From Cyathus striatus (Eukaryota; Basidiomycota; Agaricomycetes; Agaricales; Nidulariaceae), in the NCBI GenBank assembly GCA_025738555.1, contig JAOVFP010000011.1:372001-436000 (forward strand): a stretch of 64,000 nucleotides of DNA. Reading direction: 5' to 3'. The notes beneath the pieces were generated by a model, which made no database searches, had not been told where the DNA came from, and saw only the letters and a program-made list of their open reading frames with translations. Shown here piece by piece: positions 1-64,000 of this stretch; position 1 is the first letter of the stretch; each line of letters begins with the position of its first letter. The position numbers and the translations under genes were made by a program.

Positions 1-612
1 AAGATGAAATTTCTGTCGATGTCGGTGTTGTGAATGTCGTTGTTACGGTGGTGATACTGCTGCTACTTGTCGTACTCGTAGGTGAACTACTTGTTGTCGA
101 TGAAGCACCCGAACTATTCTGTGAAGATGATGATGGAGAAGAACTAGACGAATTTGATATCGATGTGAAACTTGAGGTTGCCGCGGTCCCACCGGATATA
201 ACGGGGGTGGTAGTAGACTCAGTCCCCGCCTGGATGGTTAGGATAAACTGGTTTACGATATTTGGAATAGCAGTTCCATCTTGTAAAGCTTCGAATGTAA
301 CGAAACTATAATAAACTTAGTCTCTGTTTTATATCCTTTGTTAAATTTCATACCTTGCAGTTGGGCTGGCCGGGACTACTATTTCAACTGAGTCGTCTTC
401 ATGTAAAGTTGCAGTACAGGTTGTAAAACTAGCGTCTGAACCGGGTGTCGGCTTGATAGTTATTGTATGTCTAGGAATATAATGAATATTTATCTTTGAT
501 AGATTCAGAATGGTTCCTACATTTTGCCTATATCACCCATCGTTTTATTCCAGGTAACAGTAACAGTTCCTCCTGGTGAAATTTTGCTTGGGTTTACGCC
601 CAGGTTTATCAT
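1..612 (-). CDS. Ser/Thr-rich single-pass membrane protein family, copy 1 (partial)
   Basis: Three minus-strand exons can be spliced without a phase conflict: 522-612, 354-470 and 305 down to the window edge, with 48-51 nt introns (donors GTAGGAACC and GTATGAAAT, acceptors CCTAG and TTATAG). The first exon encodes a stretch containing SKISPGGTVTVTW. The second gives a beta-rich segment and the third a stalk of almost pure Ser/Thr. Copies at 8280-9095 and 51848-52998 show what lies beyond the edge: a transmembrane helix, a basic stop-transfer and a cytoplasmic tail with PPNYSDVFA. The likely product is a cell-surface or secretory-pathway type I membrane protein with an O-glycosylated stalk. 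The ATG at 612 is the first in frame, but no signal peptide follows it. An upstream signal-peptide exon probably exists and I could not place it. Function unknown. Confidence 0.6.
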
Positions 613-1857
613 CTGTGATATGGTAGTAATGTACGTTGAATGAAGTAGTCTGCTAACGTCCGTTCATCCTTAGCATCTGATCATTCATTCAAAATCATGT
701 ACACCATCCTCACCGTAATCAAGTAAGCTAAACTCCGACTCGTGAGGTTCCTTGGTATATCTCTTCTTCGAGGATTAGACGGTAATAGGGTAGAAGGGTA
801 GGATATAAAGTGCCAAGGGGGAGAGAGATGGATGGGAGCGGGGGTGGATATAAGAATCGAAAGCAATGCGCGGCATATACAACAGCTATATCTATTCATA
901 TCCTTCTATCTTTGTTGCTTGATGAAGATATACAGGGTGGTACCAATTGTATGGTCAACATCGTTGAGCGAGATAAGTGATCTTATATGATAAGATGCTG
1001 AAGTTTTGGGAATGCACAGTACGAAGATTAGTACTACCTTTCGCGAGGAACAGAATGATATTTAACGAAATCTGTTCAAGCACTCTCATAACAGTCTGTA
1101 GATGTAGTAAAAGTGCAGGCAAGGCAACGATAACTGCACAGATGTAACGTTTCCATGGTGTTTCCCAGGAACTGCTTGAATCGAGGTTTAATTGACATTT
1201 TCGTCCTTCACAAGGCGATGCATGTCAGTGATGTATCATGAAATCAGAAAGGAAGCGATACGAAGATACATACACTGTGTAAAATGTGATGAGTCCCATC
1301 GACACAGACGTCGAACATCAAGAACATCGTTCGATGCACAGCACTTGAGCCTTGAGCTCAGTGTATGCCACTGTATATTAGCCCCATAGCGGCCCGTGGG
1401 CGCCGGCGCGGATTTAAGTAGAAGCCGAAGCCAAACAAATAGAGAAAACACGCACGCTCTTCTGCTCACTCCCGGCTCACTGTTCCAACACTCTTCACTG
1501 TCTTTCCAAGGGTTTGAAACTTAGATTCCAATATTTTGCATTAGTATGGATATGCGTAAAGGCTTTATTCCAACGCAGCTCTAACTAATTTACTCGATAT
1601 TAATGCATGGCACAGGTCTAATTAAGGAATAAAGCCGATTACTTAATAGTAGGCTATGGCAGATAGCGCAGAACAAGATTTGCCAAAGTTTGATCTAATC
1701 AGCAGTCTTCATTATATATTTGATTGACATAATTCGGAAAGTACAGACAGAGATGATTGTCTATGGTGGTCATGAATGCTGTTGAAACGTCGATCGACTT
1801 TTAGTGATTGACACTGGCGGGCACAGTCTCAAACGGGCTTACAAGAATTCCAGTTGA
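613..1857. other. Non-coding stretch upstream of membrane-protein copy 1
   Basis: No convincing gene is seen. The first ~250 bp resemble sequence upstream of copy 4 (52999-53180), so they probably contain the 5' UTR, a first exon or intron, and the promoter of copy 1. A short GC-rich patch lies near 1388-1410. The open frames here are short and have no family resemblance. Confidence 0.4.
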
Positions 1858-1935
1858 GGCTGATTTCATTTGAGTGAAATCAAGTGACATTCGAGTTGCG
1901 ATCGAGTGACAATCTAAGATTCGAGTAACGAAAAA
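1858..1935. repeat. Short GAGTGAC-type repeat array A
   Basis: Degenerate units of about 10 bp (variants of TTCGAGTGACA and TCAAGTGACA) repeat in head-to-tail orientation. The same motif recurs at 2690-2830, 3850-3965 and 7897-8025, all in the same orientation around the tyrosine-recombinase retrotransposon. Confidence 0.7.
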
Positions 1936-2480
1936 AAAATTGAGTATGTAGTGATGCATTTTTAATACATTCTTGTACTCTACATATCTCCCCTCTGTCC
2001 TGCCCCCCCGCCCGCCATTTCCTACAATGTTCTCGCCTTGTTCAAAATTTCCCACGCATCTTCTCACCTTTGTCCATGTTTGCAATTGCTGTCATTGACA
2101 TCCATCAATGCCATCAAACTCACTTCCTCAAGGCTGCCGCACATATTGATGGGTGATGTGTTGATGGGCGCCCTTCCTCATCATCATGCTCAACAGTGAG
2201 CAAGTAATTTCGCATTTTCTCACTCAATATTTACTATTTTTTCCTGAATCTTTTTGTATCATCTTTTATATATTCTTCTTTATACAGTAGACTGTACCTT
2301 AGGTGCTATATGTATGGGTAATTTTACGAAAATGCGAAATAATCCAAATTTAAACTGTAGAATAATTTAAACTTTTGTACAATAAATCTTACAACTATAA
2401 TTTATGAAGCATAGATACTGTTAAATGACTGTAAACTTAAGGGAAAGTCACAAGTCACAGCAGGTTGACTTCCATCACAA

Positions 2481-2626
2481 ACAATAAGCGGAGGCGTGGG
2501 AAACAATGAGCGGAGAGGTTGACATCAATCAAGCAATATAATAGTTAAGCGGAGGCGTGGGAAATAATGAGCGGGACATTAATGGACATAACTGATAAGC
2601 GGAGGCATGGGAAAGTTTGAACGGGA
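2481..2626. repeat. Three copies of a ~35-bp motif
   Basis: The motif TAAGCGGAGGCGTGGGAAA followed by an AATGAGCGG-like end occurs at about 2481-2516, 2542-2577 and 2591-2626, the third copy being more diverged. It lies between repeat arrays A and B and may be part of the non-coding end of the neighbouring retrotransposon. Confidence 0.6.
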
Positions 2627-2689
2627 GGGCAGACGAGAGTGAAGTACACAAGAAGTACAATTAAATTTATAATTGAGTGAGTTAAACAA

Positions 2690-2830
2690 GCAAATTTGAG
2701 TGACAGTCCAAAAATTCGAGTGACACATTCGAGTGAAAATTCAAGTAACAGTCGAGTTGCATTCAAGTAAGGTTTGAGTTGCATTCAAGTAAGATTCGAG
2801 TGAAATTCGAGTGACATTTGAGTGATATAT
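2690..2830. repeat. Short GAGTGAC-type repeat array B
   Basis: About a dozen degenerate units (GAGTGACA, CAAGTAACA, GAGTTGCAT) in tandem, the same family as arrays A, C and D. It lies just outside the left end of the nested TIR element. Confidence 0.7.
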
Positions 2831-2966
2831 GCAACAGTGATAAAAATATTATATCATTACTAACTCATTTCTTGCGCATTTTACTTATTTATTTCAGTTT
2901 AATGTATTGTTCATTAAGTACATAATAGTAAGATAGCTATTTAACGACTGGAGTAGAAAACAAGTA

Positions 2967-3796
2967 TGGTGCAGAGCGCTTAGTCAGCTCCACTTTTGGA
3001 TAGTGGCGGAATTGGCGGTTGAAAAAAAATGAAATTATCTGGGCATTGATTTATCATTTGAGATATGTATCTACAGCCGTTATACCTCTAATACTATGCC
3101 TGGACCATATAAGTCTCAAAAGATATCCCTTGTGTGAGCTCGAGAGGCAAAAGCCAGGAAGAAATTAGGCCTAAATGAAGACACAGGTACTTCTGTACCA
3201 ACTGTGAGGTTATCTGATCATGGAAGCACATCAAACAACGAATCTGAATCTGATGGTACACACTGGCAGGGCACAATTTATTATGTCCCTTCCAATTCAG
3301 AGGACTCTGGTGGAGAGTGGGAGGAATACGATGACAGCGATGAAGATAATGATGCTGATTCTGATCTGGAGGAACTTGAAGGGGCAGAACTTGTTGAGGG
3401 ACTAAGAATGCAATGGGAACTGGAGCTGGATCTTCAAGAGCTCAAGTGCGAGACACCATATAAATGTGTCTTGGAGAAGAAGTCAGAAAGGGGGTGGAAG
3501 GTGGCTGAAGCTACAATGGTCGTCAGATTCCTGAGACAGTTGCATCGACATTTGATGACTAATATTACCAAATTAAGTAATACATTACTATATATGGTAA
3601 TGATTACATAAGGCGGCGGAATTTGGATCAGACAAAAATCATAACTCCGTCAGTTTTGGGAATTTCGAATTTCGTCTGACCATTTTGTTCCCCTTGCCAA
3701 AAGAATCATTTTTGTCAGAGGAATAAGGAAAAAAAAGGTTTCCCACATCTTAATTTTAGTTATACAAAAGTGGAGGTGACTAAGTGCTCTGCACCA
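2967..3796. mobile_element. Nested ~830-bp DNA transposon with TIRs, non-autonomous
   Basis: Near-perfect terminal inverted repeats of about 33 bp: the left end starts TGGTGCAGAGCGCTTAGTC and the right end reads as its reverse complement with a few mismatches. Both ends are flanked by TA (2965-2966 and 3797-3798), which fits a TA target duplication as in Tc1/mariner-type elements. The interior has only a short degenerate reading frame (3094-3611) and no transposase catalytic core, so it would need help in trans. It sits inside the repeat-array flank of the tyrosine-recombinase retrotransposon and therefore inserted later. Confidence 0.65.
3094..3611 (+). pseudogene. Acidic transposon-encoded protein, degenerate
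   Basis: Read from ATG 3094, the frame starts MPGPYKSQKISLV, meets a TGA at 3133-3135 and then continues in the same frame through a basic stretch (ARKKLGLNE), a strongly acidic middle (EYDDSDEDNDADSDLEEL) and a C-terminal part with TPYKCVLEKKSERGWKVAEA. From memory this resembles acidic N-terminal proteins encoded by TA-type DNA transposons of mushroom-forming fungi, where a similar TPY...W.KAE segment occurs. That likeness is not verified. The last ~25 residues look random, which suggests a frameshift or deletion near 3520. It is enclosed by the TIRs at 2967 and 3796. Confidence 0.4.
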
Positions 3797-3849
3797 TACA
3801 TAAATCATGTAATTAGGCCACTGAAATTAAGCGAGATAATTGGGTAAAC

Positions 3850-3965
3850 AAAATTTGAGTGAAATTTGAGTGACATTTGAGTGACAATTCAAGTGACATT
3901 TGAGTAATGTTCAAGTGACATTCAGGTGATGTTCAGGTGATGTTCAATTGTTGTTCAAGTTACTA
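3850..3965. repeat. Short GAGTGAC-type repeat array C
   Basis: Degenerate tandem units (TTTGAGTGACA, TTCAAGTGACA, TTCAGGTGATG). It lies between the nested TIR element and the first coding sequence of the tyrosine-recombinase retrotransposon, in the same orientation as array D on its far side. Confidence 0.7.
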
Positions 3966-4314
3966 ACTTGCATGAGGCCAATAGATGAACGAGAGCAGTT
4001 GTTGTGGGCCATGAAGTGGTTATGTAATCTTCACGGGCGGCTGGCACCAGCATTTGTACTTGGGTATGTTCGACCCAGTCTCTAATTCAATTCCGTCGCC
4101 TCATTCTCATGTCATAGTAAGGCTAGGCTCTGCATCTACAGCTGACGTCTCCTTATGCAAGGTTCAAGGAAGAAATAGGAACTATGGCTCCACATTCTTT
4201 TTCTCCCCGCACCTGAGTTGTCTGCTAGATCCTTGCTAGCTTGTTCACTGGGTTGTTTCATCTAGAGATTTGCGTTAGCTCTCGCACTCGTACCAGTCTC
4301 TGCTACTTTCCTCT

Positions 4315-5424
4315 ATGTCTGATGGCAACAACCCCGATACAGAGCAAGGCTCGCAGCCCAGACCCTCTAACTTCTCAGCTACCAATTCCGGATTTAGTCC
4401 TTCTGGAGCAGACAACATCTCAGCTAATCTCGAAGAAGGACCCACCATCACTGAACTGTCAACAATTGCATCCTCTAAAGGCAAGGCTTGGAAATCCAAG
4501 GGATCAATCAGAGGAGCTCCTCAGTCAGAGTCTCGAGTACTGCAAGGCACCGCTTCCTTCACTGTTGGAGAGGATTGGGGAGGAGCGCCTTCCAGCACCA
4601 TCCCTCATCACTCGTCTGCAGCTGGTTCTGGTGTTTCTGAGTCAGGAGGAAGAGCACCTTCGAGTGCCTTCCCTCATGCCATGCCGACTTCAGGATCAAC
4701 TTTCTTGGGAGGAACCAATTCAGCGGTCTCAGTTTTTGGAGGAGGAACCTTCCCAGTCTCATCCAATCCCTCTTCTTCAGCGGCTGGCACAGCCATCTCG
4801 CCTTCTTCCATCCCAACTTACCGAGAAGAAGATAGGGCTGCCACTTCAGCAGTGTCTAAGTCTCAGCCTCCAAGAATGACTAGACATCTGGTCCAACCAG
4901 TCCACCAATGAAGCACTGGCCACATTCTCCAACATGACTTGTCCGACAAACTCGACCACCTTGTCGAGCACTTCCATGATGGGAAAATCACCAAACCCCA
5001 CACTCTTGCAGCGCTTGGGAAACTTCTTCCCAAGTTTGAACCAGGAGATGACTCCCCTGGTGACCGAGCCTTTGCTGCCTACTTGGCCAAACTCACAAGT
5101 CATGAAGAACAACAGTCCTCAGCGGCTGACATTGGAGCCTCTTTCCTTACACAGTCATTTGGAAGGCCCCCTCCCCGTCCCATCCCAGCACTTCGATCAC
5201 CAGGGCCAGCAAGCTCCATTCATGGAAGAGAGTCTGATGATGAGGAAGAGCTCCAGACCGTCAAACATCAACGTGTTGATGAGCAAGATTTCCCGTGGTA
5301 TAACAAATATCTCGAGGAAATGAGCAAGCTCCATCCCGATATCATTGAGATATGGACCACATCATCAGCTCATTCTTTTCAAATTGGATGTCAAGAGTGC
5401 TTACCGCCTGGCTCCGATGGCTAA
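4315..5424 (+). pseudogene. gag: Gag-like ORF of the tyrosine-recombinase retrotransposon, broken
   Basis: Frame 1 starts at ATG 4315 (MSDGNNPDTEQGSQ) with a Ser/Gly/Pro-rich N-terminal half. It is stopped by TGA 4909-4911 and continues in the same frame with LSDKLDHLVEHFHDGKI and LGKLLPKFEPGDD, ending at 5424. Just around the stop the +1 frame reads more protein-like (SNQSTNEALATFSNM), so two small compensating indels are an alternative to a point nonsense mutation. The last part, after PWYNKYLEEMSKLHP, overlaps the start of the reverse transcriptase in another frame. No zinc knuckle is present. In intact relatives this protein would coat the RNA in a cytoplasmic particle. Confidence 0.5.
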
Positions 5425-6553
5425 AGAATGGCAACGATATCAGTTGGTAACCCTCCCAAATGGGGACCGTCATATTGACAGATGCAATGTGTTTGGTGGG
5501 CGGGGTTCCGCACCCACATTCATCCCCATTCTCGCACTAAGCACCTGGATAGCAGTCTTTATTCTGATGATTGAGGTTTTTCAGTACTCGGATGACTGTT
5601 TTGGTGTTCAACTCGCATCAGAAGTTCTCTGGTATCCTCCATACCAACAGTTTCTTCCATCAGCACAAACAAAACTTGTTCTACTCTGGGATGACTTGGG
5701 TATTCCTCATGAGTTCCACAAGCAACTTCATGGTACTCAACTAACCATTATTGGTTTTTATGTTGATGCCAATCAACTCACTATCACCATGCCACCAGGA
5801 AAGAAATTGGAACTTATTCACCATATTGAGTGTTTCATTTCCCCTGGTGCCATAAAACAGTCCCTTCATGATTTTCAACGTCTTGCAGGATGGGTAAATT
5901 GGGCACTGAATGTCTTTCCCCTCCTTAGGCCGGGACTGTGTGCTCTTTACAACAAAATCTCAGGTCGTCAAGAGGCAGAAGAACGCCTCTATGTCACCAA
6001 TGATGTCAGGAATGATTTAGCCTGGCTCCTGAGGCATCTTCGGGTCGAACAGGAACTTCTTATCCTCGAGGATATCGTTTGGGATCCAGACATTGTTGAC
6101 ACCACTCTCTATGTTGATGCGTCACTCTCTGGCATTGGTATTTGGGATAGTCTGTTGCATGTTGGCTATCATTTCTCTTTTCCATCCACTATTCTGGGAC
6201 ATGACATTTTTGTTTATGAAGTTCTGGCAGTTTTTTCGGCACTGGATCTTCTTGTCTCTCAGGTGTTGAGTACTTGCACAGTTATTGTTTTCTCTGACAG
6301 TGGCAATACTGTGTCTCTATTCAATTCTCTGAGGGCTTCGAGTTCCGTCCTCAACCACCTTCTTAAACTCTCCGTTGACATTCTCCTCAAGGAGGGTTTC
6401 CAATTGTGTGTCCTTCATATTCCAGGTGAAAAGAACTACATTGCAGATGCGCTTTCACGTCAAAAGTTTCAACGAGCTACATTGTTTGATCCTGATCTAT
6501 CACTTCACAGTTTTTTACCCCCTCAGGATGCGTTGGGGGCATTGCGGTTATGA
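5345..6553 (+). pseudogene. Reverse transcriptase-RNase H of the tyrosine-recombinase retrotransposon, N-terminally truncated
   Basis: The open frame enters the palm domain abruptly at LFKLDVKSAYR (motif A, catalytic Asp near residue 15) and carries the second catalytic motif as YSDD (residues ~81-84). RNase H follows, with Asp in YVDAS (~residue 258), Glu in YEVLAV (~290), Asp in FSDSGN (~317) and the final Asp in IADALSR (~368). Finger-domain motifs expected before motif A are absent and the preceding Gag frame stops in the same place. An internal deletion across the Gag/RT boundary, rather than an alternative start, is the best explanation. The stop codon overlaps the start of the recombinase gene in an ATGA arrangement. 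Confidence 0.75.
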
Positions 6554-7539
6554 TTCCCACATTCCGACGGTCCAGGCAACCCCAGCGTGCAGCCTGGACC
6601 CATGAGCGTCTTCGTGAATGCGCCATAATGCTGGGTTACTCCATTGACTGCTCTACTGTACTCAACTATTCCAGTGCCCTCAACTCCTACCTTCATTTCT
6701 GTGATTTGCACCATTTTCCTTATGAGCCAACTGAGAACACGCTAACTTTTTATCTTGTGTTCATGGCATCCTCTGTCTCAACCTCTACACTTACCACCTA
6801 CCTCTCCGGCATCGTTAAATTATTGACTCCCTACTTCCCTGACATCACCTGTGCTTGCAACTCAGTGATTGTACGGAATACTCTTCAAGGTTGTCGCCGC
6901 CGGCATTTTTCTCACCCAGTACGAAAACCACCACTTCCACTTGATCTTTTATCAAAAGTTTGTCACATCGTCTTTCCTGGTGCTGGTCATGACCACCTAC
7001 TCTGTCTGGCCATTCTTGTCTCGGGATTCTATTCGCTGATGCGTTTGGGAGAACTCGTGTTCCTGGATAATTCTACTCGTAGAAATTATCGGAAACTTAC
7101 ATCGTGTTCTTCCGTCAAATTCCTTCCCAATCACAGTTTTCAGTTTACTCTACCGACACACAAAGCGGACAGAACCTTCCAAGGTGACGTCATCATTGTC
7201 CAGCGTCTCTTTGCTAGAGGACCAGATCCACTTCTTATCTTTGCACGATATCTCCAATCTCGTGATGAGCATTTCCCCTTCCATCGCCTCCTCTGGCTGT
7301 GCGCTGATGGGACTCCGCCTTTGTGTTCCTTTTTCTTGTCATTACTGCATCAATTTGCAGGCCCATCCTTCTCTGGCCACTCATTGCGATCAGGTGGTGC
7401 AACTGCTCTTGCAGAACATGGAGTTCCGCACTCCTCCATTCAGAGGATTGGGCGCTGGAATTCAGATGCTTTCAGAATCTACATTCGGAAGCATCCTAGC
7501 CTCATTGCCTCTTTACAATTGCCACGTGAGCTCCGTTGA
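6550..7539 (+). CDS. Tyrosine recombinase of the retrotransposon
   Basis: A 329-residue open frame with the tyrosine-recombinase signature: Arg165 in LMRLGEL, a Lys in THK (~204), His277 and Arg280 in HSLRSGG, and the nucleophile Tyr311 in FRIYIRKHP. The N-terminal ~110 residues resemble the SAM-like core-binding domain (LNYSSALNSYLHFC). It would integrate a circular DNA copy by strand exchange, which is why such elements leave no target duplication. The start ATG at 6550 overlaps the stop of the RNase H frame (ATGA), a layout compatible with reinitiation. All catalytic residues are present, so this is the best-preserved gene of the element. An A-rich tract follows at 7590-7655. Confidence 0.85.
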   Translation: MIPTFRRSRQPQRAAWTHERLRECAIMLGYSIDCSTVLNYSSALNSYLHFCDLHHFPYEPTENTLTFYLVFMASSVSTSTLTTYLSGIVKLLTPYFPDITCACNSVIVRNTLQGCRRRHFSHPVRKPPLPLDLLSKVCHIVFPGAGHDHLLCLAILVSGFYSLMRLGELVFLDNSTRRNYRKLTSCSSVKFLPNHSFQFTLPTHKADRTFQGDVIIVQRLFARGPDPLLIFARYLQSRDEHFPFHRLLWLCADGTPPLCSFFLSLLHQFAGPSFSGHSLRSGGATALAEHGVPHSSIQRIGRWNSDAFRIYIRKHPSLIASLQLPRELR

Positions 7540-7896
7540 CGCATTTCTTTGTAGTCTACTTTTTCCAATTTTCATATAAACCGACAAACCGAAAAAACAA
7601 AATGAAAAAACAAAAACAAAATAAAAAATAAAAAAAATAAAAAAATAAAAAAATCTCTTTCCACTATAATTTCTAATACCGAATAGCTGTTTATTTCTCT
7701 CTCTTAGCTCCTACTTTTATCTCACATTCTCGACTCAGTCTTTTTCTTGCTTACACTATGATTACTTTCTCTTTCTTCGTGTCTGCTCATCGTTACATGC
7801 GCAATACAAGTGTTTTAGCGGTGTCGAGGAGCATCGTATTATGGATGCTACCTCCCCACGCGCTGCTCCTAACTCTTGGTGTGAGAGTGTTTTCGA

Positions 7897-8025
7897 TTGG
7901 GTGACGTTCAAGTGACGTTCAAGTGACATTCGAGTAACGTTCAAGTGACGTTCAAGTGATGTTCAAGTGACATTTGAGTAGCATTTGAGTGACGTTTGAG
8001 TGACATTCGAGTGACACTCAACTGG
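7897..8025. repeat. Short GAGTGAC-type repeat array D
   Basis: Tandem units such as TTCAAGTGACG and TTCGAGTGACA, better conserved than in the other arrays. It lies 360 bp after the recombinase stop and is taken as the right border of the element. Confidence 0.75.
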
Positions 8026-8279
8026 ATTTCCTGTAGGCCCATCTCAAACATATACCACTAGGCCACAGCAAATTAAAACCATAGACTACATATACCACAC
8101 CCACCCCCATCATGAATGTCTAAGCTGCTCCTATTATCTTTAGAGTTGTGACATAAAAATACAACGTGATCGATATAACAATGGTACGTAAGTAATTAAG
8201 TGTACCATAAGAACGTCAGAATGAGAAATGGTAATCATGGGTAAGGTAAGAGGAAATACTTCTACACGAAATATATAAG

Positions 8280-9095
8280 TTATGATTTTTGTTGAGAAGC
8301 AGAAGGTATAGGAACACTCGTTTCCCTTTGTCTCCGACGTCCCGCAAAAACATCACTATAATTCGGCGGAAATGCTGCTTCTCCGTTGTTTTGGATTTTG
8401 AAACCTGTTTGACCAGCATCCAACTCTCGCTGAGGCGTAGAGGACGGAACCTGGTAGGAAGCCCTTATCACGTTCGGGTATGGAGGTTCAGGTGAAAGGT
8501 CTCTCCGTTTTCGAACAACTTCTCCAGAAAGATTATGAACCAGTCCCGTAAAATTAGTGGCAGATGTAATACGAGCACCCGCAGCATTGGGATATTCCAT
8601 ATCTGATCGCAAATTGAATGGCTCTGGTACTCTATCATTCCCCGCTCTTTTCCAGTTGAAAAGTAACGCATTTCGCTTTCGTATTGTCACGGATCCAGAC
8701 TTGCGAGTTCGAATAAACCATATTAATAAGCTTATAAATACTATTCCAGCAATCGCCCCAACTATACCTCCAACTATGCTCCTTACCGGTGTAGATGATT
8801 TAGAAACTGAAGATTGAGAGGGAAATGCTAGCGATGTTATGGACGTCAACATACTGGTAGAGCCTCCGCTCGACGAGGGAGTGCATTGCAGTGTAGCTCC
8901 TATCAGTGTTGAAATGCCAAGGCTGGCTGTGTTCATCGTGCTGGAAGTACTTGAAGTAGAGACCGCAGAAACGCTTGAACTACTTGTGGCAGAAGCAGTA
9001 AAATCAGTGTTTGTAGGTGTCAACATGATAGTTGTTATACGGCTAAGAATATAATGAGTATTTATACTGTAAGGATTATTGAAAGAAAAAATCAC
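8280..9095 (-). CDS. Ser/Thr-rich single-pass membrane protein family, copy 2
   Basis: A 271-codon frame with a Ser/Thr-rich segment (residues ~33-105), one clear transmembrane helix (residues ~107-128, GGIVGAIAGIVFISLLIWF), a basic stop-transfer (RTRKSGS) and a cytoplasmic tail ending in PPNYSDVFAG plus a polar stretch. PPxY motifs bind WW domains of Nedd4/Rsp5-type ubiquitin ligases, so ligase-driven endocytosis is possible (inference). The beta-rich ectodomain of copies 1 and 4 is missing: the short N-terminal exon-like piece SRITTIMLTPT runs straight into the Ser/Thr stalk. No signal peptide is evident at Met1. It may be an internal-deletion paralogue or a decaying gene; an upstream first exon cannot be excluded. 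Confidence 0.6.
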   Translation of the reverse strand: MIFSFNNPYSINTHYILSRITTIMLTPTNTDFTASATSSSSVSAVSTSSTSSTMNTASLGISTLIGATLQCTPSSSGGSTSMLTSITSLAFPSQSSVSKSSTPVRSIVGGIVGAIAGIVFISLLIWFIRTRKSGSVTIRKRNALLFNWKRAGNDRVPEPFNLRSDMEYPNAAGARITSATNFTGLVHNLSGEVVRKRRDLSPEPPYPNVIRASYQVPSSTPQRELDAGQTGFKIQNNGEAAFPPNYSDVFAGRRRQRETSVPIPSASQQKS

Positions 9096-9819
9096 ATTGG
9101 CACCGTGAGGTTTTAAGCTACACTTCGCTTGTAGAGTGTTCCTGAGGATATATCTTCTTAGATTAGATAATAATACAGACTACGGTCGGGCAGTATGATG
9201 ATAAGTATCAATGGAGAGGTGGGAGTAGGATGGATATAGGGATCGAAAGCAATTCTTGTGGTATGCATAAATTATATATATTGATAAACATCTAAGCTGT
9301 ACATTCGACGTCGTTGAGCTTTCAAATTGATAGCACATGATAATATTGGTGTTAGAACACACATTGGAGATTCTCTCGCATGTGCTAATAATATGTGAAC
9401 GCCCTCGAATTCTGGTAGATGCGACATGAGTCAATGAATTGCGGAAAAGAAAGAGACGACAGTGCACATTGTGCACATAATGCTGAAGTTGTCTGTCTTT
9501 TAAATTCTGGATGGGCGTCCCGCGATGGTTGTCAGAAATGCATCATATTGTCAGTAAAAGCGAGATCAATATGCATACGAATACTATGAGCCAATCGTGA
9601 GGTTGAACATGTTCGATGCCGAACAGCGCTGGGCCGTCAACTTTGCTCATTGAAGTTCAGAGATCCTAATCTACATTACCCAGCCCCATACAATGGCTGT
9701 GCTCAAATCAGAGGATGGACTTGCTGACGGTAGTATATAATCAAGTGTACAGCAAGAACATCAGATAACCAAAGTTCTTCGTGTTTAAGATCAAAATAAT
9801 TCTACACGGAATACATAGG
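9096..9819. other. Intergenic stretch between membrane-protein copies 2 and 3
   Basis: No gene is visible. The part next to copy 2 weakly resembles the upstream regions of the other family members, and the rest has only short frames. Confidence 0.4.
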
Positions 9820-10140
9820 TTATGGCTTTTGGTGAGAAGAGGTAGGCAGAGGAACAATCGTTTCTCATGAACTTCGAGATCTTGCAAAGACATCACTATA
9901 ATTCGGTGGAAGTGTCACATCTCCTTCGCTTTTGCTTTCGAAACCTATAGGACCAGCGTCCAACTCTCGCCAAGGTGTAGAGGATGGCACGTAGTAAGAA
10001 CCCCTTCTCACATTGGAAAGTGGAGGGTCCCCTATGGATGATTCTACTGGAAGGTCTCTCCGTTTGTGAACGACTTCTCCTGATGGATTGGAGCGGCTCT
10101 GTCCAGGTTGGCCGGAAGCCTGGATTGTAAAAACCTTAGA
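9820..10140 (-). pseudogene. Membrane protein family, copy 3 (tail fragment)
   Basis: The minus strand reads the cytoplasmic tail of the family (SNPSGEVVHKRRDLP, PSSTPWRELDAGPIGF, PPNYSDVFAR), then a TGA at 9865-9867, then the usual polar C-terminus and the original stop at 9820. No transmembrane helix or stalk is found upstream. It is closer to copy 4 than to copy 2 (both have the VVHxRRDLP and PPLSN segments). A truncated, unexpressed relic is most likely. Confidence 0.75.
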
Positions 10141-10505
10141 TGCCCGACGCTTGATGATGGAAGAGTATCAGAGGAGGAACGTGTGCTTCTCATACTAGCT
10201 GATTTTTCTTGTGGGTGTTTTGGCGTTATAGAGCCAATGCTACCATAGGAGAGTCAGGATCGGAGATGAGAGGGAGGAGAGAGAGAACATACAGTTTCTT
10301 CACACTCCCTTTGCTCATGATGCTAATCTTCGCACCGGTGCTCGGAAACGGGAAGAGAAAGGGGACAGAAGAAGATATAGGAAGGAGATGATGATGAGGA
10401 ATGACAGCAGGCGCTTCGTCAGCCGTCAACACGTCACATAGCGTCACAGTTTCACAAGGCATCAGCTAATCAGGTTGCAAGAAAGTCTGATCTCGAACGC
10501 TACTT
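10141..10505. other. Short spacer without recognised gene
   Basis: Nothing recognisable. The open frames on both strands overlap each other and lack family features. Confidence 0.35.
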
Positions 10506-11050
10506 ACACCTCAGACAGGACCAAATCGGATCGTTGTAAATATGGTACAACCCGATGTAGTTAACAATTAGAATAGGTACATAAATATGTCACTTGACTG
10601 ATTCATGTTCATATTTAGAAAATAATTATGAATTGGGCGCGTATCAAATCCATGAGCATTATTGTGAATATAACAATAAGACATGTGTAGAATATCGTAC
10701 AAAAATCGGTTACCATACCGATGTATGAACAAATTCTGAATTAGGGCACACATTTGTCCCTAGATCCTATCCAAATACTGATTCTAAGCGTGTTCAATGT
10801 TCCTATCTTATCACACATTCTGAACTTGCCCTGGTAACAGATCTTGAATTGGATCTTTTATCATATCCTCACTCCGATTTAGAATGTAGATAAAAATATG
10901 TTGCTTGCCCCGATTCATGTACAGATTGTAAATATGACAATTAGAAATATTGATTACCCACTCACAGGGCCACTCACAGGCCACTCATATCCACTCACAG
11001 GGCCACTCACAGCCGCCCACTACCCACTCTATCCCCACCCTGTTCCCCAC
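10506..11050 (+). repeat. Solo end module of the Tnp2-like transposon
   Basis: It begins ACACCTCAGACAGGACC and matches, along its length, the terminal ~550 bp of both large transposon copies (54242-54830 in the same orientation, and the end of the copy at 34491-50010 inverted). It includes the AT-rich core and the CCACTCACAGGG-type short repeats. Nothing else of the transposon is present here, so it is a stray end or a short non-autonomous derivative. Confidence 0.75.
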
Positions 11051-12509
11051 TCAATCGTTTTAGACCTTTTTAGACTCTCCCCCCTCTGACATTGCCAACC
11101 AATGCCCAAACAATGTTTTTGAGACCTCAAACAAATAATCATTGCACTGTCTGGGTCCCTGCGATGAAGTCATTATTATTAAGTCTAATTATACTAATAT
11201 AACAAATAGTGACAAAAAACGACGCGTGGTTAGTGGTTATGGGTGAGATGAAGTTGCTATGGTGGTGAGAAGGAGCGAAAGATGGCAGTAGTGGTACATT
11301 CCAGGACCGCCATTGCGAAGCGGAATGAGAACAGAATGTAAGCTGAGTGAGATGGAAAAACGTACGCTGGAATTGCATGTTTGTAGCAAATGAAGCGATC
11401 TCAGTGACGCGGAAGGTTCGTCCTTAAGAGGAAGTGGAAGGGTGAGAATGTCTATTGTAGGATACTATCATACGGTCAGGCTTATTGTCCTTTATACATG
11501 TAAACATTAGCACCTACTCTACAAAACCCTTCCCGAGGACGTGGTCTTCGTTATGAAAATGTACTAACCTCCACGTCGCGTATAGGGCTTATAACCCCTA
11601 TCCCCAATTCTTTAACACCACGTATCGTCGACGCCATCACCCTCAACCCCAGCCTGCATCTTCTACAGCTCCTCCTTCCCATTCAATGCCGCCTCTCTCA
11701 ACTCCCCTCGCACATGTCCCTGCTTCGGATTAGACATCACCCAGATGGGACTATCGTCTTGACGCGTATTTCTCCAACCTATGTGTTCTCGTTGACTTCA
11801 GCGAACCATTCTTGATCGGGTGCCACGCCGCCAGCGGCCTCGGAAAGGATATATGCAGGAGGATCCCGTCCAAAGAGGGAGAATTATGTTGGTGGCTTGC
11901 CTGCTTCGTTGTTTTTGAGGATAAAGGGTGAGCATGATTCAAACTTCAGAGGTCTTAAACGGCTGTTAGGATGGGGTTATGGTCAGCAGTTGTAATATGA
12001 AAGGTAGAGGGATGGAAAGAGAAGGGGATGGGTGGGGGAGAATATAATGGGAAGTAACGTACTATTCTGTTTACCCTCCCTAGGTGGACTTATACTCCAT
12101 GATATAGACATCTCCAGCGTGCCAATGAACTGCTCGAGAACTCGAGCGGGAGGTTTGTCTTGGACTACTTAGCTGGTTGTTTCATTTACGTATCTGGATG
12201 TGCATCCATGCTAGGTTAGAGAATAATTGGAGAAGGGAACATGAACGGGAACGGGTGAGTGGGAAAGCGAGTAGGGAGAGAAGGAAGAAAAGCGGACCAG
12301 GGATGGCGAAATTGGTGGCATGTAGCAAGAAGGATGGAATGTAGGCGGGAAACAGGCGGATGGGGGGGAAGGGGGGAAGGGAAGAGTGAGCTGTACGTAC
12401 CCTAGAAAGCCTTCACATTATTTCCCGAACAGCTGTTTCACGTCACTAAGCCTTGGCTTATCCATGGACAACGAGGAGTCGGAATGTGGTATATGGCCGT
12501 CTGCGAAAG
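11051..12509. other. Region without a firm gene; possible coding relic at 11577-11939
   Basis: The plus strand at about 11577-11939 reads open except for one TAG. Its first part is Pro/Ser-rich and its second part looks protein-like (RLDAYFSNLCVLVDFSEPF). I recognise no family and no exon borders. The rest has only short frames, including some purine-rich patches before 12380. Confidence 0.3.
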
Positions 12510-12680
12510 CTACGAGGGAGACGGCGAGAGAGAGAGACGGCAGAAGAGAGAGAGATGGCGGGAGAGAGAGAGACGGCGGGAGAGAGAGAGAGACGGCGGG
12601 AGAGAGAGACGGCACGAGAGGGAGACGGCATGAGGGTGAAACGGCGGGAGAGGGAGATGGCGCGAGAAGGAGAGGGTGAG
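12510..12680. repeat. Purine-rich low-complexity tract (GAGAGAGACGGCG)
   Basis: Irregular tandem copies of GAGAGAGACGGC with GGGAGA interruptions. The long open frames on both strands across this tract (Arg/Glu-rich on plus, Ser/Leu/Pro-rich on minus) come from the base bias and are not annotated as genes. Confidence 0.8.
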
Positions 12681-12702
12681 GTGGGGAGATGACGCTTGAC
12701 AT

Positions 12703-13214
12703 GGTCACTTGCAAGTCGAGGGGGAAGGGAGGGAAGGAAGGGACGACGAGGTGCTCGTCGTCGGGACATGATGGTCCCTGAATCTACGCTTGTCACTTGC
12801 AAGACGAGAGATAGGGGGTCGAGTGGGGACCATGGGGCGGTGCTAGTCTTCGTAGCATTGCTGGCCCAATGCTGCTCGTCACTTGAAAGTCGAGGGGAAG
12901 GAAGGGGGGGAAGGGAGGGAGCGCAGGCAGAGGTGCTCGTTGGCTTGACGTTCCTGTGCGTGACGTTACGCAGGTCAGTGGCCGGGAAAGGGGAGGAGAT
13001 ATTGGGGAGAAGGGGAGGGAGGGATGAAACAGCGAACTCGTCACTTGCGAGACGAGGGGAAGGTACGTTGCAGGGATTGACGCTACGCTTGTCAGCTGCC
13101 AGACGGGGGGGGGAGACACGGGGGAGGAGAGACGAGACAGCGCCACTCGTCACTTGCAAGACGAGGCAGGGGGGTAGGGAGGGGGCGAGACAGCGCTCGT
13201 CATTTGAAGACGAG
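12703..13214. repeat. Series of seven spaced palindromes, consensus CTCGTCACTTGCAAGACGAG
   Basis: Imperfect 18-21 bp palindromes occur at 12703-12720, 12788-12808, 12875-12894, 13037-13056, 13088-13107, 13146-13165 and 13196-13214, separated by variable G-rich spacers. The arms CTCGTC/GACGAG can form a hairpin around a TTGCAA core. A further hairpin (GACGACGAG/CTCGTCGTC) lies at 12742-12763. Spacing is irregular (about 30-145 bp), so this is not a simple tandem array. Confidence 0.75.
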
Positions 13215-14007
13215 GGAGTGAGAGTCTGAGACTCTCCATAGACCACGACCACACTCCATCTCTCGCCACCACCTCCCATGTTTCATCGGCCGTAAAACGA
13301 AGGGGGAGAGGACATGCAACGAGTAAGTAACGTCCTTCCCCCCAAAACCGAGTGTTGACGTCGTCGCCTTCGACATTCGAACGTTGCCGCCTTCGCCGTC
13401 GCCGTCGTCGTTCGAGCGTTGATGTCGTCGTCATAGTCATTAGGGGTCCGGTAAAAAGGTGGGCGTGGTTTTCCATGTACTATGGCAAAGAACAATGGTC
13501 TCTCCATGAGAGATAGCAGGAGAGTGAATGATGAAGCTGAAGAAGCAGCAAACGTACGAATAGGATCTGAAACCAAGCCCTCTCCAAACAGCAGCTGCAA
13601 TTCGGTCCTCCCTTTACCCAAATCCAACTATCGTGTTCGCCATTCGTTGTCGTTGTTGGGCGAAATGGGTGCGTAGATGGTGATATATGTGGTTGGAGGT
13701 GGGAACAAGTGGTTGGAGGCGGGAATGCATGTGCTGGAGTTCGAAATAAGCTTTCGATGAGTTCAAAAGCTGTTCACTCCTCTTCCTCTATTCTGTAATG
13801 AACCAATACAAACGTTGCTGAGGTGAGTACACTTGGTAGAGCTATATTGACAAGTTTACGACCTCAAGAGTTATGGTAGGAACATGCCAAAAGTTGTCGA
13901 GCCTACATTCATCGCCTATGATCTCCAGGCTACATTCTATGAGGTAAGTTCTTCTTTTGTTCATTACATTTCTTCTACAAGGCGTTTACAGATAGGCGAT
14001 TAGGTGA
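13215..14007. other. Region without recognised gene
   Basis: Includes a CGTCGTCGCC-type trinucleotide-rich patch near 13355-13440 that makes open frames on both strands, and a possible short plus-strand exon with a donor-like GTAAGT near 13943. No family is recognised. Confidence 0.35.
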
Positions 14008-14115
14008 TGGTGCGCTGGGGAGGGCGTTGGAGGGCTGCAGAACTGGTGTGCATTGAACATATGGTGTACTGGAGAGGATGTTGGAAGGCTGCAGAACTGG
14101 TACGTGATGAACATC
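14008..14115. repeat. 54-bp tandem duplication
   Basis: Two adjacent 54-bp units, 14008-14061 and 14062-14115, share TTGGAGGGCTGCAGAACTGG-like cores and differ by about ten substitutions. The unit length is a multiple of three. On the minus strand it gives an 18-residue repeat containing QFCSPPTPSP. Confidence 0.75.
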
Positions 14116-14217
14116 AATGGAAGCCCAAGCAAAAGAACGCAAATAAGAAGAATAGTCATAAATCCAAAGTGAATGAAGTAAGTCGCTGATATTTCACAAG
14201 TCATTAAGTACTTACTT

Positions 14218-15571
14218 TTATTCATAAAGACCATCCACTTCTACGTTTGTACCGGCAAAATGTACAGGAGTTGTCGGGTCGTTAATTGGTACAATATCCG
14301 TTACCCCATGTAAGCTTTCTCTGAATTGTTTTACCTTATATGTACTTATATTTTTCAGCACAAGGAAAAAGAAGAATTGTAACGTGTAAATAGCTATCCA
14401 GTTGTCCATAAGTATGTAGCTGTGTTTTTGATGAAGTAGGAAATACTATGTAAGATGAATACTGTGTAGGATTTAAGGGGAATAAGTCCTTCACTCACTT
14501 CGGTTTAATTTGATAAACTTACAAACTAATACCAGTGACACTACCACCCTGCTTTCTATGTGAACGTCTATCGAATAATGAAAACGCGACAGATGAGATA
14601 AGTCAGTAGACAAATCTGATTTGGGAAACAGTACCAATGGTTCTGACACCGTGTATGTCGTCGAATCGTCGTCGAATAACAACAACGCTACCCTCAACGT
14701 ACCCAATATCACTAATAAAGAGTAAGTCATTCGAAACCAGCAGTTCTCGAAATAGACATACCAATGAGAATTAAAGGAGTAGATAGTATCTTCATGCGTA
14801 GTTGTATAATATATATCTTGGGGGGGCAACTGCAAATCGTACCAAGGGTTCCAAGGACCTTAAGCAGACAACTCTGACTATGGATAGTATCAATGTCGTT
14901 CCTGACAATGTAAGATTTCGTAGGCGGTTTTGGGTGTCAATGTGTCAACCCAGAGGCTTGGATGGTGAACAGTTGGTGAAGTAAGACGAATAAAGGGAAG
15001 GGTAGATAAAGGAATTAAACGAATGAAGGGTAGACTAAAAGGGATGAATGGGTGGTATTTAGCAGCACATACCGAAGAATCTGACACGGTGTACCATTTC
15101 CCCAGCTGTCGCGTACAGGAAAAGTCGGAAAGAATGAGCAGACGAAGGAAGAAGGAACGTGCTGTAGTTCGAAGTATATCCATTAGTATAGTATATAGTT
15201 TGTAGAACCAATGGAGCAAGAGTAAGTTATTCGAAGGGCACTTGAATCTCGAAATCTACCTACCTCCTTCGATATCATTCGCTGACAGTCATATCTTATC
15301 CAAGTTATCCTGTTTAGCTTTATGCGAAGATAGACTTTTGTTCGTTGATATGATACAAATGACATTTAGTAGAAGCACATACCGATGATCCTGACGTGGT
15401 ACACCATTTATCGTAGTCGGTCGCATACAAAGCCCCTATTGTATACTTATTGTAGTTGCCAGCGACAGGAGAATACAATAGAATACAATAGTAACCATCT
15501 GCGCGCCTAAAAAGAATAATACGTTGAGCTTGGCAAGTGTTCGGCAGTATGTACTTATAACCGTGATTCAC
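14218..15571 (-). other. Probable decayed multi-exon minus-strand locus with an internal duplication
   Basis: Several minus-strand pieces look coding but could not be joined with confidence. A C-terminal-looking exon at 14218-14330 contains VTDIVPINDPTTPVHFAGT. Two related exon ends at about 15059-15120 and 15371-15430 both finish in a Trp-Cys/Tyr-Thr motif (KWCTTSGSS and KWYTVSDSS) directly before GTATGTGC donors. A third, weaker relative lies near 14640-14700. This suggests an exon duplicated in tandem, followed by decay. I do not recognise the family. It ends just before the SAP-like gene, which is divergently oriented. Confidence 0.35.
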
Positions 15572-15588
15572 TTTCGAGTCGCTAGATC

Positions 15589-16457
15589 GTGATGTCTAAC
15601 CCGTCAGTACAGAAAGCAAAGCAAGTTCTTCAAAGGGCGGTTGTTCGCAAGTCAGCTCTTAGAGCCTTCCCAAACCACATACTGGAGCAACTTTGTAAAG
15701 ATAACGAATTGAATGTACACCCAACAGGTCGAAGGAACCCGGGAGTACCGATTAAAGATGACTTCATCGCAGCCCTTATTGCGTATCGGAATGGTCAAAA
15801 TGTGTCATCAGTTGTACAAAACTCTAAGAAACGACCAGCCATAGACGAACCTGAAGAGTCGCCAAAAAAAAAAAAGAATAGGCAAGCCATTACGACTTCT
15901 ATACGTTACACAGACTGACAATCTGACAGACTAAACGAACATGCTAGCGATATTGATTCTAAGTATCAACTCCTCCCCTATGAGAACATAAATTGCGACC
16001 TACCAGGAACAGTATCAACTCCATACTTAGTAGACAAGAGATCGGGTGCACCTATGGATACAGTTAGACACATATCCAATCCTGCAGCATCCAAACATAC
16101 CACTGTGAAGGTGACGCGTATTCAGTATGTTACTGTACAAGTGTACAAATCTGCGAAGGACTGGAGACACGTACATGAAGTAGTTTGTGCTGTCGATGAC
16201 GAAGGCACTCTCCACCTTTCTACAATTCAAAAGCAACTCGAAACGTCAGCGACGATTCTTGTAAGTGAAATTAGTATATTTACTCACTGTCAATTACTGA
16301 AACTCTGTAGCCCATAGACTGTAAAAGATATCATCCATATTATCAGTATAATCCGGGAAGACTTACCACTGATGAATTAGAGGACCTTATGGACTCTGAA
16401 GGATATCTACGGGTGATTTTTTGCATGGACAAATGTATAATACAATGTAAAAAGTAG
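15589..16457 (+). pseudogene. SAP-like domain protein, interrupted by one TGA
   Basis: Exon 1 (15589-16260) and exon 2 (16311-16457) join in phase 0 across a 50-nt GTAAGT...TAG intron. Residues ~22-70 resemble a SAP fold (RKSALRAFPNHILEQLCKDN then IKDDFIAALIAYRN), a DNA- or RNA-binding helix pair of chromatin proteins. A Lys-rich nuclear-localisation-like run (SPKKKKNRQ) follows. One in-frame TGA at 15916-15918 separates this from a second conserved-looking half (YQLLPYENINCDLPGTV, KDWRHVHEVVCAVDDEG). The frame stays open on both sides, so this is either a recent nonsense mutation or a shorter 109-residue product. The neighbour at 16524-19474 is convergent, only ~70 bp away, suggesting the two may move or function as a pair (inference). 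Confidence 0.55.
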
Positions 16458-16523
16458 TAAATGCGTATATATTTAGAATATTACGTGGCTAGCAAAATTG
16501 TATGGTATACAAGCCCAAGAATT

Positions 16524-19474
16524 TCATCCAAAGTATATACACAGATCCTTAGTTGGTATATCACGTTTCGTTCTATTTTTGTATGCCCCCTTGTATGGTA
16601 TCACGGTGGTTACTTCCCCATTAACAACATATATTTGGTATGTATTTCTGAATTCATGGAAGTTAGCCGGGTTGAAGACAATCACACGTTGAGGCATTCT
16701 TGTCGGGTGATTTGGCTGCATGAACTCTGGAGGTATTTCATGAATGACCTCCTCGCCAATAACCCGCACCCGGAAACATTTTTTGTCTCTTACTAACCCT
16801 TCGAAGTGACACTCCGCATTTTCTAGGCATCCGTTTTCGAAACCAAGGCTTGTATCAGTCGGCTGCGTACCTGAAATTATGACATTTAATAATTTCCCTT
16901 TGAAGACGGCGCCATCGGCATCGATCATACGCTTTATCCAATGTTCTGCATATAATGCAATAAATCAATATTTCATGCAAAAGTAATGATACTACGCATA
17001 CGTACCATCAAATGCAGTTGGTTGTTGAGCAGAGCCTTCACCGACGACAGCCGTCCGCATCGAGGCAGGGAGAGTCGCAGAGGGTTGCAGGGGGAACGAC
17101 GATACTGTATTCTCTGGAACTACATATATTTTAGTTATAAATGATACAATTGGGTGAGAAACGAACTGCGGTGAGCGAAAGCAAATAATTCAGCAGACGT
17201 GTCAGAGGACACTGAAGCAACCTGAGGGGTCATTGAGCTTGGATTCCAAGCGGGTGTTTGAGACCCAATCCCAGAATCATGTTCCCAGCGTGGTGTCGAA
17301 CAAATGCCCAGTGCAGGTTCGGTGTCCTTTCCAGTAGTTTCAGCTGTAAAAAAATCATTCATAGACTTATCGCTGTATCTGTAATATTGTTAGTTATTTA
17401 AAGAGAGTTATATTATACTGTACAAATACCCTGGAATATACAGGTCCTTCATAGGACACTCCACAAGATCCTTCAAAAACATTAGGCGTTCTGGAACCTC
17501 AAGTTGCGCAACATTGCTCGCGCTAACGCTCTTCAGGATCCCACGAGTTCCTTTGAGTGGACCACGCCTTACCCAGGCGTATTTCCCATACTGGTACCAA
17601 TATGGATCCACTCGCATCTGGTAGGCCTCAGAACCATAGGAGGTAGCACTATTTACGGGCGAATCACTTTTTCCGTCTGGCCACCGAAAAGTGGTACTTC
17701 ATTGCACTTCGCTACAGTGGTCTAGGTCTGACAAGCGAATTCGCAGGTGATTAGCCTATTTAACTTGTTAGAATAAAACGAATCCGCGTTAGTAAAAATA
17801 CTGACCTCTCCTAATGGAAAGGCGACAAAGGTAATGGTCTCGTCGCCTATCTTTCCGTTACATTCCACGGTTGTTACCATCCCAACTCTTCCTTTGTGCT
17901 CCCCAGATTTAACCCTAACACCATCGCCGACCTTGAAGAACTTCTGAAGAAGTTCCAGGGATTGTGAAAAGACTTGTGTCGGAAATTCCACAAGATTCAG
18001 CGACGCATTTCCATCTTCAATATTCTCTACAAATGCCAAGTAGTCCCTTCCCCCTTCCAGGGTAATCTTTACTTGATCACCTATCTTTATATTTGACGAT
18101 AGTGATGCACGTCGGGAGAGTTCCATGACATGCGCAGGAACCTGCCTACATTTCTCGAAAGATCTTAATTCATCTATTGTCGGCATGGCATCGACCTGGT
18201 AGTAGTCATCAGTATCGAGTTTCCTACCCATGATAAATCCTTCCGTGGTATACTGCGAACCCTGAAAGGTGTATCCTTTGATAACCTTCTTCTCCGCATC
18301 TTCATATTGAACTAAAAGCTCACCTGGGCTTAGCTCTTGGGTGCGGTCGACGTTGAATGAGTCGCAAGGTGGCAGAGGCACAATCTTCGACTTTGAAGAT
18401 CCTGCAGCACGCTTTTTTGAGGCCTTTTTGTAGAGGATTCTAGGCAAGTGAACGACATCAATTCGAAATGAGCGGTCGCAAACATTGGTTACAAATGCGA
18501 GATCATAGCGGTAATTCCCTTTGAGCCGCACCCAAGAATACTGGGTAGGAATGTATGTTGACGATAGTTTTGGGAAAGAATTCCAGCACATAGTAGGCGT
18601 CTGACAAATCCTATTGGAGAAAGCTTGGCTATAGATAGCTGCACACTTTTTAATGTCCTCTAGGTTGTGTCCTTCGACATAAACATGACCTGGAATCATA
18701 GCTGACGTGAATGCGCTGCGAATGTGCTTAGGACCAGCTTGGGTTGTGAGCATATGGACTATTATTTCCTCAGATCCTTCCTACAGAAGGCTAGTAAGAG
18801 CTGGTTTCGTGGGTTTCTTATACAGCCTACTACTGACCTTAACCAGGATGTCAAACATTGGCCAATCTTGAGGTGTTATACCGCTATGAGCGATACTGTG
18901 CTTATGGGTCGAAAACATGGGATCACCATCACACCCCGAATGGCTACCTACGCGCCTTGACTTTTCAACGTATTTGTTGGTCAAATGGTCAATGAAACCA
19001 TGTTCGGCTTCGACGACCTGTGTTAACGACAAACGGGGACAATCAATGTTATTATCTTCGTCATCCGTGAAATCATTAATAAAATCATCTATAGAAGAGG
19101 TATAGTTAGTAATAACAACTATTTCTTAAAGCCCTTACATACCATCTGAATCAATAGGGTCTTCGTCCTCTGAGCCAGAGGCTACTTCAGCTTCTAAATC
19201 TAAAAATGACTTTTGAAGCGAGATGTTAATATAGTTTCATCATGTTAATAGCATAGGGTCTTACCGCCAATCTTGCTCTTTTCGTTTTACTAGGCTGTAT
19301 GGACAGTGCTCAGTATTGTTAATTAATAAATACGTATGTTTTTACCTTCAAATTGCCCTTCGATGGTCCAGGCTGCAAGAGCGATATTTCATCGTCTACG
19401 TCGTTAAACCATTGAATCTGTGACGCATCCTTCAGCGAGCTGTCCTGATTCTGAGCACAGTTATCTTGGGACAT
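16524..19474 (-). CDS. Spt5-like multi-KOW protein
   Basis: Exons 19346-19474, 19265-19294, 19143-19209, 18838-19088 and 17806-18780 splice in phase with ~50-57 nt introns. The N-terminus is acidic (DVDDEISLL, ASGSEDEDPIDSD). Next is an NGN-like segment (GSEEIIVHMLTTQ, HIRSAFTSAMIPGHVYVEG), then KOW-like segments around SWVRLKGNYRYDLAFV, KIGDQVKITLEGG and VGDGVRVKSGEHKGRVG. Further exons below 17800 give another KOW (GKYAWVRRGPLKGTRG), a Ser/Thr/Pro linker with TPAWNPSSMTP like an Spt5 C-terminal repeat, and a terminal domain (EIPPEFMQPNHPTRMPQRV). Spt5 itself is a transcription elongation factor; this is a divergent paralogue, and multi-copy Spt5-like genes are, as I recall, common in Agaricomycetes. 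Exon joins below 17800 are unresolved, so some decay is possible. Confidence 0.65.
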
Positions 19475-19799
19475 TGTACGAATCTGTATCGGTAGGTGTT
19501 GTAAGGTATTGTATTTAGTAAGGTATTGTATTGCTACTACTATGTAACTACAGTATCTACGTGATGAGGAGGAAAGAATCTTCAACGACGCGTCTATGGT
19601 TCCTTTTATCTTAGGTCCCAACTTAAGGGCAGGCATCAAGGCATCAACGGTCACGTGAAATTTCCGCCCTCCCCACTCAGTCCCCGCTCCCTCGAATAGG
19701 GAGCGCTACTAGAGAACTCAGAGTTCATAGTACTATAAGCTACATAACCTGTGTATATACATAGTCCATTATGATGTATGTAAGTGTTCATCTATGAAA

Positions 19800-20293
19800 A
19801 TCAAGAGCTGGATGTGTTGAGAGCTGGCGGTGTAAGCGTTGTTATCATGGAAGAGTTGTGTTGGGAGTTGGTTGTGTTAAGAGCTGGCTGTGTAAACGCC
19901 ATTACGGAAGAATGGAGCACCTCAACCCATCCTCCAATCGTGTTGGTTAACAATAGTGCTTGAAGTCCTTGGAAAAACAGAACAGCGACTACTATTACAA
20001 TTACCTGTGTATAGGTAAGTGATTTCGATTTCGGAATCGCAACGACATCCTTTTCAGAAGGATCTTTAGATGTAACAGTGTTCTTGTGGGATATGAGATG
20101 GACGGGATATATAAGATCGAGATAGATCCGTCATCGCTACCAACAATCACAAGAGAACCATCCAGTGCGCAAGCAAGTTGCATGGGGAAATTGCGGGAAA
20201 TTGGGTGATCGTAGGTTTTGAGTGGTTTAGAAGGCGGGAGCGAGTATGTGTCGACGCCATTGAATAGATTCGAAACATGGATCTCCTTCTTGC
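19800..20293 (-). pseudogene. 3' part of WD40 gene, downstream of the chromovirus insertion
   Basis: From 20293 downward the minus strand continues exon 7 of the WD40 gene whose 5' part lies at 29186-30102: KKEIHVSNLFNGVDTYSLPP, then a WD-like strand LVIVGSDDGSISILYI. The transposon-borne relatives have the matching RTLLVSNLQDGVDIYAILP and LVVVSSDDGVVRVYDQ. About 70 bp later the protein-like reading shifts frame and runs into a hydrophobic stretch (VIVIVVAVLFFQGLQALL) like the C-terminal membrane segment of the relatives, then a repeat with ALNT/SQHNSS motifs (imperfect repeats, 19797-19915). The shift may be a small indel or a missed intron. The gene is cut from its promoter by the chromovirus. 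Confidence 0.65.
20289..20293. repeat. Target-site duplication CTTGC (left)
   Basis: CTTGC directly abuts the left LTR and recurs at 29181-29185 after the right LTR: a perfect 5-bp duplication. Removing the element plus one copy restores an open exon in the WD40 gene. Confidence 0.95.
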
Positions 20294-20969
20294 TGTCACG
20301 TCCCATTCCAACTACTAAGGGTTGAACCACGAAGAAGGGTCTAACGATGAGAGAGCACGTAAGTAAATGGCTCGGGGGTAATGAACGAAGTACGGGAGTA
20401 ATGGAACGTTGGCTTCAACTTATATGTTGCGCCCCTTGAACTTCTCGTTCCGTATTTAGAAGAAGGCGGAGCTGATGCTGATAACTCGGAGTTGGAACAA
20501 GTCCCAAGCGAAGGAAAGGGTATTAACGTAGTTGATTCGAAACTGTAGTCTACTTACAATATAGAGTAGTTTATATAGTATTTACTTTGTCCCGGATGCG
20601 GAGGGAGTTAGTGTCTATGGGTTTGTGGCATACTGAGGGATAAGTAACTCCAGAGAATGTAGACTACAGTAGACTAGTTTCACGCCTCTAGATTACAGTC
20701 AACGTATAACGCCGATAGTTACGGTGATGACGAGGAACGGGGTAAAACTAATGGGGACGGGAGTTATAGAATGAACTAGAAAGAATGGAAGGGCATAGAA
20801 CGAATAGTAGTAATAAAGGGAAGGGACAAGTAAACAATGACAAGTAAACATTAAGTAAGTAAGAGTTCCTTTTATAACAAACGTATACAGTCCGGAGGAA
20901 ACGTACAATCCTCGGATGAAAACATAACAGACTTGCGTCGGTCCTATGGGCTTTGTCACGGATATGACA
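20294..20969 (-). repeat. 3' LTR of the chromovirus
   Basis: 676 bp, starting TGTCATATCC and ending GGGACGTGACA in element orientation. Nearly identical to 28506-29180. It is followed on the plus strand by the opposite-strand Zn-cluster gene, so its sequence could also contribute to that gene's promoter. Confidence 0.95.
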
Positions 20970-20983
20970 GTATCCTCCCTTTA
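20970..20983 (-). other. Polypurine tract of the chromovirus
   Basis: In element orientation AAAGGGAGGATAC lies directly before the 3' LTR, the expected place for the plus-strand DNA primer. Confidence 0.7.
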
Positions 20984-21065
20984 AGGCCGAGCCTCGAGGC
21001 CTTGAGATCGGATAAGAATAGTTTAAACTTTGCACGTGCCTCGGCACTAAATCCTAGAGCCGAAA

Positions 21066-21072
21066 TATAAAG
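21066..21072 (+). promoter_or_regulatory. TATA-like box of the antisense accessory gene
   Basis: TATAAAG lies 68 bp before the ATG at 21140, between the 3' LTR and the gene, with no intervening ATG. This supports an own internal promoter reading against gag-pol. Confidence 0.5.
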
Positions 21073-21139
21073 GCGGAGAAATCAGCGAGTGTTCAAAACA
21101 TAAAATCGCAACCCATCAACTCCACTTCGCTTAGTAAGC

Positions 21140-22928
21140 ATGCCTCCCTTCTACGTCGCTGTTCCCGTTCTCCCAGAAAACCTATCTCCGGAGGAACTTA
21201 AGGAAAAACTTTGGGAGAGTTACCAAGCACGTCTTCGTGATCAGACTCCAGCGACAGCGTTGGGACAAAGCGAGGGAATTACTGAGACGATTGGAAAGGA
21301 ACAGGGGGAGAAAACTGAGGACGAGAGCGACGACGAGGATGATGAGAAGGAGGAAAGTGACGAGGTCATGGTGAAGAAGGAGTATGGTGGTGAGGAAGAG
21401 TTGGAGGGTTCTGATGAGGAGGGGGAAGAGGATGAAGATGACGACGATGGAGAAAGTACCCGTAGCAAGAGCAACAACGCCGATGATCCCGACGATCTGC
21501 CCATCCTGCCTAACGAAGAGGATAACGCCGGACAGGATATGGATGTGGAGGGAACTTTGGCTGAGAGCCAAACGTTGAGGACTCAAGACATGGATGTCGA
21601 CCCTCCAGCTCAGGAGGAAACGGGCGAGAGTATTTTGGACCGGGTGCGCAATATTTATCTCCAGCGCACAAGGGAAGCTCCTGAGACTACAGCCCAGCGC
21701 GATGCTCACTTTGCCCAAGCGAGGGCAGAGTATGAGGGTGTAGTCACAAGGTTTGGAGTCGAACGTTTTCGCCAGCAGGATCTAGCAGTAGCCTTACAAC
21801 TTCACAGAGAACAGGACGAGGCCATCTTTAGTATCCCGGTGAAGCCATCGCGTCCGGTGTTGGCTGTGGTTCATGACGCGGCGGTGGTGATGGGAGTCTC
21901 GGAGGTAAGTAGGGTTCTGCCGGAGCAAAACTCAAAAATAACTTCTACTCAAAAGGTAGGAGATCACTTTCACCATTTTGGCCGGGCTGTTCAACGTTTG
22001 AACCAGGACATCGAGGAGCGTAGTCGTACTGATACGCCTGTGATCGAGATGGGAGAGGCAGAGGGTGGAGGCGAACCGGAACAAACGAACGTCGAACCGG
22101 AAGAAGTGGCAAGTAACCAGTCTTCGCCTGCCAGGCCGCCTCTCAAGCGTCCACGTACCGGAACTGGCCCCAAAAGGGCTAGTAGGCCTCGAGTCAGTGG
22201 TCGAGCACGTGGTCGTGGCCGAGCTGCCACTCGAAGTTCAAGGGCGACCAGCAAGGCCACTATTGAAGATTCTGACGAAGAGGCAGACGGGGAAAATGTT
22301 AGAAATGACGATAACGCCGAACACGAAGATGATGGTGAAGCGTCGAAGGGGAATACAGTCGGGGAAGATGAGTCTGAGCCGGAGCAAGTAAGAGGCAAGG
22401 GTAAGGCGAAGGGAAAAGGTAAAGGCAATGAAAAGCCTAGGATACCGCCTTGTTATCTTGAGCCGGTGGATCGATGCCCAGAGTGCGAGAAGAGGGGCTT
22501 ATCGCCTTGTATAGTCAACGTCAAGTAAGTCTCTTTTTGTTTTACCTAACTCCAGAACTAATGGTCTTCATAGCGGCAAAATCACCAAGGGAGTCCGGGC
22601 CTGCGATTATTGCAGGGTACACAAGGCCAAGTGCTTTGAAGAGCCTCTTACCCGTGGCCGTGTATGGCCAGTAGAGGAAGGACCCAATGGCTCTGGGAGC
22701 TCGTCTGGGGGATCTTTTCCTCCTGACGCTCTTGAAGCCATCCGGAACTTGGTGGAAACGAACAAGGTCAACTCGGAGTTAGTGAGAGAGAATTCGGCGT
22801 TGATGAGGCAAGCCATGGGTGTATGGGAATCGATTGCAGAGAGGTTGGGAACATTGCTGAGTGCAATGCCTGGGGCTGATACTTCGGTGGAGATTGATGA
22901 ATCCGGAAGTGAAGAAGAGGAAGAGTGA
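21140..22928 (+). CDS. Antisense accessory gene of the chromovirus: Zn-cluster-like nuclear protein
   Basis: Two exons, 21140-22524 and 22574-22928, split by a 49-nt GTAAGT...CATAG intron, encode about 579 residues with no stop. In order: an N-terminal segment (FYVAVPVLPENLSPEEL), a long acidic region (~55-150), a helical middle, an Arg/Gly-rich basic segment (KRPRTGTGPKRASRPR), more acidic residues, and a Gly/Lys tract. Then six cysteines are spaced C-X2-C-X7-C-X14-C-X2-C-X6-C (CPEC, SPC, ACDYC, KAKC), close to the fungal Zn2Cys6 DNA-binding cluster. A coiled-coil-like helix (VNSELVRENSALMRQAMG) and a Glu-rich tail follow. The intron splits the zinc motif, so splicing is needed to make it. 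It is transcribed against gag-pol and converges with the pol end 125 bp away. A role in regulating the element or host silencing is inference. A captured host gene is also possible. Confidence 0.8.
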
Positions 22929-23053
22929 GCCGGGAGAAATGTAGCTACCGCGGGGAAAAAATGTATTTTTGTATTTATTGAACTTTGAATTGTTTTTTGG
23001 CGTATAAGTTTTCTAAGAGAAGCGGATGAAAATGAGTTAAAGCGGAACAAAAT

Positions 23054-26000
23054 CTATGGTGTGTCTGGGTTGGGCTTATCAGGGTATTTAGAATGGAACT
23101 CCTCGATAAGTTCAACAGCGTGCTCTAGCTCTGTGGCAGCTAACCAAGTTAACTCTTCATCGGTGCCTTCATATCCAGACCAGCGGACCAGATAACGAAG
23201 TTTACATTTGCACCGACGATCTAACTTGGAGTCACAAATTTCACTGACTTCGTACTCGATGTCGCCATCAAGTTCCACTGGAGGCGGCGGAGATATTTCT
23301 CGTTCAGGGAAAGGATTTTCTGTGGCTGGCTCAAGCATAGAGACGTGGAAGACAGGATGTACTGAACGAAAGTTCGTGGGGAGGCGTAAGGTACGAGAGT
23401 GGGATCCAGTCTCGGCAATAATCTCGTATAGACCATAATACTTCTCAGCAAACTTTTTTGCGGGACGAGTAGTTTTAAAGAACTTAGCGCGGACAAAAGC
23501 CTTTGTTCCAACCTTGAACTCCGGAGCTGGCAACCGACGGTTGTCTGCTCCAACTTGATAACGCTTTTGAGCAAGTGCTATTTCAGTTTTGAGGAGCTCG
23601 TGAAGTTCTTGGAGGTCAATGGCAAATTCCCGTGCTTTAGCTGCAGTAACGTCTCGTTCCGGATGAACTGTTATTGCTGGATGATAACCCTTGTTGGCGA
23701 AGAAGGGGGTTGTATTAGTGATCGAGCTCGGTGTATTATTATACGTGAACTCAGCGAGAGGGAGTAGAACGGCCCAATTATCTTGCTGATAATTGCAGTA
23801 TATTCGAACATACTGTTCTAATACTTGGTTGATCCGTTCTGTTTGTCCATCGCCCTCTGGGTGGTAACCAGAGGTAAAGTGTAACTTCATGTCAAGCACT
23901 TTGCCTAATGAACGAAAGAAGTGAGAGATGAATTCTGAGCCTCTGTCAGAAGTAACATGTCCTGGAACACCATGTTTAGAAAAAACGTGCAAGACAAAGA
24001 GTTGAGCGAGTTGAGCGGAGGTGATGGTGTTATAACAGGGAATGAATATTGCCTGCTTGCTGAAACGATCTACAACGACCAGTACGGAGTTATACTCTTC
24101 TGAACCGGATTTAGGCAGCGTCTCGATGAAATCCATGGATATTGAACTCCAAGGGCGAGCCGGAATTGGAAGTTGTTTCAATGTGCCATAGGGTCGATGT
24201 CTTTGGGGTTTAGATCGCATGCAAGTTGTACAGGACTTACAATAATCCTTGATATAAGTACGTAGTCCAGGCCAAGTATATTCACGCCTAATGATGGACA
24301 GGGTCTTGTTTTGACCGGGGTGTCCAGCGAGGATGTGATCGTGCTTGTACTGAAGAACGCGAAGGCGAAGGGAATTGTCATTGGGAACATAGATACGTTC
24401 GTCGAGACGGAGTAATTTGTCCGTTCCGACTGACCAACGACCAGTGGGATCTCGGAGATGAATAGCAGCAATGGTGTCAGTAGGTTGAGCGATCAAGATA
24501 TCATGATGAAGTTGCTCAACGTCCATAACCATGCTAGCTCCGAGGATGGGTAGAAAGAGAATAGTAGCTCGCAATGAAGTAGTAAGTTGTTCTTGAGTGA
24601 AAACTGGCCTAAAGTTATGCGGATTGACTTTGGCATAGTCGTTATCCCCCTCTTTAGGATAGACGTCCCAGCGTCTAGTTAATGCGTCTGGTTTAGCTCC
24701 GAGTTTCCCCGGACGAAAACGAATAACTAAATTGAATTGAGAAAGAGACTCTGACCAACGAGCTTGACGGCAAGTAAGAATTTTGGTGGTAGAAAAGTAT
24801 TCGAGGTTCTTGTGATCTGTGACCACGTCGATTGGAATACCTGAACCCTCCAAGTAATGCCGCCATACTTTAAAAGCTTCGAAGATAGCTAGGAGTTCTT
24901 TGTCATGGGTGTCGTAATTTAACTCCGGGGCAGTGAAGGTCCTGGAGTGGAATGCTATAGGGTGGATATCGCCATCGTCAGCGATGATAGAGAGAATAGC
25001 TCCTAGTGCATAGTCTGAAGCATCGGTCTCTACTATAATCTGCGCATCTGGCACCCAGTGTGTAAGCACTGGAGCAGTACTGAAAGCATCTTTCAGATGT
25101 TTGAACGCCGCACGGCATGCGGGGGTAAAATCCCACTTCAAACCCTTTCGGGTAAGACGTGTTAACGAAACGACAATATCCGAATAATCCCGGATGAAAC
25201 GTCGATAGAAATTGGCGAAGCCAAGGAAAGACTGAACGTCTTTCACTTTTCTAGGCTCAGGCCAATCCTGAATCGTTTGGACTTTGTCCTTAGACATTGT
25301 GAGGCCGTACGGAGAAAGAACGTAACCGAGGTACTCAACAGATTCTGTGTGGAATTCACACTTATCCGCCCGGGCATAAAGACCATGCTTTCGTAATCGA
25401 CGCAAGACTTCTTTAACGTGTCGACGGTGTTCCTCGATGTTATTTGAGTAGATAAGGATGTCATCGAGGTAAACTATTACGCACACGTCAAGTAAATCTT
25501 TGAAGATATCGTTCATAAAACGTTGAAAAGCTGCCGGCGCGTTGGTAAGTCCAAATGGCATTACTAGCCATTCAAAAGAGCCATAACGAGTGCGAAAGGC
25601 AGTCTTCCATTCATCTCCGTCAGTAATACGGACAAGATGGTAAGCGTGGCGAAGGTCGATTTTAGAATAAATTCGAGCCTTGCGAGGGCTATCAAGGAGG
25701 TCGGCAATGAGAGGGAGAGGGTACCTGTCCTTCTTGGAGATGGCATTAAGTCCACGAAAATCGACACAAAGCCGAAGTGAACCATCCTTCTTCCGGACGA
25801 AAAGCACTGGTGCCCCGTGCGGAGAACGTGAAGGACGTATAAAGCCAATGCGAAGATGTTCGTCTATGAACTGTCGCAGTGATCCAAGCTCGGATTGAGA
25901 AAGAGAGTACACCGTACCAACTGGAGGGGCAGTGCCCTCATCCAGGTTGATTTTGAGATCGTAAGGACAGTGTGGAGCAAGTGTATCTGCTCGGGTTTTG

Positions 26001-26896
26001 CTGAAGACGTCAGCAAACTCGTGGTATTCCGAGGGAACATTAGAAAGGTCAATGGTCTCTGTGGTCATAGCAGCAGCAGCAGACGCAGAGACTACAGCAC
26101 CGAGATGTATCCTGAAGGTTTGAGACCCTTCAAGTTTGCTAGCTCTAAGAAACGCGGCAGCGTTGATCATAGAGATGCTCGGAGGTGGAAGTGAATCCGA
26201 CGGAGGAAATGATGGCTCATCTGGTGAAGTATGTGGCAACGAAGGAATATCCTTCGGAACAGGGGTCGATGGGAGCGGAGTAGATTCTTCTGTAGCAGTG
26301 GTTTGGAAGCGAAGTATGCGTCTCTGTACCCAGTCAATCAACGGATTGTATTGGGTGAGCCAGTTAAATCCTAGAACCACGGAGCAAGAAGAATCAAGCG
26401 GAGTCACATATAGTGCAAGGGAAATACATTCACCAGATGGAAACGTTACAGGTAAATTTATACACTCTGTAAGCATAGAATTTGTGGTGCCGTCAAACAG
26501 TCGTAATGCTATCGGGGTTATTGGAGTGGTAGGTAGGTGATTTGTCCGAACGAAAAACGAATCAATGAAACAATGAGTAGAACCGGAGTCAATGAGGGCA
26601 GCATAGGTAAGAATAGTGTTCGGTGTTACATGAGATGGAGAGGTGAGCGGTATATGTACAGCCTGGGGATCAGAAAGAGCAGACGCGTTAAGTCTTACCT
26701 CCATATGAGCACAAGGGAGAGGAACGCGGCCCTCGACTTGTGCGGAGTTACAAGGACCGCGCTCTATTTTTTTGAACTCCCTTTCTTGGGGCTCAACGAG
26801 GCAGACGCCTCGGGGGAAATAGCAGCGGCACGGGCTCTTGCAGCTGTGGAGGTAGCCTTGCGGCAATCCTTGGCCATGTGGCCAGGCCTGGCACAA
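23054..26896 (-). CDS. pol: Pol polyprotein: protease, RT, RNase H, integrase, chromodomain
   Basis: One uninterrupted 1280-codon frame. The true start of translation is the -1 shift near 26770, so the first ~43 codons are overlap. Protease has DSG at residues ~103-105; RT has YLDD at ~476-479; RNase H starts at VETDASDYALG (~620). Integrase has the HHCC zinc module (HDHILAGHPGQN...CKSCTTC, ~850-885) and DDE residues in SMDFIETLP, TSDRGSEF and the helix GQTERINQVLEQY. The C-terminus (~1213-1271) is a chromodomain (YEVSEICDSK, LRYLVRWSGYEGTDEELTW), which in this clade targets integration to chromatin carrying methylated histone tails. All catalytic residues are visible, so the protein should be functional. 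It ends 125 bp from the convergent accessory gene. Confidence 0.95.
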   Translation of the reverse strand: MCQAWPHGQGLPQGYLHSCKSPCRCYFPRGVCLVEPQEREFKKIERGPCNSAQVEGRVPLPCAHMEVRLNASALSDPQAVHIPLTSPSHVTPNTILTYAALIDSGSTHCFIDSFFVRTNHLPTTPITPIALRLFDGTTNSMLTECINLPVTFPSGECISLALYVTPLDSSCSVVLGFNWLTQYNPLIDWVQRRILRFQTTATEESTPLPSTPVPKDIPSLPHTSPDEPSFPPSDSLPPPSISMINAAAFLRASKLEGSQTFRIHLGAVVSASAAAAMTTETIDLSNVPSEYHEFADVFSKTRADTLAPHCPYDLKINLDEGTAPPVGTVYSLSQSELGSLRQFIDEHLRIGFIRPSRSPHGAPVLFVRKKDGSLRLCVDFRGLNAISKKDRYPLPLIADLLDSPRKARIYSKIDLRHAYHLVRITDGDEWKTAFRTRYGSFEWLVMPFGLTNAPAAFQRFMNDIFKDLLDVCVIVYLDDILIYSNNIEEHRRHVKEVLRRLRKHGLYARADKCEFHTESVEYLGYVLSPYGLTMSKDKVQTIQDWPEPRKVKDVQSFLGFANFYRRFIRDYSDIVVSLTRLTRKGLKWDFTPACRAAFKHLKDAFSTAPVLTHWVPDAQIIVETDASDYALGAILSIIADDGDIHPIAFHSRTFTAPELNYDTHDKELLAIFEAFKVWRHYLEGSGIPIDVVTDHKNLEYFSTTKILTCRQARWSESLSQFNLVIRFRPGKLGAKPDALTRRWDVYPKEGDNDYAKVNPHNFRPVFTQEQLTTSLRATILFLPILGASMVMDVEQLHHDILIAQPTDTIAAIHLRDPTGRWSVGTDKLLRLDERIYVPNDNSLRLRVLQYKHDHILAGHPGQNKTLSIIRREYTWPGLRTYIKDYCKSCTTCMRSKPQRHRPYGTLKQLPIPARPWSSISMDFIETLPKSGSEEYNSVLVVVDRFSKQAIFIPCYNTITSAQLAQLFVLHVFSKHGVPGHVTSDRGSEFISHFFRSLGKVLDMKLHFTSGYHPEGDGQTERINQVLEQYVRIYCNYQQDNWAVLLPLAEFTYNNTPSSITNTTPFFANKGYHPAITVHPERDVTAAKAREFAIDLQELHELLKTEIALAQKRYQVGADNRRLPAPEFKVGTKAFVRAKFFKTTRPAKKFAEKYYGLYEIIAETGSHSRTLRLPTNFRSVHPVFHVSMLEPATENPFPEREISPPPPVELDGDIEYEVSEICDSKLDRRCKCKLRYLVRWSGYEGTDEELTWLAATELEHAVELIEEFHSKYPDKPNPDTP

Positions 26897-28452
26897 AACA
26901 AGCAGAGCTTGTTATCCAAGCGACGCTTGCGTTCCTCTGGGAGTAACTTGCCATCAGGCCCAAGCTTACCAGTTAGGTCAGGAGCCTGAGAGGCAGGAGG
27001 CCTAGGTTGGCTCCTGTTGGGTCTGTGGGGCGAAGAACCAGAGGAAGTGCTGGGAGGGTTTATCCGAGCAGTACTAGAGGTTGAGGCCGCCGGCCTAGAG
27101 GGAAACGTTCCCCGGCGCTGATTACTAGCAGCCGGAGGAAAGGTCCTCGTAGGCGGAGCAGGAAGCTTATGGCGCCTTTCCTCAATGGAACGCTCAGTGT
27201 AGCGCTCCCAGTGACGCTGATCGAAACCTTGGGCCAAAGCCTTCATGGGTTGAAGGGATTCGGGTCGAGGGATTTCCCTACCCGAGATCTTGTCCTTAAT
27301 GCGTGGACAGAGACCGTAGTAGTATTGCGAGGTGAGGGAAGGATCGTCCCAGTTCAACAAGGTAGCGTACTTGTTGAAATCGATTTCGTCGTGCGAAGTG
27401 ATGCGATGGTGGTTTTCCATCTTCAATGCACGAATCTCTAATTCAGCTTCTACGCGCGGGTTAGTTTGACCGAAATGAGTCCGGAGCAAACTAACGAAAA
27501 AGAGCCAATCGTCCATCCAGCGCTCATAAACGTCCTCGTCGAGGTGCGTACTAAACAACGCCCCTGCAGCTCCCCTGAGGAAAGTCAAAGTATAATCGAC
27601 TTTTGCCTGGTCACTGTTGTAGAGATGGGGGTTGTTTCTAAAATTCAAGCGGCACTGAGTCAAGAAAGCATCTAGCTTGTCGGTGCTAGAGCCATCAAAA
27701 ATATCAGGCGCGTGAACTTTCTTGTCGCGTGGTGAAGGAGGGGGAGGTGGTCGTTCCATGATGCGCTCTGCAATGGTAGTGAGAGCGCCGACCACATCCT
27801 CTCCATCATAACGGCGTCGACGAGAGTGGCGTGAGGATGCGCGAGATGAGCCATGAGATGAGGGAACAGAACCTCCATTTGGGCCAGGTCCTCCAGGAGA
27901 AATTCCTCCAGGGCCTGCAGGATCATTGTGATCCGAGGGAGGTACTTCATCCTCGACATCGCCAAACTGGGAATCATTATCAGAGGGCTCATGATTGGAG
28001 CCGTCATCAGAAGGTTCATAACCATTGCCCCCGTTGCCATTATCTCCTGGTGGTGGTGGCGGCGGAGCGCTCCCAGCACCTGAAGGTATAGGTGCTTTAG
28101 GGGGTGCTAGAACCGGAGTTGTAGCTCGCGGGTCGGAGTCAATGGTGGCATGTGGGACGAGCGTCGGGTCAAAAGGAAATACTAATGGCATAGGTCGGGC
28201 AGTGCTGACGTACTCGAATGCTGGTTGCAGCACACGTTGAGCACGTCCGGCCGAGATGGGAATTCTTGAGACCAATGCACTGGCCGATTCCGGAACAGGA
28301 GAACGAGAGACAGAAAGAGGCCTAGGGACGGCTGGAGTACTAGTGGCAGTAGCAGATTGCTGTGAAGCCAAACGGTTACTGCGTCGGGCTTGCTGTGGAA
28401 CAGTCCGCTGCTGGTGACTGCGTTGGTGTGCAGTTTCAGTACGTGTAGCCAT
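26764..28452 (-). CDS. gag: Gag of the chromovirus
   Basis: A 562-codon frame starting 53 bp inside the 5' LTR. The N-terminus is Pro/Ser/Gly-rich and low in complexity. A capsid-like core follows (DIFDGSSTDKLDAFLTQC, ALFSTHLDEDVYERWMDDW), then a basic linker and one CCHC zinc knuckle (CLFCARPGHMAKDC) near the C-terminus. It ends with SSKK and TAG. It assembles the cytoplasmic particle and packages RNA. The stop lies directly after a seven-A slippery run through which pol is reached. No stop or frameshift breaks it. Confidence 0.93.
   Translation of the reverse strand: MATRTETAHQRSHQQRTVPQQARRSNRLASQQSATATSTPAVPRPLSVSRSPVPESASALVSRIPISAGRAQRVLQPAFEYVSTARPMPLVFPFDPTLVPHATIDSDPRATTPVLAPPKAPIPSGAGSAPPPPPPGDNGNGGNGYEPSDDGSNHEPSDNDSQFGDVEDEVPPSDHNDPAGPGGISPGGPGPNGGSVPSSHGSSRASSRHSRRRRYDGEDVVGALTTIAERIMERPPPPPSPRDKKVHAPDIFDGSSTDKLDAFLTQCRLNFRNNPHLYNSDQAKVDYTLTFLRGAAGALFSTHLDEDVYERWMDDWLFFVSLLRTHFGQTNPRVEAELEIRALKMENHHRITSHDEIDFNKYATLLNWDDPSLTSQYYYGLCPRIKDKISGREIPRPESLQPMKALAQGFDQRHWERYTERSIEERRHKLPAPPTRTFPPAASNQRRGTFPSRPAASTSSTARINPPSTSSGSSPHRPNRSQPRPPASQAPDLTGKLGPDGKLLPEERKRRLDNKLCLFCARPGHMAKDCRKATSTAARARAAAISPEASASLSPKKGSSKK
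26767..26773 (-). promoter_or_regulatory. Programmed -1 frameshift site A AAA AAA
   Basis: In gag phase the minus strand reads TCA AAA AAA TAG, a canonical X XXY YYZ heptamer ending at the stop. A -1 slip continues as AAA ATA GAG CGC, the frame of pol. Seven T's on the plus strand at 26767-26773. Confidence 0.85.
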
Positions 28453-28505
28453 TGGAAGAAAACAAAAACAAGTGGAGAAGATTCAAGGAAGTGAGTTTCG
28501 AATAC

Positions 28506-29180
28506 TGTCACGTCCCGTTCCAACTACTAAGGGTTGAACCACGAAGAAGGGTCTAACGATGAGAGAGCACGTAAGTAAACGGCTCGGGGGTAATGAACGA
28601 AGTACGGGAGTAATGGAACGTTGGCTTCAACTTATATGTTGCGCCCCTTGAACTTCTCGTTCCGTATTTAGAAGAAGGCGGAGCTGATGCTGATAACTCG
28701 GAGTTGGAACAAGTCCCAAGCGAAGGAAAGGGTATTAACGTAGTTGATTCGAAACTGTAGTCTACTTACAATATAGAGTAGTTTATATAGTATTTACTTT
28801 GTCCCGGATGCGGAGGAGTTAGTGTCTATGGGTTTGTGGCATACTGAGGGATAAGTAACTCCAGAGAATGTAGACTACAGTAGACTAGTTTCACGCCTCT
28901 AGATTACAGTCAACGTATAACGCCGATAGTTACGGTGATGACGAGGAACGGGGTAAAACTAATGGGGACGGGAGTTATAGAATGAACTAGAAAGAATGGA
29001 AGGGCATAGAACGAATAGTAGTAATAAAGGGAAGGGACAAGTAAACAATGACAAGTAAACATTAAGTAAGTAAGAGTTCCTTTTATAACAAACGTATACA
29101 GTCCGGAGGAAACGTACAATCCTCGGATGAAAACATAACAGACTTGCGTCGGTCCTATGGGCTTTGTCACGGATATGACA
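28506..29180 (-). repeat. 5' LTR of the chromovirus
   Basis: 675 bp, the same sequence as the 3' LTR except for two CpG/TpG-type substitutions and one base in a G-run. The primer-binding region right after it (GTATTCGAAACTCACTTCC in element orientation) does not start with TGG, so a full tRNA 3' end is not the obvious primer. A self-priming or tRNA-fragment mechanism is possible. Confidence 0.95.
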
Positions 29181-29185
29181 CTTGC
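29181..29185. repeat. Target-site duplication CTTGC (right)
   Basis: Second copy of the 5-bp duplication flanking the chromovirus. Confidence 0.95.
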
Positions 29186-30102
29186 TAGAGACGATAGCAT
29201 GGCCACTTGTCCCATATAAGTAAACATCGTGAATAATTAGAAAGTGAAATGTACATGCGAGACCTCAAATGACGATTCCACTGAAGAGTCCACGGATCAA
29301 CTTGGTAATTAATCCTTATGAGAGTGAGATCAGCTATTGTTGCAAACGGGGAGCAACACTCACAGCTCGTGCGTTTCAAGCACTGAAAAGAGAATCTGTT
29401 TTCCATCGTCATGGAAGGAGACGCTACGGATGATGTGGTTATGAGATGGCGTCCTTGCGTACTCTTCAAGGTCGCCTATAATTTTCGTAAGTGTCAAGAA
29501 ATAAAGGTATTCGAAATGTCGTACCTCCAGAGTTGACTGACCACACCACCAAACAGCCGGTTCCAATACTAGCAAGACGTTGGCCACTCTTGTCAAATGT
29601 AATCTCCTCCACGCGATGTTCATGCGCCTCCGTAACACTTTTGCAGATGAACTAAAGAAAAAATGAACAAACGAAAAAAAGAAACTAAGGGAGAGTTACC
29701 TTGGTGGTTTCATAGTGAAATACCATGATGGAGCCATCTGCAAACCCTACAGCAAACCTCGAACACATGCCTTCAAGTTCTGGCATCCAAACTGCGGCTG
29801 ATACAGGACCATGGAATACTAGGCTAATGGTCTGGAGAATTACTCCGCTAGACGTATCCCAAATGACAAATGTACCGTCTTCAGCTAGTAGTACATCATT
29901 AAGTCTATATTTATTTAAAACATAAGGAGACAATCCTACCTCCGCTTAACAACTTCGATGAATCTGGACACGATTTGAGGACGTTGATGGGCTTTTCATG
30001 GTAAAGAAGGGTATGGATCGTGGTGAACTATACATTTCATTAGTTCCGAGACGCGAAAGTTACGATTACACATACCTTTGGTAAATCAGCTTGAATCGAC
30101 AT
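29186..30102 (-). pseudogene. 5' part of WD40 gene split by the chromovirus
   Basis: Exons 30076-30102, 29940-30027, 29700-29884, 29525-29651, 29364-29475, 29264-29314 and the start of exon 7 (29205 down to 29186) splice in phase with 47-63 nt introns. They encode MSIQADLPK and then WD-type strands (FTTIHTLLYHEKPINVLK, DGTFVIWDTSSG, DGSIMVFHYETTK, RLASIGTGCLVVWSV, SVSFHDDGKQILFSV, DPWTLQWNRHL). Exon 7 is interrupted after AIVSSS and resumes at 20293. WD40 repeats form a beta-propeller for protein binding. Exon lengths of 88 and 112 nt and their phases equal those of the WD40 gene inside the Tnp2-like transposons (36767 and 57426), so this is the related host-type gene. No stop occurs in these exons; only the insertion kills it. 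Confidence 0.75.
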
Positions 30103-31258
30103 GACTATGAATACTTCCCACCGGAGTGAGGGAAGATATTCTTATAGAAAGGGCGGTTGCATATTTGTGGAGGTACTCGATTGTTTGATAGACAAAAGTT
30201 TGTCGAATTGTAGACTGTACAATAGATAGACAATTAGTTCGTTAGATATGCATATGCTAATAAAATAATCGACTCATCTGAAGTGACATTTTGTTATCTT
30301 CATTTCTTCGTCGTTGACAACAAGGATACTTACCCATAAGTGAACTCTTGTTTTTTCATTTCCATTCTTCGCGATGGCCTTGAATAATAACGATTTGTGC
30401 CAAGGGGCGCTTGGTTTCATTATTCTAATCTCCAACATATCTACCAGTGTATAGTCCCCATCCGAACAGCCCCACTCGGTTCCCACTCAGTTCATCCATT
30501 AAGCCTAGTCCATACCCTTGTTCCACCTCGTATCCATTTTTTCTTTTATTTGTTTCTTTCTTTCAGTCCAACTAAGTCCTACTTTATGCGTATCTACTAT
30601 AGCTACATGAATATTAATTACTATCTATGTATTGTACCTATGGGAACATGGGAGTAAGAAAGAGAGAGAGGGAAAGCATCCACATGATGCGGCACTTGCT
30701 TTGTGGTACGACCCAACTGAAGGGCAGGTTGCTGTGGGTTGCCGTGACCAGCCCTAAACGCCAGCACTACCTCCGCATCCACAACGACCTGCCCTCCAGC
30801 TGGGCCCTATCACAAAGCAACTCTCGAACCATGGGAATATTTTTTCTCTCTCTCTTTCATACCACCATGTTCCCCGTAGCTACAGTAGTTTACTAGTATT
30901 CAGAGTAAATAGCGTAGTATTATAGGTAGATAGAATAAAATGTATACCAATACAATGTTTTCAGCATGAATGAGCGCCATTAGTATTGTAAGGAACAGTT
31001 CCCCACTCGCTCCCCGCTCGAGTATCGTCCCCAACCTGATAGTACTAACCTCCATTAGTATTACCCCCGCTCGCTCACCCTCTATTATTGTGTATCCTGG
31101 ATACGGTATTCTATAATGTAAGTATGTTGTTGTGTCTCACTGGTGTACTAGTATACTAACAGAATAATTAGGTCCTATTGTATTCCCTGGATATGGTATT
31201 ATATGGGTATGCTAATCTGTTTTACTGGCGTAATAGTATATACTAACACAATAACCAG
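30103..31258. other. Intergenic region with exon-like relics
   Basis: A minus-strand piece at about 30330-30450 reads TLVDMLEIRIMKPSAPWHKS and stops at a GTAAGTATCC donor. It may be one exon of a decayed gene; the family is unknown. At 31000-31258 small exon/intron-like units (ATTGTATTCCCTGGATATGG followed by GTATGC...CAG) resemble each other and may be further 5' repeat units of the proline-rich gene downstream. A compact hairpin element sits at 30698-30818. Confidence 0.35.
30698..30818. mobile_element. 121-bp hairpin element (MITE-like)
   Basis: The two ends are ~40-bp imperfect inverted repeats: the left arm begins GCTTTGTGGTACGACCC and the right arm reads GCTTTGTGATAGGGCCC on the opposite strand, both then sharing GAGGGCAGGT-like sequence. 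The ~40-bp loop has no coding capacity. No clear target duplication is seen. A tiny non-autonomous element or a structured RNA source are both possible. Confidence 0.55.
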
Positions 31259-33394
31259 GTGTTATTTAATGCGACATCGGCAGGCCATGCTGCTCATTCA
31301 AACATGTGGAACGATGAAGCCCCTCCCATGGGCAGCCTTCCCGATCCTATTCAAACAAGGTGCAGGAGTAGGACAAGAGCAGCCGAGCAGGTACGTCAGG
31401 TCATAAATGACCGTTGTATGAATTCTTACATTTGCTCTTCAGATTACTGCTGCAGGTCCTCCTGTAGATGCTGGCCATCCATACCATCCCATTCCACCAA
31501 GGCTGCAGGGCAAGACGAGACTTGCCAGTGAGCAAGTACGTCCAGTCATACACCCCCATTATACGTATTCTTACACCCAGTTTTTTAGATTACTGGTACA
31601 GGCCCTCCCATAGATCCCAGCCATCTGTATCAGCCTGTTCCACCAAGTCTACATGGCAAGACACAATCGGTCGAGGAGGTACATCTAAGTCATATGCTAT
31701 AAATTAAACGAATTCTTACTCCCACCTTTTAGACCAACACTACAGACCGGCGTTTTACTCGCATTCGAGTGGAACGAGAACCATCGCCGCCCAATGAACC
31801 AGCACCAGGACAGGCGGAGGTTTCGCAAGGCGCGCTCCTTAATCCACAGGCATGTACACTGTCTTTACTGTCTTGATGTTGATCACTGAATACAATTATA
31901 GGGCCCCGGACTTGGCGCATCTGGATCGCCCCCACGCCAATCGCTATCCCCTGCACCTAGCTTGATAACATCGAGCACACCGACGTGTGCATCGCTTCCG
32001 CCATGTCCGCTCCCAGGAACTTCAGCTGCATTTTTCAGCGGCAATCCTACTCAGCCATCTGAAGCAGGTGCGCTGGTACGTACCATTTAATCTTTTCAAC
32101 ATGCCCTTATTCAATATAACTGTAGGGCCCCATACTCGCTGCATCTGGTCCACCCCCTCAATACTCGATGCCCTCTGCGCCTACGTCAACGGCATTGGTC
32201 CTGCATCTGTCTCTGCTGTCTGGAACATCAGCTCGCCCCCAATCGTCTCTGGGGAGCATTGTTCGTCCACCCCCAGCATTACCCCCGCCTATTCCAGCAG
32301 CGGTGGCACATCCGTCTCTGCTGCCTGTCGCGTCAGCTCGCCCCCAGTCCTCTCTGGGGAGCATTGTTCGTCCACCCCCAGCACTACCCCCGCCTATTCC
32401 ACCAATGGCAGCACATCCATCGCTGCTACCTGGAGCGGCGGTGCATGGTAGCATTATTGCTCCACCTTCACCTCCTTCCATCCCAGGAGCCTTTCGTGAG
32501 AGTCCTCCACCGGACCGTATTATCTCAATGCAGGTCGATAATGTCAACCATTCGTCATCCAGCTCTCAACAGCCCGTCATGCCCAATGAGCTAGTTACGC
32601 CTCAACAAGATTCCTCTTCCAGCATGGCGGTAGATCACCCGCAGATTAACCAGCCTTCCATCGTACAGCAACAGGCCAATCCGACTCCTATCCCCCATCA
32701 GCAGGAAACGATGGAGGTCGATGCTCATCATCAGAACGGTCAGCCTCCCATCCCACCGCAGCTAGCTGGTGCTCCTCCCCACCACCAGCTGGACGGTCCA
32801 CCTCAGCAACCAGCCGACCCTGCTCTCAACCACATTCAGCAGGATGGCCTACCTCCCGCCCTTCAGCAGCCAGCCGACCCTGCTCCCAATCACGCTCAGC
32901 AGGACAGCCCACCTACTGCCTCTCATTCTCAGCAGTCAGCTGGCCCTGCTCCCAACATCCACCAGCAGGATGGCCCACTTCCCACCCCTCAACAGCTGGC
33001 TGGTCCTGCTCCCAACGTCCACCAGCAGGACAGCTCACCTCCCGCCCCACAGCAGCCGGCTGGTCCTGCTCTCAATGTCCATCTTTCTCCCGAACACTGG
33101 ACTAAGAAAGGGAGGCGGAAATGTTCATTGCCACAGGGAGTACACTGTGGCTTCATCTGAGGCTCCTCTGCCTAAGACGAACAAACCATCACCACAACAA
33201 ATTTCTGTTACAGGACTTCCGCTCAACTACTATGACACGACTTGGTACAAAGCCCTTAGTGCGGGACACAGATCTGCCGTTGACGCTGGTCCTGTCGAAT
33301 ATCTGCCCGATACGGTATGTTACTCTCTCGTAATTAAGTGTTTATGAGTCTGATGATTGTTCGTTTATTTCTACAGTCTGTACTGAAGAAGTAA
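31259..33394 (+). CDS. Proline/glutamine-rich repeat protein with duplicated exons
   Basis: Phase-0 exons separated by ~46-54 nt introns, mostly GTACxT donors, give MWNDEAPPMGSLPDPIQ, two homologous 30-31 residue exons (ITAAGPPVDAGHPYHPIPP and ITGTGPPIDPSHLYQPVPP), a basic exon (DRRFTRIRVEREPSPPNE) followed by a GC-AG intron (donor GCATGT), and two related exons (GPGLGASGSPPRQS and GPILAASGPPPQYS). The last large exon has two ~38-residue repeats (RPQSSLGSIVRPPPALPPP) and a run of ~22-residue Gln/Pro repeats (QQPADPAPNHAQQD). After KKGRRK the protein-like reading moves by one base near 33140 to EYTVASSEAPLP and ends after one more exon at 33394. This could be an indel. Low-complexity, probably disordered; function unknown. 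The start codon is uncertain, since an acceptor-like AG precedes 31259. Confidence 0.5.
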
Positions 33395-34490
33395 AAGTTG
33401 ATACAGTAGGGCTTCAATAGGACTTCATATATACCCATAGGGACAGCTTTATGGCCCAAATTCGCTGTATATATGTAGTGGTTATGAATGTAAATTGACT
33501 GTAGATATCATCGTGGTTATATAACATGGATATTGTCTTCGTATAATGGACTGTATTGACTGTAGATATTGTCGTAGAATAACATGGACATTGTCTTCGT
33601 ATAATGGACTCGAGGTCGTTTTCGCTGCCTCGAACAATTCTTAGTACATCCATATATAAAGTCAATAGCTGCCCAGTTCTTTTCATAATCTAGTAGTACA
33701 GGAAATTTTTGATTCATCTATGTATTAACATTAGACAAGTACTGAAACTAAAGAGTTCAGAAATCCTTACCAAGGCAATAACGAGGTTGATCTTCTCCTT
33801 CAGCTGTTTTCTGAATGGCTGACCCTTGATCAAGTGCTCAGAAACACAATCCTTCGTGAACTGCTGTTGTGGTGTTAAAGCTCATTTTGGGTGAGCGTGA
33901 ATAATTATTACCTGCACATTTCTATACTGATTTTTGTCCCAGCCCAGAATTGAATGCAGTGTGTACCCGCCCCTCCCTGGTTGACCCAATTCACCTCGTG
34001 GCTTAGGGACCAACTTTCTGTCGTGAAGTGACTGATCTCGAAGTGGCTGTTGTCGATGGGATTGGACTTCAAGTGGCCACTCTTTGCGTAGGGTAAGGGT
34101 GCGTCGAGGTTCAGGTAATGTATCTAGTGTAAAGGTTCGATGCAAGCTCAAATGTGAAGGCATGGAATTCATTGCTGTGACATCGTTCTTTGTGTTCTGA
34201 CCTATATATTAGCATTATAGGTATTCCTTCATCTAGAATTGTGTCCTGCCTTGTTCCGCTGATCATGAACAACGGTGGTCTTGTTTTATAAGTGCCTTCA
34301 TTGGTCCGATTCAATCGGTTACACCAAAAGTTGTCATGTCAGTACATCCTTTATTCTGTATATATCAAGTATCATGTCTCAGTGACTTTAAAAGCTGTAT
34401 CACTGCTGCATCTCCAGTGTTATATCAAGTTTCAGGTACATTCCCAGCTATTGCTTCCAACTATATACTGATCACTCTTCGAAGAGGAAT
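33395..34490. other. Spacer before the left Tnp2-like transposon
   Basis: Holds a tandem duplication (33497-33611) and, at 34340-34450, short repeats of TATATCAAGT probably belonging to the transposon's 5' region. The true left terminus of the transposon could not be located here. Confidence 0.4.
33497..33611. repeat. ~57-bp tandem duplication
   Basis: Two adjacent units (about 33497-33556 and 33557-33611) share GACTGTAGATAT, ATAACATGGA and TTGTCTTCGTATAATGGACT blocks. Confidence 0.7.
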
Positions 34491-35570
34491 ATGCCCCGTC
34501 CAAAGAAGGAGAAGAAACTATCGATCTGCTATTGCAAGAAATGCAATGGGGTCACGATGACCGAATTGGACTTTATTGCGCATGTGAGTGAAAATAAGGC
34601 TGAAGACGATCTTCGGGGCATTGAAGATTGAGTGTTTTCACTTACTCTTGCTGAAGCTGGCCCATGTTCTCCCCAGGACATACCTCTGCCTTCGATTCCC
34701 CAACCTTCTCCCTATGAGATAGATGCGCAACTGACATTCCAGCACTTATTGGAGTGCAACAATAGTCTAACGCTTTGTCATGACAGTATTCGTGCAGTCT
34801 TTCGAGAATGGCTTGAAAACGGAACATGGAATCCAGCTATGCAAGACGAAGCCACCAGATTTCCCATTAGGAGTCAGGCTCATGCTTATCTCTTGAGCCA
34901 AGAGTCCTGGCTGCTAGATCTTATAGCTCGGGTTCGTCTTGTCCCGACTTCTGGAGACGGTGCAAACGAATTGTTCAAAAGTTCAGTGCATACGGGCGCG
35001 GACTCGCTACTAGCGGATATTCAAAAGCACGTAGAACGCTGGAGTAATTTGGCCTTTCCCTACGGGAAATCCTATGACACTGGTAAGTAGCTTAGTACTG
35101 GGGATAGTGCGATAAATAACTCATTACAGATGTTCACTTTGAACATCCCTCATGCCCCAGCCATCCAGCTCTGGCAGTTTGCCTTTTCCTTACGGTTGCC
35201 GTTAGTGTTTTTGCGAATGCTGCACGCCCTACTTGCAACTTCATCCTCCGAATGGCCAAGCTTCTGCTGGGTGCTGCTACCTCGACTGATCATACACTGC
35301 TCCTGGGATCAATACCGGACAACCTGCAGACAGCGAGGAAAATGTTCGATTTGGACCCCAAAACGACAACCTACGCCACCTGCCCATCTTGTGCTTCAAT
35401 TTATCCCCCGGGTGTAAAGGATGCCTACCCGCTTCGCTGTACGTTCAAATGCTTTGCTAATGCATGATGCAGATGGGAAAGTTTTTGTTGATTCTAATGA
35501 GGAACTACGTACACTCTGGAGCATCAGCTATGATGCCTTCAATCCGTATCACAACAAAGCCGCAGGAAAG
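34491..35570 (+). pseudogene. Tnp2-like transposase, 5' fragment (left copy)
   Basis: Exon 34491-34583 encodes MPRPKKEKKLSICYCKKC and splices (GTGAGT...CCCCAG) to 34677, giving DIPLPSIPQPSPYEID, LECNNSLTLCHDSIRAVF and LSQESWLLDLIARV. A further intron (GTAAGT) leads to DVHFEHPSCPSHPAL and a zinc-binding-like block (YATCPSCASIYPPG...YPLRC). At about 35466 some 215 bp present in the other copy are missing. The frame then ends at GNPYHNKAAGK-like sequence at 35570, where sequence jumps to the F-box gene. The catalytic part is therefore gone. The family's product cuts and pastes the element by a DDE-type reaction. Confidence 0.7.
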
Positions 35571-35860
35571 TCATACAAGCTGACTAGTACTCTGTAGCAT
35601 CTAGAGTGTGTCGATATATGTTCTAGGAGATGAATCACAGCCGGATTGACGTCTCCTGTTAAGGCTATCATGGCGCGTCCAATGCAATCAGTTTGTAATA
35701 TATGTTGCATTCTAAGAAAGACCTCCGACGCTGCATAGCGCAGGTAACGATTGGTGTGGAGTAGCTGCAAGATGTTGCCCTCATCAACCTGAGTAATTAT
35801 CAGGTCTACTAGTTCCGCTGGAAGCTTTAGGATTGGGAAGGAGTCCTGCTGAGCCTTCAT
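35571..35860 (-). pseudogene. F-box-like gene, N-terminal remnant (left copy)
   Basis: From ATG 35860 the minus strand reads MKAQQDSFPILKLPAELVD and LLHTNRYLRYAASEVF, an F-box-like start identical in layout to the complete gene at 58315-59079. It stops about 90 codons in, at the junction of the 2.65-kb deletion. Confidence 0.7.
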
Positions 35861-35917
35861 GCATTGGTTTTTGATGGTTGCCTATGTTCAATTTCAATTC
35901 TATTCAGTAACAATATT

Positions 35918-36182
35918 TCATAAGTACCATTTAGTTAAACGTACCAGTTTACGCTGCTTTCTAATTCCTTCGTATTCTGGCAAAAGATTATCGATTTCTT
36001 GGGAACCACGTTTACATGTGGTGCTAGTTGCTCTGAGGCTCTTAGCAAAAGCCCGTGTAAATACACGTGCAACCGACGTCAATTCCTACATATTAAAAGC
36101 TTAGAACATAATTCCAGTCAAGAAAATTGTTAATGCTCACCAAGTTGCAGCCTAGAGAGATGACATTTCTGAGATTGGCCAT
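35918..36182 (-). CDS. 69-residue two-exon protein (left copy)
   Basis: Exons 36141-36182 and 35918-36085 join in phase 0 (donor GTGAGC, acceptor ATGTAG) to give MANLRNVISLGCNL followed by ELTSVARVFTRAFAKSLRAT and a basic C-terminus. It is open in this copy, while the counterpart at 57993-58256 has a TGA in place of CGA. Family unknown; it may be part of a longer gene with the F-box exon downstream. Confidence 0.4.
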
Positions 36183-36766
36183 CGCCGTAAAAGTTGATAG
36201 TGAAGTTAAACTGAAGTTGATATATGTAGCGATTATACTGACCTTAAACGAGTCTCGTTTTATAGAGCCTGAGTACCTGTCTTGAACAGGCATAAAATCT
36301 ACAATAACCTGAATCCCGTCTGTAATTTACAACAAGCTGAAATCTCTTACTCAGTCGATATTTTTTCATGTATGTTCAATTCGGAGGTATATTGGTCTGG
36401 TTATTCTTCGTCGGATTTTGAAAATGATGCAGAAAATGGTGGCGTTCGGAGACGGAATGGAATGCCTGTCAAATGCTCCACTGCAATTGTGTTATACCTG
36501 ATCACACTGGTGTGCGTAGTAGGATGGTAGCAACGGAACAAAAGTCTTTGTACAATAAGCTGTTAGGCAAGTTCCTTTCTTTTATTTGTATGACGCTTCC
36601 AACTCCACTAGACTAACAAAATTATGAATACTATGGTGTGGGTAAGCTTTCGCCGAGCGGGGAATGAGCGGGGATATGAGGAAACTAGTCGGCGAAACAA
36701 TAACACAGAGAATACATCAACGCTGTACTCATATCCGACACCAGCTCTATCAGATCACCTTCCAAC
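36183..36766. other. Intergenic region between divergent cargo genes (left copy)
   Basis: Sits between the leftward small gene and the rightward WD40 gene, so it likely holds both promoters. An 82-codon plus-strand frame (36282-36530) with a hydrophobic end (AIVLYLITLVCVVGW) is also open in the right copy (57645-57893, minus), but since the DNA is ~95% identical this is weak evidence for a gene. Confidence 0.35.
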
Positions 36767-38007
36767 ATGAAGCCAGCTACTCTTACTGCACATACTTTGG
36801 TATTTTTGGGTTAACTATTGCTAATTGCATTTTTTCAGTTTGACTTAAAATATATGCTCAACCAACATTTGAGAGTGATCAATGCCTTAAAGATAAACCA
36901 GGATGGCTCTAAACTTGCAAGCAGTGGTGAGCGGCAAGTTCTCTGAAATATTTATACGCATGTTTAAAATATACTGTTAGGTGATGATGGACTTATGGTA
37001 GTATGGGAGTTAATGACAGGCGAAAAGCTTTGGGAAGCGTCCGTCATTGGTGTAGTTACAACCGTTTGCTGGGCACATTTCGCAGAAACAGGTTCCACGA
37101 TACTATATTTCGGAACAGGTAGCGGTGTAATCTGAGGATATCAGGAAAGTAGAACCGGAGATGGTTATGAGCATGTGTTGGTGATATCTGTGCATGATGG
37201 CCCTTTGGAAGACCTGAAATTTGATCCGTCTCATAGTCGCCTCGCCTTGCTTGGGGCAGGCTCTCTCAAAGTGTGGAACTTGGTTTTCCCAGGTATGTTA
37301 TTTGTCCTCTAGGTTTCATATTGCGCTCACTGAATCTCTCTTAGGTCAAGCTTCTCTGTACGTAGAGTCTACCCCTCGCCCCCACACAGCTAGGAGTGTC
37401 ATGTTTACGCAGAATGGTGCGGAATTAATTCTCTGCTATTTGGAATCTCGTGAGATGTAAGCCCCACCATCATGCTTTTATCCTTGAAGTTTTTACATGT
37501 GGTTGTAGCTTTTGCTATCAGCTGACTCCTTGGAAAATGCAATGGTTTCATGAGATCCATACCAGAATGTCAGTCTCTCTCTTGCCTTATAGTTAACTGC
37601 TCCACCTGATATGTTGTTACAGTGGACATGCCATCATTGGCGCAGATAATCGTACTCTACTAGTCTCTAATCTTCAAGATGGCGTTGACATATATGCCAT
37701 TCTGCCTGTACAGCCACTTAGGTCGTTAAAGCATGCTATCCGCTCAAATGTGCCCCTTGTCGTCTCATCTGCCCTGCAAGGTGAACTGGTAGTTGTCAGT
37801 AGTGATGATGGTGTAGTACGTGTATATGATCAACACTTGGGAACCTTGGTTGCACTACTACCCCATGGCTATGGTAAGTAATTAATGTTATACACATGAG
37901 AACGAAGAAATCTAAATACTTTGCTAGTTGAAACACTAGTACAAATAACCAAGGTTTGCAAAGTTTCTAAATACTAGCAATGTTAATGCTAACTATATAA
38001 TAGGTAT
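36767..38007 (+). pseudogene. WD40-membrane protein cargo gene, 5' part (left copy)
   Basis: Exons 36767-36799, 36839-36926, 36981-37292, 37345-37456, 37509-37568, 37623-37873 and a short exon near 37926 (VETLVQITK) splice in phase. WD-type strands include SGDDGLMVVWELMTGEKLW, RLALLGAGSLKVWNL and VSSDDGVVRVYDQ. Exons 2 and 4 (88 and 112 nt) have the same lengths and phases as exons in the split gene at 29186-30102. A TGA at 37133-37135 interrupts exon 3 and is shared with the right copy. The Ty3 element begins at 38008, four bases into the next exon. Confidence 0.7.
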
Positions 38008-39159
38008 TGATACGCATGTAAATAGAAACAACGTACCTAATTTTAAAATTCTTTAAATCTCGATTTCGAGATTCCAGTACGAAACGGCGTTGAGTGAGGA
38101 AACAGCGGGGAGGGGCTGAGTTCCCGCGCTGCCTCCCATAATTAAACAAGGGATAACCTATTAAAAAACACATAACTCCGCGTTAGTACTGGTTTAAAAC
38201 ACTTTAAACAAATAGCTACATAAACACTTTACCTTTAAAAATATGACGTTGCATTCTATACATGAGTACCCAAGCCCAGAACAAACAATAAGACTATTAA
38301 ACAAAAGTCAGCACGCGATAACAAGTGTGGAGATAGACAAAACACGGACTTACTAAATCCCTGAGACCCTGAATCCCTGAGACGACGAGACAAGCGAGAC
38401 AGAGAGAGAGAGAGCGCGAGAAAGGGGGAAAGGAAGCAAGAAAGGAAAGAGAACGAGTACCCCAACAGTCAGGAGTTCACGCAGGAACGGAAAACCGACC
38501 CGTTAGACCGATGTAAATGAAATTGATGCGAGCAGCTGCCGCTGCCGCATCGGCTGATTACCCGATTAGGAAGGTAACTGATGGGACGCTCAAACGAGCG
38601 CGCGTTGCAGAACTCAAACGAGCGCGCGTTGCAGAAAGGGAGCGCGCTGCGCTATGTGCACGATTGGCTGACCGCCGCCTGGGCGCTGACAACGCGTTAC
38701 CTTAAACATGGACCGGGGAAATGTCCGGAAAATATATCACATTGTATTACTGCGCGATTTGTAATTAAGTAGCTAGAAAATGTATATAGATGAGCGAGGA
38801 GGGAATGAAACGGTAGGAACTGCCAGGCATTCTTCCCTCCCACGGATAGGGCGGTTCAGACGAGATACAGAATAGAATCAGAATTGTTACGAGACGAATT
38901 GATACCGAGAAATACGTACCGTGATATTGAATTATCTCTGAAATTGAATATCTTTACTCTGAATACTTTGACCCGTGAACGAGAATAGCCCGAGTTTAAC
39001 TTGTACTATTTTTAACTTGATCTAAATTTGGACTTGAACACAATTGCGCCCCTCGAACTTACTGACTTCGCACCTCGGGATTTAAAAGTTGATTATTATA
39101 TTTGGGATTTACATTCTAAGTATTTAATAAACTAACTACTCTCGTCACGTGACTCAACA
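38008..39159 (+). repeat. 5' LTR of the second Ty3 element
   Basis: 1152 bp, TGATACGC...GACTCAACA. Contains a 24-bp tandem duplication (AACTCAAACGAGCGCGCGTT-type) absent from the 3' LTR. Confidence 0.9.
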
Positions 39160-39177
39160 TTTGGAGCCCACCGCGAG
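39160..39177 (+). other. Primer-binding site
   Basis: TTTGGAGCCCACCGCGAG follows the LTR end. The TGG start is that expected for pairing with a tRNA CCA end; the tRNA was not identified. Confidence 0.6.
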
Positions 39178-39294
39178 GGGGTGAGGGTTCAATTCCAGAC
39201 AAAGACATTTTATAAAAAGACAATAACTTCGAAATAAAAAATCGAAAAACCGTTGGAAAATCACGGAAAAATCAGATTAAATTACTAAGTCATT

Positions 39295-41082
39295 GTGGCT
39301 AGTGATAAAGCACGTAAACGAACGTCCCGCACTTCGCAGAAAGCAGGATTTGAAGTTTTAGAGCTACCTGTCAGAAAAAGAGTCAATAAAAATAGGAATC
39401 AAATTGAAAGCACTTCTACAGAACTTGTAACTCAGTCAACGAGTAACTTAGAAGGAGAACCTGAGATACAGAGACCTATAGTTGAGACAGGAATTGAGAC
39501 AAGTACAGTGGATCAATATTTTATTCCAGGTGCTTTTTCAATACCAAGTCCACCAACTGAATTATTGAGTGAGGACTCTGACGGATCAGAAGTTATACAA
39601 GCCTTAGCAAATACCTTAAGTCAGATCACTCTGGCAGACTTATCAGATAGAGAAAGAGAAGAGGAAATAAATCCTCTACCAGTATTTGGACCCCCAGAAA
39701 GACCACAGACTCCACCACCTGCACCACCTTCAGACAGTGACTCAGAAGACAAGATGGCAAAGGGAATCCCTCCACCTACAAGTCGTGATAGTCCACAGTG
39801 GAATGGAGATGGTAGACGTTTAAAAGATTGGTTAAGACAGTTGGAGATGCTATATGAACATTATGGGGAGATAGGAGGAAAAAAGCGAGTCAGACATGCA
39901 GTGGGATGTATTGAGAAGTATGAAGTGGCTGAGATAGTAGAAAAATTTGCTGAGTCCAAAGCTGATAGCTGGGAAAAATTCAGGCAAAGACTGTTGACAG
40001 AATATGATCCAGATGAAGGGGAAGAGTATGGATCTGCATCAAAATTAGAGAGAATGGCCAGAAAGCAAAGACTTATTGGTGATGGTGATTTCCATGAATG
40101 GAAAGAGTTTAAAAGAGCATTTGTAGATGAAGCAGAGAAGGGTGCTGAGCCAGAGAAAAATAGTTTGTTTACAAACCGTTTCCTGGTGAACACTCTTGGT
40201 AGTGTATTTACAGAAGACTTTAGAGAAAAATTGAACACACACTTAAGATTCATGGACTCTAAGGTTGTGGCAGATGAGACTTCACCAAAGAAAAGACTAA
40301 GAGAGGACCCCTATACTCTGAAAGAAGTTGTAGCAGCCGTGGACAAGTTAATGGACACAGCACCAATAGGTGGAGTTGCGAATTTGTACACAGAGATTGG
40401 TGGGAAGTCTGGAAGTATAATCAAGAAGGAAGTAATGGAGAGTGCACTTGCTGGAAGTAGTAAAGACAGTTATGACAAAGTGCAAAAAGAGATTGAAAGT
40501 TTACGGAATGAGATGAGAACTTTGTTGCAAAGTCAGACAGCGCTTGTGCAAGCACAAAGTAATCAGTACCGGCCCCCTGTAAATAATTGGGGACCACCAC
40601 AGAATACAACATATCAATTCCGGAACCCAGTAAATCCAGGGACAGGAGGATATGGAGGACGTGGCATGAACCGTGATTGTCACTATTGTGGGAATTGTAC
40701 TGATGGACTACGAAATTGCAGAGTGCGAGCAAGAGACTTGCAAGACGGTTTGATAAAAGAGTTGTCAAATGGTAGAATTGTGATGGGAGCAAGTGGAATG
40801 TCAGTCTTTAAACATGATGGACCACTTAGACGAGAAGTTGAAAGAATAATGCAGATGAAAGAATCTGAAATAAGACAAGTCCCACAAGAAGGGAAAGTGA
40901 CACTTCTTCAAAATACTGGAGGGGGAATGGAACCACCAGCACATTTGTTACAACAGATGCAGCAGTACTCTGGATGGTTTGAAAGACAAGGCTGGAGTGT
41001 ACCTTCACAGATGCAAGGAAGTAATGAACAGTACTTGCAGACAAGGGGGGGTAAAGAAACCAATCCTAACTCGGATTTTTAA
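39295..41082 (+). CDS. gag: Gag of the second Ty3 element
   Basis: A 595-codon open frame. It begins at GTG (GTG GCT AGT GAT), with a stop just upstream, so an ATG was probably lost by A-to-G change; the next in-frame Met is in DKMAKGIPPP near residue 153. The capsid-like region includes WNGDGRRLKDWLRQLEMLY and WEKFRQRLLTEYDPDEGEEY. The zinc knuckle is unusual: CHYCGNCTDGLRNC has four Cys but no His of the usual CCHC pattern. It ends with a run of five T's just before TAA, inside a 13-nt overlap with the protease frame. Confidence 0.8.
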   Translation: MASDKARKRTSRTSQKAGFEVLELPVRKRVNKNRNQIESTSTELVTQSTSNLEGEPEIQRPIVETGIETSTVDQYFIPGAFSIPSPPTELLSEDSDGSEVIQALANTLSQITLADLSDREREEEINPLPVFGPPERPQTPPPAPPSDSDSEDKMAKGIPPPTSRDSPQWNGDGRRLKDWLRQLEMLYEHYGEIGGKKRVRHAVGCIEKYEVAEIVEKFAESKADSWEKFRQRLLTEYDPDEGEEYGSASKLERMARKQRLIGDGDFHEWKEFKRAFVDEAEKGAEPEKNSLFTNRFLVNTLGSVFTEDFREKLNTHLRFMDSKVVADETSPKKRLREDPYTLKEVVAAVDKLMDTAPIGGVANLYTEIGGKSGSIIKKEVMESALAGSSKDSYDKVQKEIESLRNEMRTLLQSQTALVQAQSNQYRPPVNNWGPPQNTTYQFRNPVNPGTGGYGGRGMNRDCHYCGNCTDGLRNCRVRARDLQDGLIKELSNGRIVMGASGMSVFKHDGPLRREVERIMQMKESEIRQVPQEGKVTLLQNTGGGMEPPAHLLQQMQQYSGWFERQGWSVPSQMQGSNEQYLQTRGGKETNPNSDF

Positions 41083-42329
41083 CAAGTCCAAGGAAGGAGC
41101 GGCACCAATCACCCAACCAGGTACCACAACCAGTAGCCGCTGGTACTCCGGAGGAAAAACTTAGGCCAAAAAGTGCACAGCACAATATACCTGATGAGAT
41201 AGATTCTGTTTCCAATGTTCATGAAGGCGTTTCTGTGCCTATGTTAAATAAAAGAAAAGTACAAAATAAGAAAAATGAAAAAGACTCTACAAAAATAAAT
41301 AATCAGAAAAACTCAGAAAAAATTATGTTACCATTTCCCGAACGACCTTTTAAACATGTAACACCATTGGAGATGGCACCCGGCCATCTACCTATCAGAC
41401 TAGATGAGTTAGACAGAAAACTGCACCGTAATGTGGCACCAGTTGAACAGAATGTGAATGTTGCAGATGTTGTAGAGAAAATGATGCAAGCAGAAATAAC
41501 TTTGACAAACCGAGAGTTGTTAGCGGTATCACCAGCTGCAAGGGCAGAGGTACAAAATGCTACAACAAGTAGGCGTATAGAAGTTGAAGTTAGCCGTGTA
41601 GAAGAAAATAAAATAAAACAGAGTGTGGTACCAATCAGGACAGTACATATGGAGGAAGTGGATGATGATGATGCTCCACCTGTACCAAGTCAACCAAAAC
41701 TAAGAACTATATTGCTAAGTCAGTTAAAGTTGGATGATCCAAAACGTAGACCTTTCAACAAAAACAAACAAGGCAAAGAAATAGAATCAGGATGGGGTTG
41801 GCAGTTAAGTGACTTAGCTGTTCAGTACTTTCACAACAAAACTGCAGACAAACGGCAAGCCACTGAACTTGTGTGTGCTGCTAGAGAATCAGAGTCTTTA
41901 CGTGCTATAAAAGGACTTGTGAATGGACAGGTAGAAAAAGAAGCACTATTAGACAGTGGTTCACAGATCATCACTATGAGTAAAAAGGTTGCAGAAACTT
42001 GTGCCATTTCATTTGATCCCTCTGTGAAAATAAAAATGCAGAGTGCAAATGGAGAATATGAGATGACATTGGGACTTGCACGAAATGTACCTTTCAAAAT
42101 AGCTGGAGTGACTATGTACCTCCAAATACATGTTCTAGAGAATCCGCCTTATGAACTATTGTTAGGACGACCATTTGACTGCTTAATGGCAAGCAGTATT
42201 CAGAATGAATTAGATGGAGGTCAATATGTGACCGTAACAGATCCAAACACGTTTGAGAAAATAACCATCCCTACACATGAGAGAGGGAAGATGAAGATTG
42301 TCACTGAAGACAGTCAAAATTTTCATTAA
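41070..42329 (+). CDS. Aspartic protease segment of the second Ty3 element
   Basis: Frame -1 relative to gag, open from 41070, with no need for its own start codon. The N-terminal two thirds are a charged linker (LPFPERPFKHVTPLEMAPGH). The protease core has the catalytic triad LLDSGSQIIT and the flap/C-terminal strand YELLLGRPF. It ends in TAA 42327-42329, six bases after the heptamer A AAT TTT, through which the RT frame is entered. Confidence 0.8.
   Translation, partial: LGFLTSPRKERHQSPNQVPQPVAAGTPEEKLRPKSAQHNIPDEIDSVSNVHEGVSVPMLNKRKVQNKKNEKDSTKINNQKNSEKIMLPFPERPFKHVTPLEMAPGHLPIRLDELDRKLHRNVAPVEQNVNVADVVEKMMQAEITLTNRELLAVSPAARAEVQNATTSRRIEVEVSRVEENKIKQSVVPIRTVHMEEVDDDDAPPVPSQPKLRTILLSQLKLDDPKRRPFNKNKQGKEIESGWGWQLSDLAVQYFHNKTADKRQATELVCAARESESLRAIKGLVNGQVEKEALLDSGSQIITMSKKVAETCAISFDPSVKIKMQSANGEYEMTLGLARNVPFKIAGVTMYLQIHVLENPPYELLLGRPFDCLMASSIQNELDGGQYVTVTDPNTFEKITIPTHERGKMKIVTEDSQNFH
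41076..41080 (+). promoter_or_regulatory. Candidate gag-to-protease -1 shift site (T run)
   Basis: Gag ends GAT TTT TAA; the protease frame opens only at 41070. The five T's allow a TTT-to-TTT slip in the 13-nt overlap, but the sequence is not a full canonical heptamer. Confidence 0.5.
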
Positions 42330-45300
42330 TCGATGATTTGATCCCTGATCAAGGAGAGGCAGTGCTAATTATGTCATATGAACAAAATGAATTAAAGATG
42401 GACAGAATGTATATGAAAGATGATAAACCAATGTTAACAGTACAGGACTTGCAATGTGCATATATGATGGAACAGGCAAGAGATGGACAACTTGAGGATA
42501 AGAAAATGGAGGCATTCTTTTTAAGTTTGACACAAGGGACAACTGGTGAACTTGGCAGTATTAAAACAGACAACACAGTGAGAGTGTGTTTGGCTGGAAA
42601 GAAATATAAGCCTGTAGCTCAGAAAGTTAGACCAGTGTTAGCTGATGTGCCCCAAGAGTATTACATAAAGCGTGAAATAAAGGGAAATCCTTTAGAAAAT
42701 ATGCCAGAGTTACCTGTAAAGCCACCAGACTTTGTTCCAACTAAGAGATACACAGATGAACGAAAAGATGAAATGGATAAAGTCCACGGACAGGACTTCT
42801 TATGGAATGAAGAACGTAAACTGATGCACTGGATGATAAGAGAACAGGAAGAAGCTTTCGCTTGGGATGATACGGAGCGTGGGAAATTCAAAGAAGAATT
42901 CTTCCCACCAGTTCAAATCCCAGTAATACCTCATATACCATGGGTAGAGAGAAACATTCCTATTCCATTAGCACTCCGTGAAGAAGTTTGCAGAATTATC
43001 AAGTCAAAAATTGATAATGGAGTATATGAACCATCTAATGCATCCTACCGATCAAAGTGGTTTTGTGTTGTGAAAAAAGATGGTAAAAGTTTATGATTAG
43101 TGCATAGTCTTGAACCATTGAACCGGGTGACTATTGCTCACTCAGGCTTACCACCTGCTACTGAAGAGCTAGCAAATCACTTTGCAGGAAGAGCATGTGG
43201 TGGGATTTTGGACTTGTATGTTGGATATGATGAACGAGTACTAGCTGAGAGTTCAAGGGACTTGACAACATTCCAAACTCCCTTTGGAGCACTTAGATTA
43301 GTAACTTTGCCTATGGGATGGACAAACTCAGTTCCGATTTTCCATGATGATGTAACTTACATCTTGCAAGATGAAGTACCAGAATACACTAAACCTTACA
43401 TTGACGATTGTCCATTGAGAGGTCCAGCTACCCGGTATGAGTTAGAAGATGGAGGTTATGAAACAATCAAAGAGAACTCTGGAATCAGACGATTTGTTTG
43501 GGAGCACTTCCAAAATGTGAACCGAATTCTGCAGCGAATGAAGTATTCTGGTGGAACATTCTCAGGGAAAAAGTCAATTCTGTGTGCGGATGAGTTTGAA
43601 GTAGTTGGACACATGTGCTCATACAAAGGACGTAGACCAACTGCTAAAACAATTAACTCGGTAACAAATTGGGGACCCTGTAAAGATTTCAGTGATGTTA
43701 GAGCATTCCTGGGAACAGTTGTTCAAGCAAGACAAAACATTCCTAAGTTTGTTGACTTAGCTGCACCACTGTACAATCTGCTGAAGAAAAACATAGAGTT
43801 CCATTGGGGTGAGAAAGAACAAGAATCAATGATTCTCTTGAAACGAGCAGTTAAAAATAACTTGCCAATTCGCAATCCAAACTATGAAAGTAAACAACCC
43901 TTGGTTGTAGCAGTAGACACATCATATATTGCTACTGGGTGGTTAATTTACCAAAGAGACGAAGAAAATCCATCTAAAATCTACTATGTGAAATTTGGTT
44001 CCAAAACATTGTCAGAACGGCAAGCACGATATTCCCAACCAAAGCGGGAGCTGTTAGGACTTCGCATGGTATTAGAAGAAGAACAATATCTTCTATTTGG
44101 ATGTAGAAACTTAGTCATAGAAACAGATGCAAAATACTTGTTTGGCATGTTGAACAATCCTGGGAATATGCCAAATGCAACTACAAACCGTTGGGTTGAC
44201 TTTATCTGAACAAATTTCTTCTTTAAGCTTGTACATAAAGCTGGAAAGACATTTGGACCTGATGGGTTGTCTCGAAGGAAGTTTGCTACTGGTGATCAGA
44301 CAAATTGGAAGTTTACGGATGAATCTGAGGATGATGAGCAACCATATATACTTGAAAAGAAATTCACAAATGATCCTGATCCTCTTCCATTAGAGGAATT
44401 TTATGAAGAGATTGATACCCGAACTGGTTTCCTAATTGCAGAGTCTCCATTAGACATAAATAATGAACTTAAGGAAGCTAGAGAACAGTATCAAGCTGAA
44501 CTGGAAGTAAAGCGTAACATAATCAACAATAAAAATTGTCCTGAACAAGTTAAGCAGTACCTCTGTCAGTTTACAACAGTAAAACAAGTACTCCCTGAAC
44601 CTGAGTACATTGGACCTTACCCTGAAGAGCACTGTCTGGAAGCAAGTCGCATCAGAGATGAAAAAATGCAATTGCTAAAAGATTGGCTGAAAGATACAAG
44701 TGTCACACCAGCTGGATACACTCCAACACAGTTTAAGACATTTAGACGATTTGCAAAGAAGTACTTCCTGGATGATGGGAAATTATATCTGAAGGGAGAA
44801 AATGGTGAACATAAACTCTATGTTGAAAAACCATACCGAATGTACATGCTTCACTCAGCACATGATGCTCTTGGGCATCGTGGCACTTATGCTACAGCCA
44901 AACTGATGTCAACAAGATTTTGGTGGCCACAATTGGACATGGATGTAGAGTGGTATGTGAAAACTTGTGAAGAATGCCAGAAGCGACAACGGATGCTGTT
45001 TGAAACACCTCCAGTATTAACTGAAACTCCGTCATTGTTCCAGACTCTACATGTTGATACACTGCATATGGGGGAAGAATTTGCTTCAAATGGTTGCAAG
45101 CGTATTGTGCATGGACGATGTGCTCTTTCATCTTGGCCAGAAGCTAAGGCATTACGAGTAGAAAATGCGAGATCCATTGGACAATGGTTATTTGAAGATA
45201 TTATTTGCCGATGGGGTTGTATACAAAAGATTGTAACAGACAATGGGACACCATTCCTGAAAGCAATGAAATGGGTTGAAAATAAATACTCGATCAAAGC

Positions 45301-46159
45301 GATCTCAATCTCACCATACAACTCCAGAGCGAATGGTATTATTGAACGTCCACACTGGGACTTAAGAACAATGTTGATGAAAACATGTGGCAAGAACAAT
45401 CTTAATAAGTGGTACTACTTCTTGCATCATGTCCTATGGGCAGATCGTATAACCCCACAGAAGCGTTTAGGATGTTCTCCTTATTTTATGGTTACAGGTG
45501 CCCACCCAGTACTACCATTTGATCTGAAAGAAGCAACTTGGCTTGTAGAACCCCCTTCAGGGATTATGCCAACTGCAGATTTAATTGCAAGACGAGCACA
45601 AGCATTAGCTAAACATGTACATCATGTTGAACTTATGCGTGAACGAGTAACTGAAGAAAAGATACGCCGTCTTGAAGCAATGGAAAAAGAAGTAGAACAC
45701 AAAGTACGAGAATGGATATTTGACAAAGGTGACTTAGTATTAGTACGAAGTCCCAACATAGGTAAAATGTCAAATCAGAAGGGTAGATATAGATACAACG
45801 GTCCATATGTTGTAGTTGCACGAGCACAAGGAGGTAGTTATGTACTCTGTGAACTTAATGGTGTAGTTTTGCATCGAAAAATAGCCAGAGTAAGAGTAAT
45901 ACCTTATTATGCTCGTAAAAGTATACCTCTACCAGACTCTGTTCAAGAAGTTATTGATTTATCTGAACAAGGTCTATGGGATATGCTTGCAGAAGAAGAA
46001 CCAGAAGAAGAAATGCGAAATGACATAGAAGATCTTATGTTTAAAAATGTAAGACTTAGAAATGAAATTGAAGTTGACACTCTAAGTGATTCGGAAAATG
46101 AGTTAGATAATACTCAAGAAGACTTAGACGAAAATTCGGACTCAGGACATGAAGAATGA
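42308..46159 (+). pseudogene. pol: RT-RNase H-integrase of the second Ty3 element, two nonsense codons
   Basis: Frame -1 relative to the protease, continuous to 46159 except for TGA at 43094-43096 and 44207-44209. Both sit where related proteins would have Arg (GKSL*LVHSLEPLN and WVDFI*TNFF), that is CGA-to-TGA. RT has YIDD at 43397-43408 and LPMGWTNS. RNase H follows (VVAVDTSYIATGW, VIETDAKY). Integrase has the zinc module (HDALGHRGTY...CEECQKR), then Asp in HVDTLHMGE, Asp in VTDNGTPF, Glu in IIERPHWDL, and a GPY/F-type segment (GRYRYNGPYVVV). No chromodomain is seen; the tail is acidic. Without readthrough it cannot make RT. Confidence 0.85.
42317..42323 (+). promoter_or_regulatory. Slippery heptamer A AAT TTT between protease and RT
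   Basis: In protease phase CAA AAT TTT CAT TAA; a -1 slip leads to TCA TTA ATC GAT GAT, the RT frame. The frames overlap for only 22 nt (42308-42329), and the canonical heptamer lies within it. Confidence 0.7.
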
Positions 46160-47047
46160 GGACGGAAATTCAGATACTTCATAGCTATAAACATACAAAG
46201 TTTCTATCTACAGAACATAGAAAAAGCGAAGTATGTAAGGAATAATTATAGCTAGGAGCACTACATCGTCAGAGGCAACAACAGATAAAAGCTACAACTA
46301 GAATATAGAAGTAGAAATCAGAAAAAGCGAAATGGAATTATGAACTTGCTGACTTGAGCAAAACAGCACCAAGTCCGAATTTCGAAATTGCAGACTTGGC
46401 AGAGCAACGAGGACGATGCTAATTTGTTAGTGACGGGGAGGGGGACTTGGACAAGTAAAAGCCAGACCTAACCCATACCCATGACCTAGAAAAGTTAGAG
46501 AATGAGCGAAATTTTCGATTTAAAAGAAGTCAAATTGGACTCAATAAGACTTAGTTTGTGATAGAAGATAAACACAAATACGACCAGAATGTGAAGCAGG
46601 AAGGCGCCAGTAGATGTCATGATGAAAGCTGAATAAAGATCTCAAGTTAGCAACAAAAACAACGAGAGAAAGAAAGAATAAAAAGTACCTTGAATATTCA
46701 AAAATCAGACAAGGTGCGAGAACGATAGCGTTCGTACGCACATCGACTCTATAAAGTCGAAAGGTCAGGGCCTAAAACAAGGTCTCGAATAAGATAAATT
46801 AAGAAAGAAACAAAGAAAAAGAACTTACTGCGATTTGCATAAATTCAAGGGGTGCAATTCCCCAAGAACAGTGACAATATGCAGAGAAATTAAATATGCG
46901 GCTCGTTGAAAAAAGCACCGCACGAGATACTGGATCTTGAAACCAGTGAAACGGAGACCAGAGAAAGAAGGGGTCGTCCAGATGTGAAATCGAAATCCAC
47001 ATAAAACTCGTATGACTGAGGACAGTCATTTGTTAGTGATGGGGAGA
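46160..47047 (+). other. Non-coding 3' region of the second Ty3 element
   Basis: No gene. A purine tract (TTTGTTAGTGATGGGGAGA) precedes the 3' LTR. A similar sequence (TTTGTTAGTGACGGGGAGGG) occurs ~600 bp upstream at 46421-46446, as a second possible polypurine tract or a duplicated 3' region. Confidence 0.6.
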
Positions 47048-48110
47048 TGATACGCATGTAAATAGAAACAACGTACCTAATTTTAAAATTCTTTAAATCT
47101 CGATTTCGAGATTCCAGTACGAAACGGCGTTGAGTGAGGAAACAGCGGGGAGGGGCTGAGTTCCCGCGCTGCCTCCCATAATTAAACAAGGGATAACCTA
47201 TTAAAAAACACATAACTCCGCGTTAGTACTGGTTTAAAACACTTTAAACAAATAGCTACATAAACACTTTACCTTTAAAAATATGACGTTGCATTCTATA
47301 CATGAGTACCCAAGCCCAGAACAAACAATAAGACTATTAAACAAAAGTCAGCACGCGATAACAAGTGTGGAGATAGACAAAACACGGACTTACTAAATCC
47401 CTGAGACCCTGAATCCCTGAGACGACGAGACAAGCGAGACAGAGAGAGAGAGAGCGCGAGAAAGGGGGAAAGGAAGCAAGAAAGGAAAGAGAACGAGTAC
47501 CCCAACAGTCAGGAGTTCACGCGGGAACGGAAAACCGACCCGTTAGACCGATGTAAATGAAATTGATGCGAGCAGCTGCCGCTGCCGCATCGGCTGATTA
47601 CCCGATTAGGAAGGTAACCGATGGGACGCTCAAACGAGCGCGCATTGCAGAAAGGGAGCGCGCTGCGCTATGTGCACGATTGGCTGACCGCCGCCTGGGC
47701 GCTGACAACGCGTTACCTTAAACATGGACCGGGGAAATGTCCGGAAAATATATCACATTGTATTACTGCGTGATTTGTAATTAAGTAGCTAGAAAATGTA
47801 TATAGATGAGCGAGGAGGGAATGAAACGGTAGGAACTGCCAGGCATTCTTCCCTCCCACGGATAGGGCGGTTCAGACGAGATACAGAATAGAATCAGAAT
47901 TGTTATGAGACGAATTGATACCGAGAAATACGTACCGTGATATTGAATTATCTCTGAAATTGAATATCTTTACTCTGAATACTTTGACCCGTGAACGAGA
48001 ATAGCCCGAGTTTAACTTGTACTATTTTTAACTTGATCTAAATTTGGACTTGAACACAATTGCGCCCCTCGAACTTACTGACTTCGCACCTCGGGATTTA
48101 AAAGTTGATT
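47048..48110 (+). repeat. 3' LTR of the second Ty3 element, 3'-truncated
   Basis: 1063 bp matching 38008-39094 of the left LTR apart from the 24-bp duplication and five CpG-type substitutions. The last 65 bp of the LTR are missing and sequence passes directly into the WD40 exon. Confidence 0.9.
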
Positions 48111-48354
48111 CACCGACTTGAGTACAGAAACATCGAGCACTAGCACAGTTTGTTCTCCTGAACCAATGCTAGATTTCAAAACTCCGCTGAAAATGCTTCC
48201 AATCAGTTATGGCCTTGGCAGTATCCTGATCATTTGTATGCTTTGTCTTTACGTTTCAGGGTATGTAGATGTAGTAGTATTTTTTACAATTATCGTAGTT
48301 GGGTTTATGTCGTTATTCTTTTTAACTTCCTTCCTTAGTTACAGCGCTGTATAG
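48111..48354 (+). pseudogene. WD40-membrane protein cargo gene, 3' end (left copy)
   Basis: Resumes the last exon after loss of ~86 bp: Ser/Thr-rich linker (STETSSTSTVCSPEP) and two adjacent hydrophobic segments (SYGLGSILIICMLCLYV and VVVFFTIIVVGFMSLFF), ending YSAV. The intact layout is seen at 55901-56194. The C-terminal helices suggest a membrane-anchored propeller. Confidence 0.65.
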
Positions 48355-48564
48355 TGTATTAGTGCGTTCAACATATGTATTATTTCCTTCTTGACTGATT
48401 AGCGCTTGCTGATTCCGACATCTATTGTCTTGCTATGCTACATCAACACCTTTCAGTAGAGATATTGTTTTTGTATGATTTGTATGCATTTCCTTACCCG
48501 TAACTAACTTTTTATTGTTTCGTAGGTATAAGTACATGATGCATTGGCATGGGGAAGACTCAAA

Positions 48565-49198
48565 ATGCCTCCATCCAGAAACTATCATGTTTTGCATCGT
48601 TTCTCTCCATTGATGCTTCGTATGCAATTCTCTCCAGAATGTTTGCTTACCCCACCACCATGCTCCTTCAGGACTTGCTACCCACTAGATGAAGGTGGCG
48701 AATCTGAGACCAGCTCCATGGTGGTAGTGATTCCAAAACCGAAAGGTGAAGCAGGAAAAACTTACAAACTAGTCGACTATGTACAGTGTAGCCCAGAGCA
48801 ACTTAGTGATATGGAGGTAATACATCGCTTTTAAATCTTTTAAATTGCAAATTCTTAGTGGGCATGATTTTCAGACCCACATCTCAGTAATTGCGAAGGA
48901 GGTGTTGGACTTCAATTGCACATACGCGACTCAGGAACAAAGCAAGCTCACTACCATTTGCGAGAAAGTATGTATTTAATGTTCATCACATTAACTGTAT
49001 CTAATTTATTGACATATTTTAAAGGCTGTTAACCAGTATCCTGATCTGCTCAAATATGATTGTAACTGGCTCACACTCGATATCATCAAGATTATATTGC
49101 GGAATCACAGGAAAGGTTGCCGAAAGTCAACTACAACTACAAAGGAAGTTGGCGCCAGCTTGAAGAAAGCTAGGGCTGTTCATTTTGCAGGCTCTTGA
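48565..49198 (+). CDS. ~172-residue cargo protein of unknown function (left copy)
   Basis: Exons 48565-48816, 48875-48967 and 49025-49198 (252, 93 and 174 nt) join in phase 0 with 57-58 nt introns. The protein starts MPPSRNYHVLHRFSPLML, contains PPPCSFRTCYPLDEGGES and MVVVIPKPKGEAGKTYKLVD, a helical C-terminal half (VIAKEVLDFNCTYATQEQ, YPDLLKYDCNWLTLDIIK) and a basic end (NHRKGCRKS). Open in both transposon copies with identical exon lengths for exons 1 and 2, unlike the transposase and WD40 genes. Family not recognised. Confidence 0.6.
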
Positions 49199-49439
49199 TT
49201 GGGATAATTAGCGAGGAGTAGTGTTGGAATACCAGAGACATCTATATTCAAATGTCTCAATGATCCCCGCTCGCGCCACTATATGTTTCGAATATGTTCT
49301 CCATTTTATTTTATGCCACTATGCTATCCCTTTTATGTACTATATATTTTGTATTTAAATCTGTACACTACGTCGTTTACTGTGTCCGTTTACCCCCACA
49401 ATATACGCCATCACACGATTTTATTAGAGCCTTCAACAA

Positions 49440-50010
49440 GTGGGGTAGGAATGGAGTGGGGAACCAGGTGGGAATGGAGTGGGTAGTGAGTGGTAGTGAG
49501 TGGCCATGAGTGGTCCGGTGAGCCGATGTGAGTGGCCCGTGAGTGGCCCTGTGAGTGGGTAATCAATATTTCTAATTGTCATATTTACAATCTGTACATG
49601 AATCGGGGCGAGCGACATATTTTTGTTTACATTCTAAATCGGAATGAGAATATGATAAAAGATCCAATTCGAGATCTGTTTCAAGGGCAAATTCAGAATA
49701 TGTGATAAGATAGGGACACGAGACACACTTAGGATCAGTATTTGGATAGGATCTAGGGACAAATGTATGCCTCGATTCAGGATTTGTTCATACATCGGTA
49801 TGGTAACCGATTTTTGTACGATATTCTACATATGTCTTATTGTTATATTCTCAATAGTGCTCGTGGATTTGATACACGCCCGATTCATAATTATTTTATA
49901 AATATGAACATGAATCGGCCAAATGACATATTTTTGTACATATTCTAATTGTTAACTACATTGGGTTGTACCATATTTACCCTGATCCGATTTGGTCCTG
50001 TCTGAGGTGT
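49440..50010 (-). repeat. End module of the Tnp2-like transposon (left copy)
   Basis: Inverted relative to 10506-11050 and 54242-54830. It has the GTGAGTGG-type short repeats, AT-rich core and terminal CCTGTCTGAGGTGT. Confidence 0.75.
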
Positions 50011-51847
50011 TATGAGGCCATTTTATCCACCAGGGTTACTGAAACCGCCGTATTAATTTTATTCGTTGCTTCAAGTGTACTTATCTGCAACACCTCGTGG
50101 TTCAAGATTCGTGCCACATGCCATATACTTATCAAAACTATAACATCTCAAAAGTAAGTAGTGTCTCCATTTACCTGGTATCTTTTCTAAAATCTTTAAT
50201 AGTTTCTTCTCTTGTATACACGTTCACAGAGAGACGTTTAGTTAACTGCTATTGCATGTCTTCTTAGTCTTCCACTGTAGAGCAGGCGTTCGGCCTGCAC
50301 TATGGAACGAACGATTCGACAAGTTCTGCGAACGCGTGCAGTCACGTGACTTGTTCCTTGAAACCGCGCGTCTACGTTATCGTCTCTGCTACCTCAACAC
50401 GCTCCCCGACGCTCTCCGCCTCCACCCCCTTCGCCACAACACTAGCCATATAATCGACACCAAGACCACCATATAAATGTTTGTAACACCGACTCAAGTA
50501 ACCGAGAGACCGATCCTCATATCGGCATCTCAACATACCCTCTTCCTCTCCTTATCTTTTCATTCATTCTCTGCATTCTATTGAAAACACGCTCGTGTTT
50601 TGGCTCCTTGAAACAATTATTTTAATTCTATCTTTTTCTTGGCCTTACTTATATTCATTTCGCTTTTTTAGGTACATTTCTTTCTTTTTTACTATTTAAA
50701 CTGTATATCTTGGTCTCAAGCAATCCAGTGAAGTTTACCCCCTTCGAGCTCCCCTTTAAGCGTCTCATAATCGTTCTCTGTCGCTGTCTATATCGTTCTG
50801 CAACGCTCTACTCGTTTCAACTCGTCGAAACGAACTTCACTCAACCACTCTCGTGTTATAGCTCAGCTATAATATTGGTGTATTCCTATGAATATACGTA
50901 GTCAGTAATGAAATAGAATATGGAATATACCTGTGTTTACGGGGTGTTGAGTTGTCGATGTGGTCGGAAACGAGTCGATCTCAAGACTTGATTGAAGACT
51001 TAGTACGCGCCTACCGATGGAGATAAGTGGTGTTCTTATCTCCGAGAGTGCCAGAGCGAGTCAGTGACGGTCTCAAGGTAAACGAGTGGTTTAACGTAGA
51101 GTAAACTCGGTACGTTAATAGTATTTTAGGTAGCTACTGCAGTACCTTTAATACTATATTCTAAGTATCGAATCTTCGAACTGAGGTAAAGGGTGTGAAA
51201 GTAAAAAGGATGTTATTGGGATATCCTGTGTAGTCCTACTTATACGCGTTGTCTTAGTGTTCCTGAGTGTTCTATAGTACACTAGGTATTTCTACGCTAT
51301 TCTACGGGCTACTAAAGGATGATAGAATGGAAGAGTAAGTTCTCGTAGACTAATTCTGTAGTATTGTATACTACAGTGCGGAACTAGTAGGCAACTGGGC
51401 TAAAATGTGTCTATGCTATAGGATACCTATAACATCTCGTCCCAGAACATCAACTCGAAGTTCTCTTCGTTTTTGCATCGTTCTTTCTCTCAAAATACAT
51501 CGCTAAACACCTTATTCTATCACCTTAGAATCCATGCACTGGACGGACATGCCAGCGACTCGTATTTCTTTGCGTAGGAATCTTCAAACTCAAGTTCACC
51601 TCTTCACCACAATGCACAACATTGTCACACTGGTGGCTGTGGCCGAGATTGAGCACTTTAAACACCGTCAAACAAGTGGGCATCATATCATGTTCAAGCA
51701 TAAACGAGTACAAAGTAAAAAATCCGTCGATTACTGATATCCTATTGATTATCTGTTTCACTGGTTACCTACATTAAAAACTTGATATCAGCATTGACCA
51801 CTAAAAACAATTCCGTACTTCATGTTATGAGGTATAAAGTCATTAGT
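50011..51847. other. Region without recognised gene between transposon copies
   Basis: Only short frames without family resemblance. An imperfect palindrome (AGGTAGCTACTGCAGTACCT) lies near 51129-51148. No LTR or TIR pair was found. Confidence 0.4.
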
Positions 51848-52998
51848 TTATGACTTTTGGTGGGAAGAGGAAGGTAAAGGGGCAGTCGTTTCACTTGAGA
51901 TTCGAGATCCTGCAAAGACATCACTATAATTTGGCGGAAGTGTTGCTTCTCCTTCGCTTCGGCTTTCGAGGCCTATAGGACCAGCATCCAACTCTCGCCG
52001 AGGTGTAGGGGACGGCATATAGTAAGAACCCCTTCTCTCATTCGAGAGTGGAGGTCCTCCTGTGGATGGCTCTGCTGGAAGGTCTCTCCGGTTATGAACG
52101 ACTTCTCCAGACGGATTGGAGTGAACCATGCCTGTAAAATTAGTGGCAGATAAAATAGGAGTGCTGGCAGCGTTGGAATATCCCATATCTTGTCGTAAGT
52201 CGAAGGGCTCTAGTATTCTGTCATTTCCTTCTGTTGTTTCTCGATTGAAAAGCAAAGCATTTTGCTGTTGTATTGTTACCGATCTCGATTTTCGTCTTCG
52301 AATAAACCATATTGTTAGGATTATAATTGCTATTCCAGCAATCGCTCCAATTACACCCCCAACTATAACCCCAACTGGTATAGACACTTTCGAACTTTCT
52401 GAAGAACTAGAAGGTGTGGTAGGCATCGGCGAAGTAATAGGGGTGCTCAAGGAGAAAGTGGAAGGTGTAGAACTTGAACTACTCTGTGAAAGGGTTGATA
52501 AATTACCCGCATCCGAAGACGCACTTGATGTCGATGGAAACCCTAGAATATGTGCAATTTATGGAGACACACTAACATCAATGACCCCTGTAGAAGATGC
52601 TGGCGCATTTATGGTTAAGATAAATGGATTGTTGGTGACGCCTTGAGGCGGACGACCCGACTGATCTAGAACTTCAAATGTAGTGTCCCTATAGAAAAAT
52701 TAGCCCCATTTTTATATCCAAAGTTGTTAAATGATCACACCCTGGAGTTGCGCTGAATGGTACTTTTATTTTAAGCGAAGTCATAAAAGGTATATTGACT
52801 GTAGCTGCCGCAAAATCAACGTTTGTAACTATTCGCATGATAGTTACACGGCTAAGAGCATCATGAATATTCATATTTTATGGTTCTGAGTGGTACCTAC
52901 GTAGGGTCCCCAGGACCTAGTGTGGGCGGGTTAGTCCAGGTAACAGTAACAGTTCCTCCTGGTGTAATTTTGCTTGGGCTTATGCCCAGGTTCATCAT
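51848..52998 (-). pseudogene. Ser/Thr-rich single-pass membrane protein family, copy 4
   Basis: Three exons as in copy 1: the ectodomain start with SKITPGGTVTVTW (from ATG 52998), a middle exon (RVTIMRIVTNVDF), and a long last exon (51848-52688) with FEVLDQSGRPP, Ser/Thr stalk, transmembrane helix (IPVGVIVGGVIGAIAGIAIIand following), basic stop-transfer (RRRKSRS) and a tail with PPNYSDVFAGS. A TAA at 52559-52561 interrupts the stalk-proximal region; no plausible intron removes it. The downstream part could still be made from an internal Met, as a protein lacking the ectodomain. It sits between the two inverted transposon copies. Confidence 0.65.
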
Positions 52999-54241
52999 CT
53001 GTGGCATGGAGGTAATATACTAGAATCAAGTAGTATGCTAAAGTCCAATAGTCATTAGCATTTAATTATTCGTTCAAATTCATGTAAATTGTTCTCACCG
53101 AAATGTTCTAAGAAAGCAAAACTCAGCTTCTAGTTCGGCTTTAGGTCTTCCTGGGATATCACTTTCCCTTAGACTAGATGATAACAGGGTAGAGTAGTGG
53201 GATACAAAATGTTAGAAAGAGAAGAATATGAGCAGGTTGAATATAGGAATTGAATACAAGCTATGTACTACATCTGTTCACGACCTGTGTTTTTTCCATA
53301 AATATAGGCAGAGTTGGACCAACAGTGTTCTCAACGTCGTTAAGATGGAAAATAGATCGTACATCTAGAGGATATGGTTAGGTACAGCGTAAACGCTCTT
53401 GCGAACTTGTGAGTAGTAATGGAACCGTAGAATTTGAATGAGTGCCAGAGCTAAGTTATCGCGTGCAGAAAGAAAACAGCGACGAAGGTCCGCACACCAC
53501 TAATTATTTCCGAGCTGTCTCAACATTCACAGGAATTAGTTCGATCAAGGTCTGTGCAACATATGTCAAGAAGCCCGAAATAAATGATGAAGCTAAAAGG
53601 AGATGCATACCTATCTAGTCGAAGTTCAGTACTGTAGCACTTTGGGCGGGTGGAGTCGGGAACATTAGATATGTAGGGAATCTGAAGCCAAATAATGTAG
53701 ATCCACAAGGTCCTATATACTTTTCATTGAATTTTTATTTGCTTTTTAGTCCTGCTTCATGTCGGTGGCACTGTCACGTTGAAAACATCTAATGATTAAA
53801 CAAATCAGCAACAGTTTGTTCCATGAATTATGGAGATCGTAGCCCTCACGACCGGTATCAAAAATGCTATGGTAGAACGCAAAACAGTAAGAATTTGAGA
53901 GTGAGTAGGAATCTTCAATAGAGCATAAGTACGTATCGTATTGCACCGTGGACTGGTTGGCTAGGAATCCTGGATAGCTTTGCCGAAGATGCTGGCTACG
54001 GCCATCAATTGTGCACTCAGGTTTCATTCCAAATCAATTATTTTTAAAGTTAGACTTGGCTTCAGACTTGAGTTACAATATAGAACAACTTAGAAGCACA
54101 CATGTACATTGCATATACATGTACTGAGTCAATAGTAATCACAATGTACGTTGCATTGGATTCTCCATGTCGTAGGTGTTGAGTTTGGTTTATTTATATT
54201 TGCACACTGTTTGTACACTATGCTAATGCGGGGGTCCCCCT
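52999..54241. other. Upstream region of copy 4 and spacer
   Basis: The first ~180 bp resemble the sequence before copy 1 (including a GTGAGAAC donor-like site), so an unplaced first exon with the signal peptide may lie here. The rest has no recognised gene. Confidence 0.4.
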
Positions 54242-54830
54242 ACACCTCAGACAGGACCAAATCGGATCAGGGTAAATATGGTACAACCCAATGTAGTTAA
54301 CAATTAGAATATGTACAAAAATATGTCATTTGGCCGATTCATGTTTATATTTAGAAAATAATTAAGAATCGGGCGTGTATCAAATCCACGAGCACTATTG
54401 AGAATATAACAATAAGAATATGTAGAATATCATACAAAAATCAGTTACCATACCGATGTATGACCAAATCCTGAATTGGGGCATACATTTGTCCCTAGAT
54501 CCTATCCAAATACTGATCCTAAGTGCGTCTCGTGTCCCTATCTTATCATATATTCTGAATTTGCCCTTGAAACAGATCTCAAATTGGATCTTTTATCATA
54601 TCCTCATTCTGATTTAGAATGTAAACAAAAATATGTTGCTTGCCCCGATTCATGTACAGATTGTAAATATGACAATTAGAAATATTGATTACCCACTCAC
54701 AGGGCCACTCATGGGCCACTCACATCAGCTCACCAGACCACTCGTGGCCACTCACTACCACTCACTACCCACTCCATTCCCACCTGGTTCCCCACTCCAT
54801 TCCTACCCCACTTGTTGAAGGCTCTAATAA
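54242..54830 (+). repeat. End module of the Tnp2-like transposon (right copy)
   Basis: Begins ACACCTCAGACAGGACC; same orientation as 10506-11050. Includes CCACTCAC-type short repeats at 54690-54785. Confidence 0.75.
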
Positions 54831-55043
54831 AATTGTGTGACAGCATATATTGTGGGGGTAAATGGACACAGTAAATGACATAGTGTACAGATTTAAATAC
54901 AAAATATATAGTACATAAAAGGGATAGCATAGTGGCATAAAATAAAATGGAGAACATATTCGAAACATATAGTGGCATGAGTGGGGATCATTGAGACATT
55001 TGAATATAGATGTCTCTGGTATTCCAACACTACTCCTCACTAA

Positions 55044-55690
55044 TTATCCCACTTGAGAGCCTGCAAAACGAACAGCCCTAGCTTTCTTCAAGCCGGCGCC
55101 AACTTCCTTTTTAGTTGTAGTTGACTTTCGGCAACCTTTCCTGTGATTCCGCAATATAATCTTGATGATATCGAGTGTGAGCCAGTTACAATCATATTTG
55201 AGCAGATCAGGATACTGGTTAACAGCCTTTAAAATATGTCAATAAATTAGATACAGTTAATGTGATGAACATTAAATACATACTTTCTCGCAAACCATAG
55301 TGAGCTTGCTTTGTTCCTGAGTCGCGTATGTGCAATTGAAGTCCAACACCTCCTTCGCAATTACTGAGATGTGGGTCTGAAAATCACGCCCACTAAGTAA
55401 GAATTTGCAATTTAAAAGATTTAAAAGCGATGTATTACCTCCATATCACTAAGTTGCTCTGGGCTACACTGTACATAGTCGACTAGTTTGTAAGTTTTTC
55501 CTGCTTCACCTTTCAGTTTTGGAATCACTACCACCATGGAGCTGGTCTCAGATTCGCCACCTTCATCTAGTGGGTAGCAAGTCCTGAAGGAGCATGGTGG
55601 TGGGGTAAGCAAACATTCTGGAGAGAATTGCATACAAATTGTCGATGAAGAGAAATGATGCAAAACACAATAGTTTCTGGATGGAGGCAT
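55044..55690 (-). CDS. ~175-residue cargo protein of unknown function (right copy)
   Basis: Exons 55439-55690, 55284-55376 and 55044-55226 (252, 93 and 183 nt), the same phases as the left copy. The stop of the left copy reads CAA here, adding three residues (QVG). No internal stop or frameshift. Conserved blocks CSFRTCYPLDEGGES, TYKLVDYVQCSPEQLSDME and NHRKGCRKS. It is the only multi-exon cargo gene open in both copies. Confidence 0.6.
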
Positions 55691-55900
55691 TTTGAGTCTT
55701 CCCCATGCCAATGCATCATGTACTTATAACTATGAAACAATAAAAAGTTAGTTATGGGGAAGGAAACACATACAAATCATACAAAAACAATATCTCTACT
55801 GAAAGGTGTTGATGTAGCATGGCAAGACAATAGATGTTGGAATCAGCAAGCACTAATCAGTCAAGAAGGAAATAATACATATGTTGAATGCACTAATACA

Positions 55901-57426
55901 CTATACAGCACTGTAACTAAGGAAGGAAGTTAAAAAGAATAATGACATAAACCCAACTACAATAATTGTAAAAAATACTACTACATCTACATACCCTGAA
56001 ACGTAAAGACAAAGCATATAAATGATCAGGATACCGCCAAGGCCATAACTGATTGGAAGCATTTTCAGCGGAGTTTTGAAATCTAGCATTGGTTCAGGAG
56101 AACAAACTGTGCTAGTGCTCGATGTTTCTGTACTCAAGTCGGTGCTGGTACTTGAAGTCCATACCTTAATTTCGATATTGCTATTATCCGACATTCCAGT
56201 TGCAATGACACACTGCTTTTCAGAACTGAATACCTATTATATAGTTAGCATTAACATTGCTAGTATTTAGAAACTTTGCAAACCTTGGTTATTTGTACTA
56301 GTGTTTCAACTAGCAAAGTATTTAGATTTCTTCATTCTCATGTGTATAACATTAATTACTTACCATAGCTATGGGGTAGTAGTGCAACCAAGGTTCCCAA
56401 GCATTGATCATATACACATACTACACCATCATCACTACCAACAACTACCAGTTCACCTTGCAGGGCAGATGAGATGACAAGGGGCACATTTGAGTTGATA
56501 GCATGCTTTAACGACCTAAGTGGCTGTAGAGACTAGTAGAGTATGATTATCTGTGCCAATGATGGCATGTCCACTGTAACAACATATCAGGCGGAGTGGT
56601 TGGCTATAAGGCAAGAGAGAGACTGACATTCTGGTATGGATCTCATGAAACCATCACATTTTCCAAGGAGTCAGCTGATAACAAAAGCTACAACCACATG
56701 TAAAAACTTCAAGGATAAAAGCATGATGGTGGGGCTTACATCTCATGAGATTCCAAATAGCAGAGAATTAATTCTGCACCATTCTGCGTAAACATGACAC
56801 TCCTAGCTGTGTGGGGGCGAGGGGTAGACTCTATGTGCAGAGAAGCTTGACCTAAGAGAGATTCAGTGAGCGCAATATGAAACCTAGAGGACAAATAACA
56901 TACCTGGGAAAACCAAGTTCCACACTTTGAGAGAGCCTGCCCCAAGCAAGGCGAGGTGACTATGAGATGGATCAAATTTCAGGTCTTCCAAAGGGCCATC
57001 ATGCACAGATATCACCAACACATGCTCATAACCATCTCCAGTTCTACTTTCCTGATATCCTCAGATTACACCGCTACCTGTTCCGAAATATAGTGTTGTG
57101 GAACCTGTTTCTGTGAAATGTGCCCAGCAAACAGTTGTAACTTCACCAATGACGGATGCTTCCCAAAGCTTTTCACCTGTCATTAACTCCCATACTACCA
57201 TAAGTCCATCACCTAACAGTATATTTTAAACATGCATATAAATATTTCAGAGAACTTGCTGCTCACCACTGCTTGCAAGTTTAGAGCCATCCTGGTTTAT
57301 CTTTAAGGCGTTGATCACTCTCAAATGTTGGTTGAGCATATATTTTAAGTCAAACTGAAAAAATGCAATTAGCAATAGTTAACCCAAAAATACCAAAGTA
57401 CGTGCAGTAAGAGTAGCTGGCTTCAT
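55901..57426 (-). pseudogene. WD40-membrane protein cargo gene (right copy)
   Basis: Starts at ATG 57426 and has the same exon series as 36767-38007, then VETLVQITK, VFSSEKQCVIATGMSDNSN, an IEIKVWTS WD-like strand, a Ser/Thr linker and two hydrophobic helices to the stop at 55901. TGA at 57061-57063 (in place of an expected CGA) is shared with the left copy. It shows the complete gene order that the Ty3 insertion broke in the left copy. A beta-propeller anchored by C-terminal membrane helices is the predicted form of the ancestral protein; role unknown. Confidence 0.7.
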
Positions 57427-57992
57427 GTTGGAAGGTGATCTGATAGAGCTGGTGTCAGATACGAGTATGGCATTGATGTATTCTCTGCATTATTGTTTTG
57501 CCAACTAGTTTCCTCGTATCCCCACTCATTCCCCACTTCCATAGTATTCATAATTTTGTTAGTCTAGTGGAGTTGGAAGCGTCATACAAATAAAAGAAAG
57601 GAACTTGCCTAACAACTTATTGTACAAAGACTTTTGTTCCGTTGCTACCATCCTACTATGCACACCAGTGTGATCAGGTATAACACAATTGCAGTGGAGC
57701 ATTTGACAGGCATTCCATTCTGTCTCCGAATGCCACCATTTTCTGCATCATTTTCAAAATCTGACAAAGAATAACCAGACCAATATACCTCCGAATTGAA
57801 CATACATGAAGAAATATTGACTGAGTAAGAGATTTCAGCTTGTTGTGAATTACAGACAGGATTCAGGTTATTGTAGATTTTATGCCTGTTCAAGACAGAT
57901 ACTCAGGCTCTATAAAATGAGACTCATTTAAGGTCAGTATAATTGCTACATATATCAACTTCAGTTTAACTTCACTATCAACTTTTACGATG
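57427..57992. other. Intergenic region between divergent cargo genes (right copy)
   Basis: Counterpart of 36183-36766; probably the bidirectional promoter of the WD40 and small genes. The 82-codon minus-strand frame at 57645-57893 is open here too. Confidence 0.35.
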
Positions 57993-58256
57993 ATGGCCAA
58001 TCTCAGAAATGTCATCTCTCTGGGCTGCAACTTGGTGAGCATTAACAATTTTCTTGACTGGAATTATGTTCTAAGCTTTTAATATGTAGGAATTGACATT
58101 GGTTGCACGTGTATTTACATGAGCTTTTGCTAAGAGCCTCAGAGCAACTAGCACCACATGTAAATGTGGTTCCCAAGAAATCAATAATCTTTTGCCAGAA
58201 TATGAAGGAATTAGAAAGCGGTGTAAACTGGTACATTTAACTAAATGGTACTTATG
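57993..58256 (+). pseudogene. 69-residue two-exon protein (right copy), nonsense
   Basis: Same exon structure as 35918-36182, but TGA at 58120-58122 replaces a CGG/CGA-type Arg codon in the segment VARVFTRAFAKS of the left copy: a CpG transition. Confidence 0.5.
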
Positions 58257-58314
58257 AAATATTGTTACTGAATAGAATTGAAATTGAACATAGGCAACCA
58301 TCAAAAACCAATGC

Positions 58315-59079
58315 ATGAAGGCTCAGCAGGACTCCTTCCCAATCCTAAAGCTTCCAGTGGAACTAGTAGACCTGATAATTACTCAGGTTGATGAGGGCAA
58401 CATCTTGCAGCTACTCCACGCCAATCGTTACCTGCACTATGCAGTGTTGGAGGTCTTTCTTAGAATGCAACATATATTACAAACTGATTGCATTGGACAT
58501 GCTGTGATAGCCTTAACAGGAGATGTCAATCTGGCTGTGATTCATCTCCTAGAACATATATCGACACACTCTAGACACTACAGAGTACTAGTCAGCTTGT
58601 ATTGTATCAGGGAGTACTGCAAAGGGCTTAGTACATTCCTGAGCAAGGCTTTAGGAGTGCAGGAACTTACCATCACTCATCATTGCAAAAACAAGAACAA
58701 CAATACTTTCCCTGCAGAGCTGTCCATTATTGGGTCTGTTGCTGTCATCCTGGTGAGTCTCCCCCCTTCTTGTATGTGTGTTGGGTTGGATGGCACAGGT
58801 GCTCCTCAAGTCACCAGCGTAACTGTATCGCCATTGCCATGTCTGCCGGAGATCCCTTATGAAAGGATTAGAGATAACATTGCAGCTAGGCTCCAGAACC
58901 TCCGTATATCAACCCACATCTTCGGTAATGAAAGCATGATCAACTTGCTGTCTATATTGTTAAGTGGGCCATCTCTAAATTTCTTAAGTATCAGGGGGAG
59001 GAGTGGAAAGGATATTGAACCAGTCCTACTTTGCAGGTCCTATAGCAAATTTTTGCAAGTTAAGATAAGTTATCTTTAA
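58315..59079 (+). CDS. F-box-like protein cargo gene (right copy)
   Basis: A 254-codon frame starting MKAQQDSFPILKLPVELVD. Residues ~8-50 fit an F-box (LPxELxxxI...LLxxNRYLxxxxxEVFLRM). Later segments have LRR-like strands (LGVQELTITHHC, LQNLRISTHIFG, SLNFLSIRGRSG). F-box proteins usually bring substrates to SCF ubiquitin ligases; F-box/LRR genes are greatly expanded in mushrooms, so this may be a captured host gene. The end is uncertain: short for the family and possibly spliced further. Transcribed opposite to the transposase, converging with it. Confidence 0.55.
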   Translation: MKAQQDSFPILKLPVELVDLIITQVDEGNILQLLHANRYLHYAVLEVFLRMQHILQTDCIGHAVIALTGDVNLAVIHLLEHISTHSRHYRVLVSLYCIREYCKGLSTFLSKALGVQELTITHHCKNKNNNTFPAELSIIGSVAVILVSLPPSCMCVGLDGTGAPQVTSVTVSPLPCLPEIPYERIRDNIAARLQNLRISTHIFGNESMINLLSILLSGPSLNFLSIRGRSGKDIEPVLLCRSYSKFLQVKISYL

Positions 59080-59089
59080 GCTAATGTAC

Positions 59090-62000
59090 ACATACTTGAA
59101 TAAACGGCTTCAAGGCCAGAACTCCATTGCTCCACTTGTGTTTAATAGCAGGGTAAATTTGGGTTTTGTTAGAAATTATGTGAACACAATCATCCAGTAA
59201 ATCCTTCCAAAGACCTACACCAAACTCTTTGAAGTTGTCGAATGCACTTGCTACATCTGCTCGCCCACTGTAGGGGTGAACTGCGAAATAAACCTGTGGT
59301 TGACAGGCTACAACAAATATAGTTCAAATCACCACTGGAATTAGTTGCGAAGAGTCTGGGTCCCTGTAGAATATGATACTATTCCTTGCTGTGTTATGTT
59401 CCAATGATAATTGATGTCCGCTGACTGTGTAACGATCATGCTGGGTCACTATAGCAGAATTACCTCCCAAACCCGCTGCTTCTGCAACATCAGTGTCAAG
59501 CTTGATCCACTTTCCACATATGGGTTGATGTAGGTTGTCCACCAAGAATTGCATATCACTTATTAGAGTCCCCGATTGAACATCAGGAAAGCAGTCTTTG
59601 ATGATTTTGCTGCTCTGTTTGAGAATTTCAGGACACCCTGGGCACTGTAAGAATACCCAAAGTTCTGATGCAGCACAGAAAGCTCTCAACATAGATGCTT
59701 CCAGCTCTCCTAGAAGGGCCTTTAGTATGGATTCTACACAATTGATGATCAGGACAAACCAAATTTGAAGTTAATGTTCTTCTGCAGATTACTGATAACC
59801 TGTTCAAATGGAAACATCTACCAGCCATGAATAGGCCCAAACAAGTGCAATTGTTCTGCCAGGTGAACTGCATTATGATGTATAGGATGGAGATCGACAT
59901 TGGGCCTCAGCTCTTGAATTGAGCAAAGATATGCTAACATAAACTTCTTGTATTCCAGGTTGTGATGACCAGGTTTTACTCAGTGAGAGGTAGCATATCT
60001 GATAGCGGTAGCAAGAAGCAATGTGCTTTCCAGTGCCATTTGTTTCTTTCCACCTATTAATGATTCATCAGTTTCGCTGTCCCACATCTTCGCCAATGAA
60101 ACAGTCAAGTTGAAGTCAATACACGTTCACCATTGATCGGCTTTCAATTTACCATGAGAAGGTGAACCAAAGTTCACTGGTGGACCTGCCTGCCAACTTG
60201 GACGGATGGTGTGTAAAATGTCTTCTTGGATACATTTCAAGTTATTGTGATCAAGAAGAGGGATGCTAGGGTGTGCATCAACAGTAGCCAACTCATTGAT
60301 ATCAATCTCAATACCAGCCAGCTCGCTGATGATTCCATGTGCTACTAGACAGGCTTCATCACCCCCTCCAGACCTTGAGCTGTCAAGCTTTTGACTAATT
60401 AATGATGGTGAATCATTTCAAAAGGAATGACTTACAAGCACATTAACATAATTCTGCTTCTTAACTCGCTGGCCCATATGTTTGAGCCTGCCTAAGACAC
60501 CAAAATGCTGGCAGAGTGATCGCAATACCAGTATAGACAATCTATGCAGGTTAGACGATGTCAGCTGGGACGACATCACCTCTAGCCCTTTCTGAATAGC
60601 CTTTTCTGTAGGCTCCTCCACCTCCGGCTTCTCATTAAGTTCCAGGTTTTCATCCCAACTCATACCTATGATGACACGAAAATGATGTTTTACGAGACCT
60701 AGATAAAAGTTGTGCATCCCATCAACAACTGTGTACTTTGTTGGGTCCCAATATTCAAGCCGAAGAAGCTCAGACCAATGAATCCCGTTCTTTTTGAAGA
60801 GCTGATCTCTTTGGGATTTACTAGTGGCATCTCGCCAGGCCATCGTGGCTTTAAGATGTTCTTTATAGGTAACTGGCATCTAGCCAACTGAAGAACAGTT
60901 AATATTGTTGATATCCTGTTTCCTGAGATGGCACAATGAACAAAAGATCATTGCAGAATGGGATGCACATCCTGTCAGCTTGCGAGAACCTGGTAAATCA
61001 CATACTGTGGAAACAATGGCCTCCTCACCACAAATCCCATTAGGATGTTGATGTATGTGACTATACCAAGTACCCTTGTGATAACTCTGGTGAAAAACAT
61101 CTATAAGTGGAGCAAGATATGGATTCAGGCCATCTAAAGATGGTTGGTGAGGTCCCAGTATCAACCCGGCGAGATATATATTCTCTGGTCGATAATGCAT
61201 GCTTGCAGGTAAGCTAAGACATACAAGTGCCAATGATCCCACTGACACCAACTTTCCTGTGGCTTTGTTGTGATATGGATTGAAGGCATCATAGCTGATG
61301 CTCCAGAGTGTACATAGTTCCTCATTAGAATCAACAAAACTTTCCCATCTGCATCAGTGAACTGGCAAATTGCTGCTGCCTGATTAATATCTCAAAAGCC
61401 ATCACGGGTCCAGGCTTGTCTGGTCTGCCTAATCAATTCCTTGACACTGGGGTGCATGTACAGTGTGCCCATGAAGGCTGTGAAGTCTTGCATAACATAT
61501 GGCCATGCCGGAACCACAATGGTCACAGCATTTTGAACAGCATGTTTTGTTAAGCACACTCCACACAGCTTTGCATTAGCAAAGCATTTGAACATACAGC
61601 AAAGCAGGTAGGCATCCTTTACACCCGGGGGATAAATTGAAGCACAAGATGGGTAGGTGGTGTTGTTTTGGGGTCCAAATCGAACATTTTCCTCGCTGTC
61701 CACAGGTCGTCCAGTATTGAACCCAGGAGCAGTGTCTGATTAGTCAAGGTAGCAGCACCCAGCAGAAGCTTGGCCATTCGGAGGATGAAGTTGCAAGTAG
61801 GGCGTGCAGCATTTGCAAAAACACTAATGGCAACTGTAAGGAAAAGGCAAACTGCCAGAGCTGGATGGCTGAGGTGTAAGGGATGGTCAAAGTGAACATC
61901 TGTAATGAGTTATTTATCACACTATCCCCAGTACTAAGCTACTTACCAGTGTCATAGGATTTCCCATAGGGAAAGGCCAAATTACTCCAGCGTTCTATGC

Positions 62001-62359
62001 ACTTTTGAATATCCACTAGTAGTGAGTCCACGCCCGTATGCACTGAACTTTTGAACAATTCATTTGCACCATCTTCAGAAGTCAGGACAAGACAAATCCG
62101 AGCTATAAGATCTAGCAGCCAGGACTCTTGGCTTAAGAGATAAGCATGAGCCTGACTCCTAACGGGAAATCTGGTGGCTTTGTCTTGCATAGCTGAATTC
62201 CATGTTCTGTTTTCAAGCCATTCTTGAAAGACTGCACAAATACTGTCGCGACAAAGCATTAGACTATTGTCGCACTCCAATAAGCACTGGAACATCAGTT
62301 GCACATCTATCTTGTAGGGAGAAGGTTGGGGAATTGAAGGTGGAGGTATGTCCTGGGAG
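59090..62359 (-). pseudogene. Tnp2-like transposase (right copy), decayed
   Basis: Minus-strand pieces in order: DIPPPSIPQPSPYKID, SWLLDLIARI, the zinc-binding-like block (TYPSCASIYPPG, CGVCLTKHAVQNA), MQDFTAFMGTLYMHP, LPASMHYRPENIYLAGLI, GPHQPSLDGLNPYLAPLI, CDLPGSRKLTGCASHSA, CSLCHLRKQDINN, TVVDGMHNFYLGLVKHH, and a C-terminal region (VHPYSGRADVASAFDNF, WSNGVLALKPFI). These are hallmarks of Tnp2-type transposases of mushroom fungi. Breaks: TGA 61392-61394, one T missing near 61340 relative to the left copy, and TAG 60880-60882 in the position of a Trp. Exon 1 is missing. No functional product is expected. Exon borders in 59090-60400 are unresolved. Confidence 0.75.
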
Positions 62360-62377
62360 CTCTTTACACTTAGCCAG

Positions 62378-62590
62378 GTGTTCTGTACGGATCCGTGCGG
62401 AATCCGTACGGAATTTTCGGAATCTGTGCGGAATCTGCACAGATTTTTTTCCTTTTGGCAGAGGTTTTTTTGGGTCTGTACAGATTCTGCACAGATTCCG
62501 CACAGAATCAAAAATTCCGTGCGGATTCCGCAGAATTCCGCATTACAGACCTGAAAAATTCTGTACAGATTCTGTACAGAATCTTATTAT
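62378..62590. repeat. Left array of TCCGTRCGGA palindromes
   Basis: Tandem 10-11 bp palindromic units (TCCGTACGGA, TCCGTGCGGA, with decayed forms such as TCTGCACAGA), interrupted by a T-rich spacer near 62445-62475. Similar to 63790-64000 beyond the minisatellite. Confidence 0.7.
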
Positions 62591-62629
62591 ACTTATTTCC
62601 TTATAGAAAATTACAATAGAAAATTGTGT

Positions 62630-63755
62630 GATACTAAGCACTAAGTGTGACACTCTCCATTAAGCATGACACTAAGGTTTAAGCATGACACTATACATTG
62701 ATTGTGACACTAAGTGTTGAGTGTGACACGAAGGGTTAAGCGTGACACTAAGCATTGAGTGTGACACTATGGGTTGAGTGTGATACTAAGGGTTGAGTGT
62801 GACACTAAGTGTTAAGCATGATACTAAGTGTTGAGTGTGACACTAAGTGTTGAGTGTGACACTAAGGGTTAAGCGTGATACTAAGTGTTGAGTGTGACAC
62901 TAAGGCTTAAGCGTGACACTAAGCATTGAGTGTGACACTAAAGGTTGAATGTGACACTATGTGTTAAGCGTGACACTATGTGTTAAGTGTGACACTATGT
63001 GTTAAGTGTGACACTAAGGGTTGAGTGTGACACTAAGGGTTAAGCGTGATACTAAGTGTTGAGTGTGACACTAAGGGTTAAGTGTGACACTAAGCATTGA
63101 GTGTGACACTAAGGGTTGAGTGTGACACTAAGTTTTGAGTGTGACACTAAGGGTTAAGCGTGACACTAAGGGTTGAGTGTGATACTAAGGGTTGAGTGTG
63201 ACACTAAGGGTTGAGTGTGACACTAAGTTTTGAGTGTGACACTAAGGGTTAAGCGTGATACTAAGTTTTGAGTGTGACACTAAGGGTTGAGTGTGACACT
63301 AAGTTTTGAGTGTGACACTAAGGGTTAAGCATGATACTAAGTGTTGAGTGTGACACTAAGGGTTAAGCGTGACACTAAGGGTTGAGTGTGACACTAAGCA
63401 TTGAGTGTGACACTAAGGGTTAAGCGTGACACTAAGGGTTGAGTGTGACACTAAGCATTGAGTGTGACACTAAGGGTTGAGTGTGACACTAAGCATTGAG
63501 TGTGACACTCTGCATTAAGCATGACACTATACATTAAGTGTGATACTAAGTGTTGAGTGTGACACTATGCATTAAGCATGAAACTATACATTAAGTGTGA
63601 TACTAAGTGTTGAGTGTGACACTATACATTAAGCATGAAACTATACATTAAGTGTGATACTAAGTGTTGAGTGTGACACTATGCATTGAGTGTGATACTA
63701 TACATTAAACATGACACTATGTGTTGAGCATGATACTATATATTGAGTGTGTCAC
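62630..63755. repeat. 19-bp minisatellite, about 58 units
   Basis: Head-to-tail 19-bp units, consensus GAGTGTGACACTAAGGGTT. Two main variants, GAGTGTGACACT and AAGCGTGACACT (with AAGCATGATACT), alternate irregularly. No spacers, so not a CRISPR array. Confidence 0.9.
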
Positions 63756-63789
63756 AGATTTCATGTAGTGTCACACTTGACACCTGTGA

Positions 63790-64000
63790 CAAGGCAGCAA
63801 TGCATGAATCCACACAGAATCCATGCAGAATATGTATGGAATCCATATAGAATAATCACCTCTAATAATAATAATAGCTAGTATATAAATTCTGTATGGT
63901 ATCTATACAGGCCTGTATGGGTCTGTACGGATCTGCGCGGAATCCGCACGGATCCGTACGGAATTTTCGGATTCCGTGCGGATTCCGTACGGATCTGTGC
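63790..64000. repeat. Right array of TCCGTRCGGA palindromes (runs off the window)
   Basis: Same palindromic units as 62378-62590, decayed near 63800-63920 (TCCATGCAGA, TCCATATAGA) and crisp near the edge (TCCGCACGGA, TCCGTACGGA). Together with the left array it encloses the minisatellite. Confidence 0.7.

Follow-up and report, generated by a model that had tools for sequence, protein, structure and literature searches.

An intron-bearing antisense gene with a Zn2Cys6-like cluster in Ty3 chromovirus lineages of Cyathus striatus

Background

Accessory genes antisense to gag-pol, at the position analysed here, are already known in LTR retrotransposons from the aORF-3R of plants and from brtn of Botrytis. 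The brtn gene of Boty was reportedly described by Zhao et al. in 2011. It is likened to the present gene through citing papers (PMC8365987, PMC4227169 and PMC5987419, each available in part) as an antisense extra gene of Boty-like elements of Botrytis cinerea, which are fungal LTR elements having a chromodomain in gag-pol. The plant aORF-3R, namely gene23 of Grande and those of RIRE2, Retand (ORF4/TRP28) and PvRetro13, occupy the same place and strand as the gene of the window and, like it, have numerous copies and extend over several related families (PMC7264820, PMC11963269, available portions). A nuclear or DNA-binding role has been proposed for them, and an own promoter has been reported for Grande (same portions of PMC7264820 and PMC11963269). 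Unlike the gene described here, no zinc cluster is named for them in these portions. The Retand study of 2025 dealt with antisense TRP28 ORFs of a predicted DNA-binding kind and mentioned HBZ of HTLV for comparison; its main text contains neither the word 'intron' nor the word 'zinc' (PMC11963269).

HBZ / APH of HTLV are antisense, spliced, nuclear regulators, and the likeness is one of mode only (PMC10186651, available part). HBZ, which combines an activation domain with a bZIP, reduces the expression of the 5' LTR (PMC10186651, same part). The viral proteins differ from the present one in having a bZIP, or none, in place of a zinc cluster, and both hosts and sequence are unrelated. They are expressed from the 3' LTR, while the gene described here would apparently be expressed from a TATA box that lies just inward of the 3' LTR. 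The typical targets of Zn2Cys6 proteins are CGG triplets in pairs, whose orientation may be inverted, direct or everted, and a coiled coil that follows the cluster serves for dimerisation (PMC5559640; site types also in PMC10370356; available parts of both). The gene described here has in common with Gal4-type factors of this kind a six-cysteine cluster, basic residues, downstream helices and CGG-type candidate sites, and differs from them in the intron in the linker and in having no Pfam Zn_clus match above the cut-off.

The literature listings searched, which covered few subscription papers, showed no antisense gene of basidiomycete elements with a zinc cluster or an intron; the available parts of PMC2864245 and PMC5408684 hold nothing on antisense zinc genes. 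The first-pass annotation had regarded the gene as the best candidate for an undescribed system in the window. This does not hold for antisense accessory genes as such, known in plants and in Boty of Botrytis. The combination of a conserved intron, a zinc cluster and LTR arrays looks like the novel part.

The antisense gene and its element

The window is the whole stretch of 64,000 nucleotides that was analysed, and the coordinates of the features are given in Table 1. The element is a young Ty3 chromovirus, recognised by its LTRs, gag and a pol with the order RT, RNase H and integrase followed by a chromodomain. Both gag and pol are open; the gag domain scores were under the Pfam cut-offs. 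The first-pass annotation had placed in this intact element, between pol and the 3' LTR and on the strand opposite to gag-pol, a two-exon frame with its own TATA-like box, and all of this was confirmed in position and length. The exons joined after removal of the 49 nt encode 579 aa. Exon 1 comprises an acidic N-terminal part, a central part common to family B, a basic part and the first half of the cluster. The gene ends before pol begins, without overlap (22928 versus 23054), so that the codon signals discussed below belong to the antisense gene alone. Similar TATA-like boxes were present in other lineages: TATATA at -82 to -86 in the four family B copies examined and ATATAA at -92 in the family C copy L049. 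No such box was seen within the 91 nt examined upstream of the family C copy L060. An in-frame second intron at 21905-21955 was considered and is disfavoured, as the A and B proteins align across that stretch without a gap.

Table 1. Coordinates of the antisense gene, its element and the candidate LTR sites in the window
Feature	Position	Strand	Remark
Target-site duplication CTTGC, left	20289..20293	.	5 bp
3' LTR	20294..20969	-	676 bp; 99.6% identity to 28506-29180; ends TGTCA...TGACA
CGGAG site in 3' LTR	20467..20471	+	20 nt before next site
CGGAG site in 3' LTR	20487..20491	+	
CGGAG site in 3' LTR	20599..20603	+	
CGGAG site in 3' LTR	20893..20897	+	CGGAT 20 nt on at 20913
TATA-like box (ATATAA) of antisense gene	21065..21070	+	-75 from ATG
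Antisense gene, exon 1	21140..22524	+	open from ATG 21140
First half of zinc cluster, C446-C457	22475..22510	+	in exon 1
Intron, GT-AG, 49 nt, phase 2	22525..22573	+	donor GTAAGT at 22525, acceptor CATAG ending 22573; between Cys 3 and Cys 4
Antisense gene, exon 2, stop included	22574..22928	+	second cluster half, helical stretch, acidic tail
Second half of zinc cluster, C472-C482 (CDYCRVHKAKC)	22602..22634	+	in exon 2
pol (protease, RT, RNase H, integrase, chromodomain)	23054..26911	-	open
gag, stop to stop (capsid-like region, CCHC knuckle)	26764..28482	-	open; -1 to pol
5' LTR	28506..29180	-	675 bp; 99.6% identity to 3' LTR
Target-site duplication CTTGC, right	29181..29185	.	5 bp

The neighbourhood of the element was also inspected. 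The adjoining stretch 16524-19450 on the minus strand has broken-up or intron-rich reading frames and may be an SPT5-like gene or its relic. SPT5-like matches were located at 17725-18753 (KOW1_SPT5 clears its cut-off with E 4e-5, KOW and NGN fall short of theirs), unlike 16527-16928, where none was obtained. Long duplicated blocks, mostly inverted and of 92-97% identity, connect 34672-39094 and 47048-50010 with 54242-62357, and a tandem-repeat array with many self-matches lies at 62626-63755.

Copies and lineages in the source genome

The copy searches covered the source genome of 107 Mb. An antisense gene of this type is common to three element lineages of this genome, termed A (the window), B and C. 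The DNA search gave seven places of the lineage A gene (window, C18, C21, C19, C8, C1 and C13) and one short match. Three of the seven are partial or in pieces, the gene lacking its 5' part on C8, being split by an insertion on C1 and lying in two pieces on C13. The copy at G000 C1:5744478-5752052 (L032, L008) is split at about 22247-22250 of the window by an insertion of about 5.8 kb.

The lineage B gene has at least 73 loci, condensed by hand from 99 rows, of which two entries on C23 (668395 and 673504) are possibly one split gene. In the first two B copies pol is 76% identical to that of the window at the DNA level, and the gene has the same place and strand, its protein being 28-29% identical to that of the window. 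The B gene was on the strand opposite to pol in all 62 loci where a pol 3' end was listed within 2.5 kb downstream; the other 11 loci have no pol end among the matches listed. Lineage C (L049, L060) has at least 53 loci with a shorter gene, 357 aa in L060. Its 37 listed pol ends, counted with about a dozen partial C places left out, comprise 17 with the gene, opposite in strand in 17 of 17, and 20 in gene-degenerate places of the L050 type. Profile comparison joined A and B with an E value of 3e-11 over 245 columns; the A-C and B-C matches covered the cluster region only (E 8e-6; L057 omitted from the family C profile). Comparison of the copies thus demonstrates, at the level of sequence, the antisense position, the residence in an element and the homology between A and B.

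The pairing of gene and pol may be set beside the prevalence of the plant genes. The gene accompanied 62 of 81 B-type pol ends (19 unpaired), 17 of 37 C pol ends and none of 18 of the sister type of A, among the matches listed or fetched; for B, pol rows judged to be sister, A or C were left out and the gene loci were those condensed by hand. The pol search scored 38 of 408 candidates and returned at least six places of the window type and at least 30 of the sister type at 88-92% identity. In the 18 fetched out of the 30 listed sister copies, no 3' flank matched 21024-22852, and 14 of the 18 retain a match starting at 22853, which is inside the end of the gene. Since the flanks retain this stretch, the sister elements would descend from a gene-bearing form that lost the gene. 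The second gene-less group is the L050-type subgroup of C, with at least 40 matches that are complete or almost so, at 95-100% DNA identity, L050 itself included; decay of the gene was read directly in L048 and L050, and the other members were assigned by DNA identity. Both derivative groups, the sister elements (L009-L024, L027, L028) and the L050 type, are thus at high copy number, and some gene-less sister elements have an open pol. The gene is therefore dispensable in cis, as two derivative groups lost it and yet amplified. Two other Ty3 families, which are related to each other, contained no antisense frame of 80 codons between the pol end and the end of similarity (about 600 nt).

A free host gene as the source of the matches was considered and rejected. 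The tblastn search with the window protein gave 23 rows, 15 of them A copies, and six of the other eight overlap or adjoin listed B loci. Of the remaining two, C1:7638301 is opposite in strand to a B-type pol end listed about 1.6 kb away, whereas C22:606364 is weak and unplaced. Beyond the gene of the B copy L026, a further pol-like stretch with 27% identity to the window pol was noticed at 2921-4105.

Outside this genome, no match was obtained in the protein database for the A/B alignment or for residues 80-380 of L025, while relatives of pol were found there at 78-80% identity over the searched part, Leucocoprinus and Agaricus included. This negative says little, because the antisense gene evolves fast, as seen from the A-B identity given above. 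Viral contigs, solved structures (searched with the C protein) and Rfam gave no match either. The TRP28 domain PF04195 was absent at E up to 1 from the window A protein, L025, L046 (cut short) and L060.

Intron and six-cysteine cluster

The intron is in phase 2 and lies between cysteines 3 and 4 in all copies read (7 A, 12 B and 11 C), so that the claim of the first-pass annotation that it splits the zinc motif extends to all three lineages. Its length is 48-49 nt in A, 46-48 nt in B and 51 nt in C. The exon indels of A are +3, +6 and -3, except for two single-base deletions in exon 1 of the C18 copy; the remaining single-base indel in A (copies C19 and C13) falls within the intron. The B introns of 46 and 47 nt break the frame unless they are removed, and the 48-nt B introns checked (L025, L038, L045) hold a stop in the unspliced frame. 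With frame-keeping exon indels in A and frame-breaking or stop-holding introns in B, the intron is more than a guess, and comparison among the copies shows that it would be removed from the antisense transcript. Its survival through retrotransposition, also foreseen in the first-pass annotation, is explained by the copying of the element via RNA of the other strand. The position of this spliceosomal intron within an element gene is conserved from lineage to lineage, an arrangement that works only on the antisense strand.

The six cysteines of the window protein (C446, C449, C457, C472, C475, C482) have the spacing C-x2-C-x7-C-x14-C-x2-C-x6-C, for which the term 'near-Zn2Cys6' used in the first-pass annotation is fair. 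A seventh cysteine just upstream, C438, is not invariant in the A/B alignment. The six were kept in 7 of 7 A, 11 of 12 B (L039 lacks one) and 11 of 11 C copies. The Zn2Cys6 pattern is C-x2-C-x6-C-x5..12-C-x2-C-x6..8-C. The C cluster fits it with a linker of 9, B has a linker of 13, and A departs in both x7 and a linker of 14. In the antisense protein the K/R-rich half of the cluster comes second, unlike Gal4. The Pfam zinc-cluster score of the B copy L025 was 13.6 bits against a cut-off of 21, and there was no such match for the window A protein, the C copy L060 or the B copy L046 (cut short). The protein was not placed in the Zn2Cys6 family, since the Pfam cut-off was not reached and the A spacing departs from the pattern. 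No other fungal transcription-factor domain appeared in the Pfam scans of window, L025, L046 and L060. The structure model of the B protein has two long helices downstream of the cluster, a block with pLDDT 72-86 in a model that is poor as a whole (mean pLDDT 49).

The N-terminal part of the B protein looks mosaic between copies (L025, L038, L039, L041-L046), with alternative starts and blocks in differing combinations and a similar exon 2. It looks as if this part had been assembled by template switching.

Selection on codons

The Nei-Gojobori dN/dS ratios were compared with simulations preserving the CpG transitions, other transitions and transversions of each pair. The simulated neutral ratio for B and C was 0.6-0.7 and not 1, and hence the simulated value is the proper yardstick. 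For B, the median ratio was 0.30 in exon 1 against a neutral mean of 0.68, with every one of the 55 pairs lower than all 40 simulations, and 0.20 in exon 2 against 0.62 (61 of 66 pairs). For C the medians were 0.34 against 0.63 in exon 1 (23 of 45 pairs below all 40 simulations) and 0.27 against 0.64 in exon 2 (35 of 45); the pairs share ancestry and are hence not independent. The shifted and reverse frames gave 0.63-1.57. The B counts left out exon 1 of L047 (broken frame) and the upstream part of exon 1 of L043; L039, being without the ATG, was counted from the matching codon, and exon 2 of L040 ends at its last alignable part. In the C counts L049 was left out for its frameshift, and exon 2 of L056 and L057 ends where the frame breaks.

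For lineage A, in which the C1 and C13 copies were each used as two pieces, the exon 1 pairs ranged from 0.27 to 0.54. Pairing the window with C19, with C8 and with the larger piece of C13 gave 0.34, 0.35 and 0.32, with null means of 0.49-0.53 and null first percentiles of 0.34, 0.31 and 0.35, so that C8 is not below its own. The smaller C13 piece gave 0.51 against a null of 0.64. In exon 2, the ratio was 0.17 for window and C19 (first percentile 0.23), 0.45 for window and C8 (null mean 0.57) and 1.25 for C19 and C13. About half of the exon 1 differences of the window from C19, C8 or C13 are CpG transitions, which suggests methylation-driven decay.

These comparisons demonstrate purifying selection at the codon level that is strong in B, fair in C and modest in A. 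Stops were present in several older copies: in B, they affect 3 of 11 sequences of exon 1 and 1 of 12 of exon 2, and in C, 5 of 10 of exon 1 and 7 of 10 of exon 2. This may be read to mean that selection acts while the elements transpose and that inserted copies decay afterwards. A chance ORF was ruled out by the copies, the indel pattern and dN/dS. Three outcomes had been named beforehand as telling against the gene, namely its lack in other copies, homologues only as free host genes, and dN/dS near 1 with frequent stops; none occurred, though several old copies carry stops. From codons and copies together, the antisense gene is very probably a real gene of the element under selection.

LTR site arrays

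The 5-mers of the LTRs were ranked against dinucleotide shuffles with no motif picked beforehand. The top 5-mer of the B LTR was CGGAG (11 versus 1.7 expected, family-wise p below 0.001). It was also the top 5-mer in the LTR of the gene-less sister L014 (8 versus 0.8, family-wise p below 0.001), and ACTCC and AGTAA likewise pass the family-wise test in the sister LTR. In the sister LTR, as in B, the CGGAG sites share a single strand. The four CGGAG of the window LTR are on one strand, a count reached by 1 of 300 shuffles in the one-strand test; in the two-strand 5-mer test CGGAG was outside the top 5-mers, and the enrichment is weak. The 12 B LTRs (two partial) had no CTCCG and 0 to 11 CGGAG, fewer in the more diverged copies. 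The B spacings under 60 nt were 21, 32, 20, 32, 21 and 21, none of them more than one base away from a multiple of 10.5 (probability 0.0001 if spacings were random), a regularity noticed post hoc. The sister and B LTRs are 0.745 identical versus 0.738 when shuffled, and when the two are aligned, six of nine sites of the sister coincide with B sites, an overlap that the motif itself may help to drive.

In the C LTR the enriched motif was CGGGT/ACCCG (12 versus 2.4 expected, p 0.001), and GGAAC passes as well. It forms three close inverted pairs, two with N3 (CCG-N3-CGG, for example ACCCG-AAG-CGGGT) and one with N1. The LTRs of gene-less derivatives (L009 and L014; L048) retain the motif enrichment of their lineage. 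The two Ty3 families without the gene, taken as controls, showed enrichment of neither motif from pol end to LTR end (CGGAG 0 and 1, CGGGT 0 and 0), these stretches being lower in G+C, with CCCCC and AAAGG as top 5-mers that pass the family-wise test. Conservation across 12 B copies was not higher at CGGAG sites (0.894) than in the whole LTR (0.910), and slightly higher than at other 5-mers starting with CG (0.841).

Proposed function

The above is best read as a Zn2Cys6-like transcription factor that the element encodes and that would act on LTRs in trans, a reading favoured somewhat over its negation. The motif of the protein and the patterns of the sites lend a similar, slight preponderance to the binding of LTRs by it. 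The first-pass annotation had suggested a nuclear, DNA-binding protein that could control its own LTR, and this interpretation is partly supported overall: the LTR arrays speak for such control, and the B site conservation is not above the level of the LTR. The antisense gene would probably be transcribed from the candidate promoter just inside the 3' LTR. The transcript, spliced once, would be translated into a protein that combines a Zn2Cys6-like cluster with a helical and probably dimerising stretch and acidic regions. The protein may then go back to the nucleus and bind the CGG-type sites in LTRs, which would hold the gag-pol promoter as well as the region upstream of the antisense gene itself. 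The gene-less derivatives could live off the protein of gene-bearing relatives. An activator is more likely than a repressor judging from site retention, because the gene-less derivatives keep their site arrays and elements that had escaped a repressor would be expected to lose theirs. The fullest form, a spliced antisense zinc-cluster activator of its own LTRs with lineage-specific site codes (CGGAG arrays on one strand in A/B and palindromes of the form CCG-N3-CGG in C) that serves the gene-less derivatives in trans, is put forward tentatively and is more doubtful than the general reading.

The retained arrays could instead bind a host zinc-cluster factor, with the antisense protein doing other work or competing with that factor. 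Fungal hosts commonly have many Zn2Cys6 factors, which speaks for such a binder, as does the higher number of sites in gene-less sister LTRs (8-9 in the two examined) than in the window LTR (4). The explanation is nevertheless rather unlikely: the sites of A/B and C differ together with the cluster of the protein, although in two cases only, and the control families are without this enrichment.

The protein could also serve the integration path by binding cDNA or chromatin and aiding nuclear import or targeting, with the LTR motifs incidental or serving that step. The zinc cluster, basic stretches and putative coiled coil would fit any nuclear DNA-bound protein, and the plant counterpart, GENE23 of Grande, is nuclear (PMC7264820, available part). 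Against this, the gene-less sisters, some with open pol, amplified, as did the L050 type, and the LTR arrays are promoter-like and one-stranded in B; a role in integration is likewise improbable. An effect of the antisense transcript itself, forming dsRNA with gag-pol RNA and leading to silencing, is very improbable in view of the codon-level purifying selection, the mostly frame-keeping indels and the lack of gene overlap with pol, even though a regulatory role of antisense RNA has been discussed for elements of plants (PMC7264820, available part).

Significance

Annotation based on ORFs readily overlooks intron-bearing antisense genes of this kind. What antisense accessory genes do in LTR retrotransposons is a question to which the present case lends itself, as it offers a candidate DNA-binding motif, candidate LTR targets, three comparable lineages and gene-less relatives as natural controls. 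If the activator with gene-less dependants is true, it would mirror, among retrotransposons, the way in which viral satellites depend on a transactivator.
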